The translations under genes were made by a program, and so were the position numbers. Of a DNA stretch of 64,000 bases, positions 1-64,000 are shown piece after piece (position 1 is the first letter of the stretch; every line of letters starts with the position of its first letter). Source of the stretch: Cheiracanthium punctorium (taxonomy: Eukaryota; Arthropoda; Arachnida; Araneae; Cheiracanthiidae); the NCBI GenBank assembly GCA_038373885.1, contig JAWZYV010012351.1:1-64000 (forward strand), in the 5' to 3' direction. The notes under the pieces are model-generated. The model saw nothing but the letters and a program-made list of their open reading frames with translations, did no database searches and was not told where the DNA came from.

Positions 1-1100
1 CTTTTAAGAGCGTATAAGAATATACGTACGCATCTACGTATGTTCATATAAATGCATGTCAAATCCATTTTGACCGATCGCAAGTCTATTTTGACCAGTT
101 TTTCCGTGACGTCTGTACGTACGTGCGTATGTTACGTAACTCGTGTATCTCAAAAACTATTAGCAGTAGAATGTTGAAATTTTATATTTAGGATTGCTGT
201 AACATCTAGTTGTGCACCTCCCCTTTTTGGTCCCAATCGACTGGACAGTTTATTCACAGGGCCAACCAAAAGATTTTCCATACATTACGCTCTATGGGCA
301 GAAATTCATTAAAGCGTATTTTACAGGTATTAAGCTATTTTAAACGAATCGAAAGTGATATATGTTGTTAGCGATTACAAAATGAATATCCCCATCGAAA
401 ATAGTGTCTTTATCATTTATATTTCTTCTACAGGAATACTCAAAAAAAAATTCTAACACATTGTGGCCAGTGGCAGTTCTAGTACATTCATCCATTTCAA
501 ACACAATACCATCCTATCATATAGTCAGATAATGGTCCGACGACGGTCATGTGCCTCCCTCAAAATAGCGTCAAAAGCTGCCACGCTTCGCGACTTTTGT
601 GGACGTATAATTTATGTAACTCGCATATCTCAAAAACTATTGGTCGTAGATTGTTGGACTTTTATATAACATTGTTGTAACATGTAGTTGTGCACCTCTA
701 TTTTTAGTTCCAATCTACTGGAGAATTTATTTACAGGAACACCCAAAAGAATTTCAATACATTAATGTCTTTGGACATCTCCAATATATTATGTCTGTAT
801 TCAGTCACTGTTTGGTCCATGCACAAAATCTTGCCTTTTTTCATCGATCTTAACGAGTTTTGTTGAAATATCGCTAAATGTAACAACAAAAATAATTACG
901 TGTTTAGCATAAATCTGAAACTTTAAACCGTAGAATGTTGATATTTTGTATTTAGAACTATTGTAACATATAACTGCGCATCTCTTTTTTATTGCAACCT
1001 ACTGAGTAATTTATTAACAGGGTCACCCAAAGGACTTTAAATAGATTAAGGTCTATGGATACCTTCAATTTATTTAAAGTCTGTGATGAATCAATACAAG
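1..1100. repeat. Degenerate long tandem repeat, about three units
   Basis: Related blocks start near 125, 605 and 905. Each carries 'CTCAAAAACTATT' or a relative, then 'GTAGAATGTTGA', 'TTGTAACAT', 'GCACCTC', 'CAATCNACTGG' and a closing 'GGTCACCCAAA'/'GTCTATGGAC' segment. Spacing is irregular, about 300-480 bp. The same family occurs inverted at 29100-29545, so it is a dispersed element rather than a local satellite. No coding potential is seen. Confidence 0.6.
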
Positions 1101-1134
1101 TCGTATTTGGAAAGCAAGTTCCGTATTGAAAAAG

Positions 1135-1164
<30 letters not shown>
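1135..1164 (+). repeat. Poly(A) run, 30 nt
   Basis: This uninterrupted A homopolymer sits directly beside a mariner transposase relic. It may be the tail of a retroposed copy or simple slippage. Confidence 0.8.
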
Positions 1165-1168
<4 letters not shown>

Positions 1169-1219
1169 TTTCAAGCAAATTTTAGTTTTATATGAAAGAG
1201 CATACCTTAAACTATTTTT

Positions 1220-1379
1220 CTACATAGTTTCCGCCAATGTTCAAACAAATGTCATAGTGCGTTACCACCTTTTCTTACCTTCTTCATAGAAACTTCCCGC
1301 TAATGACGATAATCAGGACTCCACAGCATTTTTCACCTCATCGTCGGAATTCAAAGCGCTTGCCGCCTACACGCTTAAA
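1220..1379 (-). pseudogene. Mariner transposase C-terminal relic
   Basis: Read on the minus strand, three frames together give the end of a mariner-family transposase. First comes a 'FKRVGGKRF' piece, then 'NSDDEVKNAVES' followed by TGA where Trp is expected, then 'LSSLAGSFYEEG', and finally 'HYDICLNIGGNYVEK' followed by the stop at 1220-1222. The final block matches the usual mariner C-terminus (WDKCLN..GNYVEK-like). At least two frameshifts and one nonsense change mean it is dead. The catalytic DDD part is not present here, and no TIR was found close by. Family assignment is from known mariner C-terminal motifs; the exact subfamily is not determined. Confidence 0.8.
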
Positions 1380-2733
1380 TCTATTGATTAAAACTAACAC
1401 TCCTTTATTGATTAAATTTCCTATCGGCTGATTTAAATCCTTTTACGCTAAAAATTTCCGAAAAATACTTCTTAAAGACAATAATTTGTAAACTCCTCCA
1501 TTCGCCTCAATGCTCTCAATTCGCTGGATTCTATTTAGCTCAATTTTCACTTAAATCTTGTCTATTTGAGAATTCTGTCTCTCCCCCACGAAAAGATGCC
1601 GGGTAAGATATCCTATTACTATCACGTGACCAACGCTCTTCAACGGAAAACAGTACATAGTCACAACGCGGGAATAGTGGCTTACGGCGGGCATGTCGTT
1701 ATTAAAATATGAATTAAAAGGGTTTCTAAAGAGGATACTTTACTTAATACTAAGTCCTTTTGCTGTGGGTCTCGATGTATTCGCTGGTGATAATTTTATT
1801 TTATATCCGAATACCAAATGCATCTTTTTCATATTCAGAGTTGTGAAATAAATTCAACCTAAATGTGGAGAGGATGCTTTCGGTAAAAATTTTGTTTTAA
1901 TGGACTTTGTTTCTTACGATTGGATTAAAAATCTCGTCGCTGTTGTAAAACAAATGAATGAAGTTATGATATCTTCAGTCAAGTGCGTAAGTACTATTTT
2001 ACCTTTTTATGTAAATAAATTTGGTTGATGCTTTAATTAAATCTCACAGCTGGTTTAACCATGATTTTCTGTATTCTGACTGTACTGTGAATTCGTTTTA
2101 TAACTACAGACTATAGTGAAATTATATTCTACTTATTAAAAAATACTTTTTTATAGTGTATTAAGATATATGTAATGTATTTGCCTTGATTTAAAATTTA
2201 TTTTCTCGGACTTATAATCATAGATTACAGCTCTGATAATAAAAAATGAAGAAAACTAATAATTCAATATATTAATCAAAAACAGCAAATTTTCATAAAA
2301 CACCCTTTTTCTAGCTTAAAATAATAATCTTAATGGAGTACAGATATATTAATTAAAAAAGGACTGATTTTGTAAAAACGCTCATTCTATAGCTTAAATA
2401 ATAATCATAATTGAGTACAGTTATATTAATAAAAAACTTAGATTTTGTAAAAACACTCCTCTTTTTTTATTGTTATTTAGGCTAAATGGAGTTGTTGTAT
2501 AATGCTCAAAAATTAGGAATTTTTCGATTTGATTTCCACTGATTTTTGTCGATTAATGGAGCAAATTTTACTCAATCGGGAGAATGGCTGTTTGAAGTCA
2601 AAAATTGAGTAAAAATATACTCCGTTTGATTATTATTTTACTCAGTAGATTTAAGCGTGTTCTGCTTTCCTTTCTGTAGCACCTGAAGAGGCAGGAGGTG
2701 GTAGTTTTAATACAATTTGAGTTTTTCCAAAAA
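1380..2733. other. AT-rich non-coding stretch with a short tandem repeat
   Basis: No credible coding region. Between about 2275 and 2470 there are two to three imperfect ~85-bp units ('AATAATAATC...GGAGTACAG.TATATTAAT...TTTTGTAAAAAC.CTC'). Nothing else is recognised. Confidence 0.5.
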
Positions 2734-2955
2734 GCCGACCGGATTGTATGGCTGGTACCGTACTACAGTTTCGGGTTCAACTCCCGGCGGCCGGGGTTCG
2801 ATCCCCGACTGGGCGTGGTTGTCATTTGTCCGTCTATTCATAGGGGGCGACGTTGGTCCACCTACTAGGTGCCCCCATAATAATGGTCAATAATTCTGGA
2901 CCGTTGTGACCAAAGCCTAAGAAGGCAGCGGCAGGCCATTGAGAAAAAAAAAAAA
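2734..2955 (+). repeat. tRNA-derived SINE with A-tail
   Basis: The head is tRNA-like, with RNA polymerase III B-box type sequence (GGTTCGATCC at 2795-2804; a second one, GGTTCAACTCC, lies just upstream). A GC-richer body follows and ends in a 12-nt A run (2944-2955). It differs in body and tail from the CAAA-tailed SINEs elsewhere in this window, so it is probably a second family. No TSD was identified. Confidence 0.65.
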
Positions 2956-3405
2956 GTTTTTTCAAAAATGTATGTTTCCGAAGAACGCACAAATTTGAAG
3001 CGAGAACATATTCGTTTGACGTACAGAACTTCGCAATCCATTTCTATTTAGTCTATTATATCCCCAACAGAGTACATTTCTTTACATTCAAGTTCACACC
3101 TTCCTTGATTAAAACATAATCATTTAGAGCGATACTGCTTGTGTCACACACTTTATGTGAGAATAGCTCATAATCTGTACAGTTTGGATTGTTAGTTGAA
3201 AGACAATCTGGATTGTCATCATCTTTAGAGACTGAAAAAGATAGAGCACGATTTAGAAACAATTCCTTGTTAACTTCATATGCTTAGTATTTCAGCTATG
3301 ACCGAAATCACGCTAACCGTCACAAGTTTGTCGGCTTTTGGCGGAATATCGCCCAACTAAGTGCCAAAAACAAATCTTTCAAATTGAACCTAGCTTGGCG
3401 ATATC

Positions 3406-3558
3406 CATGGGCACCGGCAGAATATTTCCTAGGGAGGGGGGGCAAAGACTACTTCAACGTATGGTTACCATGTTGGAAAGAGCAAAAAAGCAAGGGAAAA
3501 CACTACAAAAATCCAGGGGGGCATTGCCCCCCCTTGCCCTATGCTGCCGACGACCATG
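3406..3558. mobile_element. 153-bp MITE, CATGG...CATG termini, 8-bp TSD
   Basis: The ends are CATGGGCACCGGCAG and the imperfect inverse CTGCCGACGACCATG, flanked by exact 8-bp duplications GCGATATC at 3398-3405 and 3559-3566. The TSD length and CA start fit the P or hAT superfamilies. It belongs to the same family as the outer shell at 13560-15921, in opposite orientation. Its interior shows the uninterrupted version of the site where the nested hAT at 13808 landed. Confidence 0.8.
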
Positions 3559-3739
3559 GCGATATCTCAAATATTTGTCTAGAAATTGCTAAACTTTAGT
3601 ATTACTGCAGTATTTTATCTCTTTCAAACAGAATAAGTTTACATGAAATGCAGCGAAAATACTTATGATTTAATAGACATACAAGAAAGTCATGTGGTGT
3701 CCCCATCAGATTTTTAAAAAAATTTAATTATATACATAT

Positions 3740-4875
3740 ACTAGCTGCTACCCGCGACTTCGTCCGCGACGGCTTTAGAATTAGGTCCCGAGAGAAATGA
3801 AGCATGTGTGAATAACAAATATATTTGCAACAAAAGAAACTGCATTTAAATATTATTTGCTTTTTACTTATTTTAAATGAAGTATAATGTATGGTAGTAT
3901 ACTTCATTTAAAATAAGAGAGTATGCAGAGTTACTAAATCTAGATTTTTTTTTTTCGCATTTGGCGAATAGAGACAGTTACGACAGTATTTGCGAACTGT
4001 TTTGAGTGTTCTTGTAAAAGATATATTTATGCTATATCCATTAATTTTAGCCTATGTTAATCAGGAATAGTGCAGCTTTCTATTAGCGAAAAAGTTTTAG
4101 AATCGGCTCTGCAGTTACAGGGATACCCAGAGAACGTAATGGATTAGAATTATTTTGAGTGTTCCTGTAAAGGGTCTATTTACGCTACATGCATGAATTT
4201 TAGCCTGTAATACTCAAGAATACTGTAGCTTACTATCAGTAAAAAAAGTTTAGGAATCGATTCAGTACTTACAGAGATAGACATAGAACGTAATGTAATT
4301 CTTATTAGCATCCCTGTAAAAGAACTGTCCGTGATATATGCATTAAAGGTAGCCTATAACACTTAGGGGGCCACCAGTGTCTAAGAAGTTCTGCTCTCAA
4401 AACTGCAAGGCGGGAGGTGCCAGGTTCAAACCCGGTCACGCCCGTCGACCCAGCGGATCGCAGTTTTCCGTAGTTTTCTAAAAAACCTCGCGTAAATACG
4501 GGCTCGGATCCCAGAAAGTCCCCCACAGAGGAATTCCCCATATAGGCCTAGGACCCTAGTGCAGTCAATCGGTCTTAATCAAAAACAAACAAACAATAAT
4601 ACTCAGGAATAATGTAACATCCAATCAGTGAAAAAAAGTTTTACAATCGGTTTAGTAGCTACAAAATTTCTATAGAGCGCAATGCATTAGAATTAAGTTG
4701 AGTGTCTTTGTAAAAGAATTATTTATGCCATTTGCTTGAAAGGTTGCCTGTATGTTAATCCAGGGCATAAGCTGTCTTCATTACAAATTTTCCCAAATCC
4801 GTTCAACCATTTTTTTGTGATTCAGTCAGAAACATCCAAACACACAAACGTACACATTTATATTACTGGTAGGAT
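3740..4875 (+). repeat. Arthropod-type 'CCCGCGACTTCG...ACTGGTAGGAT' repeat with internal tandem units
   Basis: It starts ACTAGCTGCTACCCGCGACTTCG and ends with 'AAACACACAAACGTACAC' then 'TTATATTACTGGTAGGAT'. This head and tail pairing is common to a class of arthropod repeats. The interior holds several degenerate ~150-bp units ('GAGTGTTCCTGTAAA', 'TTTTAGCCTATAATACTCAGGAAT', 'AGTAAAAAAAGTTT'). A SINE interrupts it at 4356-4597. Confidence 0.6.
4356..4597 (+). repeat. tRNA-derived SINE with CAAA tail
   Basis: The tRNA-like head has a B-box-type GGTTCAAACCC, followed by the family body 'CGCGTAAATACGGGCTCGG' and a CAAACAAACAA tail. It shares this body with 15615-15809 (+) and 30055-30265 (-). 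It sits inside the repeat at 3740-4875; 'ATAACACT' and 'ATAATACT' at the edges may be a diverged TSD. Confidence 0.75.
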
Positions 4876-4924
4876 TTGGAAATTTATGAACTTTAAGAAA
4901 CACATCTGGACTTTTCTTGGTAAC

Positions 4925-5115
4925 TTACGTATTATCCCGGCGTTCATTCCCGCCAAACTGTTTTTTCGTCAAATGAGTTGCCAAACTGTTGCCAATCGTA
5001 TTCAAAACCATGAATAATTTCATGTGCCCGGCATTTATCTCGGCAAAAAATCGCTCGTCTTGGCGGACCGCCGCACAGTGGAATATTTGTGTCAAAATCC
5101 TGGCCAAAAATATTT
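4925..5115. repeat. MITE-like short repeat
   Basis: It runs from 'TTACGTATTATCCCGGCG' to 'CGCACAGTGGAATA' and 'AAAATCCTGGCCAAAAA'. An inverted, internally deleted relative lies at 8037-8092, where the two end segments are joined directly. No TSD was established. Confidence 0.5.
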
Positions 5116-5204
5116 TTCATGTGTTTTAATGTTAAAATCATTACTGTTGACTTTTGACTAACTCTTTAGTATTATATACTTCTTAAATTATATAAAAAAA
5201 GCGT

Positions 5205-5470
5205 GTTGTTGCCAAATTTGGCGATATATCGCCAAACGACTCGAAGTTGGTTTCTAACAAATGTCTTGTCCGGGGAGTGTCCCTTACTGGGAAGTACTGC
5301 TATTGTATAATACCACTTATAAATGTAATAGCACGCGACTGTCGATCTAACGGTCTGGAGTTTTGGGCGATTTTCTTCAGATGTCACGTGAATACGCAAT
5401 AGAACCCCTTAAAAAGCCCTCCGCCCAAGGCAACCTTCCCGTTAGGCAAATAGCCGTATAGCTGTGCCTT
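5205..5470 (+). repeat. SINE-family fragment
   Basis: It contains 'GATCTAACGGTCTGGAGTTT', 'CAGATGTCACGTGAATACGC' and a body ending near 'GTGCCTTAATCGC'. This is the same pattern as the fragments at 10500-10640 and 52280-52505. The head is diverged and there is no clear tail. Confidence 0.5.
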
Positions 5471-5665
5471 AATCGCTTAATACTTTACTAATACTTATAA
5501 ATACAATACTACTTATCTATAAATCAATTGTTATCATAAAAATTTTTAGATTTTTCACTTTCTAAATGTAGTTACTATTGGGATCTTAGTTTTCTAATGA
5601 CTTCTGAAGATTAACTTTTTCATTCCGATTCTTTTGAACTCTGATATTCGTCTTCACTAAGAACC

Positions 5666-5667
<2 letters not shown>

Positions 5668-5696
<29 letters not shown>

Positions 5697-5870
5697 GTTT
5701 GTTTGTGAGAGAGAGAGGGACCACCATCGGACCCCTCTGGAAGAAGAAGTTGTAGGGTCTCACTGTTAAGGCTGTTTAACCTGACGAGCGAAAGTCGAAT
5801 CGGGGACTAGGGGAAAAGCGTGAAATATGGTTGGTTTGGGGGTCCAAGCATGCATGTCGCGCCATCTTTA
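5668..5870 (-). repeat. Probable SINE on the minus strand with poly(T)/CAAA tail
   Basis: A 29-nt T run (5668-5696) is followed by 'GTTTGTTTGTGAGAGAGAGA' and a GC-richer body. On the minus strand this reads body, then GA/CT run, then CAAACAAAC, then poly(A), as expected for a tailed retroposon. The head is not resolved. Confidence 0.45.
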
Positions 5871-6309
5871 TTCATGTAATGGACACAATTGTTAGCTGTA
5901 TTTTTTAGAATTTCTCTGAAAAATTTTAGAAATATAATTATAACTTTAAAATTGAAACGATAAAATGGACTTTTCTTGATGTAAAATATTGTAGTAAGTA
6001 TTAGAGATCAGCGCGAGTTGATTTTTTCATATGAAATTCGATTGAAACGCGATAAAACTGCTGAAATTCTTTGAATTTCCGTCTGAAATATCATCTTCAT
6101 TTATTTACTTATTTTTTAAATTAAATTGCTCCTATAAACTTAATGTTCATAAAGCATCGTAAAGTAGCTTCAGAAGTCATGTTCATTAGGTTTCATTAAC
6201 AATTACGAGTTTCAATTATAAAATTTGTAAAAGCAAAATGCAGTACATTTTTGGCTCCAAAACATTCTTAAATACATCTATAAATTTATACTTCAAAGAA
6301 ATTTTTTCA
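5871..6309. other. AT-rich sequence, nothing recognised
   Basis: No coding region, repeat structure or RNA gene could be supported here. Confidence 0.4.
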
Positions 6310-7010
6310 GTCAGCCAATTTTGAATTTGAGTTTAAAAAACAATGTTTTTCCTTCTTTCTTTTTATGAAAACTGACTGGTTATTCAGATTTTAAATTTGC
6401 AGTAGTCCACAGTACAGTTCCCGAAGAAATATTCTGAAAAATTTCATTGTTCTAGGAATGTAAGTTTATTTTTTATCTGTAGTGAAAGTTAACCAAAAAG
6501 CAGACTTCTCAAAAAGTGGCATGTTTAATAATTTTTTTTTCAAAAAATGTAGTAAGTTTTCAAATTTGAAATTTGTTTCAGTTCACAGTATGGTTTCTGA
6601 AGAAACAGTCTAAAAATTTTTATAGTTCTAGCATCATAAGTTCATTTCTCATCTTAAGTGAAAGTCTATCAAAAACGTTTTCCTCTGAAAAAGTGCCAAG
6701 TTTCACTATTTTAAAAAAAAAATTAAATTGTTTTTCAAAATTTATCTCACTGTCAGTTCCCAATCTAGTTTCTGAGGAAACATTCTGAAAATTTTCATAA
6801 TTATATTATCGTAAATTTATTTCTAATCTTGGGTAAAATTCGAGAAAATAGCGTTTTCTCTAAAAAAAATGTCAAGTTTAATAATATTTTTTAAAAAATT
6901 AAATAACTTTTCAAATTTTATCGCAATGTCAGTTCTTATTCTAGTTTTAGAGGAAACATTCTGAAAATTCTCAAAGTTATGTGATTATAAGTTTACTCCC
7001 TATCTTGGTC
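6310..7010. repeat. Tandem repeat, period about 180 bp, four degenerate units
   Basis: Units centre near 6400, 6590, 6765 and 6935. Each contains 'CAGTTC.CA.T.T.GTTTCTGAGGAAACATTCTGAAAATTTTC' in varying form, then 'TAAGTTTATTT.T.ATCTT' and 'AAAAGTG.CAAGTTTAAT'. Non-coding. Confidence 0.7.
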
Positions 7011-8036
7011 GAAAATCAACCGAAATCCTCCGTTCTCAGGTAGAACAGCCTTAAAAGGCTTGTTCTTTTTCCTTGGCCTTTGTCTAGAGCAGCTAAAAGG
7101 ACACTGCTTAAAAGAAGCCTCCTTGCAAACCCATAAAATCTCATTCTAAGCTAGAGGAGTAATTTATTTCAAGCCAGCACTTCAAAATGACCCGAAGTCA
7201 CAGTTGCCAACCTTTGAGAATCAAAAATGGGGAGTTTTTGCTTTGGACACAATTTACGACGTAAATGGAAAACTAAGCTGTAAATAGATGGGACTATTTA
7301 CAGGACTAAGAAAGGGCAATTTTGGAATATGTAGAAACTTTCTTCTTATAGCAAATTTACATCAGAAAAATAAGAAATTACATACTGAATTTAAAATACT
7401 GATGTTAAATCTTAACTAAAATGAATTTTATATACCTTTATCCAAACACTTGCACATAATTTATAGTTTATGAGAAATACAAGCACGTATGTTTGTATCC
7501 CTTTTGCGATCACCCGTCGAAAAATTATCGAAAAAATAAAAATGGCGATATATAAATATTTTTTTTAATAAAAATGGTGGATGTTGCGGGAACATTTTTT
7601 TCTTGTAATAGACACTCAATACTGTAATAATTACGATTATAGTTGAAATTAGGCGCGACACCCCTTCAAAAGGCTTTTTGAAATGTGGATTTTTGAAAAA
7701 AAAATTAGAAAAAAAAAGTTTACAATTTTTTTAAATAAAATCATATTATTTTTTCAAGCTAATAGATACATATAATTAAAATACATATATTTTACTACAA
7801 TTATACTAAGTATCAAACCAGTAAATTAATTTAAAGAGCCCGTAAAAAATGCAAGACGAAGTAATGGAAAACGCTGAAATCTCTTGCCGTAAATGAAGAA
7901 ACTTGCTTTTAAACCAAGTGTTGCATCTTTTGGATATGAATTATGGTCGAAAAACATGTATCTCATGATGCATCAGTTACTAGGCTATCCAAAAACATAT
8001 ATATTACTGTTTTTAAACAAATTTAAAATTTTCGCT
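7011..8036. other. AT-rich sequence, nothing recognised
   Basis: No supported gene, RNA or element. Only short open frames interrupted by homopolymers are present. Confidence 0.4.
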
Positions 8037-8092
8037 TTTTGGCCAGGATTTTGATAGGAATACTCCACTGTGCGCCGGGATAATACGTAAAT
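8037..8092 (-). repeat. Short inverted relative of the 4925-5115 repeat
   Basis: 'TTGGCCAGGATTTTGATA' and 'CCGGGATAATACGTAA' are the two ends of the 4925-5115 element, inverted and joined with the middle deleted. Confidence 0.5.
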
Positions 8093-8109
8093 ACCCCTTT
8101 CTTTACTTA

Positions 8110-8735
8110 TGCTTTTTAATTTGGCGTAAAATCAACATAATTTCCATACCAATTCATGTTTTTCAACTGCATCTGATTTTGCCAATAGAATTTCTGCTTT
8201 ATTTCAAAAGCATAAATCATTTTGTGCGGGCGATAAAACGGTTTTCAATTAATAGTTAGAAAAGTAATTAAAATTTCAAAATTCTGAGCCTCAGGTGCAC
8301 CTTACGGAAGTCATGGGCTTATTCATGCTCAAATTTTCAAAGCTCTGCTCTCTGTAGATTTGTCTGGAGAACATTCAATTTTTTTTTTTTTTTTTTTTTT
8401 ATAGGTAGATTTGTCAGAAAACTGGGATATTTCCGTGGTATTTAATGTTTTTCAGATGCACGTGATTCTTCATTGAAGTAATAGCATTCCTGTTAGCTCA
8501 AAACATAAATCATTTGATACGGGCGAAACTCGCCAAGCATGGCAACGCAAAAACGGTTTTTAATTAATAATTGAAAAAGTAATTAAAAATCTAAAATTCT
8601 AAGTAGCCTATAGCCTTCTCCAGAGTCCCATCTATATCTAAACCAAAATTCATCATAATCAATTCAGCGGCTTAGGCGTGAAAGCATCATAAACAAACAA
8701 ACTTACTTTCGCATTTCTAATATTAGTTAGGATTT
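8110..8735 (+). repeat. Tandem pair of ~300-bp units ending in a TTAGTTAGGAT tail
   Basis: Two related blocks (about 8130-8330 and 8430-8630) share 'CATAAATCATTTG..ACGGGCGA', 'AAAACGGTTTT.AATTAAT' and 'AGTAATTAAAA'. They are followed by 'AACAAACAAACTTACTTTCG' and 'TAATATTAGTTAGGAT', the typical 3' tail of the same arthropod repeat class as 3740-4875. The CCCGCG head is missing. Confidence 0.55.
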
Positions 8736-8983
8736 ACTACAATTATTTCACTCTAATGTTTTACATTCGCAATCGATGGATCTTGACGAGAGCTGAGGAA
8801 TGAAATGCCAGCGAACGTTTTAGCTTCTCAGAGTCAAAATTTATACTAAACCGACAACATGTGATACGCACCGAAACGACCTCAAAATTTCGGCGCTTCC
8901 TCCTCCTCCGTAAGCGATGTGTCATAGTCCTCACTCTAGGTAACGAATTCTTTCACCCTTTAACTATCGAGTGGGGTAATTAA

Positions 8984-9150
8984 GGGCGAGATTCAAGTGA
9001 AACACAATTCGAACGTTTTCCGTGTCGAACAGGGGAAACTTCGAAATATATCAATGTTTCTTATTAAACTGAAACAAACCAATCGTGTTTTGATCACGTG
9101 ACAGCGCGATAGGTTTGTTCATTGGAAGCATTCTGGGGACTGAACTAAAT
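8984..9150 (+). mobile_element. Truncated copy of the GGGCGAGATTCAAGTG MITE
   Basis: It begins GGGCGAGATTCAAGTGAAAC and contains the GATCACGTGACA core and 'GGAAGCATTCTGGGGACTGAA'. It corresponds to most of the complete copy at 12658-12879 in reverse, but the second terminal repeat is missing. Confidence 0.7.
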
Positions 9151-9283
9151 TTTGGATGAAAAATATAGATATTTGGCTGCAACATCAAACTGCACCTTCC
9201 GATTTTGTTTTTATTAGTTTTCTAAGACGTATTCACGTAAAAAAAAAAACGGTGTGTGCTAGATTTCATTGAACGTGACTCAC

Positions 9284-9578
9284 TGTTCAGGAGTTGGACG
9301 AGCGAAAATGTGTTCACAAATACGTCATCGTCCGTCTTCAGCACGAATTTCGGCAGTGGGGAACACGCACTCCGCGCCGTCTTCAGGAGATCTATGATTT
9401 TCCCCGAAGGCGACTTGGTCGCGGCAGAAGAGTCCTCCTGGAATACGTCCCCGTAGATCTCGGACTCCCAGTCCAGCGTCCTCTGGATGTCAGCACTGGA
9501 CGCTGAACCGACGCCGAATGCCACGCTGATGTCCAGCGGGTGAGTGACGGTGGGGTGGGCCCAGGTTTCCCGGATCAC
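9284..9578 (-). CDS. Beta-1,3-glycosyltransferase (GT31) internal exon
   Basis: On the minus strand a pyrimidine tract and 'CCCAG' acceptor (AG at 9579-9580) lead into codons for V-I-R-E-T-W. A GTGAGT donor lies at 9278-9283, giving a 295-nt exon of about 98 codons. The peptide carries the RETW motif near its start and 'KFVLKTDDDVFVN' near its end. The DDD triplet is the metal and nucleotide-sugar binding DxD motif of the GT31 beta-1,3-galactosyl/N-acetylglucosaminyl-transferases, which are type II membrane enzymes of the Golgi. The exon is much GC-richer than its surroundings and has no stops, as expected of a conserved exon. The exons encoding the transmembrane anchor and the C-terminal EDV-type motif were not found in the window, so the introns are long or this is an isolated relic. 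Substrate specificity cannot be told. Confidence 0.8.
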
Positions 9579-9659
9579 CTGGGAAAAAACAAGAGAAGTA
9601 AGATTAAAAAAAAAAAAAAGAAAACCGACTTCAAATTACTTCACCATAACGAAAAATTA

Positions 9660-9990
9660 TTCTCATTCCAAATTAGTAGGGTATGGCAAATGTTCACCGA
9701 ATATAGCAGATATCGCCAAGTCGGGGACTTACTTTTTGATGCCAAACGACGATAAATGGCCAAAAGTGGCAAATTTTGGAAACTTTTGACATATGCCGGT
9801 ATCGGCAAACCTGTCTAAACTATACCATTATTCCCAAAGAAAATAGGATTTGACAAATTTCGCCAAACATAGAAGATATAGATGAGCGGAGTTCAGTTTT
9901 AGGAGCTTATTTTTTGACGCCAAAATTGGCAAAAAAATCGCCAAAAGTGGTCATCTTTGGTGACTTTTGACATTAAGTCCAGCGCCTTTC
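9660..9990 (+). repeat. Two-unit tandem duplication, ~170 bp
   Basis: Blocks near 9680-9830 and 9840-9975 share 'TT.GCCAAA.....GATAT', 'ACTTA.TTTTTGA.GCCAAA' and 'GCCAAAAGTGG.....TTTGG..ACTTTTGACAT'. Non-coding. The 'TTTGGCGATATATCGCC' fragment near 5215 is similar. Confidence 0.6.
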
Positions 9991-10499
9991 CTGGCAACCC
10001 TTTACGCAATGGTTTAAGAACACGTTTTTTTAAAAAATAATTTTCGGAATTATATCATCAGAACGTGACAAAATTATTATGAGACCAGCCCTGAGATATT
10101 CCCTTTCCAATAAAAAAAGAATTTTTGAAATCGGTCCACAGGGCAAAAAATTATCGCTGCACATACATTAAAAAAAATTATACGCGTTGAGCATAGTACC
10201 ACGGTAAAAAAACAGTTTTAGCAATTACATCAATTAAGGTTCGAAAAGGAACTCCTAAGCCTCACCATGGCCAAATGAATGAAACACTGAACATGGTACA
10301 TGGATGAAGTGCGAAGGGCCAGAGTTCTTGCCTAGACACGGTTTTCAATCAAACGGTCTGGCAGGGACGTATGCAGAAAACAATTTCGGAGGCGGTCCAA
10401 CCAGTGGAAAAGGTAGAATTTTTAGCAAAAAAATCTCCGCCATTATTATTAACAAAAATCAAAATTGCGGAGAATCCAGAAAGTTCGGATCCTCCTTGA
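9991..10499. other. No feature recognised
   Basis: AT-rich sequence without supported genes or element ends. Confidence 0.4.
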
Positions 10500-10640
10500 A
10501 TACATCCTTGTGTCTTGAGTTTTAAGAGATTTTCTCATGTAACGTGAATACGCGTTTCCCTCCTTTAAAAAGTCCTCTGCCCAAGACACCCTCCCAGGCC
10601 GGCACCCCTCGTGATGTAGGCGTCACAGGACTTCTGAACA
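10500..10640 (+). repeat. SINE-family body fragment
   Basis: 'CATGTAACGTGAATACGCG', then 'TTAAAAAGTCCTCTGCCCAAG' in degenerate form and 'GGCACCCCTCGTGATGTAGG', match the body of the SINE fragments at 5205-5470 and in the palindrome arms. The tRNA head and tail are missing. Confidence 0.45.
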
Positions 10641-12132
10641 CCTTTAAAAACAAACCAGTGATGTGAAAACTTGAAAACATTGATATTTGATTTGATTGGA
10701 TTTTGAGAGGTTTGTTGATTGAGACCCTTAGCCAGGAGGCTGTCGTCTGGATTGTTCCGAAGAACATTGATATTGCTTCTTCATTAACTGCACTGTAGAC
10801 TAGTATTAACAGTCAACCGATATGCCCCGTGCAAAAATAAACTTAAAAGCACAAAAATTGCCTTCAAAAATGGGCCGAAATTTAAGATGTTTGGGAAAGA
10901 TTGGAAAATTCCGTAAGTTTAGCTTTTTTTTTTTTTTTAAATGAGTGTTTCATAACTTTTACAGATTTATTGTCTGTAACAAAGTGTAACTTGCAAAGAG
11001 GCATTTTAATTTTTTTTTTCTAGTGTCCTGGTGCAGATGAATTCTTTCAAATGTTGTTCAAAGTTGAAAAAGTTGTTCAAATGTTTCATGATTTTCCTAA
11101 AAGAACGGTCTTATGGGCTTATCGAACGAACGAAGCCTTGCGTTACAAAATGCATGTACAAAACTTTGTACGTTCCGCTTTGTCAAAAGTCGGGTAGGTT
11201 TTGAGTTCAGAACAGGGGGGGGGGTTCGAGATGTGCAGCCCTTCGGGAGAGAATATGTAGAGGTAAAATTTTTTAATTGATCTTCAGAATCATCGGGAAA
11301 AAAAAACTACTAATGCATTGATTAAATTTTCGAGGAAGTGGGGCGTCGAACCCCCACCATCCCCCTCCCCTGGCTACGGCCTTGCTAGGCACATCGGTTT
11401 AGGCGATTTGATCTCTCCAGTTGAGTTCATGGGTGCTATTCTGCTACGTTTGTTTAAGCAAACGATCGGATGTATGACATCAAACTGACGTTATTCGCAA
11501 CCAACTATAACATATGTTGGTATTCTGATACGTATGGTAGAGCTTTAAGTGCAGATTCTCCCAACTGAATGTTTACATCCTAGCATAAGTTTCGAATTAC
11601 ATCACAAATTCGCTTAAACGAGCGTGGCGGAATAGACTATCCATGAGTTAAACCTAGCATAAGTTTCGAATTGTTCTGAATTGCCCACTTTATTCGACGA
11701 GAATTCATGCGCCGGTTCTCGAAACAAAGCACGCAAGTCCAAAAATAAATGTTCCTGATACAACAACCGCGTGCATTGCGAATTTAAGAAATGAAATTGG
11801 AAGTGCCCGAAAGCGAGATGGAACGCTGGTAATTATCTGCTTGCACGATCATGAAAAATTAAAGATATTTCGATTCTCCCTTTCTCCAAAATTGTGGTTT
11901 CGAAAAAAAAATTAGTTAAAAAAATGTCCACTAGGTGGCGTTTAGCAAGAAAAATGGCAAATTGAATGATGGAAATGGCTAATTCGAAATATACAAAAAA
12001 TTTTAACATTTATTCAATAGTTTTTGGGCATTTATTCACTAATATGGGTAATAATTGGAGCTGATTCCACCACTCAAAGTGTCATCTAGAGGACATTTTT
12101 TAACTAAACGTTCTGAAAAATTCCCTTGAGCG
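10641..12132. other. No gene recognised; G/C-run fragment at 11205-11390
   Basis: AT-rich sequence. Between 11205 and 11390 a G run and a 'CCCTCCCCTGGCTACGGCC' end look like the remnant of a G-rich hAT MITE of the kind seen whole at 31995-32168, but no partner end or TSD was found. Confidence 0.4.
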
Positions 12133-12211
12133 CATCTTGTGTAAGATTGTAAGACACCCACCGGGGGGGCCGACCCAAGGGTTTACGGCAGATCGGCCCC
12201 CATCTTGTGTA
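12133..12211. mobile_element. 57-bp mini-insertion between 11-bp direct repeats
   Basis: Exact direct repeats CATCTTGTGTA lie at 12133-12143 and 12201-12211. Between them is a GC-rich segment containing the inverted pair GGGGGCCGA / TCGGCCCCC. This looks like a minute insertion with a target duplication, perhaps a retroposed SINE tail. The class is unknown. Confidence 0.5.
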
Positions 12212-12657
12212 CAGTCCGTATGCCAAATTGGGTAGCATTCTGCTCAACGGTTACAGCTGCAGAATGCTGTTTATAAGGGAAGTTTAATAATAACCCCCCT
12301 GTTATTGTAAGCACATTTTACGTGTACTATTTTACAAAGTTTTAATTATTAGCAGTAAAGTGCTATTTCGTTCACCCTGGGTTTTAAGCTACCCACAATT
12401 TGTGGACATTTCTGCTGACATATTTTTGTGGACTGATTTGCGTCGGCACGTTTTCATTGCATTTTTCAATAGGATTGCTATAGCTTGCCGGGGGATGTGT
12501 GCAGAATTTTCAAAATTGCCAGAGTTTGCAATTTTTAATGATTTATCGCCAAGTCTGGAGCCGAAAAATAAGTCCATTTGTCTCGTAAACCTTACAGTTT
12601 ATTACAAATGTGACGTTTGGTTAGAATATGCCTGGCGAAGATTGTAAAACAGTTTTA

Positions 12658-12879
12658 GGGCGAGATTCAAGTGAAACGCGCGCGATCGAGTTCGAATCGA
12701 ACGTTTTTCAGTTCCCAGTTCAGTCCCCAGAATGCTTCCAATGAACAAACCTATCGCGCTGTCACGTGATCAAAACACGATTGTTGTGTTTCAGTTGAAT
12801 AAGAAACATTGATATATTTCGAAGTTCCCCCTGTTCGAAGCGGAAAACGTTCGCATTGTGTTTCACTTGAATCTCGCCC
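12658..12879. mobile_element. 222-bp PIF/Harbinger-like MITE, TTA target
   Basis: The perfect-looking terminal inverted repeats are GGGCGAGATTCAAGTGAAAC and GTTTCACTTGAATCTCGCCC, flanked by TTA on both sides (12655-12657, 12880-12882). The central CACGTG-containing segment is shared with 8984-9150 and with the diverged copy at 13262-13480. A 3-bp TTA target and GGGC-type ends suit Harbinger. There is no transposase inside. Confidence 0.75.
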
Positions 12880-12929
12880 TTAGTAAGCGATTTTAAAATA
12901 GATTTCAGTTCTGAAGAAGTGTTTAATGT

Positions 12930-13060
12930 AACGTCATACTCGTGGATTATGATGCACATTCCAAACAGTATTTATGAAGGTGAAGTATTGTCAGAATATG
13001 CTTGGAGAAGATGGTAAAACAATTTTAGCGGACGACTTTAATGTACGAGTTCGAATTTAA
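12930..13060 (+). pseudogene. Possible LINE endonuclease fragment
   Basis: Two frames together read 'HIPNSIYEGEVLSEYAWRR' and then, after a frameshift, 'KTILADDFNVR'. The DDFN segment resembles the GDFN motif of the apurinic-type endonuclease of non-LTR retrotransposons. A related 'VWLEYAWRR' segment lies just before the MITE at 12600-12650, so the piece may be duplicated. The fragment is short and degenerate, so this is a weak call. Confidence 0.25.
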
Positions 13061-13237
13061 AGAAGTGCTTTAAGCAACAAGGAAGAAAAATACGGCACAC
13101 TCATGATATCTTTTCCAACTTAATGGAATAGAACGGAAGAGAGGTATAGGTGAACTATACCTCTGGTGCCATATAGGTGAACTAAGCGACTGCCTAGGCT
13201 GCCGAACCTAGGAAGGTGGCACGTAGACAGACAGCGT

Positions 13238-13480
13238 ACTTTTTTTTTTTTTTTTTTTGAAGGGGGGAGGGGTGTAAATTCAAACGAAACAGAATTTGAA
13301 CGTTTTCCCTAGCGAATGGATAAAACTTCGAATGAAAGCAAAGTGTCTTATTCAGATGAATCAAGCAGAACGCTTTTTGATCACGTGACACCACGAACAC
13401 TCTGTGGCGTCATCGTTTTATTTAATTCGAACATTTTTCCGCCATCTAATGGCCGTGGATCGAGAAAGACTTAGCAACTG
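13238..13480. mobile_element. Diverged MITE relative behind a poly(T) run
   Basis: A T run (about 13240-13258) precedes 'AAATTCAAACGAAACAGAATTTGAACG', 'TTTTGATCACGTGACA' and 'CGAACATTTTTCCG'. These parallel the 12658-12879 family but the ends are not intact. Confidence 0.4.
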
Positions 13481-14287
13481 AATTCCTCATTATCTTAAAT
13501 ACGAGGAAATAAAATGGAATTTCAGTACTAAGAAGTTTTATTAAATATTCTAAGTAGTTCATGGGCGCCGGCAGCATAGGGCAAGGGGGGGAGGACACCC
13601 GCAGGGGGGGAGCGACCGCCAAAGGCGGTTTACGCCAACACGCGCCCCCCAGGGGAAAAGGGAGGAACACCCCGGACCTAGGGCAAGCATCAGGATGCCG
13701 ACGCCGACCCCAAGGGGGGGTCAATGCCCCTGCCCCCCTGGATTTTTGTATGCAGTGTTTTCCCTTGCTTCTTTTCCTCTTTCCAACATGGTAACCATTC
13801 GTTGAAGCAGGGCCGTAACCAGAGGGGGGGGGGCTATGGGGGCTGAGTCCTACCTAGCAGGCTTTCAGCCCCCCCTAAGAGTTACAAAAAAATCGTAAAT
13901 TTATAGATAAATACTATTGTTTAGAAACGAATGATTTTTAACAATAGCTAAAAATTTTACATTACTAAAAATAACCATTGTTTTGGGGAATTTCTGATCA
14001 CAATTGCTAGACTTCTATATATACAGTTAATTATTTTGCTGCTCTTGGTTGCGTATAGCATCGGATCTTGGATTTTTCCGAGAACACAAAACTGCCACGC
14101 AACGATTTCGAGGGGGAGTAAAAACTTGAAAATTTCAACGTGTTCATGTTTGCATTCAAAATGGCGGTGAACATTTTCAACATTTGATGTAAGGAGTGAT
14201 AGTGTAAAAAATTGAAATTCAATTATGTTTTTCAAATACAAAATGATCACAGGATGAAGTAACGTAAGTCTCCGTTTCTGCTTTATC

Positions 14288-14969
14288 TAAGGTGACCATA
14301 CGTCCTCGAAATTCGAGGACAGTCCCCAAATTTAGATTTTTTTTTTCATTTTGTCCCCAAATTTAAAGATTTGTACTTTTTTCCCTGAAAGTTTCCGTTT
14401 AGTTTATTTCTTTCAGAAAAAACGGCAGAAATAAGAAAAATAAACCAACTAAAAACGCCATTTACTCAGAGAAACAATGAAATTCGATCTCTGAAAACAT
14501 TTGTTGTCATTGTGTGTGTAGCGTGAACAAAGGCAGATCCAGGGGGAGGGCGCAGGGGGCGCGCGCCCCCTCCGAGAAAAATATATTTACACTAGATAAA
14601 TGGGGCTTTCACCTATATTAAGCGGGCTTTACACTAGATAAAATGAGTATTCATGATTTGCGCCCCCTCCGAAAGAAGTTTCTGAATCCGCCCTTGAGCG
14701 TGTACAGACATTCAATAAAGTTTCCGACTATGAGCCAAATTTCCTCTTTCAGTTTTGTTAATGATTAATCACCTTTCATGAAGAACCATGCTTTAAACAT
14801 GAAATTGACGTACGAAAATTTTCTTGCCCTCGAATACTTTTTTTGGAGAGAGTACATGGTAATATGTTATGTCCTCGAAAATATTTTCTAGTGTCCCCAA
14901 GTTTCGTTTAGATTCGAGGACAATGCTTGATTTGTCCCCAAATTACCGTTTAGAAATATGGTCGCCTTA
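14288..14969. mobile_element. TAAGGTGACCATA hAT-like element, third level
   Basis: The ends are TAAGGTGACCATA and TATGGTCGCCTTA, with 8-bp flanks GCTTTATC / GCTTTACC (one mismatch). Its subterminal 'GTCCCCAAATTT' motifs recur around 63416-63634, where only a right end is seen. It contains the MITE at 14528-14696. Confidence 0.75.
14528..14696. mobile_element. 169-bp MITE, fourth level of nest
   Basis: The ends are CAAAGGCAGATCCAG and CTGAATCCGCCCTTG, imperfect inverted repeats. The 8-bp flanks are AGCGTGAA / AGCGTGTA (one mismatch). An internal GGGGGCGCGCGCCCCC hairpin is present. Confidence 0.7.
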
Positions 14970-15076
14970 GCTTTACCTCACACATAAAGCTGCAATAGTC
15001 CCCGACAGTGCTCGAAATCGTCTCTTACACTTAAACAATTATACTTTAATGTTGGAATAGTTGCCACATTCGTCAG

Positions 15077-15270
15077 CAGGGCCTTATTATTGCATGAGAA
15101 ATCGGGACTTTGCCCAGGGCCGCCGGCTCGAAAGGGCTTCCGATTTCAAATGTTGTTCTGAAATGTTCTTTTTTATATCAAAATTTTATGAACAATAAAA
15201 CAAATATCATAGATTGGGGCCCCCAAATTCACCAGAGCCCGGGGCCCCTGCCGGCCATGATCGGGCCCTC
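15077..15270. mobile_element. 194-bp hAT-like MITE with exact 8-bp TSD
   Basis: It begins CAGGGCCTTATTATTGCATG and ends CATGATCGGGCCCTC, flanked by exact TTCGTCAG duplications (15069-15076, 15271-15278). It is inserted in the element at 13808-15847. Confidence 0.75.
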
Positions 15271-15614
15271 TTCGTCAGATTTAAAGGTAATAAGAAAAAC
15301 CAACGGGTACTCTTTTAAATTGATCGCTCTGTATACTATTTATATTATGCTTTATTATCATACATATTTAAAATGAAACATAAATAAAATGCATTTTATA
15401 GTAAATTTTCATTTGAATATTTTTCATGCATTCTCAATGAAAAAGTTATTAACATAATGAATGTTAAATATTTTAAAAATACGGCGTTTTGTGAAACAAA
15501 TACTCTATAAAAAAAATTACAAATTGAAAAACAGTCGCTTCCCTCGCCCCTCGATTACTATATACTTATACTTATATTCGGTCAGCCCTTTAACTAGATT
15601 CAAAGCCCTACCTA

Positions 15615-15809
15615 TGGTAGACGGGCGAAGTGTGAAGGTCCCGGGTTCGGGTCCCACGAACTAACCGTTCGGAGTTTTCCGTGGGTTCCTCCGAAACTTA
15701 GCGTAAATACGGGTTAGGACCCCTTAGAAAGGCCCCCACGGAGGGTACCCCACCCTTCGGCCTAGAGCCTCCTATGCGTAGCTAATCGGCCGTAATCCCA
15801 CAAACAAAC
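15615..15809 (+). repeat. tRNA-derived SINE, CAAA tail, 13-bp TSD
   Basis: A tRNA-like head with B-box-type GGTTCGGGTCCC is followed by 'AGCGTAAATACGGGTTAGG' and a tail ACAAACAAAC. It is bounded by exact 13-bp duplications AAAGCCCTACCTA (15602-15614, 15810-15822), so both ends are certain. This is the best reference copy of the family in the window. It sits inside the nested hAT. Confidence 0.9.
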
Positions 15810-15929
15810 AAAGCCCTACCTAACATTTCATCCTGGTTACGGTCCTGCGTTGAAATAGTCTTGCCCCCCCCCCTTGAATAGTCTTTGCCCCCCCCCGGGA
15901 AATATTCTGCCGGCGCCCATTAAGTAGTT

Positions 15930-16679
15930 CACGAAACTTATTATTTTACATTGTTTTACGAGAAAAGATTCAGCTGAAATGATTTCGGATTAGCCTAAGC
16001 AAAGGCATGGCTAACTGTTAGCCATGGCAAAGGCGCAGTAAAGCTAGTTCAGGTGGCGCCATCTTCTAATCACTGGCGTAGCCAGGATTTTGTTTCGGGA
16101 GGGGCACAGAGAGTTTTGTCCAACCAATTAATATTTTAATTATTAATTGTAATTAGAAATATTTTAATTATTAATTAATCTTAAATTTTAAAAAATTATG
16201 ATTATTAATTATAATTAGAAATAATATTCTAAGTACTAATTATAACTAATAATAAGATTCTAATTGCTAATTCTAATTATAATATTACTTAATTAGTAAT
16301 TTCACAAAAAATATCCTTATAAATATATGTTTAAAGATGCTATTCTGTATTAATTTCGCGAGTTAATTAATAATTCTTCAATATAATTATCTCTGTAGAT
16401 AGATGCTTATGTACCGGTTTGTCTGGCAATTATCTCAACCAGATAAGATTTTATTTTAAATCCAGGCTCGTATCTGCTACTACAATAAGTCTTATTCTAC
16501 AAAAATATATCTAAAGGAAGATACTGAAAAGAAAACTAAATAAATGATTTTTAATTCTCAATAAAAGACCGTACTAAAAAATATTTCTATGTAAAATTTT
16601 ATTGTTATAAACAGGAAATATATCAATCTATCCCGGATTTTCAATCAGCTCATTTGCAGCTGCATATAACTAATACATA
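15930..16679. other. AT-rich spacer with a hAT-type end fragment
   Basis: At 16070-16110 'CACTGGCGTAGCCAGG' followed by a G-rich run is the left end of a hAT-type MITE without its partner. 16120-16330 is low-complexity TTAATTATTAATT-like sequence. No gene. Confidence 0.5.
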
Positions 16680-17920
16680 CAGGTTGATTCAAAATTACAG
16701 TGACCAATTTTAAAAGCGTATAATTATTTTGGTAAATTTTAATTTACCACCAGTTTTATTTAAAAAATTAAACGTTTAAATTACCAATCGAACTACTTTT
16801 ATTAGTGGGAGTAAATTTTGGCTCCGAAATTAGATCCTCAAGCCCGAAACGAAATTTTTAACTTTTGTAGGATGGTTGCTCAAATTCTGTTATAAATAAA
16901 GCATTTAAAATTCAGAAAAGGCATTTTTCTAATGTATAACTATCTAAACTTTGAAAAGAAATAAAATTTGGCTGGCAATCAAGAGCTCCAGGGGGGGGGA
17001 ATGTGGACGAAAGGAAGTCCTTGGTGAAAAAGAAAAAAAGAAACTGAAAAGACTTATCGTTGTATAAAATCCTCTTCCTCAAAGAACTTTCGAAAAGAAA
17101 CAGGTATCCCAATCGACAATTTGTCGTCAGATAAAGAAAATTGCCTATAAAAATTGAAGAAACTAGTTTGTCATCAAATATCTGCAAACACTGTAGAAAA
17201 ACGAAGAACATGTTCTTGGCCTCTGTATTTAAATTTACGCAATGGTAGATACAAAACATGGATAACTTCTGATGAAGCGTTGTTTCGTCTGTAATTCACA
17301 ACTGGCAAAAGGAGGTTCAATATATTGCGAACATCGTCGCAAAGACGCGGCTGTTTTGCAGAAGGCAAGTTAGACGTTAGGTACTGTGGTATAGATGGGA
17401 ATGTCCTCTCAAGGCTTAATAAAAACATTTTTTGTAGAACCAAAGGTTAAAATTGATGCTAAATACTATCAGAATAAAGGTCTGGGGCACATGATCAAAG
17501 AAAGTAAACGTCTTTACACCCAAGAAAACTTTTTTACACCAAGATTCTGCACCAAGTCATACTGGAAGGTCAATTGTCAAATGGCTGAAAGATTTTTAAA
17601 AAATTAACTTTATTTCTCCTGAAAAATGGCTACCGTCATCCCTTGACTGTGCTAATTGCGATTATTTTTTAAGGGATACTTGAAAGAACAATTAAATAGA
17701 CGTAAGGTAAAAACAGATTAAGGGCTTTAAAAAGCAATCAAAGAGGAAGTTGGAAAAATACCTCCAAAAATGGTCTAAAAAGATCTTTTGGTTTGACCTA
17801 AACGTTTGCGTAAAATGTACTATGGTAAAGGAAACCACATTAAAAATTTCGTGTAAATGACTTACAATTTTATGATGTTCTGAAATTGGTCACGTTTTTT
17901 TTTTTTTTTTAATCAACCTG
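16680..17920 (+). mobile_element. Full-length, dead Tc1/mariner-like transposon, 1241 bp
   Basis: It is flanked by TA (16678-16679, 17921-17922). The ends are CAGGTTGATT and AATCAACCTG; a second block 'GTGACCAATTT' / 'AAATTGGTCAC' continues the inverted repeat after A/T-rich spacers. Length and TA target fit Tc1/mariner. It carries one decayed transposase on the plus strand. Confidence 0.85.
16930..17840 (+). pseudogene. Tc1/mariner-like transposase pseudogene
   Basis: The plus-strand reading is broken by stops and frameshifts, but successive pieces follow the family order. 'TSDEALFRL' (near 17265) corresponds to the SDE block of the catalytic core. 'GMSSQG....FFVEPKVKIDAKYY' (17395-17480) corresponds to the strand after the conserved WG. 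'SPEKWLPSSLDCANCDYFL' (near 17610-17675) corresponds to the 'WPPNSPDLNPLDYFLW' block holding the last catalytic region, but with key residues changed. It cannot encode an active enzyme. The minus-strand open frames over this stretch are shadows. Confidence 0.7.
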
Positions 17921-18089
17921 TATCATGCCAACACAAACCTATTATTACTTTTATAATTAACAGCCACAGAACAGCGACGCTAATTTAAAAAAAATAAACC
18001 TTTAATTATAATGCACAGGCTGTACTAACTCAGTTTCTTATTGCAATTAATAAGTTAAAATGTAGTTTTATGCAGTAACACATAATTAA

Positions 18090-18610
18090 CCTAGAAAATC
18101 TTATGACTAGATTTTTTATTTATCTTTTTATTTTTTTCAAAATGCGTGTTTTTAATATAATGTGACTCACATACTTAAGATATTCTAAATAATGCAGACA
18201 CAAATTAAAATAAGAAAAATATAGCTTGAAGAAAATCATCCAAAACTCTTTCTGAAATAAAGTTGATCACTAGATTAAAATACCCTAGACAATTCAAATA
18301 CAATATTAAAATAACAAAGATATGACTTAAGGAGAATCTTCCAAAACTTTGCCCTTCTGTATAAGGTTGGTGACAGGATTAGAATATTATACGTATACAA
18401 TGCAGAAACAATATTGAAATAACCCAAACATCACTTGAAAAAAAATTCCGAAACTCTGCTCTTTGGAATAAGGTTGATCACAAGATTAAAATTTTCTGCA
18501 CATTGCTAACAAAATACGTATTGAAATAACACAGACGCCACTAGAAGAAAATCTTCGAAAATTCTGGTTTTTGGAATAAAGTTGGTTCAAAATATATAGA
18601 ACTTTTCTTC
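18090..18610. repeat. Tandem repeat, period ~120 bp, about four units
   Basis: Units contain 'AATGCAGA.ACAA.ATT.AAATAAC', 'CTTGAAGAAAATC.TCC.AAACT' and 'TGGAATAAGGTTGATCAC.AGATTA'. Non-coding. Confidence 0.7.
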
Positions 18611-18689
18611 TTAAGCAGTCTTAAAAAATATAATTAATTGCAAATTTTTGACTTGAATAAGTATTGAGTAGTTAATTAAATCTCTTCAA

Positions 18690-19780
18690 AGTACATCTAT
18701 ATAAATAAAATTAGACTTTTGTCTGTACATTTCTTGGAATTCAAAAATTTTGCGGTTTCTATCCGTTTCAAGCACCTGGGAATCCGGTGTGACCCTCAAA
18801 AAAAAGTTTGTCTGTCGTTCTGCCATTCTGTCCGTGACGCTTTTTTTTTGTTCAAGCATCACGTAAAAACGACTGAAGCGAATGATATGAAATTTGGTGT
18901 CATGATAGGTGGTTACTCAACTTAAAACATAGGCATTGAATTTTTAAAAAATCTTGATTGGATTTTGAGATTTTGCGAAAATCCTTTCAAACTGCGTAAA
19001 TTTGTGTTCGAGCATCACGTATAAGCGACTGAAGCAAATAAAATGAAATTTGGTATCATGATTGATGCTCTCTCAACTTAAAACATAGGCATCAAATTCT
19101 TAAAAAATCTTGATTAGATTTTGAGATTTTGCGAAAATCGTTTCAAACTGCGTAAGTTTGTGTTCGACCATCAAGTAAAAACGACTGAAACGATTGAAAT
19201 GAAATTTGGTATCATCATAGGTGGTAATTCAACTTGAAACACTGGCGTCGAATTTAAAAAAAAATCTTGATTAGATTTTGAGATTTTGTGAAAATCTTTT
19301 CAAACTGCGTAAATTTCTGCGTAAACGCATTACGTAATAACGACTAAAGCGAATGATATGAAATTTGGGCACATGATAGATGGTTGTTCAACATAAACTA
19401 TAGGTGTCCAATTTTTTAAACATTTTTATTAGATTTTGAGTAACGACTAATACGAATGCTACGAAATTTGGTGATATGATAGGTAGTTGCTAATCTTAAT
19501 TTATAGGCGTTGAATTTTTAAAATATTTTGATTACATTTTGAGATTTTGTGAAAATCGTTTTAAAATGCTGAAATTTTGTTCCAGCATCACGAAATAAAG
19601 ACTGCAGGGAATGAAACGAAATTGGGAGACATGATAGGTTGTCACTCCACTTAAATTCTAGGCTTCCAATTTTTCAAAAATATTGATTAGATTTTGAGAT
19701 TTTGCTAAAATTATTTCAATATGTGTCAATATTCGCTCGTGCATCACATAATTACGACTAAAGTGAATGAAATGATATCA
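18690..19780. repeat. Tandem repeat, period ~155 bp, six to seven units
   Basis: Each unit has 'AGCATCACGTAAAAACGACTG', 'AATG..ATGAAATTTGG', 'CATGATAGGTGGT..CTCAACTTAAA', 'AAAAATCTTGATTAGATT' and 'TTTGCGAAAATC.TTTCAAA.TGCG'. The field begins with 'CTATATAAATAAAATTAGAC' and 'TTTGTCTGT', a common lead-in of arthropod repeat elements. Confidence 0.75.
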
Positions 19781-21365
19781 CTTAGTTACTCTCAAACCTG
19801 TAATATTTTAACAATACATAAAAATTATAACTTCGCTTTCTTTACTTTGGCAACATACTACTTCCATTCTGCGTACTCCTACAATGCTGACGAAAGTTCT
19901 TGCTTTTTGGAAATTTGCATTCAGTATTTTTCCAGAACGGATAAGTTCTTAAAATTATTGAGGGGGGAGGGGTTGCACTCATCGCCAGTTGGTGAGCCAT
20001 ATGTCAGGGGGGTGGGCACTAGAGATGAGATGGACTCAGCCCGAGCCCAAACCAGGCTCAGGCTTGTGAGAAATTTCTCTTTTATTGAACGTATTCCTTG
20101 TAAACAGATTTTAGAAAGTGATTCATGGGAGAAATAAACTAATTCCCTACAAGCAACAATTCCCAGTTTCTGCTCGGCCAACCACCGGCATTCATCGCAA
20201 CTCATCGCTCACCGAAATTCGGTACTCGGCCCAGACACGGAATTCCATCTAAAAACGATGATTGTTATGTGTGCGGCAGACACTGATCGGTCCGGTACCC
20301 ATAAAACGATGATCAGAACGATATCCGGCCTCAGTTATCGGGCCATATGCCTAAATTTGATCAAAATACGCTGAACTGAAAAGAAATTTCGGCCCGCATA
20401 ACGGCCGAGCGGCATTGAGCCGATGAAAATTGGCGCATGCGCTCTGTTCATGCAACAGTCGAGCGATGGCAACATCCGAGTATCTACCGGCAGACGCCAT
20501 GTTTGTTTTCATAAGAATAGGAGACGAAAAAAACTGAAGAAGTTTTTTTGGTGGTGATTAGTCTATATTGGTACGTATAACTATAATTTGTAACAAATTT
20601 TTGACATTTTTAATATAGTATTGTCTAATATAAGTAAAGTATAAGTTCAAATCTCTGTAATTATTTTTTTCTCTCTTGATACTGTTGCATAACACTAATG
20701 GAATAACACTATTTTTTATTAGTATCTATTTCCTATCTTTACATGGCGTACAGTGTGTAATTTACACTAGTTCATACAGTTAATCGCTTTTTAGTTTTAA
20801 AATATACGGGTAAATTCTTCATTGAATCTAATAAAAAAATCAAACTTCCGACCAAAACAAGCCTATTTGGTACTTATGTATTTTACAGTCAGTCAGCCAA
20901 AAAGAGCGATTTCGTGTGCGTGTGGAATACGTCAGATTCATTGTTACAATGTAGGGCATTGCAATCCTTTGGCGAAAAAACTTGTTGGCGTGAATTATCG
21001 ACGGTAAAATAAGTACCGATTATTTGCATCCGTTGACAATAAAAAAAAGAAAAAAAAATCCAAACGATGCGATTACTCGCCAAGATAGTTTCCAAAGGCA
21101 TAAAGCGCAGATTTTTAGGGTTATGGAAATGAGAAGCTGTACAGCATTGATTTGATATTCAAACGACTGTTTTGTTTCGCTTTATAAACTTCGAAACCCG
21201 CGTTGATGAATTTAGATTAGCTTAGAAATAGTATACGTAAGTACAGTGATTTTTTTTTCTTTTTTAAAGAGACCACTGTTTTTTTGTCTTTTTTTTTTTT
21301 TTTTTTTTTTGAAGCAGAACACTGGTTAATGATGATTTCAGAACCTGTGGATACTATAAACCAGA
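19781..21365. other. No gene recognised
   Basis: Mostly AT-rich. 20180-20520 is GC-richer, with several CGGCC/GGCCG words and short direct and inverted motifs, and could be an unrecognised element or a 5' gene flank. No splice-bounded exon could be supported. A T run lies near 21290-21310. Confidence 0.4.
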
Positions 21366-21948
21366 CTGATACAGGGTGTCCCAAAAAGGTGGTAACGGGC
21401 TTTAATTCGTTATCTATTAGAGATAAGTGGACAGCGTAAATTGAGAAAAGTGTTCAAAATGAGGTCGGAAGTAAGATTCCGTTAAAAAAATTCCTCTCGT
21501 TAATTTTCAAAAAATTACACTTTCTACATTTTTATATGACCCTCGTACAAAAGCATTCCCATACACTAATGAGGTGATGTACAAAATTTGGGAATGATAT
21601 TTTTTTAAATTAGATTTTAAGATAACCCCTCATACTAGGATGATCGCCCACCCTTAGCGTTGCCATCACAACACAAACAAACAAACTGACATGAAATAAG
21701 ACTTCGGAGGGTTCAAAATTTGAAAAAAGAAGGGATATGTAACAATCCGTCTTTGGGGTCATTTTCTGCATCCTGCAGTCTGAATCATGGTAAATTCTGC
21801 AAACGCAGAACATGAAAATTGTTATTGTTGCTTCGAAACCCTCTGGCCAACTGCAGAGCGGGATCAGATCCTTTATATAAAACGAAAATGGCCTTAATTG
21901 GGCAGCTTTCTTTTTGCTGATCACCAGTAAGGGGAATACCGACTTATC
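21366..21948 (+). mobile_element. Left part of a CAGGGTGTCCC DNA element split by the BEL insertion
   Basis: 'TA' followed by CAGGGTGTCCCAAAAAG at 21364-21382 is the usual start of a Tc1/mariner- or ISL2EU-type element. The continuing sequence is interrupted at the CCGGG target of the retrotransposon and should resume at 28107. The right end was not identified. Confidence 0.4.
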
Positions 21949-21953
21949 CCGGG

Positions 21954-22239
21954 TGTACACACGTCAGCTCAGGCACAACTCTAAAAACTTTGAATGAATA
22001 AAGTGGACTGTATATTAAAAATACTCTTTATTTTAATCTGGATTTAACAATTTTTGCTGCAGCGTGTATATATCTCGTAACGCCACAGCACACATTTACC
22101 TCTCAAGGCATCTCGTGCACGGTCTCGTACCGTTCTGACCGGGAGAAGCGAGAATGCAGAGCTGGCCCTCCGCTGCTAACCACTTGAGAGCCACTTCAAA
22201 AGATTTAAGACAGGTGCTGCAGACAGAGGCGCTCAAACA
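21954..22239 (-). repeat. BEL 3' LTR (286 bp)
   Basis: Read on the minus strand it starts TGTTTGAGCGCC and ends GTGTACA. It contains a TATATA box (near 22064-22072) and an AATAAA polyadenylation signal (22027-22032, minus strand). It pairs with 27814-28101. Confidence 0.95.
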
Positions 22240-22251
22240 TCCTCCCCCCGT
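22240..22251 (-). promoter_or_regulatory. BEL polypurine tract
   Basis: On the minus strand ACGGGGGGAGGA abuts the TG of the 3' LTR. This is the expected plus-strand DNA priming site of the element. Confidence 0.85.
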
Positions 22252-22399
22252 TGAAATTATACAAATTTCAACAATATTTAAAAACATGTAATCTACATTC
22301 ACAAATTAAAAAAATATGTATATATATAGTACATAAACAGCAAGTACAAAAAAAAGTATACAAAGCAAATTTATACACCCAGTTCTACAATCGAAAAAT

Positions 22400-25300
22400 T
22401 TAATCACTTTCCATAGGAAGAATGCATATGTCTCTGACGTTCCTTTTAAATAGTTTACCATTGGGTAACTTAACATTTACTACTCGAACGTGTTTATCCT
22501 TTCCAAAAAATATTTCTGCAATTCTTCCTGTTAACCATTTTGTGTTGGGCATATTCTCATCTTTAATCAACACTAACGAACCCGTTTTTACATTATTTTT
22601 TGCAAATCGCCACTTATGACGTTGCTGTAGATTATTTAAATAATCTCTTTTCCATAACCTCCAAATTTGTTGGCTGTATTTTGTAATTTTCTGCCATTTA
22701 GAAAGTCTGTTATCCGACAAATCAGCCAATTGTGGCTCAATAATTGAGTTTAATGGCCTCCCAATGAGAAAATGGCCTGGTGATAATGTTTCAAAATTAT
22801 CAAAATCTGATGATAAAGGGGTAAGAGGTCTCGAATTTAAAACACTTTCAATTTCTAAAATGATCGTGAGAAATTCCTCTAAAGTTAAATGTGCATTACC
22901 GATAACTCGTTTTAAGTGGAATTTAAAACTCTTAACTCCGGCCTCCCAAAGACCGCCAAAGTTTGGTGATTTTGGAGGTATGAACTGCCAGTCTATGCTT
23001 TCACTAGAAAGAAAATTTGCCAAAGTTTCGTCTGGATGCCTCACCATATTATGTAACTTTTTGAGTTCCATGCTCGCACCTACAAAATTAGTAGCATTGT
23101 CACTAAATAATTTTGAGCACTTTCCTCTTCGACTGAAAAAGCGCTTCAAGCATGAAATAAATGCATCAGAAGTAAGATCTGTTACAAAATCAAGATGAAT
23201 TGCTTTGGTGCATAAACAAACAAAAATGCATACATACACTTTGTTCAGTTTCCCCTTTCTCTGATTTTTGAATTTAATATAGAACGGCCCGCAATAATCG
23301 GTACCGACATTGCAAAATGGGAAAGACTGAACAACTCTTTCTCTGGGCAAATCCCCCATAATTTGTTTCTCTAACACAGGTTTATTTTTGAAACATGTGA
23401 TACACTGAAATACAATTTTTCTACAAACATTTCTACCATTTATGACCCAAAACTTACGTCTAACATGATATAATAAGGCATTAGGACCTACATGAATATA
23501 TTTCAAATGGTAATATCTTACAATAATTGTTGTAAGAGGATGTTTGTCCGAAAGGATCATTGGATGTTTTTGAGATGAACTGAGGTCGGAATGCTTTAAT
23601 CGACCTCCGACACATAATATTTCATTTTCATCTAAGAAACAATTTAACGATTTTACCTTGCTATTATTAGGAATAGCAGCACCTCTCTTCAGGTTTTTTA
23701 TTTCTTCTGAAAACTCACCTTTTTGTGCTTCTGTAATTAGATACATTTCCGCTCTTTTCACCTCCTTGGGAGTAAGGTGACCTGAGATCTTATCTTTAGC
23801 TTTAGCATTATGTATAAATCTAAATATATAACATAAAATACGAATGATGGTTAAATAATTATTACTCAATGGAAGGATATCATTAATAATAGAATTATGA
23901 TTAAAATTTGTAAGGGTAATATGAGGATTGTCGCTTTCACAATTGCCCGTTTTTTTCAGTTCAACAGAGTCACCACATACTGAGATTGGAATTTCAGGAT
24001 TGGGATATTCTCCCTGACTCAGAAACGTTGGTCCCTCGAACCACAGATCATTTTTCACTAGTGTCTCTGGATTCATCCCTCTTGAAATGAGATCTGCGGG
24101 ATTGTTTCCGGAAGATACATGACGCCATTGTTGAACGCTTGTTAACTCCTGTATTACCGCTATACGATTTGCGACAAATGTTTTTAGAAGATATGGCTCT
24201 TTCTGTATCCAGGAAAGGACAATCATTGAGTCAGTCCAGAGAAAGATATCTACTGTCTTAAGTTGTAAGGAACTCGTCACTTTAGTCATCAGTTTTGCGA
24301 GAAGGACGGCAGCGGAAAGTTCGAGTCTGGGCACTGTTATTCGCTTAAGAGGTGATACTCGTGATTTGCTGCAGACCAAATTCACCTCGGAATCTCCTCG
24401 ATCTGACGTGGATCTGCAGTAAATAACACATCCGTACGCATTCTCGGACGCATCCGCGAAACCGTGAAGTTGAATATGCACTGATTTTTGCATTATAATG
24501 CATCGATTTACACTTACACTATTTAGTAATGGCAAAGACTGAATGAAGTTTTCCCACTGTTTTGCCTCCGTTTCAGGAAGCGGATCGCTCCAGTCCAATT
24601 TCAAACACCACAGCCTCTGTAAGAATATTTTGGCTGCTGTTATTACAGGACCCAATAGTCCTAGGGGATCGAAAATTCTGGCAATTGTTGAAAGCACAGA
24701 TCTCTTTGTTGGCGGAACCGAGTTCTCTATCTGTATTTGAAAGGTAAACTGGTCGGTGATGGGCTTCCATGAAACTCCTAAGGCCTTTGTTGCATCTTGA
24801 AAACTGTAACTACTGTCACAGTCTGTTTTTAGCTCTGGAGAGCTACTACACCACTTGTGTAATGTGAAACCTCCACTGTTGAGAGCTTTTATTAACTCTG
24901 ATTGTAATGCTTTAGTGTCACTCAGGGTGTCTGCGCCACTGAGGACATCATCAATATAGAAGTCTCTCTCTATGACTGGAGAGGCTAAGGGAAAGTTTTG
25001 TTGTTCATCTCTGGCTAATTGTTGAAGAACTCTTGTCGCGAGGTAGGGTGCACTCACTGTACCGTAGGTAACAGTGTTGAGCTCGTAAGTCTTAACTGGT
25101 TCATTCACTCCCTCCCTCCAAAGTATTCTCTGAAGTTTAGTTTGACTCGGGTCAATTAAAATCATCCTATACATCTGCTTTATATCAGCTACAAATGCAT
25201 AAATATGCTTACGAAATCTAATCATTATCTTAAATAGGTCATCCTGAACAACCCCACCATTGTACTGTAAAGAGTTAAGCGAATTCCCTGATGTTGTCTG

Positions 25301-27589
25301 CGAGGAAGCGTTAAATACTACACGAAGTTTTGTAGTACTTTTATCTGGGCGATAGACTCCTAGATGCGGTATATAATATGTTCCTACTTCTTCCTCACAT
25401 TCCGAAATCTCTTTCATGTGCCCTAATGTTTCATATTCCCGCAAAAATTCTTTGTATAATGATAAATAATCAGGCTCTTTTACAAGGTGACTCCACAACG
25501 AATTTAATTTCTTGAGGGCTATATTTTTAGATTTCCCTAAACAATTTGGATCCTCTTTTAGCGGCATTTTTACTATGTATCTACCTGTACTATCTCGTTT
25601 AGCGTTTTTCTCAAAATGATTTTCGCAAATTATTGTTTCTTTGTTTTTAGGTATCTCAATCTGCACGTTCTCTATTTCCCAAAATTTCTCTATGGTTTTG
25701 GTTAGGGCAATATTATCTTGAATAAAGCCGCAATGGACCCTATCCGGCGTTTCAGTGGGAACGCTTCCACTTGCCACAAAACCAAAAACAGTATTTTGAA
25801 AGATTAAATTACTGTTAGTCGGACAAATTTGACCAGGTCGCAACAATTCGTAGAAGATTTCTGCGCTCAAAAGTAAATGTATGCGACTTGGTTTGTTAAA
25901 GTGTTCATCTGCCAGGTTTACATATTTTAACTCGGGTATATTTATCTCAAACGTTTTTGACGGCATGAAATCAGTAATCTTGGATACTATCAAAAAATCT
26001 AATTCTTTCTCGTAATTTCCCTCAGTGTTGGAAATCGTCGCTTTAACTACAGATTTAATTGTTGTGCAGGTATCGCCAATTCCACAAACTGTTAAATTAG
26101 TTTTTTCTCTTTTTAAATTAAGGCTGTTAGCACAATCTGAAGTCATGTAGTTATTCATTGCCCCTTGATCCAAAATCGCACGCACTCTAAAATTATTACC
26201 AACGTTATCTCTCACTAAGCAAGTTGCAGTGCTAAGGAGCGTTGTTTTTGATGTATTTATTACTCGCGAGGAGAGCACCGATGTGTTTATATTATATTCG
26301 ACGCTAGCCAAGGATGCTGGCTGGAATGTTGGTGCCTCCGCACTCAAAGTACTCTCTCTTGTACCTCTTGTAATAGGGGGGGAAACCAAATCGGGGTTAT
26401 TGGCCGCGCTCTCTTGTCGCAAAAACTCACCGCTTTTCGGGAAATGTAATGAGTAGTGATGTCTTTTATTTTTTCCATCTCTTTTGCACAAAGAACAAGA
26501 AAATTTTGATTTGCAATTATTAATTAAATGTTTTCCAAGACAGCAAAAGCAATAATTATTTTTCTTAACTATCTCTACTCTCTCAGAAACAGGCAAGGCC
26601 ATATAATTTTTGCATTTATATAAGGGGTGATTTTCATAACAAAGGCAACACTTTGAACTCTTACTCTCAGCTAAAAATACTCTAGACACATTTCTCGAAT
26701 TAGAGGATTTTTGATTAAAACCTTCCGTTAAAAGTTTTCCCCGTGACACAAAAAATAGATCTGCTTCTTTTCCTAATGTTATGGGATCAAACCATGTATC
26801 TGCCTGCCTAACACTGATATGAGACGCTGTTTCTTTGTCTAATGTTTGAAACAACTTGTCTGATACAATTAATTGCTTTAATTTCTCAAAATCAGACACC
26901 TCTCTTAATTTTAAATAATAATCAAAGCTAGTTGTCAAACGAGATGCAAATTGTACATGGGTTTCATTTGCCTGCCTAGTAGTTTTTCTGAATTGCTCCA
27001 AACATGACTGGGCGGTTGGTTCGAACTCTCTTAATACGATTTTTTTTACTTTATCATAATCATTTAACTCATTATCTCTTATGTAAGAAATTATGTTTGA
27101 AGCTCTCTCACCTAGTAAATTCAAAAGTATCTCCGCCTTAAGTACATCGGGTACGCTCTTTGTAACAAAGGATCTTTCTAAAGAAGTAAAAAACAGACCC
27201 CATCCTTCTGGTCGACTCGGGATTTTAATCGTTAGAGTTCTTATACTTTTTATTAGCGAATCTAATGAATCATATCTCTCAACTTTATTTTCTGATTCGT
27301 CGCTAGTTTTTGGAACTCTTTTTGGAATTGTTTGCAAGCGTGACAGTTCTAACTCAGCTTTCGCTCTCTCTAATTTAGTTTGTTCTAATTGTAATTCTAA
27401 CTGTGATTCTGCTTTCCGGTCCTCAATTATCCCCTCTAAGAGACCTGATACAAATTCTGGTTCATTTTTGAATTTATCAGTATCCTTTATAATATTAATA
27501 AGCTCTGTCGTTGTCATTTTCTCTGTTATTTCCTCTCCTAACTCTATCGCAGCGAGCTGCAAATCAGCTTTTCTCGCGTTTTTGAACAT
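22400..27589 (-). CDS. BEL/Pao Gag-Pol polyprotein, 1729 aa, intact
   Basis: This is the single-frame Gag-Pol of a BEL/Pao element. In order: a coiled, charged N-terminus and Gag region (about 1-300, of the DUF1759 type); Cys/His knuckles (about 312-385, CCLC...C and CSLCKR..HH); and an aspartic protease with active-site LDQGA (about 475), where Asp is followed by Gln-Gly rather than Thr/Ser-Gly, as is common in this group. Reverse transcriptase follows with the YIDD box (about 881), then RNase H (FADASE about 1050, WTDS about 1120). Integrase has an HHCC zinc domain (about 1350-1400) and core residues in GTDY (about 1430), SDNATNF (about 1497) and WEAGVK (about 1548). A C-terminal DUF5641-type domain covers about 1630-1729. 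The start is a true ATG at 27587-27589. There are no stops or frameshifts. The product acts in cytoplasmic particles and then in nuclear integration. Confidence 0.95.
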   Translation of the reverse strand: MFKNARKADLQLAAIELGEEITEKMTTTELINIIKDTDKFKNEPEFVSGLLEGIIEDRKAESQLELQLEQTKLERAKAELELSRLQTIPKRVPKTSDESENKVERYDSLDSLIKSIRTLTIKIPSRPEGWGLFFTSLERSFVTKSVPDVLKAEILLNLLGERASNIISYIRDNELNDYDKVKKIVLREFEPTAQSCLEQFRKTTRQANETHVQFASRLTTSFDYYLKLREVSDFEKLKQLIVSDKLFQTLDKETASHISVRQADTWFDPITLGKEADLFFVSRGKLLTEGFNQKSSNSRNVSRVFLAESKSSKCCLCYENHPLYKCKNYMALPVSERVEIVKKNNYCFCCLGKHLINNCKSKFSCSLCKRDGKNKRHHYSLHFPKSGEFLRQESAANNPDLVSPPITRGTRESTLSAEAPTFQPASLASVEYNINTSVLSSRVINTSKTTLLSTATCLVRDNVGNNFRVRAILDQGAMNNYMTSDCANSLNLKREKTNLTVCGIGDTCTTIKSVVKATISNTEGNYEKELDFLIVSKITDFMPSKTFEINIPELKYVNLADEHFNKPSRIHLLLSAEIFYELLRPGQICPTNSNLIFQNTVFGFVASGSVPTETPDRVHCGFIQDNIALTKTIEKFWEIENVQIEIPKNKETIICENHFEKNAKRDSTGRYIVKMPLKEDPNCLGKSKNIALKKLNSLWSHLVKEPDYLSLYKEFLREYETLGHMKEISECEEEVGTYYIPHLGVYRPDKSTTKLRVVFNASSQTTSGNSLNSLQYNGGVVQDDLFKIMIRFRKHIYAFVADIKQMYRMILIDPSQTKLQRILWREGVNEPVKTYELNTVTYGTVSAPYLATRVLQQLARDEQQNFPLASPVIERDFYIDDVLSGADTLSDTKALQSELIKALNSGGFTLHKWCSSSPELKTDCDSSYSFQDATKALGVSWKPITDQFTFQIQIENSVPPTKRSVLSTIARIFDPLGLLGPVITAAKIFLQRLWCLKLDWSDPLPETEAKQWENFIQSLPLLNSVSVNRCIIMQKSVHIQLHGFADASENAYGCVIYCRSTSDRGDSEVNLVCSKSRVSPLKRITVPRLELSAAVLLAKLMTKVTSSLQLKTVDIFLWTDSMIVLSWIQKEPYLLKTFVANRIAVIQELTSVQQWRHVSSGNNPADLISRGMNPETLVKNDLWFEGPTFLSQGEYPNPEIPISVCGDSVELKKTGNCESDNPHITLTNFNHNSIINDILPLSNNYLTIIRILCYIFRFIHNAKAKDKISGHLTPKEVKRAEMYLITEAQKGEFSEEIKNLKRGAAIPNNSKVKSLNCFLDENEILCVGGRLKHSDLSSSQKHPMILSDKHPLTTIIVRYYHLKYIHVGPNALLYHVRRKFWVINGRNVCRKIVFQCITCFKNKPVLEKQIMGDLPRERVVQSFPFCNVGTDYCGPFYIKFKNQRKGKLNKVYVCIFVCLCTKAIHLDFVTDLTSDAFISCLKRFFSRRGKCSKLFSDNATNFVGASMELKKLHNMVRHPDETLANFLSSESIDWQFIPPKSPNFGGLWEAGVKSFKFHLKRVIGNAHLTLEEFLTIILEIESVLNSRPLTPLSSDFDNFETLSPGHFLIGRPLNSIIEPQLADLSDNRLSKWQKITKYSQQIWRLWKRDYLNNLQQRHKWRFAKNNVKTGSLVLIKDENMPNTKWLTGRIAEIFFGKDKHVRVVNVKLPNGKLFKRNVRDICILPMESD

Positions 27590-27792
27590 TTTATAACAAA
27601 CTCAATAACTAATTTATAACTCAAAACAATGATAAAAATAAATTCAATTAAAGGCTAAACACAACTCTTAACTCTAAAGAATAATAACACAAATTATCTC
27701 AAGGGAGTAAATGACCAGAAAAGCTCAGCACCTACTTCGTCACTTGTTACACAAAGGAACTTCATTTATATCCATAAGGCACCGGAACCGTC

Positions 27793-27810
27793 TCACGTGA
27801 AGACGGACCA
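27793..27810 (-). promoter_or_regulatory. BEL primer-binding site
   Basis: Three nucleotides inside the 5' LTR, the minus strand reads TGGTCCGTCTTCACGTGA. The TGG start complements the CCA end of a tRNA. The tRNA identity was not determined. Confidence 0.65.
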
Positions 27811-27813
27811 AAA

Positions 27814-28101
27814 TGTACACACGTCAGCTCAGGCACAACTCTAAAAACTTTGAATGAATAAAGTGGACTGTATATTAAAAATAAAGTCTTTATTTTAATC
27901 TGGATTTAACAATTTTTGCTGCAGCGTGTATATATCTCGTAACGCCACAGCACACATTTACCTCTCAAGGCATCTCGTGCACGGTCTCGTACCGTTCTGA
28001 CCGGGAGAAGCGAGAATGCAGAGCTGGCCCTCCGCTGCTAACCACTTGAGAGCCACTTCAAAAGATTTAAGACAGGTGCTGCAGACAGAGGCGCTCAAAC
28101 A
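27814..28101 (-). repeat. BEL 5' LTR (288 bp)
   Basis: This is the promoter-bearing copy for the element. It matches 21954-22239 except for a 2-nt indel near the polyadenylation signal that I noticed by eye. It is followed by the CCGGG duplication. Confidence 0.95.
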
Positions 28102-28106
28102 CCGGG

Positions 28107-29099
28107 TCTCCCTCCTAAATTTTAGACCAATTTCAGATGACAGCTGGATGACATAAGAGCTGAATTGGTACCCCAAAGAGAGATATGGATTGAACATCGA
28201 AAACATTGAAGTCATAACATATTTTTCGTGCATTAATTCCCTACGGCCAAGCAGGTGCTGCTTCCCTTTCGGAGTTCCAATGGGAACTGAGCTTAACCAA
28301 CTGTTCTACTGCCGGACACATGAAAAATTTCTTTCACCTAATGTTTTGCTGTCTTTGTGAGTGCATTGGGAAAATTTTTCGAGATACCGATGTGTTGGGG
28401 AAAACGCAGGGGTCTATTCAGAAAGAAACGTTTTCTAGGGAGTTGAAGTAATATAAAGGTTGGAAATCCCTGATATAGAAATTACGTAAAAAAACATATG
28501 AAGCAGACTTACTCTGCATTTCCTATTCTTTGTGTAAATTAAGTTCTAAAAATTTTCTCTTTTTTTCCTAGAAGCTGCTCATAAAGTTTGAATATGCTGC
28601 TGCAAAACTCAAAGAAAATACTTCTTTTGTAAATTATGTGTATGATATATTTTGTGTAGAATAATTTCAATAAAAATTTTTGGAATTTACTTTATTTTAA
28701 AAATTATTATAGCGATCTTATGTCTTATGGTCTATGCTTTTTTAAAAAAACCTATTTTTCAAAACTGTAAGCTAGTTCCATAGGTTCCAGTGGTTAATAA
28801 TCTTTTTTAAATTGTAAGCTAATTCAAGAAACTTCGGAAAGTCGATTTCCTATCACAAAAAAAAGTCCTAATGTGAACTGCACAATTTTCTTGTATGGCT
28901 GTTAAACTTTCGCATTCTTGATGCACTCTATTTAAATGTATTGAAAACTGAAATGCGATACTTCAGTATCTCGTTAAGCGTAAGAGATATCACCAGGATG
29001 AGATTTCAGCATCGAAAACTTATTCCTGGCTGAAAAATTGGCATTTTTCTTTTGTTTGTCAGCTTGGCGACAAACAGCGAGATTTTAAGCATGATCCAA
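28107..29099. other. Continuation of the split DNA element, then AT-rich sequence
   Basis: The sequence resumes the host element interrupted by the BEL insertion. No transposase frame or right terminal repeat was recognised. No gene. Confidence 0.4.
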
Positions 29100-29545
29100 A
29101 TAGTGACCCTAGCAGTGGATTGTAATCAAAAATGAAAATGCAGAACCAAATGTTACGACAGTCTTAAATACAAAATTTCAATATTCTATTGCTAACAGTT
29201 TTTACTTTTATTCGAGATACGTACTTATTTTTAGTGCCAAAATTTGTAATATTGCCCCTAAATTTACCAAGCTTGGGGACAGTTGGCAGTATTTTGGGCA
29301 TGAGCTAAACAGAAATAGTTCAGGGATTTTTAATGCGAAAGGCATGTCCATAGACTTTAATGCACCGAAAGTCTTTCATATAACTCTGTAAATAAACTAT
29401 TCATTTGAAATTTCTTCGGCTATTCCTCTTTGAGTTAATCGAATTACACAAGAATATATGTAAATAAATACATGCATACGAGCAGACGTCCCTCAAATTT
29501 AATCAAACTAGATCGAAAATGCAGCATGCCTACGTACAGACATTA
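29100..29545 (-). repeat. Inverted copy of the 1-1100 repeat family
   Basis: On the minus strand it shows 'GTTAGCAATAGAATATTGAA', 'TTGTATTTAAGACTGTCGTAAC' in diverged form, 'AGTTTATTTACAGAGTTATA' and 'AAAGTCTATGGACATG', in the same order as the units at the start of the window. Confidence 0.6.
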
Positions 29546-29579
29546 CCAAAATACCAGTTAAAGCGAGTTCTGGGATTAA

Positions 29580-30050
29580 CCCTTTGAGGCGTAACCCTTT
29601 CCCAATGCTGAAAAAAGGGCAGCCGTTGCCATCGCTCGACTTAACTATCAGCAAGATGGCGGACGATCGAAACGTTCATCGCGTGCGACAGATCTAGAGA
29701 CCCTTTTTTGACGCAGCTGGCTGTGCGCGCGCACAGCCAGCGCGCGTTTCGATCGTCCACCATCTTGCTGGTAGTTAAGTCGAGCGATGGCAACGGCTGC
29801 CCTTTTTCAGCATTGGGCAATCTATCCAGCTGTTTTCGCATTCTTCCATTTTTCAGCAGATGTCAGTGCTGTTAAAAATAATCCTGACGATTTTTTTACG
29901 GGAAATGACGTGCTAAAAAGTAAAGGATTCTCGTGGAGCTATGTCACCCGCAACTATTTTTATAGAAATCAAATCTATTCTTCGTGACTGGCAACAGTCA
30001 AAACGTCAGAGTTTGGTGTTCCCAGAGCGGGATCACTGCGCGTTAAAGGG
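29580..30050. mobile_element. piggyBac-like non-autonomous element, TTAA target
   Basis: The ends are CCCTTTGAGGCG and CGCGTTAAAGGG, each bordered by TTAA (29576-29579, 30051-30054). TTAA targets with CCC starts are diagnostic of piggyBac-type elements. The 471-bp interior contains the large foldback at 29602-29818 and no transposase. Confidence 0.65.
29602..29818. repeat. Foldback with ~72-bp arms
   Basis: The left arm (29602-29674) and right arm (29747-29818) are nearly perfect reverse complements, for example CCAATGCTGAAAAAAGGGCA against TGCCCTTTTTCAGCATTGG. The spacer holds a further palindrome, GGCTGTGCGCGCGCACAGCC (29722-29741). It could form a long stem. Confidence 0.85.
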
Positions 30051-30054
30051 TTAA

Positions 30055-30265
30055 GGCCAATTATCTACACGGGGGATCTAGGCCTGTAGATGGGGTGCCC
30101 TCCGTTGGGGGTCTTTCTAAGGTGTCCTAACCAGTATTTACGCTAAATTTCAGTGGAAAACACGGAAAACTCCGAACGGTTAGGTCGGCGAATGCGACCT
30201 GGTTTTGAACCATACACCTTCCGTCTTCTAGTTCAGAGCGCTATGCGCTCGAACTAGTTAAAACA
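30055..30265 (-). repeat. tRNA-derived SINE, minus strand, tail lost
   Basis: On the minus strand the head has B-box-type GGTTCAAAACC, then 'CGTTCGGAGTTTTCCGTGTT', 'AGCGTAAATACTGGTTAGGA' and 'GGCCTAGATCCCC', parallel to 15615-15809. It abuts the piggyBac-like element; no CAAA tail remains. Confidence 0.75.
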
Positions 30266-31994
30266 AATCGAACATGCAACATTCGTATATAACGTCATAC
30301 GTAGATGGAGTATACGACTATAGTACGTTAACGTATAGTATAGTTACGTATATAGTACGACTATATACGTAAATAGATGGAGTATACGACGACCTACATG
30401 CATGCATATGCGCCGCGTAGTAAAAGTGTATTTCTTCTATACTGTATTGCTTCTGCACTGCATTATCATATAAGAAAAATGCGATTACAAATACATTTCA
30501 AAGATAAAAGAAATCTGTAAAACACTTGTGAATGTTATCATTCGAATTACATCGTAGGGACGGAAAGGGTTAAATGCATGTCAGCATCACATAAGAACTT
30601 ATCGAAAAGTGATGCTCACCCTGGTGTTTGGCCAGCCTGATGCATAAAGTGAACGGGCTGGTTCCCTATATCCGTGTTCAAACCGATGAAAACTCAACGG
30701 TTAGACTACTTCGGACGTCTCCACGTCCGAGGGGACATGAACTGCGTGTATCCGAGCACTTTCAAAGTGAACGGCCCGATTCCTTCTCATCGGCTCAAGG
30801 CTACGTGGCCGGTGAAGACCCGAACAAAATTGCTAGTAGGGTTAATATTATTTGATAAACTTTAATATAACGAATTAGGTAGTGCATTAATGGTTTGCTG
30901 TTATCAGATTACTTTCAAATCAAAACTGCTGTTCTCATTGGTTGCGGTTTTAAATTACAAAGGAAAGCACTTATTATGAATATTTAATTTTTTTTTAAAA
31001 CTGTGAGCAGTAAAAATATTAAGAAGAAAACATTACTGAGGGTAATTTTAGTTTAAAAAATACAGTGGACTTAGTGGACTGTTGACTACTTAGTGGACTG
31101 TTGATAGACCTTATTTAGTCGTGAGCCGGATATCCGGTGATTGTGATTCGGATATCCGATGATATTTCGGATATTGATAAATCAGCCGGATATCAAGTGC
31201 ATCACTAGATATTTCAAATATTCATTTATTCTTCACCAGAGCATGTAAAATAGTATTCATAAAGTTTTATAAAACTTTAGAACAGAAAAACAAATTACAG
31301 ATTTACCCTCTTGTCAGTTGAAAGGGTGGGTATAATGGAAACATTTCTTAAATTACATATTAATGAAAATATGATAATACAAATTTTTCAACATACTTAA
31401 GAAGATATTATGTCATCGTTTATATTATCATTTAAAAACACACAATGAAATATTGAGTATTTACTTTAGTTTTTTTTCCTGATGTGCTTTCTGAAGTTTT
31501 CTGGAAATATCTGTTCATCTATTGTTTTGTCCGTTTCCTGTAGATTTGAGTCTTCATTGTTAGCAGGCAAACTTATGTATAATTTTTAGAATTTTATTTA
31601 AAATTTCCCCTATACTTCTACTCAACGGGCACTTTCTTGAGGCCATAATCTCTATTCGAACCCACCAACTGTACAGAGCAACACGCTAGTCAAAAACACG
31701 AGCATCTGGACCTTGGGAATGGTGGGGAAAGGGTCAACTTGTGCCCCTCCTTGTAATTTTATCGTTAGTAGAAAGTACTATTTTTGTATACAGCATAGTT
31801 TAAAAATAACACAGGTGGCCATGAAAGCTGATAACACTTGGGGATACAAACTTCACAGGGTACAACAGTAACGAGCTGAGGTTATAGGGAGGGGGAAATT
31901 TTTAGTATCCCGGGAGTAGGATATTGCCCAAATGTATATTTTTCTGGTGTGTAGGCGTGTCGAAAGTCACCACGGGTTAGTGATTAAAGGCACT
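30266..31994. other. No gene; local tandem and palindromic words
   Basis: 30285-30430 repeats GTATATAGTACGACTAT and 'AGATGGAGTATACGAC'. 30630-30830 is GC-richer and has a duplicated 'AAAGTGAACGG.C.G.TTCC' motif. 31125-31205 has several GGATATCCG words. The remainder is AT-rich. No exon or RNA gene is supported. Confidence 0.45.
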
Positions 31995-32168
31995 CAGGGG
32001 CGTAGCCAGAAATTTTTCATGGGGGGGGGGGTTACGACTACTACAACTTATATATATGTATACATATGTGTGATAATGTAGTGAAGTATATACATTTTGT
32101 ATGGCAAAAAATTTCTCATGGGGGGGGGTTATGACCCCCCTAACCCCCCCACCTTGGCTACGCCTCTG
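31995..32168. mobile_element. 174-bp hAT-type MITE with exact 8-bp TSD
   Basis: The ends are CAGGGGCGTAGCCAG and TTGGCTACGCCTCTG, with exact AAGGCACT duplications (31987-31994, 32169-32176). The G-runs and the 'ATACATTTTGTATGGCAAAAAATT' centre are shared with the inverted copy at 54478-54655. Confidence 0.85.
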
Positions 32169-32328
32169 AAGGCACTTTTTAACCTTTTTATTGACTTTTT
32201 TTTTTACTTCCTTCTCAATGTGAAAGGATCTAGAAAACGTTTATCAAAAAGATTAGACAAATATCACACTACAAGGATTCATGAGACGATCCATTTTTTG
32301 CAAATTGCAATATATATATAACAACTGA

Positions 32329-32390
32329 AAAAATTTCGGGGGGGGGGGGGGCATGGGCCCGGTGGGCCCCCCCCCTGGCTACGCCAGTGC
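32329..32390. mobile_element. hAT-type MITE remnant
   Basis: Only one end is present: a G run, a short GC palindrome and 'CCTGGCTACGCCAGTG'. No partner end. Confidence 0.45.
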
Positions 32391-33047
32391 TTCTAATCAC
32401 AACGTGAAACTTTGTTTTTATACAAGTGGGATTTACAAGTTGAAGTCGTACTTGCTTTTTATAATTTGTTATTTGATAACGTATACTAAAATATAAGTTA
32501 GTGCGAAAAAATACTTATAATTTGATGGGGGAAAAAAAGAAAATTACATCAGTAAATAATAATAATAATAATAATTGATAATAAATTTTTTATAACTTTG
32601 GAATATTAATATAAACATGCGTATGTTACACTTTGACTTTTTGTAATCAAAATTGAACGCATTGAATATTAGTAATAAGTGAACAAACACTACTAGGAAA
32701 ATTAAAGGAACATTTTTTTCCCTTTTAATTATCTCTAAATAGGGAGAAAAAGAAACACTTCCTTTTTTGTGCGCACTTTTAAATAAAAACCTTTTAAAGT
32801 GTTAATGAATTGTATAAATACATATGTATATAGTTATTGATATTAATTTTCCAAAGTTATACTAATTTTATTCAAATGTTTTACGATTTTTGTTTCCACA
32901 AAATTGAGTATTTTCCTCATGAGATAAAACACATATTTAAACATAGGATATATGTTAAAAAGCAATTTTATACAGTTTAGACAAGCATATGTTTTTAATA
33001 ATTAAAAAAATATCTAAGCAAGTGTCACTACAATCTTTATATTTATA
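32391..33047. other. AT-rich sequence, nothing recognised
   Basis: Includes an (AAT)n microsatellite at about 32555-32580. No gene. Confidence 0.4.
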
Positions 33048-34090
33048 ACTAGCTGAAGTACCCGTTCTTCGCACGGGAATGAATGGACTTTTTGATATTA
33101 CGATTTGTGGTGATTACTATTCATTGTAATAAACAGATACAGCAAAATTGATATCGCGTTATATTGTGTTCAATAATCATGCATACCGAATTTCAAGGCA
33201 ATCGTTTATACGGTGCAGAAGGCGATGCGACGTAGCGCAATCTAGTGGCGAGTTTTAGCAAAACGGATACGGCGAAAATATTCTTCGCATTCAGATATCG
33301 ATGTATACGAATTTTCATGACGATCGGCTGAATAGTCCTGAAGTTCATGTGTGGACGCAACATCGAGTGGCAAGTTATAGGAAAATGGATAGCGCCAAAC
33401 TCATCCCCGTGTTCAAATATCTATGTATACCTATTTTCATAGCGATCAGTTACCATCTAGTGGTCAGTTAACCATCTAGTGATTAATTAAAGTAATGATT
33501 TGCTACAGCGCCGTCAAGTGGCGAGTTGTAGCAAAATAGATAACGCCAAAATATTCTCATTGTTGAAATAGCTATGTATACTGATTTTCATAGCGACCGT
33601 TTGAATGGTCAGGAATTTGGCCTGCTGCAGGGTCATCTAGTGCCGAGTTAAAACAATAATGCATTGCAGTGCCATCTAATGGTGAGTAACATCAAAAGGA
33701 ACACAGTTAGAATATATTTTTTGTGCTCAAATGTGTAAGTATAAAAAATGTCATGCCGATCAGTCGAACGGTATAGAGGTTAATGCGTTGCAGTGCCATT
33801 TAGCGGCAAGTTACAGCAAAATGGATAGTGAAAAATATTCTCCGTGTTCTAATATCCGCGTGTACCAAATTTCGTCGAAATGGGTTGGACGATATTCGCA
33901 TAGCAAACGGCTAAACGGAATAGAATTCGACGTTCTGCTGCGCCACCTAGTGGCAAGTTAGAGGAAAACGTATAGCATAAAAACCTTCTCCATGATAAAA
34001 GACTTAGGTGAACCAAATTTCATGGTGATCGGTGAAATGGTGCTGAGTTTTTCAACCTCCTACACACATACCAACATTCATTTTTATCTA
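33048..34090 (+). repeat. 'CTAGCTGAAGTACCCGTTCTTCG' repeat with internal ~110-150-bp tandem units
   Basis: The head resembles the ACTAGCTG...CCCG class. The interior repeats variants of 'CATCTAGTGGCGAGTTATAG' and 'CAAAATGGATAGCGCCAAAA', each followed by an 'ATTTTCATAGCGATCG' segment. This is a degenerate tandem array inside a dispersed element. Open frames here are incidental. Confidence 0.6.
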
Positions 34091-34108
34091 TCACCAGTCT
34101 TATTATGT

Positions 34109-35095
34109 ATACCAGTTTCAAGTAAAATCCAGTTTCAAATCTAAGCCTCGCCAAAGTGCCAGCATACGCCATTTTGCAAGAGTTTTTTCAGGAAATCATT
34201 CGAAGCATTGACTTAGCAGCAATCAAAATGGGAAATGGTTTGATCGCCACGCATTTTTTTGAAAAGTGGAATCCCTTAATACAGCCCCATTTTTTAAATT
34301 ATCAACGATAACATGTTTTATTCCTCGTTACCTCGATGTACTAAATGCGAAGATTTCAATTTTCTGAAATTTGACGGATTTCCCCCAGGTTAAATCAATG
34401 TACTCAATTGGCGAGAATTCTGAAGCTACATCGCTTGAAATGCCCTAATAACTGCATTATTTCTGCACGGATAGTTAAAATTTAATGCTGTATTCTAAGA
34501 AAACCTATACACTTGTTTTCAAAAATGCTATTCCCTTAAGCTCTCAGTAAATTGCGCCAAAAAGCCTAAAACTGTGCAAACTGCTAGAACTCATTTTCTA
34601 AAAATCGAACTATCAGCCATTTTATTTTTCGCCAAACTAAAAAAATTTACATATTAGTCTCGGAGATCTTCGATCCTCATTGTTTTGCGTATAAAACATT
34701 TCATTCCTGCTCTCATTTCTTATGCGCACACGATATTATAATTAAAAAAATAACCTTACAAATATAAACTAAGAAAATCATTATTATTCTTTTATTTTCA
34801 CTTTAAGAATTTAAAACATTTTATTCGGCAAAATCGCCACACATGGCAACCGAGATGCTAATTTCACACTTTCACTACAGGGGTTACAATTACATAAAGC
34901 TTTCTGCGTGGAGAACATAAAAAATCTCTTAAATTCCGGGAACGGGTGGACTTTCAAAGTTTTAAAGTAGACTATCATTTATTCTATATTATTTTACATA
35001 TATCTGTGTAAAATTTCAGGCTGACAGGTCCATTTTTGTGGAATTGTATACTACCCAAATCAACAAACAGAATTTTATTTTTATTTATAAGATAA
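34109..35095 (+). repeat. ~1-kb direct repeat, copy A (uninterrupted)
   Basis: It runs from 'CCAGTTTCAAGTAAAATCCA' to 'CAGAATTTTATTTTTATTTATAAG'. At 34811-34835 it carries the intact site where the palindrome inserted in copy B, 'TTAAAACATTTTATTCGGC'. Non-coding. Confidence 0.75.
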
Positions 35096-35099
35096 CCTA

Positions 35100-35996
35100 C
35101 GCTTGTTTTTAAAAATACCCTCTCATTAAATTGCGCCAAGCGCTAGAATCATAGAAAATTTGACACACTTTCAGATTTTAAATACGCACTAAAGTGCTAT
35201 ATATAAAAAGAGTTATAATCCATAGGTCTTCCCTATTTTCGTTCCTTATTTTATTAAGTTGGAAAGTGTATCATTATTCATGAGTGTGATTAAACAAAAT
35301 TAAAATTGATATTTCTAACATCCTTTTTTCTGGATGTAATATATTAGAAATAGATGCAATAAAGCTGCTCAGAAAAATGCACAAGTCCAACTGAATGAAA
35401 ATTTCAAAAACTTATACGCAGGTGTATTCATAACCCAAATAGCAGACTATTAAATTACGATAAATAGCGCCAAGCGTTAGAATCCTCCTAAAAATCGCAC
35501 ATCAACCCCTTTTATTTTTCGCCCAATTAAAAAGTTGCACATTTATTTCCGGAAAATTTCCAAATTCTATTTTTCTTTTGAGTATAAATCATTTCATTCC
35601 CGCTCTGATTTCACATGCACACGATATTTTAATTTAAAAACAACCTTACAAATAATCTAGTCAAAATAAAAAAAATCGTTATTCTTTTATTTTTACTTCA
35701 AGAGTCTGAATCATTTAATGAACTGCCGAATGTGGCAACCTAGATAATCTTAATCGTCGCCTAATGCACTGTGGGGTTACAATTACGAAATGGCGGAAAG
35801 CAAAAATTAGCCTTTTGAGATACGTTTTTATCGATATTTCCTAAAATAGTTCGAATTTTGAAAAAATCGTTTCGAGGTGTCTCGGGACCTGTCATGGAGA
35901 ATTTCCGTTCAAAAATTGGTAGGTCTACGATCACCCGTTTGCGAGCTACGCGAGACACAGACAAACAGTTTACACACATTGTTTTATTAATATAGA
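35100..35996 (+). repeat. Diverged third copy of the ~1-kb repeat
   Basis: Blocks such as 'TTGCGCCAAGCGCTAGAATC', 'TTTTATTTTTCGCCCAATTAAA' and 'CACACGATATTTTAATTTAA' follow the order of copy A, but with deletions. It lies between copies A and B. Confidence 0.6.
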
Positions 35997-36706
35997 TACC
36001 AGTCTCAAATAAAATCAAGTTTCAAATCTAAGCCTCGCCAAAGTGCCAATATACGCCATTTTGCAAGAGTTTTTTCAGGGAATCATTCGAAGCATTGACT
36101 TAGCAGCAATCAAAATGGGAAATGGTGCGACCGCCAGGCATTTTTTTGAAAAGTGGAATCCCTTAATACAGCCTCATTTTTTAAATTATCAACTATAACA
36201 TGTTTTATTCATCGTTACTCCGATGTACTATATGCGAAGATTTCAATTATCTGAAATTTGGCGGAATTCCCCCAACTAAAATCAATGCACTCGATTGGCG
36301 AGAATGCTGAAGATAGATCGCTTGAAATCCCTTAATAACTGCATTATTTCTGCACGGATCATTAAAATTTAACGCTGTATTCTAATAAAACCTTTGCACT
36401 TGTTTTCAAAAATCCGTTTCCTTAAGCTCTCAGTAAATTGCGCCAAGCCGGAAACAGTGCAAACCGCTAGAACTCACTTTCTCGGCATTTGAGCCATTTT
36501 ATTTTTTCGCCAAACTAAAAAATTTTAACATATTAGCCTCGGAAATCTTCAATTCTTATTGTTTTGCGTATAAAACATTTCATTCCTGCTCCGATTTCCC
36601 ATGCACACGATATTATAATTTTAAAAAAATAACCTTACGAATATAAACTAACAAAAAAAAATCATTATTATTCTTTTATTTTTACTTTGAGAATTTAAAA
36701 CATTTT
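35997..36706 (+). repeat. ~1-kb repeat, copy B, left part (split by the palindrome)
   Basis: It matches copy A from 'ACCAGTCTCAAATAAAATCA' up to 'AGAATTTAAAACATTTT', where the palindrome begins. The repeat resumes at 51915. The last six bases, CATTTT (36701-36706), are the left target duplication. Confidence 0.85.
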
Positions 36707-36864
36707 AGTAGTAGATAAATAAGAGTTCTGCCCATGCGCAGCCATGTTAATCGTGCGCAGCCATACAAGTGCGTTCCCTGGGTCGAGAGAGAGAGAGGGG
36801 GGGCGTGGTCGGACCGGATGCTAAGACCGGATGTTCAAAGGGTTGATAAGAATTTTTTTCCTTT

Positions 36865-37090
36865 TTTTCAAATAAGGGGACTTGAAATTTTTTTCAGATT
36901 GTGACATATTTTTGAAATAAGGGGACTTGGAAAAATTTTCAGACTTTAACAATTTTTCAAATAAGGATACTTGTAATTTTTTTCAGATTGTGACATATTT
37001 TTGAAATAAGGAGACTTGTAATTTTTTCAGACTTTAACATTTAGTATCAAAATAAGAGACTTTGACATAATTTTAAATAAGCTATACTTT
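36865..37090. repeat. Left subterminal tandem repeat (~40-bp units)
   Basis: About five units of 'AAATAAGGGGACTTG' plus 'TTTTTCAGA.T.TGACA'. It mirrors 51340-51765, where there are more units. Confidence 0.8.
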
Positions 37091-37329
37091 ATGAATTAAA
37101 CCTGAAATAAAAAATATTATTATAAAATGAGGACCCACCAGCCGCCCGGTAGAATTCGTCTACCGCCTCATTTCAAATAAAAATTCTTACTGTGCCTTTC
37201 CCCATCACGCTAGCCTCGCATGAATGGAGACAGGGCGTAGCACAGAGGATGCGTTGTTGTTTTTGTTTCTTTAAATAATAATTAACTATGTGGAGCAAAG
37301 AAATGAACAACATCCCCAGGAGGCCTACG

Positions 37330-38940
37330 AACTTTAATTTTAAGTTAAATAAGTAATTTTACAACAAATATTTTTTTAACCAAGTTTTAATTTTTAGTTA
37401 AATAATTTTACAACAAATATTTTTTACCAAGTTTTAATTTTACAACAAATATTTTTTACCAAGTTTTAATTTTAAGTTAAATAATTTTACAACAAATATT
37501 TTTTTAACCAACAGTTTTAATTTTAAGTTAAATAATTTTACAACAAATATTTTTTAAATTAATTTTACAACAAATATTTTTTTAATCAAGAGTTAATTTA
37601 TTTTTTAACCAAGTTTTAATTTTAAGTTAAATAATTTTACAACAAATAATTTTTAACCAAGTTTTAATTTTAAGTAAATAATTAATTTTAGAACAAATAT
37701 TTTTTAATCAAATGTTTTTAATTTATCAAGAAAAAAAAATTTAATCAAGTGTTTTTAATTTTTTGTATACCGCATTTTTGTTAAGTAGTCGTTTAACATT
37801 AAAGTAAGGTTTAGGATACCCATACATTTTCTACAAATTTAATCTACTGTTAGGCAAGTGAGAAAATTATACCATAGAAAGATTGTAGTACCTATAGTTT
37901 TTACAAAGTATACATACATACATTAGTAAAACATAATAAGATATAGTCTTATATTTTATTGCGAGAAAACCACTTTAGCCATATATCCCAAAAAACCCAA
38001 GTTTTTGTATACGAAATGCATGAATACGCGTTAGATCCCCTTAGAAAGTCTTCCTACCAAGGCACCCCTCATCCTAAGCAGATACCCCCGCGTGCAGGTT
38101 TGCCTTAAAGCACAAACAAACAATTTTAAGTTAAATATTTTTCTAAATTTATTTTTAATCAAGAGTTTTAATTTTAAGTTAATAATTTTACAACAAATAT
38201 TTTTTTAACCAAGTTTTAATTTTAAGTTAATAATTTTACAACAAAAATTTTTTTAACCAAGTTTTAATTTTAAGTTAAATAATTTTACAACAAATATTTT
38301 TTTAACCAAGTTTTAATTTTAAGTTAATAATTTTACAACAAAAACTTTTTTAACCAAGTTTTAATTTATAGTTAAATAATTTTACAACAAATATTTTTTT
38401 AATCAAGAGTTAATTAATTTTTATTTTATTTTTTTAACCATGAGTTTTAATTTTAAGTTAAATAATTTTACAACAAATATTTTTTTACCAAGTTTTAATT
38501 TTAAGTTAATAATTAATTTTACAACAAATATTCATTTAATCAAATGTTTTTAATTTATCAAGAAAAAAAAATTTATTCAAGTGTTTTAATATTTTGTATA
38601 CCGTATTTTTGTTAAGTAGCCGTTAAACATTAAAGTAGGATTCAGGATACCCATATATTTTCTACAAATTTCTTCTACTGTTAGGGAAGTGAGAAAATTA
38701 TACCATAGAAAGATTTTAGTACCTACAGATTTTACAAATAATGATTTGGATATAGTCTTATTTTCTATTGCGAGAAAACCACTTTAGCCATATATCCCCC
38801 AAAACTCAAGTTTTTGTATACGAAATGCATGAATACGCGTTAGATCCCCTTAGAAAGTCTTCCTACCAAGGCACCCCTCATCCTAAGCAGATACCCCCGC
38901 GTGCAGGTTTACCTTAAAGCACAAACAAACAAAGTATTTA
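37330..38940. repeat. Left-arm AT-rich ~48-bp repeats, present as a ~0.8-kb tandem duplication
   Basis: Units of 'AAGTTTTAATTTTAAGTTAA' plus 'ATAATTTTACAACAAATATT' fill 37330-37745 and again 38130-38575. Each block is followed by a unique 'GTATACCG.ATTTTTGTTAAG' segment and a SINE-type tail (38005-38125 and 38815-38935, 'GAATACGCGTTAGATCCCC' ... CACAAACAAACAA). The right arm has one copy of this module. Confidence 0.8.
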
Positions 38941-41490
38941 TCTAAACATTTTTTCTTACCCACACAGTTTTGATAAATTTTAGGCAGCGATTATACTAGT
39001 TTATATTTTCTATAGATCAATTAGAGAAAAAATTACATTTTTAGTAATCCTACAAAATATTCTTACTGTATATCCCAAGTAGAGTAACTTGATTTATAGA
39101 ATTTCAATACGATACGAGTTAGATTGTTTATGTGCAAAACTCATCTCAGATTGACTATGAAAGCATAATTTTATACATGCATTAATATTTTTAGAGGTAT
39201 GCACTTAGCATATTTTATAGAAAGGTGAGCATAACTAGCACAAACTTTTAGACTAGATAGTACTATTGTTAGAAAGTTGAACTATTGGAAATAAAAATTG
39301 AAGATCCGTTTTAGCACAGTTGTACATAAATATCTTTCAATACTTAGATAGTTTAAATCGCAAATCCTTACTTAAACTAAAAAATACAAGGTGTTTACTT
39401 ACGTGAAGCCGCATCTTCTAGCCTCTCGGCTTGTACCGACATCTATACGGCTAGCAAGACCGGAAAATCGAATAATGATTTAAAATACATTATCCCTAAT
39501 TCCCGGTCCAACTAGCACATTTTCATTACTTCTTAATACCATCATATGCTGAAAATAGACATAATATTTTGACACTAAAAACAAAATAACACATTTGAAG
39601 ATATTAAACGCTTTAAAAGTAATTTTTTTCTTATAACAATACTATTTTATGTAGGATAAAATTAGTTAGCCACGAAAATGTAATCTTAATTAGAATTTAC
39701 TGAAATACAAATACCATGCATGCCTTATTTTCTATTAGGAGAAAGCCCTCAAACCCCAGTTTTTGTATACAAACTGCATAAAGTACTTCTACCGATAATG
39801 CTATTAATATTAATTACACTGGATTACCCACTTAAAATTTTGCAAAACACCAAAATACAGAAAAACATGCATTAACAAAAAAAATCACACTTAAAAGTAC
39901 AACACATCAAAAGTGCAACTATAAGAACCACATAATTATTTTCAATTAGAATTACGGTATCAACTTATATGTAACTAAAATAATAGAAAATATTACACTT
40001 ACCCTATACTTGTACACGCGAGAGGTGAAAATAATAAAAATACATAATAATTCACAAAAGAATGATTGAAGTAAAATCCACGTGCCTGTGATATTGCTGA
40101 TAACAGAAATTTAGAGATAAGAGAGTGCCTTGAGGCTCTACAGAGCCGGTACAATAAGAGTTGGCCAGTTTGCCGATAAGATAAAACCAGGGAGGGTGCT
40201 AGGGGTATGCAATTGGGGACACGTGTTTCATTCTACGTTCAAAAATGGGGACTTATGGATGAAGATGTTTACTACTTAAAAACATAATCTAATTTTTACA
40301 AACGCATTGGAACTTTGTAAAGGATATCTATTGAACACGTATTAAATAGATTATGATTATTCTTCTGATCGACATTATATCCTAAATTAAAATATCAAAG
40401 TTAAGCTACAACGATTAATATATTTTATATAGTTTATGAAAATAATGAATCATTAAATTAATTTCTGTGAAACAATTAGCAAAGATCATTATACTAAAGC
40501 AAATTATTTTTGTTAAGTTTTGATAAATAACAGTAATAAATTATAGGCATTGCAGATGAATGAGTATTCACGTATAAAATAGGTATTAAAATTATTGTTT
40601 AAAACAATTTTTAGAATAATAAACTAAAATTTTTATTTAATAAAGTCATAAACTAAAATTATTAATTAAAACTTGTTAATAAATTAAACATATCAAAATT
40701 TTTACACTCAGTTTTTTTATAGACTTAAATTTTACATAGACATCCTTTTAATAAATGCATAAACTAAACTTATTGTTTAAAACAATTTTTTACAATAATA
40801 AACTAAAATTTTTATTTAATAAATTCATAAACTAAAACAATTTTTACAATAATAAACTAAAATTTTTTTAATAAAGTCATAAACTGAAATTATTAATGAA
40901 AACCTGTTAATAAACTAAACTGATTACTCTAAAAGATAGCTAATCACAACATATATCTGAAAAAATATAAGCAATTATAATACCTGAAAAATAACGGACA
41001 ACACTCTTGTTGCATGCGGACAAAACATCGTTCTGCTCGGCTAAAGAATTCTTAGTTACCCGTTGCAGGAGACCTTACCTACGCCCAACCTACAAACTCT
41101 ACAAATTTAACGGCAACTGATTTTCTCTTATCAGGTATCACAGATCAGATAAGAGATAAGGAAGTGACATGCGCAGAAGACACGTGATAGTGACGTGTGC
41201 AAATCTGTGTTGATTTAATATCCGCTAGGTTCGTTGGCAGGATGTACTATTTGCAATTAGGGGCAACTCTTAGTAACAGGCTAAGACAAGTTAGATGATG
41301 CAATATCTACTGGGTTGAGAAAGTTTTAAGGTAGAGGGCGCTTGGGTAATCACGTGATTTTTTAAAGAATCAGTATAGAGACATTTTAGTTAGATAAAGT
41401 GGCCAGGTGTGTGTTGCGAGACTCTCTTTACACTGTGTGCGCCTATACTTAAGACGTGTGTTTTAATTGATTTTTCGCCGAGTTTCAAAA
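38941..41490. other. Left-arm non-coding stretch and gene 5' flank
   Basis: AT-rich, without another credible frame on either strand. At 40259-40372 a 114-bp patch replaces the mirror sequence. 40560-40920 holds short repeated 'ATAAACTAAAATTTTTATTT' words. The last ~100 bp before the gene are GC-richer, with 'CTATACTTAAG' about 35 nt upstream of the ATG as a possible weak TATA region. Confidence 0.5.
40259..40372. other. Left-arm-specific 114-bp patch
   Basis: The mirror symmetry breaks after 'ACTTATGG' and resumes at 'CATTATATCCTAA'. The right arm has an unrelated 61-bp patch at 48830-48890. Confidence 0.8.
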
Positions 41491-43038
41491 ATGTCTTTGC
41501 TTGAATCGATCGAAAATAACTTTAACATTGAATACTCTCCCGAGTTTTATACTCAAAGTGATGCCGATGTGTTGCTGCAAGAAATAATACAATTGCCTTT
41601 AGATGTAAAGCCTCTGCAAAGTATTGAAAAGAAAATTTCCCCCGAGTTTTATACTGAAAGTGATGTTGACGTGCTACAGCAAGAACTGTTGCAATTACCC
41701 CTGCAAAGTAGTGAAAAGAAAATTTCCTCGACCCGTAAAGTAATTACTTTTGCTGATGAAGGAATCAATTACAGTTTACCTGGAGCAACAGTCTCTGTTT
41801 ACTCTTGGATACCCATTTTGCAAAAAATACGTGAAGATCTACAGAAAGTGACAAATTATGAATTTAATATGGTGCAAGTGAACTTTGGCTCTGAAGAACA
41901 ACCTAAAATGGAAGACGGCAACTACGAAGATTTTAATCTAGACCTATCATCAGGTGTATGCATTCTAAGTTTTGGATCTAAACGAACTTTGGATTTTAAA
42001 CCAGCGAACTGTGAAACCGCTACCATTAAATTAGAACATGGCTCAATGTGTAAGATATATCCCCCAACCAACAAACTTTTAACGCATGGTATTCCTTCGG
42101 AACCTTATGTGACAGACCCGCACATTAACCTTACATTTGCCAAAATGTACATTTATGAGCCTTCCCCGAAAAGGGTAAAGTTGGACAATTGGACGGACGA
42201 TCTTTACCATAGCTTATATGCTTCTGTAAATAGTACATGGCACTTGGAAAGACTTATCTACGTTTCACTTCACGATGAAAGAACTGACTTGAAGATCCAT
42301 ATTAGACAATTTATTCAGAATGCCCAATTAGACTATATACCAACCGGTCAGGGAGTCGTGATGAACCCTTCCACATGGATCGAATTTATTGTAAAACTAT
42401 TAGATTTTAATATAGGTCATAGCAATAGCTCTTTTATTTGTAATAATCAATTATCTGTATTTAATGACGATGGAAAATGTATCTTACAACAAATTTACAA
42501 AACCGCAGATTCATTCACGTTAAATCCAATTTCCTTAACACTTTTAAATGATCAAGTAAAAAAACTTTGCGAAATGAGAAATGAAATATTGGAATGCATT
42601 TTAAAAACGCTATACACGACGACCCTGCCTCATTTAATTTTAAAATTAAAGCAGCAAAAATGTAACCGCGAACCCCATTGTAATTATGATGAGGCGAAAC
42701 AACAATTAATGGATATAGTACATCAGGAAATTTTTAAAAACATAGGCCGGGTTCAGGATCATTCTTCGCAAAGGATACATGCCTGTTCGAATAGAACACA
42801 TATTGATGAGCGAGAGGGTCTTATAAATAGTAAAGCATGGTTTACGGTTGATATGCCGTATATTGCAAGAGAGATATGCGAGAAAAAATGCACTTGTCAT
42901 TATGACGGAGAATTTTTTTCAAACATTTTCATTGAAGACTATATGAAGTATCTTCAAAATGAGCTATTTAATTCATTTTTTCAACCGTTTTCAGATTTTG
43001 TGAATTCCAAGGATGACAAAACATGTGTAATTATGTGA
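41491..43038 (+). CDS. Degenerate AlkB-like (ALKBH2/3-type) protein with CaaX box, 515 aa, left arm
   Basis: Start chosen at the ATG at 41491 (context TTTCAAAAATG); the frame is open 24 nt further upstream but lacks an ATG. Residues 16-49 and 50-78 are a tandem duplication (SPEFYT.SD.DVL.QE..QLPL), resembling the entry to an AlkB domain. Residues 81-220 follow the ALKBH2/3 order: TRK..TFADEGINYSLPG (81-98), WIPIL (106-110), VTNYEFNMVQVN (120-131), CILSFGSKR (157-165), LEHGSM (181-186), PPTN (191-194), HGIP (199-202), INLTF (212-216). The iron-binding HxD is absent (no His between 132 and 182), and the two 2-oxoglutarate arginines are His211 and Ala217. Demethylase activity is therefore unlikely; binding of nucleic acid or a partner is possible. 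KRVKLD (227-232) matches the Myc nuclear signal. Residues 234-511 are unrecognised, with CxxxCxCH at 463-470. The C-terminus CVIM is a CaaX box. Intronless. The twin copy has Leu for Phe125. Confidence 0.85.
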   Translation: MSLLESIENNFNIEYSPEFYTQSDADVLLQEIIQLPLDVKPLQSIEKKISPEFYTESDVDVLQQELLQLPLQSSEKKISSTRKVITFADEGINYSLPGATVSVYSWIPILQKIREDLQKVTNYEFNMVQVNFGSEEQPKMEDGNYEDFNLDLSSGVCILSFGSKRTLDFKPANCETATIKLEHGSMCKIYPPTNKLLTHGIPSEPYVTDPHINLTFAKMYIYEPSPKRVKLDNWTDDLYHSLYASVNSTWHLERLIYVSLHDERTDLKIHIRQFIQNAQLDYIPTGQGVVMNPSTWIEFIVKLLDFNIGHSNSSFICNNQLSVFNDDGKCILQQIYKTADSFTLNPISLTLLNDQVKKLCEMRNEILECILKTLYTTTLPHLILKLKQQKCNREPHCNYDEAKQQLMDIVHQEIFKNIGRVQDHSSQRIHACSNRTHIDEREGLINSKAWFTVDMPYIAREICEKKCTCHYDGEFFSNIFIEDYMKYLQNELFNSFFQPFSDFVNSKDDKTCVIM

Positions 43039-44570
43039 TGTATAACTAGTATTGCGATTGTAAAAAATATATTAAAATCATTGTAGAAAAGGTATGCTTG
43101 CTTCTACAACAGTAAGATTTTACTCACTTGTGCATGCTTAGTTATAGAATACTCATTGAAAAGTTATTATTTTCTTAATTGTGTAAATAGTTTGTGTAAT
43201 TTAAAATATGTTTTTGTAAATAAATAAGTTTAAACATGAAAACTTTTCTGTGTTTTCTTTATGTGTATGTGCGTGTTGATTACTTGCAAAATAAAAATCT
43301 ATTAAATAAAAAGTGATAAAGTTAGCATACTTGGTCACGATTTAAGGTTCTCGTTTTATACTTATCTTTTATACACTACAAGGTAGAAAGTTAGAAATTT
43401 AACAAAATTTATTGAAGCATGTACTATGGAAACATTAATCTACTACATAGAATTAAAATGTTTTGATTAAAATCATAAACTTAAGTGTGATAGGTAAATT
43501 GTGTTACATGAGAATTCCCAAAGTACTAATTTTTTATAAAATGAACTTAGCTAAAAAGTTAGTTTCCATAATTTTATAACTTAATCGATTTTACAGGTTT
43601 TTCAAAAATAAAGTTAAGTGAGATAAAGAAACTTAGTATTTTTAAATAAAGATTTTTTAGGTGTTCTTTAATGTAAAGATCTTACCATATTTTACTTGAA
43701 GTAACAGAATATTTAAAATCATACACTATGTTTTTAAAACATTAGAGTATTACCTTGGCATATTTTTTTAATTTTTATTAAGTAATGGGCTTGAATATTT
43801 TTATGAGAAATATCAACTAAGTGCACATGTTACACATTTTACTGATTGAGATGGTTATGCTTACAAATTTTAAATAAATATGCTCTTACTTTTATACATG
43901 TTACTTGTTCAAACTAAGTATACTTTTGATTTGTATACGTTTATGAGTTCTCATAAAATATGAAATTATTTCTCGAAAGGAACTTAGCTATTAGAACTTT
44001 GTAAATTTCGTAGAAGTAGTATGCTTAACATGTTTTTGATAAAATAGATTTAAATGTGGTACAGAAATGATCAGCTATTTTAGCATAGATGTATAAACTT
44101 ATCTTTATGTAAACCTTAACTAAATAAAAGTAATATAATTTATGTCTGTACAAAGTGAGGGACTTAGACTATTTTTCAGAATTATCAAATAAAGGGTTTT
44201 ACAAAATACTTAGTAAACTGCATTAATAGATTGTAAGGTGTAATTTTTTCTTTTAGAAGTTTTGCACATTGGTATATTTTATGTTCTGATAAGTCGTTGA
44301 ATATGTTCTTGAAATAAACTAACATATCTGTACTTTGAAAATTTTATAGAAGTGACGAACTTTGGTATTTTTAGAATGTTACGAACTTGATACATTTTTT
44401 CTGAAGTGCCAGATATGTGAAATTGTCTTTTTAGAAACATTGAATTATTCATATTAGTGCATTTCAGTTACTCTTTCAAGATAACGGACTTAGAATTTTT
44501 TACAAATAGCAAGCTAGTAACTTGCTAAACATGCTTCTTGCAAATATTTTTAAATACCGTTCTTAAAAAT
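43039..44570. other. Left-arm 3' flank of the AlkB-like gene
   Basis: AT-rich non-coding sequence up to the symmetry centre. It includes the polyadenylation signal at 43219. No further frame or RNA gene is seen. Its mirror is 44637-46169. Confidence 0.6.
43219..43224 (+). terminator. Polyadenylation signal of the left AlkB-like gene
   Basis: AATAAA about 180 nt after the stop codon, followed by a T/GT-rich stretch (43246-43280) of the downstream-element type. The mirror copy lies at about 45983-45988. Confidence 0.65.
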
Positions 44571-44636
44571 TATCAAAGTTGTAACTACTAAAAGAAATAA
44601 ACAAATTAAAATATAATAAATTAAGTAGACACTGTG
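44571..44636. other. Palindrome spacer, 66 bp
   Basis: AT-rich sequence between the last left-arm bases CCGTTCTTAAAAAT (ending 44570) and the first right-arm bases ATTTTTAAGAACGG (from 44637). It is not itself symmetric. Confidence 0.9.
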
Positions 44637-46169
44637 ATTTTTAAGAACGGTATTTAAAAATATTTGCAAGAAGCATGTTTAGCAAGTTACTAGCTTGCTA
44701 TTTGTAAAAAATTCTAAGTCCGTTATCTTGAAAGAGTAACTGAAATGCACTAATATGAATAATTCAATGTTTCTAAAAAGACAATTTCACATATCTGGCA
44801 CTTCAGAAAAAATGTATCAAGTTCGTAACATTCTAAAAATACCAAAGTTCGTCACTTCTATAAAATTTTCAAAGTACAGATATGTTAGTTTATTTCAAGA
44901 ACATATTCAACGACTTATCAGAACATAAAATATACCAATGTGCAAAACTTCTAAAAGAAAAAATTACACCTTACAATCTATTAATGCAGTTTACTAAGTA
45001 TTTTGTAAAACCCTTTATTTGATAATTCTGAAAAATAGTCTAAGTCCCTCACTTTGTACAGACATAAATTATATTACTTTTATTTAGTTAAGGTTTACAT
45101 AAAGATAAGTTTATACATCTATGCTAAAATAGCTGATCATTTCTGTACCACATTTAAATCTATTTTATCAAAAACATGTTAAGCATACTACTTCTACGAA
45201 ATTTACAAAGTTCTAATAGCTAAGTTCCTTTCGAGAAATAATTTCATATTTTATGAGAACTCATAAACGTATACAAATCAAAAGTATACTTAGTTTGAAC
45301 AAGTAACATGTATAAAAGTAAGAGCATATTTATTTAAAATTTGTAAGCATAACCATCTCAATCAGTAAAATGTGTAACATGTGCACTTAGTTGATATTTC
45401 TCATAAAAATATTCAAGCCCATTACTTAATAAAAATTAAAAAAATATGCCAAGGTAATACTCTAATGTTTTAAAAACATAGTGTATGATTTTAAATATTC
45501 TGTTACTTCAAGTAAAATATGGTAAGATCTTTACATTAAAGAACACCTAAAAAATCTTTATTTAAAAATACTAAGTTTCTTTATCTCACTTAACTTTATT
45601 TTTGAAAAACCTGTAAAATCGATTAAGTTATAAAATTATGGAAACTAACTTTTTAGCTAAGTTCATTTTATAAAAAATTAGTACTTTGGGAATTCTCATG
45701 TAACACAATTTACCTATCACACTTAAGTTTATGATTTTAATCAAAACATTTTAATTCTATGTAGTAGATTAATGTTTCCATAGTACATGCTTCAATAAAT
45801 TTTGTTAAATTTCTAACTTTCTACCTTGTAGTGTATAAAAGATAAGTATAAAACGAGAACCTTAAATCGTGACCAAGTATGCTAACTTTATCACTTTTTA
45901 TTTAATAGATTTTTATTTTGCAAGTAATCAACACGCACATACACATAAAGAAAACACAGAAAAGTTTTCATGTTTAAACTTATTTATTTACAAAAAACAT
46001 ATTTTAAATTACACAAACTATTTACACAATTAAGAAAATAATAACTTTTCAATGAGTATTCTATAACTAAGCATGCACAAGTGAGTAAAATCTTACTGTT
46101 GTAGAAGCAAGCATACCTTTTCTACAATGATTTTAATATATTTTTTACAATCGCAATACTAGTTATACA

Positions 46170-47717
46170 TCACATAATTACACATGTTTTGTCATCCTTG
46201 GAATTCACAAAATCTGAAAACGGTTGAAAAAATGAATTAAATAGCTCATTTTGAAGATACTTCATATAGTCTTCAATGAAAATGTTTGAAAAAAATTCTC
46301 CGTCATAATGACAAGTGCATTTTTTCTCGCATATCTCTCTTGCAATATACGGCATGTCAACCGTAAACCATGCTTTACTATTTATAAGACCCTCTCGCTC
46401 ATCAATATGTGTTCTATTCGAACAGGCATGTATCCTTTGCGAAGAATGATCCTGAACCCGGCCTATGTTTTTAAAAATTTCCTGATGTACTATATCCATT
46501 AATTGTTGTTTCGCCTCATCATAATTACAATGGGGTTCGCGGTTACATTTTTGCTGCTTTAATTTTAAAATTAAATGAGGCAGGGTCGTCGTGTATAGCG
46601 TTTTTAAAATGCATTCCAATATTTCATTTCTCATTTCGCAAAGTTTTTTTACTTGATCATTTAAAAGTGTTAAGGAAATTGGATTTAACGTGAATGAATC
46701 TGCGGTTTTGTAAATTTGTTGTAAGATACATTTTCCATCGTCATTAAATACAGATAATTGATTATTACAAATAAAAGAGCTATTGCTATGACCTATATTA
46801 AAATCTAATAGTTTTACAATAAATTCGATCCATGTGGAAGGGTTCATCACGACTCCCTGACCGGTTGGTATATAGTCTAATTGGGCATTCTGAATAAATT
46901 GTCTAATATGGATCTTCAAGTCAGTTCTTTCATCGTGAAGTGAAACGTAGATAAGTCTTTCCAAGTGCCATGTACTATTTACAGAAGCATATAAGCTATG
47001 GTAAAGATCGTCCGTCCAATTGTCCAACTTTACCCTTTTCGGGGAAGGCTCATAAATGTACATTTTGGCAAATGTAAGGTTAATGTGCGGGTCTGTCACA
47101 TAAGGTTCCGAAGGAATACCATGCGTTAAAAGTTTGTTGGTTGGGGGATATATCTTACACATTGAGCCATGTTCTAATTTAATGGTAGCGGTTTCACAGT
47201 TCGCTGGTTTAAAATCCAAAGTTCGTTTAGATCCAAAACTTAGAATGCATACACCTGATGATAGGTCTAGATTAAAATCTTCGTAGTTGCCGTCTTCCAT
47301 TTTAGGTTGTTCTTCAGAGCCAAAGTTCACTTGCACCATATTTAATTCATAATTTGTCACTTTCTGTAGATCTTCACGTATTTTTTGCAAAATGGGTATC
47401 CAAGAGTAAACAGAGACTGTTGCTCCAGGTAAACTGTAATTGATTCCTTCATCAGCAAAAGTAATTACTTTACGGGTCGAGGAAATTTTCTTTTCACTAC
47501 TTTGCAGGGGTAATTGCAACAGTTCTTGCTGTAGCACGTCAACATCACTTTCAGTATAAAACTCGGGGGAAATTTTCTTTTCAATACTTTGCAGAGGCTT
47601 TACATCTAAAGGCAATTGTATTATTTCTTGCAGCAACACATCGGCATCACTTTGAGTATAAAACTCGGGAGAGTATTCAATGTTAAAGTTATTTTCGATC
47701 GATTCAAGCAAAGACAT
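46170..47717 (-). CDS. Degenerate AlkB-like protein with CaaX box, 515 aa, right arm
   Basis: This is the inverted twin of 41491-43038, transcribed toward it. ATG at 47715-47717, stop at 46170-46172. I noticed only two base differences in 1548 bp. One changes residue 125 from Phe to Leu; one is silent (GAT/GAC in the VDMP stretch). All domain features are the same: the duplicated SPEFYT motif, AlkB-type core without HxD and without the two arginines, KRVKLD signal, unassigned C-terminal region and CVIM end. Retention of two open copies suggests either a recent origin, gene conversion between the arms, or selection. Confidence 0.85.
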   Translation of the reverse strand: MSLLESIENNFNIEYSPEFYTQSDADVLLQEIIQLPLDVKPLQSIEKKISPEFYTESDVDVLQQELLQLPLQSSEKKISSTRKVITFADEGINYSLPGATVSVYSWIPILQKIREDLQKVTNYELNMVQVNFGSEEQPKMEDGNYEDFNLDLSSGVCILSFGSKRTLDFKPANCETATIKLEHGSMCKIYPPTNKLLTHGIPSEPYVTDPHINLTFAKMYIYEPSPKRVKLDNWTDDLYHSLYASVNSTWHLERLIYVSLHDERTDLKIHIRQFIQNAQLDYIPTGQGVVMNPSTWIEFIVKLLDFNIGHSNSSFICNNQLSVFNDDGKCILQQIYKTADSFTLNPISLTLLNDQVKKLCEMRNEILECILKTLYTTTLPHLILKLKQQKCNREPHCNYDEAKQQLMDIVHQEIFKNIGRVQDHSSQRIHACSNRTHIDEREGLINSKAWFTVDMPYIAREICEKKCTCHYDGEFFSNIFIEDYMKYLQNELFNSFFQPFSDFVNSKDDKTCVIM

Positions 47718-50214
47718 TTTTGAAACTCGGCGAAAAATCAATTAAAACACACGTCTTAAGTATAGGCGCACACAGTGTAAAGAGAGTCTCGCAACACACA
47801 CCTGGCCACTTTATCTAACTAAAATGTCTCTATACTGATTCTTTAAAAAATCACGTGATTACCCAAGCGCCCTCTACCTTAAAACTTTCTCAACCCAGTA
47901 GATATTGCATCATCTAACTTGTCTTAGCCTGTTACTAAGAGTTGCCCCTAATTGCAAATAGTACATCCTGCCAACGAACCTAGCGGATATTAAATCAACA
48001 CAGATTTGCACACGTCACTATCACGTGTCTTCTGCGCATGTCACTTCCTTATCTCTTATCTGATCTGTGATACCTGATAAGAGAAAATCAGTTGCCGTTA
48101 AATTTGTAGAGTTTGTAGGTTGGGCGTAGGTAAGGTCTCCTGCAACGGGTAACTAAGAATTCTTTAGCCGAGCAGAACGATGTTTTGTCCGCATGCAACA
48201 AGAGTGTTGTCCGTTATTTTTCAGGTATTATAATTGCTTATATTTTTTCAGATATATGTTGTGATTAGCTATCTTTTAGAGTAATCAGTTTAGTTTATTA
48301 ACAGGTTTTCATTAATAATTTCAGTTTATGACTTTATTAAAAAAATTTTAGTTTATTATTGTAAAAATTGTTTTAGTTTATGAATTTATTAAATAAAAAT
48401 TTTAGTTTATTATTGTAAAAATTGTTTTAAACAATTAGTTTATGCATTTATTAAAAGGATGTCTATGTAAAATTTAAGTCTATAAAAAAACTGAGTGTAA
48501 AAATTTTGATATGTTTAATTTATTAACAAGTTTTAATTAATAATTTTAGTTTATGACTTTATTAAATAAAAATTTTAGTTTATTATTCTAAAAATTGTTT
48601 TAAACAATAATTTTAATACTTATTTTATACGTGAATACTCATTCATCTGCAATGCCTATAATTTATTACTGTTATTTATCAAAACTTAACAAAAATAATT
48701 TGCTTTAGTACAATGATCTTTGCTAATTGTTTCACAGAAATTAATTTAATGATTCATTAGTTTCCTAAACTATATAAAATATATTAATCGTTGTAGCTTA
48801 ACTTTGATATTTTAATTTAGGATATAATGCCCATGTTTACAAAAAGGATAGATTTTTATTGAAATGGCTTTAATCTAACATGATCTTAATCCATAAGTCC
48901 CCATTTTTGAACGCAGAATGAAACACGTGTCCCCAATTGCATACCCCTAGCACCCTCCCTGGTTTTATCTTATCGGCAAACTGGCCAACTCTTATTGTAC
49001 CGGCTCTGTAGAGCCTCAAGGCACTCTCTTATCTCTAAATTTCTGTTATCAGCAATATCACAGGCACGTGGATTTTACTTCAATCATTCTTTTGTGAATT
49101 ATTATGTATTTTTATTATTTTCACCTCTCGCGTGTACAAGTATAGGGTAAGTGTAATATTTTCTATTATTTTAGTTACATATAAGTTGATACCGTAATTC
49201 TAATTGAAAATAATTATGTGGTTCTTATAGTTGCACTTTTGATGTGTTGTACTTTTAAGTGTGATTTTTTTTGTTAATGCATGTTTTTCTGTATTTTGGT
49301 GTTTTGCAAAATTTTAAGTGGGTAATCCAGTGTAATTAATATTAATAGCATTATCGGTAGAAGTACTTTATGCAGTTTGTATACAAAAACTGGGGTTTGA
49401 GGGCTTTCTCCTAATAGAAAATAAGGCATGCATGGTATTTGTATTTCAGTAAATTCTAATTAAGATTACATTTTCGTGGCTAACTAATTTTATCCTACAT
49501 AAAATAGTATTGTTATAAGAAAAAAATTACTTTTAAAGCGTTTAATATCTTCAAATGTGTTATTTTGTTTTTAGTGTCAAAATATTATGTCTATTTTCAG
49601 CATATGATGGTATTAAGAAGTAATGAAAATGTGCTAGTTGGACCGGGAATTAGGGATAATGTATTTTAAATCATTATTCGATTTTCCGGTCTTGCTAGCC
49701 GTATAGATGTCGGTACAAGCCGAGAGGCTAGAAGATGCGGCTTCACGTAAGTAAACACCTTGTATTTTTTAGTTTAAGTAAGGATTTGCGATTTAAACTA
49801 TCTAAGTATTGAAAGATATTTATGTACAACTGTGCTAAAACGGATCTTCAATTTTTATTTCCAATAGTTCAACTTTCTAACAATAGTACTATCTAGTCTA
49901 AAAGTTTGTGCTAGTTATGCTCACCTTTCTATAAAATATGCTAAGTGCATACCTCTAAAAATATTAATGCATGTATAAAATTATGCTTTCATAGTCAATC
50001 TGAAATGAGTTTTGCACATAAACAATCTAACTCGTATCGTATTGAAATTCTATAAATCAAGTTACTCTACTTGGGATATACAGTAAGAATATTTTGTAGG
50101 ATTACTAAAAATGTAATTTTTTCTCTAATTGATCTATAGAAAATATAAACTAGTATAATCGCTGCCTAAAATTTATCAAAACTGTGTGGGTAAGAAAAAA
50201 ATGTTTAGATAAAT
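47718..50214. other. Right-arm non-coding stretch
   Basis: Mirror of 38941-41490, with the gene's 5' flank at 47718-47820. No extra gene. Confidence 0.6.
48830..48890. other. Right-arm-specific 61-bp patch
   Basis: It occupies the position of the left-arm patch 40259-40372 but has a different sequence. Symmetry is intact on both sides. Confidence 0.8.
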
Positions 50215-51085
50215 ACTTTGTTTGTTTGTGCTTTAAGGTAAACCTGCACGCGGGGGTATCTGCTTAGGATGAGGGGTGCCTTGGTAGGAAGACTTTCTAA
50301 GGGGATCTAACGCGTATTCATGCATTTCGTATACAAAAACTTGAGTTTTGGGGGATATATGGCTAAAGTGGTTTTCTCGCAATAGAAAATAAGACTATAT
50401 CCAAATCATTATTTGTAAAATCTGTAGGTACTAAAATCTTTCTATGGTATAATTTTCTCACTTCCCTAACAGTAGAAGAAATTTGTAGAAAATATATGGG
50501 TATCCTGAATCCTACTTTAATGTTTAACGGCTACTTAACAAAAATACGGTATACAAAATATTAAAACACTTGAATAATTTTTTTTTTCTTGATAAATTAA
50601 AAACATTTGATTAAATGAATATTTGTTGTAAAATTAATTATTAACTTAAAATTAAAACTTGGTAAAAAAATATTTGTTGTAAAATTATTTAACTTAAAAT
50701 TAAAACTCATGGTTAAAAAAATAAAATAAAAATTAATTAACTCTTGATTAAAAAAATATTTGTTGTAAAATTATTTAACTATAAATTAAAACTTGGTTAA
50801 AAAAGTTTTTGTTGTAAAATTATTAACTTAAAATTAAAACTTGGTTAAAAAAATATTTGTTGTAAAATTATTTAACTTAAAATTAAAACTTGGTTAAAAA
50901 AATTTTTGTTGTAAAATTATTAACTTAAAATTAAAACTTGGTTAAAAAAATATTTGTTGTAAAATTATTAACTTAAAATTAAAACTCTTGATTAAAAATA
51001 AATTTAGAAAAATATTTAACTTAAAATTAAAACTTGGTTAAGAAAAATATTTGTTGTAAAATTACTTATTTAACTTAAAATTAAA
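50215..51085. repeat. Right-arm AT-rich ~48-bp repeats and SINE-type tail, single module
   Basis: A SINE-type tail on the minus strand (50215-50345, TTTGTTTGTTTGTG then 'CACGCGGGGGTATCTGC') is followed by the unique segment and one block of 'TTAACTTAAAATTAAAACTT' repeats. It corresponds to one of the two modules in 37330-38940. Confidence 0.8.
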
Positions 51086-51339
51086 GTTCGTAGGCCTCCT
51101 GGGGATGTTGTTCATTTCTTTGCTCCACATAGTTAATTATTATTTAAAGAAACAAAAACAACAACGCATCCTCTGTGCTACGCCCTGTCTCCATTCATGC
51201 GAGGCTAGCGTGATGGGGAAAGGCACAGTAAGAATTTTTATTTGAAATGAGGCGGTAGACGAATTCTACCGGGCGGCTGGTGGGTCCTCATTTAATTACA
51301 ATAAAATTTTTTATTTCAGGTTTAATTCATATAGCTTAT

Positions 51340-51765
51340 TTAAAATTATGTCAAAGTCTCTTATTTTGATACTAAATGTTAAAGTCCCTTATTTGAGAAA
51401 TATGTCACAATCTGAAAAAAATTACAAGTATCCTTATTTGAAAAATTGTTAAAGTCTGAAAATTTTTCCAAGTCTCCTTATTTCAAAAATATGTCACAAT
51501 CTGAAAAAAATTACAAGTCCCCTTATTTGAAAAATATGTGAAAATCTGAAAATTTTTCCAAGTCCCCTTATTTCAAAAATATGTCACAATCTGAAAAAAA
51601 TTACAAGTATCCTTATTTGAAAAATATCTTAAAGTCTGAAAAAATTACAAGTATCCTTATTTGAAAAATTGTTAAAGTCTGAAAATTTTTCCAAGTACCC
51701 TTATTTGAAAAATATGTCACAATCTGAAAAAAATTACAAGTCCCCTTATTTGAAAAAAAGGAAAA
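51340..51765. repeat. Right subterminal tandem repeat (~40-bp units)
   Basis: About ten units of 'CAAGT..CCTTATTTGAAAAA' plus 'T.TCACAATCTGAAAAAAATTA'. It is longer than the left counterpart (36865-37090). The open frame starting at 51669 is a by-product of these repeats and the flank. Confidence 0.8.
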
Positions 51766-51914
51766 AAATTCTTATCAACCCTTTCCAACTTCCTCTCCCC
51801 ACATCCGGTCCGACCACGCCCCCCTTCCCCGCTCAACCCAGGGACAACATCCGAACGGCGTACCGGCGAATTAACATGGTACCGGCTGAGGTGAACTCTT
51901 ATTTATCTACTACT

Positions 51915-52210
51915 CATTTTATTCGGCAAAATCGCCACACATGGCAACCACGATCCTTATTTCACACATTTTTCACTACAAGGGTTACAATTACGGAAAG
52001 CTTTTTGCGTGGAGAACATAAAAAATCTCTTAAATTCCGGGAACGGGTGGTCTTTCAAAGTTTTAAAGTGGACTATCATTTATTCTATATTATTTTACAT
52101 ATCTGTGCAAAATTTCAGGCTGATAGGTCCATTTTTGTAGATTTGTATACGAATCAAATCCACAAACAAACAAACAAACAAACAGAATTTCATTTTTATT
52201 TATAAGGATA
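51915..52210 (+). repeat. ~1-kb repeat, copy B, right part
   Basis: It begins with the right target duplication CATTTT (51915-51920) and continues 'ATTCGGCAAAATCGCCACAC', as in copy A at 34816-35090. It ends in CAAACAAACAAACAAACAAA and 'TTTTTATTTATAAGGATA'. Confidence 0.85.
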
Positions 52211-52279
52211 AAAAGATGGCGCCACCTTGTTGACATCTGACGTCATCGTAGATCGGAGTAGATTTTTCGTTCAGCAGTC

Positions 52280-52505
52280 CTTCAAATACAAATACCAATG
52301 TGTAACACAGTGGTTAAAGCCAGTGACATTGGGAGATGGCTCAAGTGGAGGAACGGGGTTCTGTCCCCTCGCGGGGCCGTCGGTCTAGCGGTCTGGAGTT
52401 TTGGGCGGTTTTCTCCAGATGTAACGTGAATACGCGCTAGATACCCCAAGCATGAAAGTTTTCCGTCTTTCGACGGCATTCCTACTTTTTCAACTCCACC
52501 CAGGC
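52280..52505 (+). repeat. SINE-family copy
   Basis: 'AATGTGTAACACAGTGGTTA' (tRNA-like start), 'CGGTCTAGCGGTCTGGAGTT', 'CTCCAGATGTAACGTGAATA' and a body related to 5205-5470. The tail is not clear. Confidence 0.5.
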
Positions 52506-54012
52506 TGATAATGATTATGAATATGTATGGCTAAATAATGAATATATAAGGTGTTAACAACTGATAATGTATTAATTGTATGCTAATTTGATTGTTTTGT
52601 ATCGTGTGCAAAGTTCAGTCTTTTTGCCAATTTGCACTTTCATGCCTGATACCCAAAAAAGTCCTCCCCCAAGGCATTTCCCCCCCTTGTGTCTGTCCTT
52701 TCTCTGACGTGGATTTATAAGCGGTTCCTCGTAAACAAGCACACAAATCTGAATACATGTTCCAACACAACAACAACAAATACGAATGCATTAATCCTTC
52801 TTCCGTTTCATTCATTACAATACGTCTTTGCTTCAGGCTTCGTGCAATTACACAATCATCTCAAATCGATTCCGAGAAATAATATGGATTACCATTACAA
52901 TTACTGACAATTTCTTAAAAGATTATGACTGGTGAATGTCAATTTAATTAAACAGCTGTAATCTTGATCTTTTAGCGGCTTGACTCCATCTTAACTTTTA
53001 CGTTAGTAGATTAACGAATAAGCATAAGGTAGATACATTAAATTCCTTTAATTAAACATTAATACAAATTATGCACGTTTTACACAAAGCTTTTAGCGCT
53101 GAGTACCGAGAAGCACACAGCTAATCTACCGCTACCGGCAGCGTTGCCAGATCCCCAACAATCTTAATGAAATCAGATATTAAGAGAATTCAAGAATAAT
53201 GTAATTTTATTATGGCATTTCTCTAAAATTTTTAAATTTTATTTTAGCAATCGATTGTAATCGGCACGAAGTCTGTTTTGAGGTCGTTGGACAAAGTGTT
53301 CGAGGTAAAACGTACGTTTCTGAGAGGATTGTTTGCGTTTCTTTTGAACTAGGCCCTTAGGCTGACCTGGAGGGAAGGGAAAGCAACTTATTCACGCTGC
53401 CTGGCTCATTCTTCAGTCCATCTCTCTCTCCTTACCAGGCAGTAGCGGACTGGCGAAGTATAAGATGTAGAATATACCACATTGCCGAAACAATTCGGAC
53501 CGTTTTTATAAATCCTTTATTCACTCTTCCCCTTTCTAAAAATTCCCTTTTTCCGTAAATGGTCTGAGCCATTAAAGAGTTTTGCCAGACCAAAATTTTA
53601 GATCCAGTCCGTTCCTGGTGTTAATTCAAGAAGCTTTATTAAACGAAACAGTGACGTAAGTGAGAGTTTTGCCCCAGGCGGCAATAACAGTTACGCCACT
53701 GCGACGAGATATGCACAGGTTTGAATATGGTAGTGGCACTGCCATTTACCACGTTGGCGGGATGACAGAAACTTTGACTGGTTAGCCACCTTGGAGTAAT
53801 AGCATAAGTAAGGGGAGTTCTTCAGCCTAGGGCACCAAATTTGCTAGGACCGGCGCTGACGATACGATACATAAGTGCACATAAAAAGATACAAAATTAG
53901 GTAAGATTGATCTAGCTAAAAGAAAACACTGGAGAGTCCAAGCTTTAAACACTGGAAAAAGACACACAAGTACTTTTTATTAGTCTACCAGGTTTGAGCT
54001 TATAGATTCGGG
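52506..54012. other. No gene recognised
   Basis: AT-rich, with a possible MITE at about 53440-53620 ('CAGTAGCGGACTGG' and 'CCAGTCCGTTCCTG' as imperfect inverted ends, no matching TSD). Nothing else supported. Confidence 0.4.
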
Positions 54013-54477
54013 GAATGTAGGAAAAAACGCCGCCGGAAAAAACGCCACCGGAAAAAACGCCGCCGGAAAAAACGCCACCTGGAAAAAACGCCGCCGGAAA
54101 AAACGCCACCTGGAAAAAACGCCGCCGGATAAAACGCCGCCGGAAAAAACGCCACCTAAAAAGATATTTGTGTAATAATTTATTTAAATACTTGAAAAAA
54201 TTTCTTTTCTTTTGCAGAAAAGGGGAGGTATGAAGTTGAATTATGAGGTTTAATGTATTTTGTTTTCCAGAAATGGGGGAAGACACATGTCAAATTGAAT
54301 AATTCAATTTGTGTATAATTTGGTAGGCGTTAAGGAAGGGGGGAGGGGGATAGACTTTCCTAGAAAGATTTCGGTTTTCGCTAACAAAAAAACAAAAAAA
54401 AAGAAAAAATAGATTTCCACTTAACAGTAAATGAAGCTTTTAGGGAGTATGACCCCCCAAAAACCATTCAGGTACGC

Positions 54478-54655
54478 CAGTAGCGTAGCCAAGGGGGGGG
54501 GGATAGGGGGGTCATACCACCCCCCCCACATGATGAATTTTTTGCCATACAAAATGTATATTCTTCACTCTCTTATCACAGCAAATATGCATATATGTGA
54601 GTTGCAGTAGTCGTAACGCCCCCCCCCCCATGAAAAATTCCTGGCTACGCCACTA
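54478..54655. mobile_element. 178-bp hAT-type MITE with exact 8-bp TSD
   Basis: The ends are CAGTAGCGTAGCCA and TGGCTACGCCACTA, with exact AGGTACGC duplications (54470-54477, 54656-54663). It is the inverted relative of 31995-32168, sharing the 'TTTGCCATACAAAATGTATA' centre. Confidence 0.85.
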
Positions 54656-54849
54656 AGGTACGCTGATGACATACAAGTGTTAAGATTTCAAAGAAATAAA
54701 ATCCTTGTTAAATAAGGATTTTAATTAGCACATAGGTGTGCGTGTGTGGGTGGGGGTGGGGGATAAGGGTTTATTTTTTTCATGTTTAAATGGTTTTTTT
54801 TGGCATATCAAATGAATTTTGACTTTTCTTACTGAAGAATTACCCCCTC

Positions 54850-55030
54850 CCTCCTCAACCGCCACCAAGGGCGGATTAAAGGGGGGCGGAGGGGGCGACC
54901 GCCCCCCCCCCGAGAACAGAGAAATTAATGTAAAAGATCCTATTGGATGTATATGTCAATCTTCTAACTAACCGCCCCCACCGACAAACTAACCGCCCCC
55001 CCCCCGTCAAACTTGTTCAAGGTTAAACGA
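54850..55030. repeat. G/C-run MITE remnant
   Basis: 'AAGGGCGGATTAAAGGGGGG', GACCGCC-C-run and a repeated 'TAACCGCCCCC' occur. 61195-61330 carries a related 'GGCGGATTAAG ... AAGAGATCCTATT' arrangement. Ends are not defined. Confidence 0.4.
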
Positions 55031-57100
55031 AAATTCCGCTTTTGCAGAACAGTGAGAACACTTGTTCAAGGTCAAAGGAGAATTCCAAAAATAGCATTCG
55101 ACCCCTAATGTTTTGACCATTAGACAAAGAGGTAAAATATACATGTCCTGGGGGTCAAAAAAGAACAAAGCAGAGCTAGAGGATCTCGCAGAGGCTTTTT
55201 TCTTTCTTTTTTTTTTTTCCCTTCTTTTTTTGGAATCATGTCACAACTACTTATGGCTATGTTAAAACTCTGAAAATCCCAAAAGAAAAAGGGCGAAAAA
55301 GCGATAAATCTTTGAAAAGCATTCTCGTGTAGATAAATTGAAAATTCATTTATAAAATGATTACGCAATTTATAAATATTTGTACAAGTTATTAATATAC
55401 CAATTATTTTATTTGTAAAAAAGTGTATCACTTGTATTCCTTTTTATTTTCCAGAAAATAACTATCTGATTTTTATTCATTGGAAGAAACATTAAATAAC
55501 TTTTAAAAAAGTAATAGTTTATTGGATGTGATTTAGAATTTAAATTTTTAAACGAGTTCAAATTTTTAAAAAAATTTCTAGTTTAAAACTTTTTTTCATT
55601 TCCATTATTATTATTATTATTATTATTATCTATTGTTATTATTTATTGTTATTATTTATTATTATTATTTACAGTGAGTCATTTATAAGGATAACATTAC
55701 GAATATTGATTTTCTATAACTAATAAAAATTGAATAAAACACTTCTTTCCCTTCTGCAGAATCTGTAAATGTGCTAACTACAGAAATTCTAAATGACGGG
55801 CTAAATAATTCTACCAAAGTAATATAAACTCTGGAAAGAAATGCTGCAGTATGAAAAAGAATTCACTAAATTTCTGTAAGCAAAATCTTAGAGTGCTCAA
55901 ATCAGTACTTAAAATGTGTTAAAATTTAATATATTATTCAATTTTATTCACTTAAAAATTGTTATCAAAGAATTCGGAAGAAAATAATTCAATAGCAATC
56001 AAGGATTGATTATAATTGATATAATTAATAATTTATTTTAGTAATAATCACTTTTAACTTTTTTTTCGTTTAAGTAGCCTCTCCTGAAAAATATTACATT
56101 ACTTTAGGACAGGGGCGTTTTCATTTTGTGTTCTCCTTTCACTGGGGACCCAAGGTAGCTGCACCGTCTGCCCTCGATTTTGTCAGGCTCTGAGTTTGAC
56201 ACTTAAAAAAAAAAAACAGTATACCCTAAAAATGAGTACGGGTGTCGACATCCGGTGACACTACAAAGAATTGTCCTCCATCTTTAAATGAATATGTACT
56301 TTGTCTTGAAAATAATACAATAAATAAGTAATTCAATTATTTAGATAAAAAACTTATAAATTAATAATTTGATTTGCAAATTTTGTATATTTGTTTTGTA
56401 GTACAAGAACCGGAATCGATCATGTTTTAACAAAATAATGCAGTTTTGAATGCTCACAACCCAGCAAAAGGATAGACGGCCCTACATACTTAACGGACGC
56501 GTTCACTTACAAGGTCGTCTTTGATTCTCAGTCAGGTTCTTTAGCAAAGGCTCTATTTCTGATCAAATTAATGTTTAAAAACTGTTACAAAGGTTACAAA
56601 AGTTAGAAAGTATTATTGAAACTTTTCCAACTAATTTTAACAAAACTAATTAACTATTAATTTTAATCACAGTTATATATAACTAATATTTTACATTAAG
56701 AAATGAGTTTTAAATGATTTTAAACCAGTTTCCTTTAAAAAGTGATGCTGTTTTTTTTTTTCAGCATTTAAAAATTTATTTAAAAACATTACAATTACAC
56801 TAACATTTAATTTAAAGAAGATTTTTTAAAAATTGTTTTTGACTTATTAATACCATAATTTAGTTTTTAAAAAGGCATCTTTAAAAATAAGAGTACCAAT
56901 GTTTAAATTGAATATTTTCAAAAATAAAAATATTTATATATAAATATATATACTTATAAATGTTCCTTATTCTAAAATTTCTTATTTAAAAACCAAGAGC
57001 TAACAAGATAAATTACCATGAATCAGAATAAACTCTTGCCCTTATAAAAAGAAAACCAGTAATAATAAGCCATAGCTCAGCCTAGGTCTCCCCTCAATCC
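55031..57100. other. AT-rich interior, nothing recognised
   Basis: Includes an (ATT)n microsatellite (about 55606-55665). No gene on either strand. Confidence 0.4.
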
Positions 57101-57244
57101 GATGGGGGCGCAGTAGCGTGTAGCAATTCAGTAGATTTGGAGGTTTGGGGGAGGGGGGTTAGTATGTTTTTATGGATTCTGGAGACTGAAAAAGACACCG
57201 ATATATGATTATTTTCTATCATCCTACAAAGCTATGGGGGGGGG

Positions 57245-57470
57245 GCTCGAGCCCCAAAGCCCCCCTCCTTTCCAACGTCGTCATTAAGAAATTGAGTTTA
57301 TCAATACAAAAATACATCTCATACAACCCCCCGAAAAAATTTCGGGGTCCCCAAGCCAATTCTAGGTTCCAAAGCCCCCCCCCCTTTCCTACGTCGTCAG
57401 TAAGAAATTAAGTTTATCAATACAAAATTATATCTCATACAATCCCCCCAAAAAAATTTTCTGGCTACGC
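57245..57470. repeat. Two-unit tandem duplication in a G/C-run MITE remnant
   Basis: 'CTTTCCAACGTCGTCATTAA' and 'CTTTCCTACGTCGTCAGTAA' head two ~115-bp units that end in C runs. 'CTGGCTACGCTCC' at the right suggests a hAT MITE end. Confidence 0.6.
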
Positions 57471-58037
57471 TCCTTGCCTCGTCGATTAGCATATAAAGAC
57501 TGTGTTACATCATAAAACGATTAAAAGTAGATTACTATTAAAAGTAGCGTTTTTTCCGGCGGCGTTTTTTCCGGCGGCGTTTTTTCCGGGTGGCGTTTTT
57601 TCCATGTGGCGTTTTTTCCGGCGGCGTTTTTTCCAGCGGCGTTTTTTCCGCTCACCAGATTCGGGCTAGGAAAAGACGTTTATGTGGGTGCTTCGGGCTT
57701 ATAAAAAAATTACGTTGTATGCTGAGCACCAGCAATCGTCTGATAACCCCAACACAGTGATGTACACTCAAGGAGGGTTCCACCCCCCCCCCCCCCGCCC
57801 CAATTATGCCATTACATAATATGAATATTTGTAAAGCATACTGAACTTTTTGCATTATTTCAGTGCTAAAATGCTTTATTTGCTTATTAGTTGTGTGATA
57901 TTTTAAAAGTTTAAAAGAAAATCTTTAATGAGGCCAAATGTTTCTGGGTGCTTCGGCATGGACGTCCATATGAGCCCTATTTGAGCACCCATGTTCTTTA
58001 TAATTCAGATGCGCATGAGGAACTTCGATGAGACAAT

Positions 58038-58225
58038 CACTGGCGTAACTATAGGGCAGTAGAACGAGCAAAAGCCACGATCCCCCGGCCGGAGGGGGAG
58101 CCTTCCCAAATAGAAAGCTAGAAAAAGTGAACTGCAACATGTTGGTTGAGATTCTGTACAATGAGGAAGGACCCTATCCAGTGAATTAATTCATTACGGG
58201 CCCTAACGGTATAGTCACGCCACTG
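58038..58225. mobile_element. hAT-type MITE, 188 bp
   Basis: The ends are CACTGGCGTAACTATA and TATAGTCACGCCACTG, imperfect inverted repeats. The 8-bp flanks do not match, so the ends may be slightly off or the TSD may have decayed. Confidence 0.5.
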
Positions 58226-58679
58226 ATGACGACGAGTGTTTTGCAACTGCATAATTCGAAAATAAAATTTTAGTGAGGGACGGTTTTTTTTTATGTAGTA
58301 TGTCAGATCTCAAGCACACACAGAAAAGTTTTCGTGGATGCTAAATACTTGCATGTATTTAAAGGAAGTGCTTAATTTGCATGGGAGCTGAGCTCCACTA
58401 CTTCTTTTTTCTCGGTGAAATTTTACACTAAATTTAAAATTTTAATTACCATCGTAATTTTTTCTGTTGATATTAATTTTATTACATTGCAAACTAATGC
58501 AGAGGTAACAAAAATTCACTTAATAATACCTTAAATTAGGTAATTAATTTTGTAAATTGCAATACAAAAAAATAGGGCTCTTGCACTTTTTTGGATAGAA
58601 ATTAAATCCTGTTTAAAGGCAAGTGAATGACAGCTACTTTCAGCTTATCGCTGTAGTTCGGGGAAAAAAAAAAAAAAAA

Positions 58680-58990
58680 AACATGAAATTTTGGTACACA
58701 AATACAAAAAAAATTAATTATGTCAAGTTCAAATTTTTAGGATGTATGTTTTAGAAACTGCACTATACACTGAAATAAACAATGAACCTGTATCATTTAA
58801 GAAACTTTTAGAAAAAATTCTTAAAAAATCGAAAATTTTAAAGAACGTGTTATTCTTTATTTCGGTATGTAGTGCAGCTTATAAAGAATCATCCTAAATT
58901 TTTTCGAATCCTTGGTGCGATAGTTTACTTTAATTTGTGTACTAAGACCATTATGCAGATTTTGTTTCTTCGGCATACACCCTTATGTGC
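58680..58990 (+). repeat. Dispersed direct repeat, copy 1
   Basis: 'TTTTGGTACACAAATACAAA', 'TTTTTAGGATGTATGTT', 'AAAGAATCATCCTAAATTTT' and 'CGAATCCTTGGTGCGATAG' recur in order at 62195-62540. Non-coding. Confidence 0.65.
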
Positions 58991-59232
58991 CTCGGAACTG
59001 GAGTAATTATAAAAAAATTCCAATAACTAGTAACTTAGCACATACTCTAAAATTTTAAAAAGTGCATGAAAAAAAAATCCAAACAGGTAATATTTTTGCC
59101 TACTTAAAATAATATTAATATTTATAGTAGTTTCTCATATGAGTACTAATTTAGAGGTGTATGGGGGGGGTCATCTTAACTTTCAGACATTTTAACACGA
59201 AAATAATACTTAGAAGTTCAATATGCTGTAAA

Positions 59233-59300
59233 AATGTTTACTAATCTCAATCCCCCACTGCCAATCAATGTTTACAAATCTCAATCCCCCACTGCCAATT
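59233..59300 (+). repeat. 34-bp tandem duplication
   Basis: 'AATGTTTAC.AATCTCAATC' plus 'CCCCACTGCCAAT' occurs twice head to tail. The following 59300-59600 is GC-richer but shows no exon signals that I could support. Confidence 0.8.
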
Positions 59301-62194
59301 GCCTTCCTATCTGGCGCCCATGGAAACAATGTCTTTCTAAAATTCAAAGCTTTTTCACAATGGGATGTGCGACTCCCTACATCCCCACAGGCAATGGCCT
59401 TTGCCCACTGCAGCCGAAGTCCTAAGTGCCCCCTCCTTTCTGACCCACAGACCTCATCCCAGAATCCCCGTCCTCCATGGGAAAATGTATGAATACAATG
59501 AGACTGTTAGCCCAAGAGTACCGGAAAAAGGAGAATTTGAGACAAAGCCGCTGGCTACAATCAGAAGTTCACGCGGGAAAGATAACACAGGAGTTAGGTG
59601 AAAGACTCATTCCCCTTATGGAAATGTTTTGAGATAGTTCTAATAATATTACTGCAGGATTCTGAAGTGAGTAGGTTTAATTGTTTTTATTGTAAATAGA
59701 GAACATCAAGGTCTGTCTGCTTACAAGCACCTAATATACAACACTTTGTATGTCTCTGGAACAAAAAAAGATGCCCATTCATCAAAAAGTGTCGGCGCTT
59801 TGGTGTTAATTGAATGACACTGAGGCGATGCTTCTAAGGTATAAAGGTTTGTGTCACTTTCTTCTAAAGTCTCAATTTCTTTTTCTTATTTTTGAATGAT
59901 TTTAGTGCTCAGTTATTTATTGAAAAGGATGGAACAGACTGTGGTCCACACTAACATTTCGAAATGCCTTCCGTTTCATTTTCTGTGAATATTTTGTTCA
60001 ATTTTTGTTCTTGTTTGACAAGGCGGAATTAGGTACTATTTGCTTTGATCTAACCCAATGCTGTTTTTTTAAATTATACTGAAATCATGGGCGCATGAAC
60101 ACACATTACTGAAATATATGTCTCTCGTAATTTTGCAAATTTGACCACTTAATGGTAGAGGGTAAAATATCTCTACTTCATGAGGATGCTCAAAATCATG
60201 CCTGGAGGTTATATGGCCAACAATTCCAAAATATTTTTTGAATAACTATTAACTCTTAAGATAAACAACTTTTTTTTGTTCTGCTTTATTTTTCTGTTTG
60301 CATTTTTTAGTTACCAATCTTTTTTATGTGGTCCTACACACATTTCAACATAGAAAACGTTGCATTAATTCATTCTGAGGAAACTATCTAGTTTTATTTT
60401 AAAGGTATAATTTTAGTAATTTTTTGGAAAAAAAAAAGAAAAGAAAATAGGCAAGGCTTGGCTGCAGGTGTTTATATAGGTACAAAAATGTTAAAAAACA
60501 GGAAAGGAATGAGCTGAGAAATGAATAACATTTTTTGAAAACTCTGAGGATTTCAGATAGGGATGAGATAGATTAAACAAGAATAAAATTATAAAATTGA
60601 TCTTAAATTGTTACATTCGAAAACTGAATCAATTTTTATACAAAATTTCCATTTACATGGCAAGAAATTTGACCGATTGTGATATTATTGTTGCATGGGT
60701 TTTTTTTTTCATCAATAAACGTAGTAATACACTTTTCTTTTGCTTTGAAATTTATAATGATTAGTTAAAACCAATAGAAATTCTATTGCTAAAAGTTTAA
60801 AAAAAAAGTTAAATAGTGTAATACACCTTTTTCAGGTCTGATTTATTACAATGGCAAAGGAGGTGTGCTCCCAGGAATCCTCGAATTTTGACAGAGAATT
60901 TGCGTAAGGCAAATAAATTTAAGGTGACTCCAGCACAAGCAGATTTTTCTAAAAGAAGGGCATTTCCTCAGAAATACTTCATTTCTTTAAAAAGAATCTT
61001 GATTTTAACTGGTTTGCTGTTATCATTACTAAGACACAACGGTGGAGACTTCCATTCTATGCCCAGCGTTCTTCACCGTAGTACAGATAATCAGTGGCGG
61101 CCCGTGGACAAAACTGTTAGTGCAGCCGGAAGCATATGAGCCCGCCCCCCTTCCTCCGGACAGGAATGGAAAATCTTTGTTATTGAATTGGAAAGCTGGC
61201 GGATTAAGCCCTCACCGAGGAAAAAAAAAAGAAATTATATAAAAAAAAATGTAAGAGATCCTATTTTACTTCCACAAAATGGACATAAATTTCAACCAGC
61301 CGCTCTTATCCTCAAAATTGCATTAATCCGTGTCTGATTCGAAGTTTCCTTAGAATTTTCTTTTGTAACGATAATTTGAGAAGAAAAGAAAAAAAAAGAA
61401 AACTTACTTATTTTTTATATTCAAATCAATCCTCCTTTCTTTTAAACATGCGAATCGGTCAGTGATGTCCCCATAAAAAGGCGTTGTTTTAATCAATAGT
61501 AGATATCAATAATTTTAAAAGCTCTTTAAAATTTCCCATGTTTAAAGAATTTTCTCGCTCTCCATGTCCTCTAAATGCCAGTTTTTGCTTAAAAACAATA
61601 CTGCTTTGATGGGTAATTGTCCATTCATAAGCGTCTATTCAGGCTTACCTTCTTGATAAATTCAGCAATATAAAGTCGAACTGTTAGAGTTTGTCGAACA
61701 TATATTCTCCTTACCCCCCTCCCTCACTTCTCGAGCCAATCAGTGAGTCGAATTCATAAGTGCTGCCGACCTTTCAAAATCTTTGATGAGCTGAGTCTTA
61801 GCTGCGTACCCCCATTATAGCCTATGCCGGAGGAAATGCTTACGTAACCGTTGTCATGGCAACGGTGCTGCCAATTTTCTTATCAGCGCTCTGGGCTGAA
61901 CCAAAGATTTTTCCCAATTGAATTGCGGGAAGATTAAAGTGCTTCTTTTCTGAATGAGCGATCCGGCCACAATACGGTTTTTTTTTTTTTTTTTTTAATT
62001 TACTGAAGGATTTCCATAATTCTAAACTGAAGTTAGGAAAATTAGTAGAATAAATTATTTTAAAGTATGTGCTGATAATTTCAAGTGCAGCCCGGCTGTA
62101 CTTGCTGTATCCCACGAGCCACCACTGCAGATAATCGGGTGCCAAAATTCACACTATTCACTTAAATTAACTTTGAATGTCGCCTTCAGCGCTG
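59301..62194. other. No gene recognised
   Basis: AT-rich, with a few GC-richer pieces (59300-59600, 61090-61160, 61700-61960). There is a short CCGTTG-TCATGG-CAACGG palindrome near 61848. No splice-bounded coding exon, tRNA or complete element could be supported. Confidence 0.4.
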
Positions 62195-62540
62195 GGAAAA
62201 AAACACGCAATTTTGGTATATAAATACAAAAAAGAAAACTAATTATCTCAAGCACTTCGCAATTTTTAGGATGTATGTTCACAAGCTGTACTAGACACCG
62301 GAACAAACGAAAAATTTTGCAGAATAGCCACTCTTAGAAATATTTTGCTGTGCAGCTCCACGTTTAAGATTTTTTTCAGAAAGTTTCCGAATTTATCGCA
62401 GTGTGTAGTGCAGCTTGTAAAGAATCATCCTGAATTTTTTCGAATCCTTGGTGCAGTTAGTTTATTTTAATTTATGTACCAAAACCGTGAGGCAGATATC
62501 GTTTCTTCGATCTATACCCTCAGATATTGGATATTTTATG
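62195..62540 (+). repeat. Dispersed direct repeat, copy 2
   Basis: Partner of 58680-58990, with the shared blocks in the same order at about 3.5 kb distance. Confidence 0.65.
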
Positions 62541-63432
62541 TGGAGCTAAAATGATTATTTGTATTACCCATTTCCCACTGGTAAAAATGTGCACGAAAAG
62601 TCAAATGATTGAATAGTTACGAGCAAGGAAGAAAATAATAATAGGAAAAGATTGAAGGGTAGTTGGAAAAGATTCCATAAAGTTGGAAAGTGTATCGTTA
62701 TTAATGAGTGTGCCGTATTTTTCTTCCTTGTTCCATAAAAACCCATCATCGGAATCGAAATCTCTCTTAAATTCACCTACTAAAACTATTTTACAATCTT
62801 AGCCAAGTACATTCCAATTATACTCCCCCTTTAAAATAAATTGTTGCGTTTTGGCACCTAACTTAGCGATTCTTTATCAAAAATTACAAACCTTGTGCGA
62901 CTTTCACCATTTTATTAACCCCCCCCCTCGCATGGACTTTAAGGGCACCCACAGAAATTTTGTAAAGTCGGCGCCTCTGATCTAAATAATAAAAGTCCTG
63001 AATATAACGGTGCAGGGATCGACTCACCCTCCCGGTGCATCTGGCGATAATGTTGAAATTTTGATAAAAACGACATTTTTATCGCTCTTTTTGTAAAGTT
63101 CGAAAGATCTCTAAAAAATGAACCTTTTTCAAAGTTGCAGGTAATTTCAACCCTAAATATCTAGCGAGATATCACGCCTTGAAAAAGTAAACACAAGCGA
63201 AGCAAAGATCGATGAACGAGATCTACGAGAGTTGGTGGCATCTATGAATTATATTAACAACTCCGTCGCGAAGCGGCGTGTGTGGAATCATTCCTCGATT
63301 CTTTGAAAAAAAATTACGGAACATAATTCCTGGCGTAAATCGATTAGATGACGTCATATGCTGACGAAAATACTCCTTTTGCGTGACAAGCAATGGAAAG
63401 ACAGTTTTTCTTCGGGGTAGTCCCCAATTTCT

Positions 63433-63465
<33 letters not shown>

Positions 63466-64000
63466 GATTTGTCCCCACAATGTAAAAAAGCAATTGGGGA
63501 AAATTTTTAATTATGGCATTGTTTTTTTAATTACATTACTGTTAATTATTTCATTAATTAGAAAATGTCCCCAATTGTGTTTCAAATTTGGGGACATGTC
63601 CTCAATTTTACGTTAAAAAAATATGGTCACCTTAATTTAACTGAAAAATTTTATAGATTTTGGGCAAATTTATTGAGAATGCGTTAAAATTTTGTTTGCA
63701 CAACACTTAAACACCTATTTGTAGGAATTTCTTTTTAGAAATTGGCAACACTTTTTGAGATGCGAAAAACGTATTTGATGTTGTTTGTGAAAGTTATTAT
63801 TTTTTTTTCGTTGATCTCAGCCGAGTATTTTTAAACGTTAACGGCGTGACATTTGTGAAATCCTGTTTTAAAGTGAGTGTTGTAGATTGTTTTGGTGACA
63901 GCGTTTGTTTAATTTTGAATTCGTCTAAACGGATGGATTTTAATTTCAACGTTGTTCGATCGTAACTTTTATTTCGATTGTTTTGGGACATTTGTTTTAT
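62541..64000. other. No gene recognised; one hAT-type right end and a long T run
   Basis: 63436-63463 is a T run of about 28 nt. 63416-63634 has 'GTCCCCAA' words and the right end TATGGTCACCTTA (63622-63634) of the family at 14288-14969; its left end is missing. 62600-62730 carries a short inverted pair, 'GCAAGGAAGAAAAT' / 'ATTTTTCTTCCTTG'. The last 150 bp are not assignable. Confidence 0.45.

Follow-up and report, generated by a model that had tools for sequence, protein, structure and literature searches.

A family of large palindromes with Polinton-type ends in the spider Cheiracanthium punctorium, probably satellites of co-resident Polintons

Protein-primed replication of Polintons (Mavericks) is assumed from their gene content and end motifs. 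Adenovirus, phi29 and other protein-primed replicons give rise to snap-back defective genomes (hairpins, inverted duplications) as transient laboratory or infection by-products. Virophages and transpovirons are satellites of giant viruses, and the target duplications of Foldback/Galileo elements differ in length from 6 bp. Polintons/Mavericks have characteristic end motifs and 6-bp target duplications, and vertebrate Mavericks carry terminal inverted repeats with an (AG)3 or (AGT)2 end motif, as given in PMC8097293. Foldback/Galileo-type transposons are reported to use a P-superfamily transposase.

The palindromes described here share with Polintons, including adintovirus-like ones, the (AGT)2-type ends AGTAGTAG, 6-bp duplications, related terminal sequence, subterminal repeats and an AlkB-PC4 gene, but they are wholly mirror-built and have lost the AlkB HxD motif and arginines, and no gene for PolB, an integrase, ATPase, protease or capsid was detected in them. 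Similar to snap-back genomes, one end appears to be mirrored and could be copied by an end-primed polymerase, while in contrast to them the palindromes form a heritable family with hundreds of integrated copies and a selected gene of their own. Long inverted repeats, repeat-rich outer parts and non-autonomous copies are shared with Foldback/Galileo elements; however, the single gene of the palindromes lies inside the repeat, twice, and encodes an AlkB-PC4 protein rather than a transposase. Duplications measure 6 bp in 11/11 copies and AlkB-PC4 is the one long frame, unlike in Foldback/Galileo elements. As with virophages and transpovirons (PMC3671162), a dependent element shares signals with its helper, but these elements are palindromic, lack a capsid gene and have as their host a large eukaryotic genome that they share with Polintons.

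The window, that is, the whole 64,000-nt stretch analysed (contig JAWZYV010012351.1), contains a palindrome whose left arm of 7.86 kb (36707..44570, forward strand, 7864 bp) has subterminal tandem repeats and one centre-pointing gene, and whose right arm of 7.28 kb (44637..51914, reverse strand, 7278 bp) follows a 66-bp spacer (44571..44636; join type 1607/1535, with the 6-bp microhomology ATTTTT). The 22-bp sequence AGTAGTAGATAAATAAGAGTTC, with the (AGT)2-type Polinton end motif, is present at both termini (36707..36728, forward; 51893..51914, reverse), and CATTTT flanks the palindrome on either outer side (36701..36706 and 51915..51920), while the 500-bp flanks are mutually unrelated. In the window self-comparison, 38122-40266 and inverted 51028-48883 were 99.8% identical, and self-inverted identity across 40373-48829 was 99.3%, but just 83-89% over the outermost ~1.4 kb. 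Further, a duplicate of the target region at 34320..35069 (forward strand) aligns with the joined flanks across the insertion point (query 1-748 of 1000, 87.7%), and in this natural empty site the insertion is absent and CATTTT is single. The inverted arms, spacer, shared terminus and CATTTT duplications of the preliminary description were thus borne out by the self-comparison, and the proposed integration as a unit by the empty site. The palindrome in the window is genuine and was mobilised as a single unit. No Rfam match to the window was found at the gathering score.

Within 3 mismatches, AGTAGTAGATAAAYGAGAGTTC had 1479 matches in the genome compared with 18 for the backward control; 100 of the 1479 were listed, and distances were measured for 24 opposite-end neighbours picked from them. 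The window family is palindromic and has hundreds of integrated copies; the locus listings behind these counts favour the best matches, and locus totals are lower bounds. A palindrome with a perfect 6-bp duplication was found in all 11 copies read whole, the 11 duplications having 11 different sequences, and flanks were unrelated in 10 of the 11, the exception (L021) being one 145-bp inverted match. Four of five loci picked for showing only one ORF were palindromes as well. The same ends and 6-bp duplications in 11/11 palindromes, and the (AGT)2 motif itself, agree with the Polinton-type ends claimed before. These results indicated that the window copy is one of a large palindrome family, not a single accident, and because the family comprises hundreds of members with their own long-diverged gene, it was probably inherited as a palindrome rather than freshly copied from a Polinton end. 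Accordingly, the earlier proposal that a Polinton end was copied back on itself stands for the ends and the integration as a unit, but a one-off fresh copying is improbable in a diverged family of hundreds.

The 515-aa gene (41491..43038, forward strand) encodes an AlkB (ALKBH2-like) domain, a PC4 domain, a conserved C-terminal region and a C-terminal CVIM, and only 2 bases among 1548 sites (0.13%) distinguish it from its mirror copy (46170..47717, reverse strand). The ALKBH2 chain 3rzg matched the window protein with E=3.6e-16 and a five-protein profile matched the AlkB domain with E=8.6e-41, while Pfam PF13532 alone gave 26 bits on the window protein, under the 31.2-bit cut-off. For the PC4 domain, PDB 6ycs was matched by profile A3 with E=3e-5, and by the window protein alone with E=0.03, under the Pfam cut-off. 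A structure prediction from two sequences had a mean pLDDT of 29 and was unused. At five active-site positions the window protein has G/Y/H/H/A, that is, the HxD motif and two arginines are absent and the second histidine is kept, vs. H/D/H/R/R in 15/15 Polinton versions checked; the HxD site was readable in 21 of 22 family IV arms, the exception being the left arm of L023. From the loss of the iron-site motif, the satellite seems able to do without AlkB catalysis. Among 5.8 billion proteins, the only further relatives were P0002 (53% identical; source lgn, 1963-bp contig), which retains the first histidine but neither the D of HxD nor the two arginines, and P0003, which comes from a firefly and has an AlkB domain; IMG/VR gave none.

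Palindrome and Polinton AlkB-PC4 proteins are 34-37% identical. The dN/dS was 0.29 within the palindrome family (55 pairs of right arms; L023 left omitted) and, for the PC4 region, 0.12 in a single pair drawn with group III (window right arm vs. L055); judged from the sequences, the palindrome gene is under purifying selection. Both arms of L009 carry a stop in the gene, and its start codon is changed in both arms of L017 and L025. These three copies nevertheless moved, so either supply of the gene in trans is possible or it was lost late.

Polintons with polymerase, integrase and AlkB-PC4 gene in line occupy at least 28 loci of this genome, as in at least 28 of 57 AlkB loci both PolB and integrase lie on the side and strand expected. 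This count used 87 of 91 AlkB rows (four partial rows omitted), 68/68 PolB rows and 81 of 115 integrase rows, the omitted 34 being mostly lower-scoring, broken or partial. The full Polintons that the preliminary description proposed to look for exist, and two of them (C1418 and C1743, among the matches listed) terminate on either side in AGTAGTAGATAAACGAGAGTTC, with 16.5 and 16.4 kb from end to end; this is the exact 22-bp end of four palindromes (L009, L015, L019 and L021), but two bases off that of the window. Moreover, in the C6745 recombinant, of 28.26 kb and with 100% identity between its ends over 491 bp, a palindrome and a Polinton are joined within one TTCGGT duplication. Because the integrase-side subterminal sequence was present on group III contigs (among the matches listed) and in 0/11 window-family copies, ends seem exchanged between elements.

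Searches of the arms for other Polinton genes gave negative results: no PolB ORF or relic in the 11 copies (four listed matches, E >5), no RVE-type integrase in the element with query frames including the C1077 integrase, and no ATPase, protease or capsid gene, the ORFs of L029-L032 (100 aa or more, E 1e-3) matching only AlkB-PC4 on either strand. The signs of descent from a Polinton end are thus the termini and the AlkB-PC4 gene, as no other Polinton relic was found in the arms. The element is probably a palindromic satellite transposon that borrows the copying and integration enzymes of co-resident Polintons.

The two arms were then compared within and between copies. Apart from the outer part of the window copy, the principal stretches that align between arms are 97.8-100% alike. 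In the upstream segment, own arms were nearest in 11/11 copies (0-0.025, vs. 0.032-0.052 to other copies), while this was so in 9/11 for the ORF segment, 9/11 for the outer segment and 7/11 (one tie) for the inner segment; the segments in which own arms were not nearest are read as block imports. Arm mismatches lay in blocks in the window copy, L009, L015, L025 and L027 (0/10000 uniform draws as clumped), and clumping was unclear for L017, L019 and L023. In this test the last incomplete bin was dropped per row (12 mismatches for the window) and gap columns were uncounted; L013, with zero arm mismatches, was outside it. In the window, one block at 36707..37206 shows 41 mismatches, as well as gaps, relative to the opposite end and is read as an end exchange with another family member, and a second at 40207..40706 has 30 mismatches per 500 bp, with 0 in the adjoining 500-bp bins.

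At the turn, 15 distinct joins, several with microhomology, were found at 31 loci (11 first read, 15 chosen as paired and 5 as unpaired). L035 and L036 miss the same stretch from both arms. Apparent one-sided deletions were seen in L009, L037 and L039. Elsewhere, among the matches listed, PolB occurs as inverted pairs (that of C12754 and up to ten others), as does integrase (that of C11434 and up to four others), and a PolB gene sharing 98% identity with the C6745 one contains a zero-spacer turn. The varied joins, the deletions in both arms and the inverted polymerase and integrase pairs suggest that protein-primed DNA was repeatedly copied by fold-back, and a snap-back step in replication is suggested by the varied joins together with the symmetric deletions.

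Nine of the 15 joins, however, fall within ref 1521-1618, a span of about 100 bp, and many may therefore have arisen by deletion within a single ancestral palindrome instead of by independent fold-back. On this ground a foldback-type non-autonomous transposon with long terminal inverted repeats has to be weighed, in which one ancestral palindrome is moved by the Polinton integrase, with no hairpin replication, arms are evened out by chromosomal conversion, and differing centres are deletions in an unstable palindrome centre. Several joins have microhomology typical of deletion joins, and post-integration gene conversion, known between palindrome arms on sex chromosomes (PMC7023750), would equally make arms alike. 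But the insertions look young, with 11/11 duplications perfect, and their arms are already 97.8-100% alike; the mismatches in blocks resemble imports at inter-copy divergence, and the inverted PolB and integrase pairs with the zero-spacer PolB turn indicate that palindromes keep forming. We thus regard this alternative as unlikely, at roughly a quarter of the weight. An assembly mirror artefact, with one real arm reflected by the assembler, would suit contigs whose ends apparently fall within elements (e.g., C4223, C7533), a sign that assembly is difficult here, but was rejected together with chance and is very improbable, as arms differ in blocks, centres are asymmetric, flanks are unrelated in 10/11 copies, identical 6-bp duplications stand in 11/11 with other sequences in the ten other palindromes, and an empty site exists. 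Two Polinton-derived elements inserted adjacently in opposite orientation and joined later are hardly conceivable either, for although contigs with more than one related element occur (e.g., C2584, C5453), no terminus lies at the centre, single ends lie outside, and the empty site shows one insertion event.

The palindromes are discrete units with Polinton-type ends and 6-bp duplications and form a family in a genome that also has Polintons; in them an inverted duplication, a short loop and microhomology are present, but the only parts of a known Polinton recognisable in the arms are its ends and AlkB-PC4. A palindromic Polinton satellite with fold-back replication is the best explanation of these data, and we hold it with reasonable confidence. 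Polinton PolB would start protein-primed synthesis at the satellite ends, and the displaced single strand would fold on itself into a hairpin, in which priming at the single open end and copying round the loop would restore the full palindrome. Arms may be alike because they are paired in the hairpin and repaired. Slips near the loop would shift the join position, template switching would bring in blocks from other members or Polintons, and the Polinton integrase would insert the linear product, leaving 6-bp duplications. The single-stranded stage is probably where the retained PC4-type protein has its role.

A further, more tentative proposal, which we think somewhat more doubtful than not, is that Polintons have been broken into multipartite, hairpin-replicating palindromes that would supply one another's functions in trans and swap ends with full Polintons. 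The parts would carry PolB in both arms (the C12754 kind), integrase at both ends (the C11434 kind), and the catalytically dead AlkB-PC4 (the window). At the places predicted for them, no ends were found for the PolB palindrome C12754 or for the C1566 fold-back. If true, this would be a segmented mobile element composed of mirror-image segments.

The palindrome family illustrates how virus-like transposons acquire satellites, and as a single-gene satellite it sets an AlkB-PC4 protein apart for functional work. If the anatomy of a natural family records end-priming, strand displacement and fold-back, protein-primed replication would become testable in genome sequence and in DNA from cells. The family suggests, too, that a giant palindrome, although usually unstable, can serve as a replicative life form.

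Self-comparison of the window (C7304:1-64000, in a genome assembly of 2.53 Gb and 15171 contigs) bore out the inverted-arm palindrome of the preliminary description, with a left arm at 36707-44570, a spacer at 44571-44636 and a right arm at 44637-51914. The inner parts of the arms are 99.3-99.8% identical, and the outer 1.4 kb 83-89%. The 22 bp claimed as common to both ends, and the CATTTT duplication outside each, were likewise present. Further, a natural empty site with a single CATTTT, a duplicate of the target region, was found at 34320-35069; the first 748 of 1000 bp of the joined flanks align with it at 87.7% identity. This shows that exactly 36707-51914 was inserted as one unit, as had been proposed. 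The palindrome splits the second copy of a direct local duplication (34100-34823 and 35987-36707, 88%). Elsewhere the window holds tandem repeat arrays (18845-19775; 54020-54162 and 57544-57650, the latter two also mutually inverted) and a BEL/Pao retrotransposon at 21954-28101, whose 1729-aa reverse-strand frame (22400-27589) matches Peptidase_A17, RVT_1 (just below the cut-off), an integrase zinc finger and DUF5641, and is bracketed by two ~288-bp LTRs, 99% identical; elements of this type indicate an animal host.

Searching the genome with the outermost 1 kb of the left arm gave at least 56 matches (best 40 of 2056 candidates). Ten loci with opposite-oriented matches 13-15 kb apart were read whole, giving 11 copies with the window; the further copies that had been sought, sharing arm start, ends and 6-bp duplications, were thus found, all 11 being palindromic with identical 6-bp flanks. 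The terminus of one copy, L013, is diverged, its left end carrying one extra base. When the 500-bp flanks were compared side against side, 10 of 11 pairs were unrelated, the exception being a 145-bp inverted match at L021. With ≤3 mismatches allowed, the genome contains the terminus pattern 743 times in forward and 736 times in reverse orientation, against 11 and 7 occurrences of its backward control, so that elements with such an end, whatever their kind, may number very roughly 740. Three contigs (C4223, C7533 and C14955) seemingly end inside family elements, a sign of assembly breaks at palindromes.

Protein-primed PolB (PF03175) had 34 genome matches. The full Polintons with PolB, integrase and the same ends that had been looked for were found on C1418 and C1743, which carry AGTAGTAGATAAACGAGAGTTC at each end, 16513 and 16448 bp apart; it is the exact end of four palindromes (L009, L015, L019 and L021), and the window end differs by two bases. 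A Polinton on C6745 has the gene order integrase, Peptidase_C5 protease, Pox_A32-type ATPase, AlkB-PC4 and PolB, followed by a terminus of the same type; its integrase was recognised through an 80% match to the frame of a related element on C1077, which matches rve and a chromo domain. The C1077 Polinton also encodes a 320-aa PC4 protein (L030:8996-9955, reverse strand; E=1.5e-7) without an AlkB match in Pfam. Over its length, the C6745 AlkB-PC4 shares 34% identity with the window protein; among the matches listed, a genome search with it turned up three group I loci, group II members (about 44-51%) and group III members (38-40%). PolB and integrase lie on the expected sides and strands at 28 of the 57 group I/II loci listed, the C1418 and C1743 Polintons among them, and a lone PolB or integrase is present at 18. 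The single opposite-strand AlkB pair among these 57 comprises two loci on C9435, where two group II genes with intact oxygenase residues face each other across 569 bp (65228-68675); this may be an ordinary Polinton that recently became palindromic.

At C6745:139668-167930 a recombinant runs through a family arm, the turn and the second arm until ~1.9 kb before its end, and then into the Polinton. Its ends match each other at 100% across 491 bp and at 96.9% across 1.2 kb, and TTCGGT stands on both flanks. Recombination between palindromes and Polintons has therefore taken place, its product integrating as a unit; such a joint was seen solely at C6745 among the matches listed.

The turns of 31 loci were mapped on L013, the copy with the deepest arm (100% identical between arms over 7183 bp, with zero mismatches). 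They showed 15 different joins, excluding the variants L009, L027 and L053. The most frequent join, 1607/1535 with a 6-bp microhomology, was shared by 8 loci including the window, followed by 1592/1522 (4 loci) and 1607/1557 (3 loci). Nine of the 15 joins fall inside reference positions 1521-1618, and some of the remainder resemble one-sided deletions. At L035 and L036 the same stretch is absent from both arms, indicating that the deletion preceded the copying of one arm, or that conversion spread it. Where just one ORF had been listed, four of the five loci mapped are palindromes, and the fifth, on C8150, retains 88 bp of a second arm.

In all 11 copies the upstream segments of the two arms were nearer to one another than to any further copy; with the ORF this held in 9 of 11, with the inner segment in 7 of 11 (one tie) and with the outer segment in 9 of 11, the exceptions mostly falling where arm mismatches clump. 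In the window, the outermost 500 bp hold 41 mismatches and the bin at 3.5-4.0 kb holds 30, while each of the 13 other full bins has 0-1 and the last, partial bin at the centre 12; bins two and three also hold repeat length differences. Clumping exceeded all 10000 uniform draws in 5 of 10 copies tested, and all but 112 and 11 draws in L011 and L021, respectively; L017, L019 and L023 showed no clear clumping. The main rival to copying of one arm from the other during replication is that chromosomal gene conversion made the arms alike.

Other palindromes were found beside this family. A group III palindrome on C5794 has arms 99.7% identical over 1.3 kb around a 1.66-kb spacer, and the matches listed included six (+,-) pairs for group III, five for integrase (by gene position and strand), and 11 inverted pairs for PolB, every one (-,+). 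Eight of these 11 are 8.4-9.6 kb apart; most of the frames in the 11 pairs are of 1226-1235 aa, and the pairs seem to be palindromes with a polymerase in each arm. Mirror symmetry was read in the sequence for C12754 (L080, L081), where an inner 800-bp stretch is 100% identical to its mirror, and for the C1566 centre. There, a perfect 68-bp spacerless palindrome lies at the turn inside the PolB gene (L077, C1566:801560-801950), a possible fresh snap-back; this PolB is 98% identical to that of C6745, one arm has a local deletion, and a search for the ends of the palindrome did not find them. At C11434:68301-82299 an opposite pair of intact integrases, both 100% identical to the C6745 integrase over 338 aa, adjoins mirrored subterminal sequence. 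These orientations are as expected if a Polinton end was mirrored. The integrase-side subterminal sequence occurs with group III contigs among the matches listed and is absent from all 11 window-family copies, whose arms showed no Polinton relics except AlkB-PC4; both absences speak against a simple origin of the family from a Polinton end.

Each arm of the window palindrome carries one 515-aa frame, with an ALKBH2-like domain (PDB 3rzg, E=3.6e-16; profile E=8.6e-41), a PC4 domain (profile E=3e-5; E=0.03 with the window protein alone) and, C-terminally, a conserved stretch that closes with the CAAX-like residues CVIM. All 84 genome matches scored were full length and stop-free (best 84 of 3428 candidates, which favours intact copies), and included at least 18 convergent gene pairs. 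Among the 11 copies, L009 has a stop in both arms and L023 a frameshift in one; as extracted, L017 and L025 have an altered start codon in each arm, and L015 in a single arm. Across the 55 pairs formed by 11 right arms of the family dN/dS was 0.29, and comparison with group III gave 0.25-0.29; a single comparison split by region yielded 0.12 for PC4, 0.30 for AlkB, 0.31 N-terminally and 0.23 C-terminally. All 15 group I/II sequences checked have the oxygenase residues H/D/H/R/R. None of the eight group III-like sequences retains the HxD motif or either arginine, nor does any of the 21 readable family arms; the second histidine persists in the family and in one of the eight. The conserved PC4 domain and broken iron site would suit a single-stranded-DNA role of the retained protein.

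Polinton features were checked against PMC4028283 and PMC8097293. Full-text searches, in a coverage thin on this subject and with few subscription journals, found among the papers listed no Polinton joined with AlkB or PC4, no palindromic Polinton or like transposon and, under the phrases tried, no non-autonomous Polinton; snap-back defective adenovirus genomes did not turn up in them either.

Polinton ends are taken to be origins of protein-primed copying, and in PMC8097293 end-motif repeats are linked to the jumping-back step. A displaced palindrome strand could fold into a hairpin with a single open end, and priming there would copy the whole strand and restore the palindrome. Such hairpin copying would account for the likeness of the arms, for deletions shared by both of them, for the shifts of the centre and for imported blocks; it would require a single type of end, a single polymerase and a single integrase, each to be had in trans.
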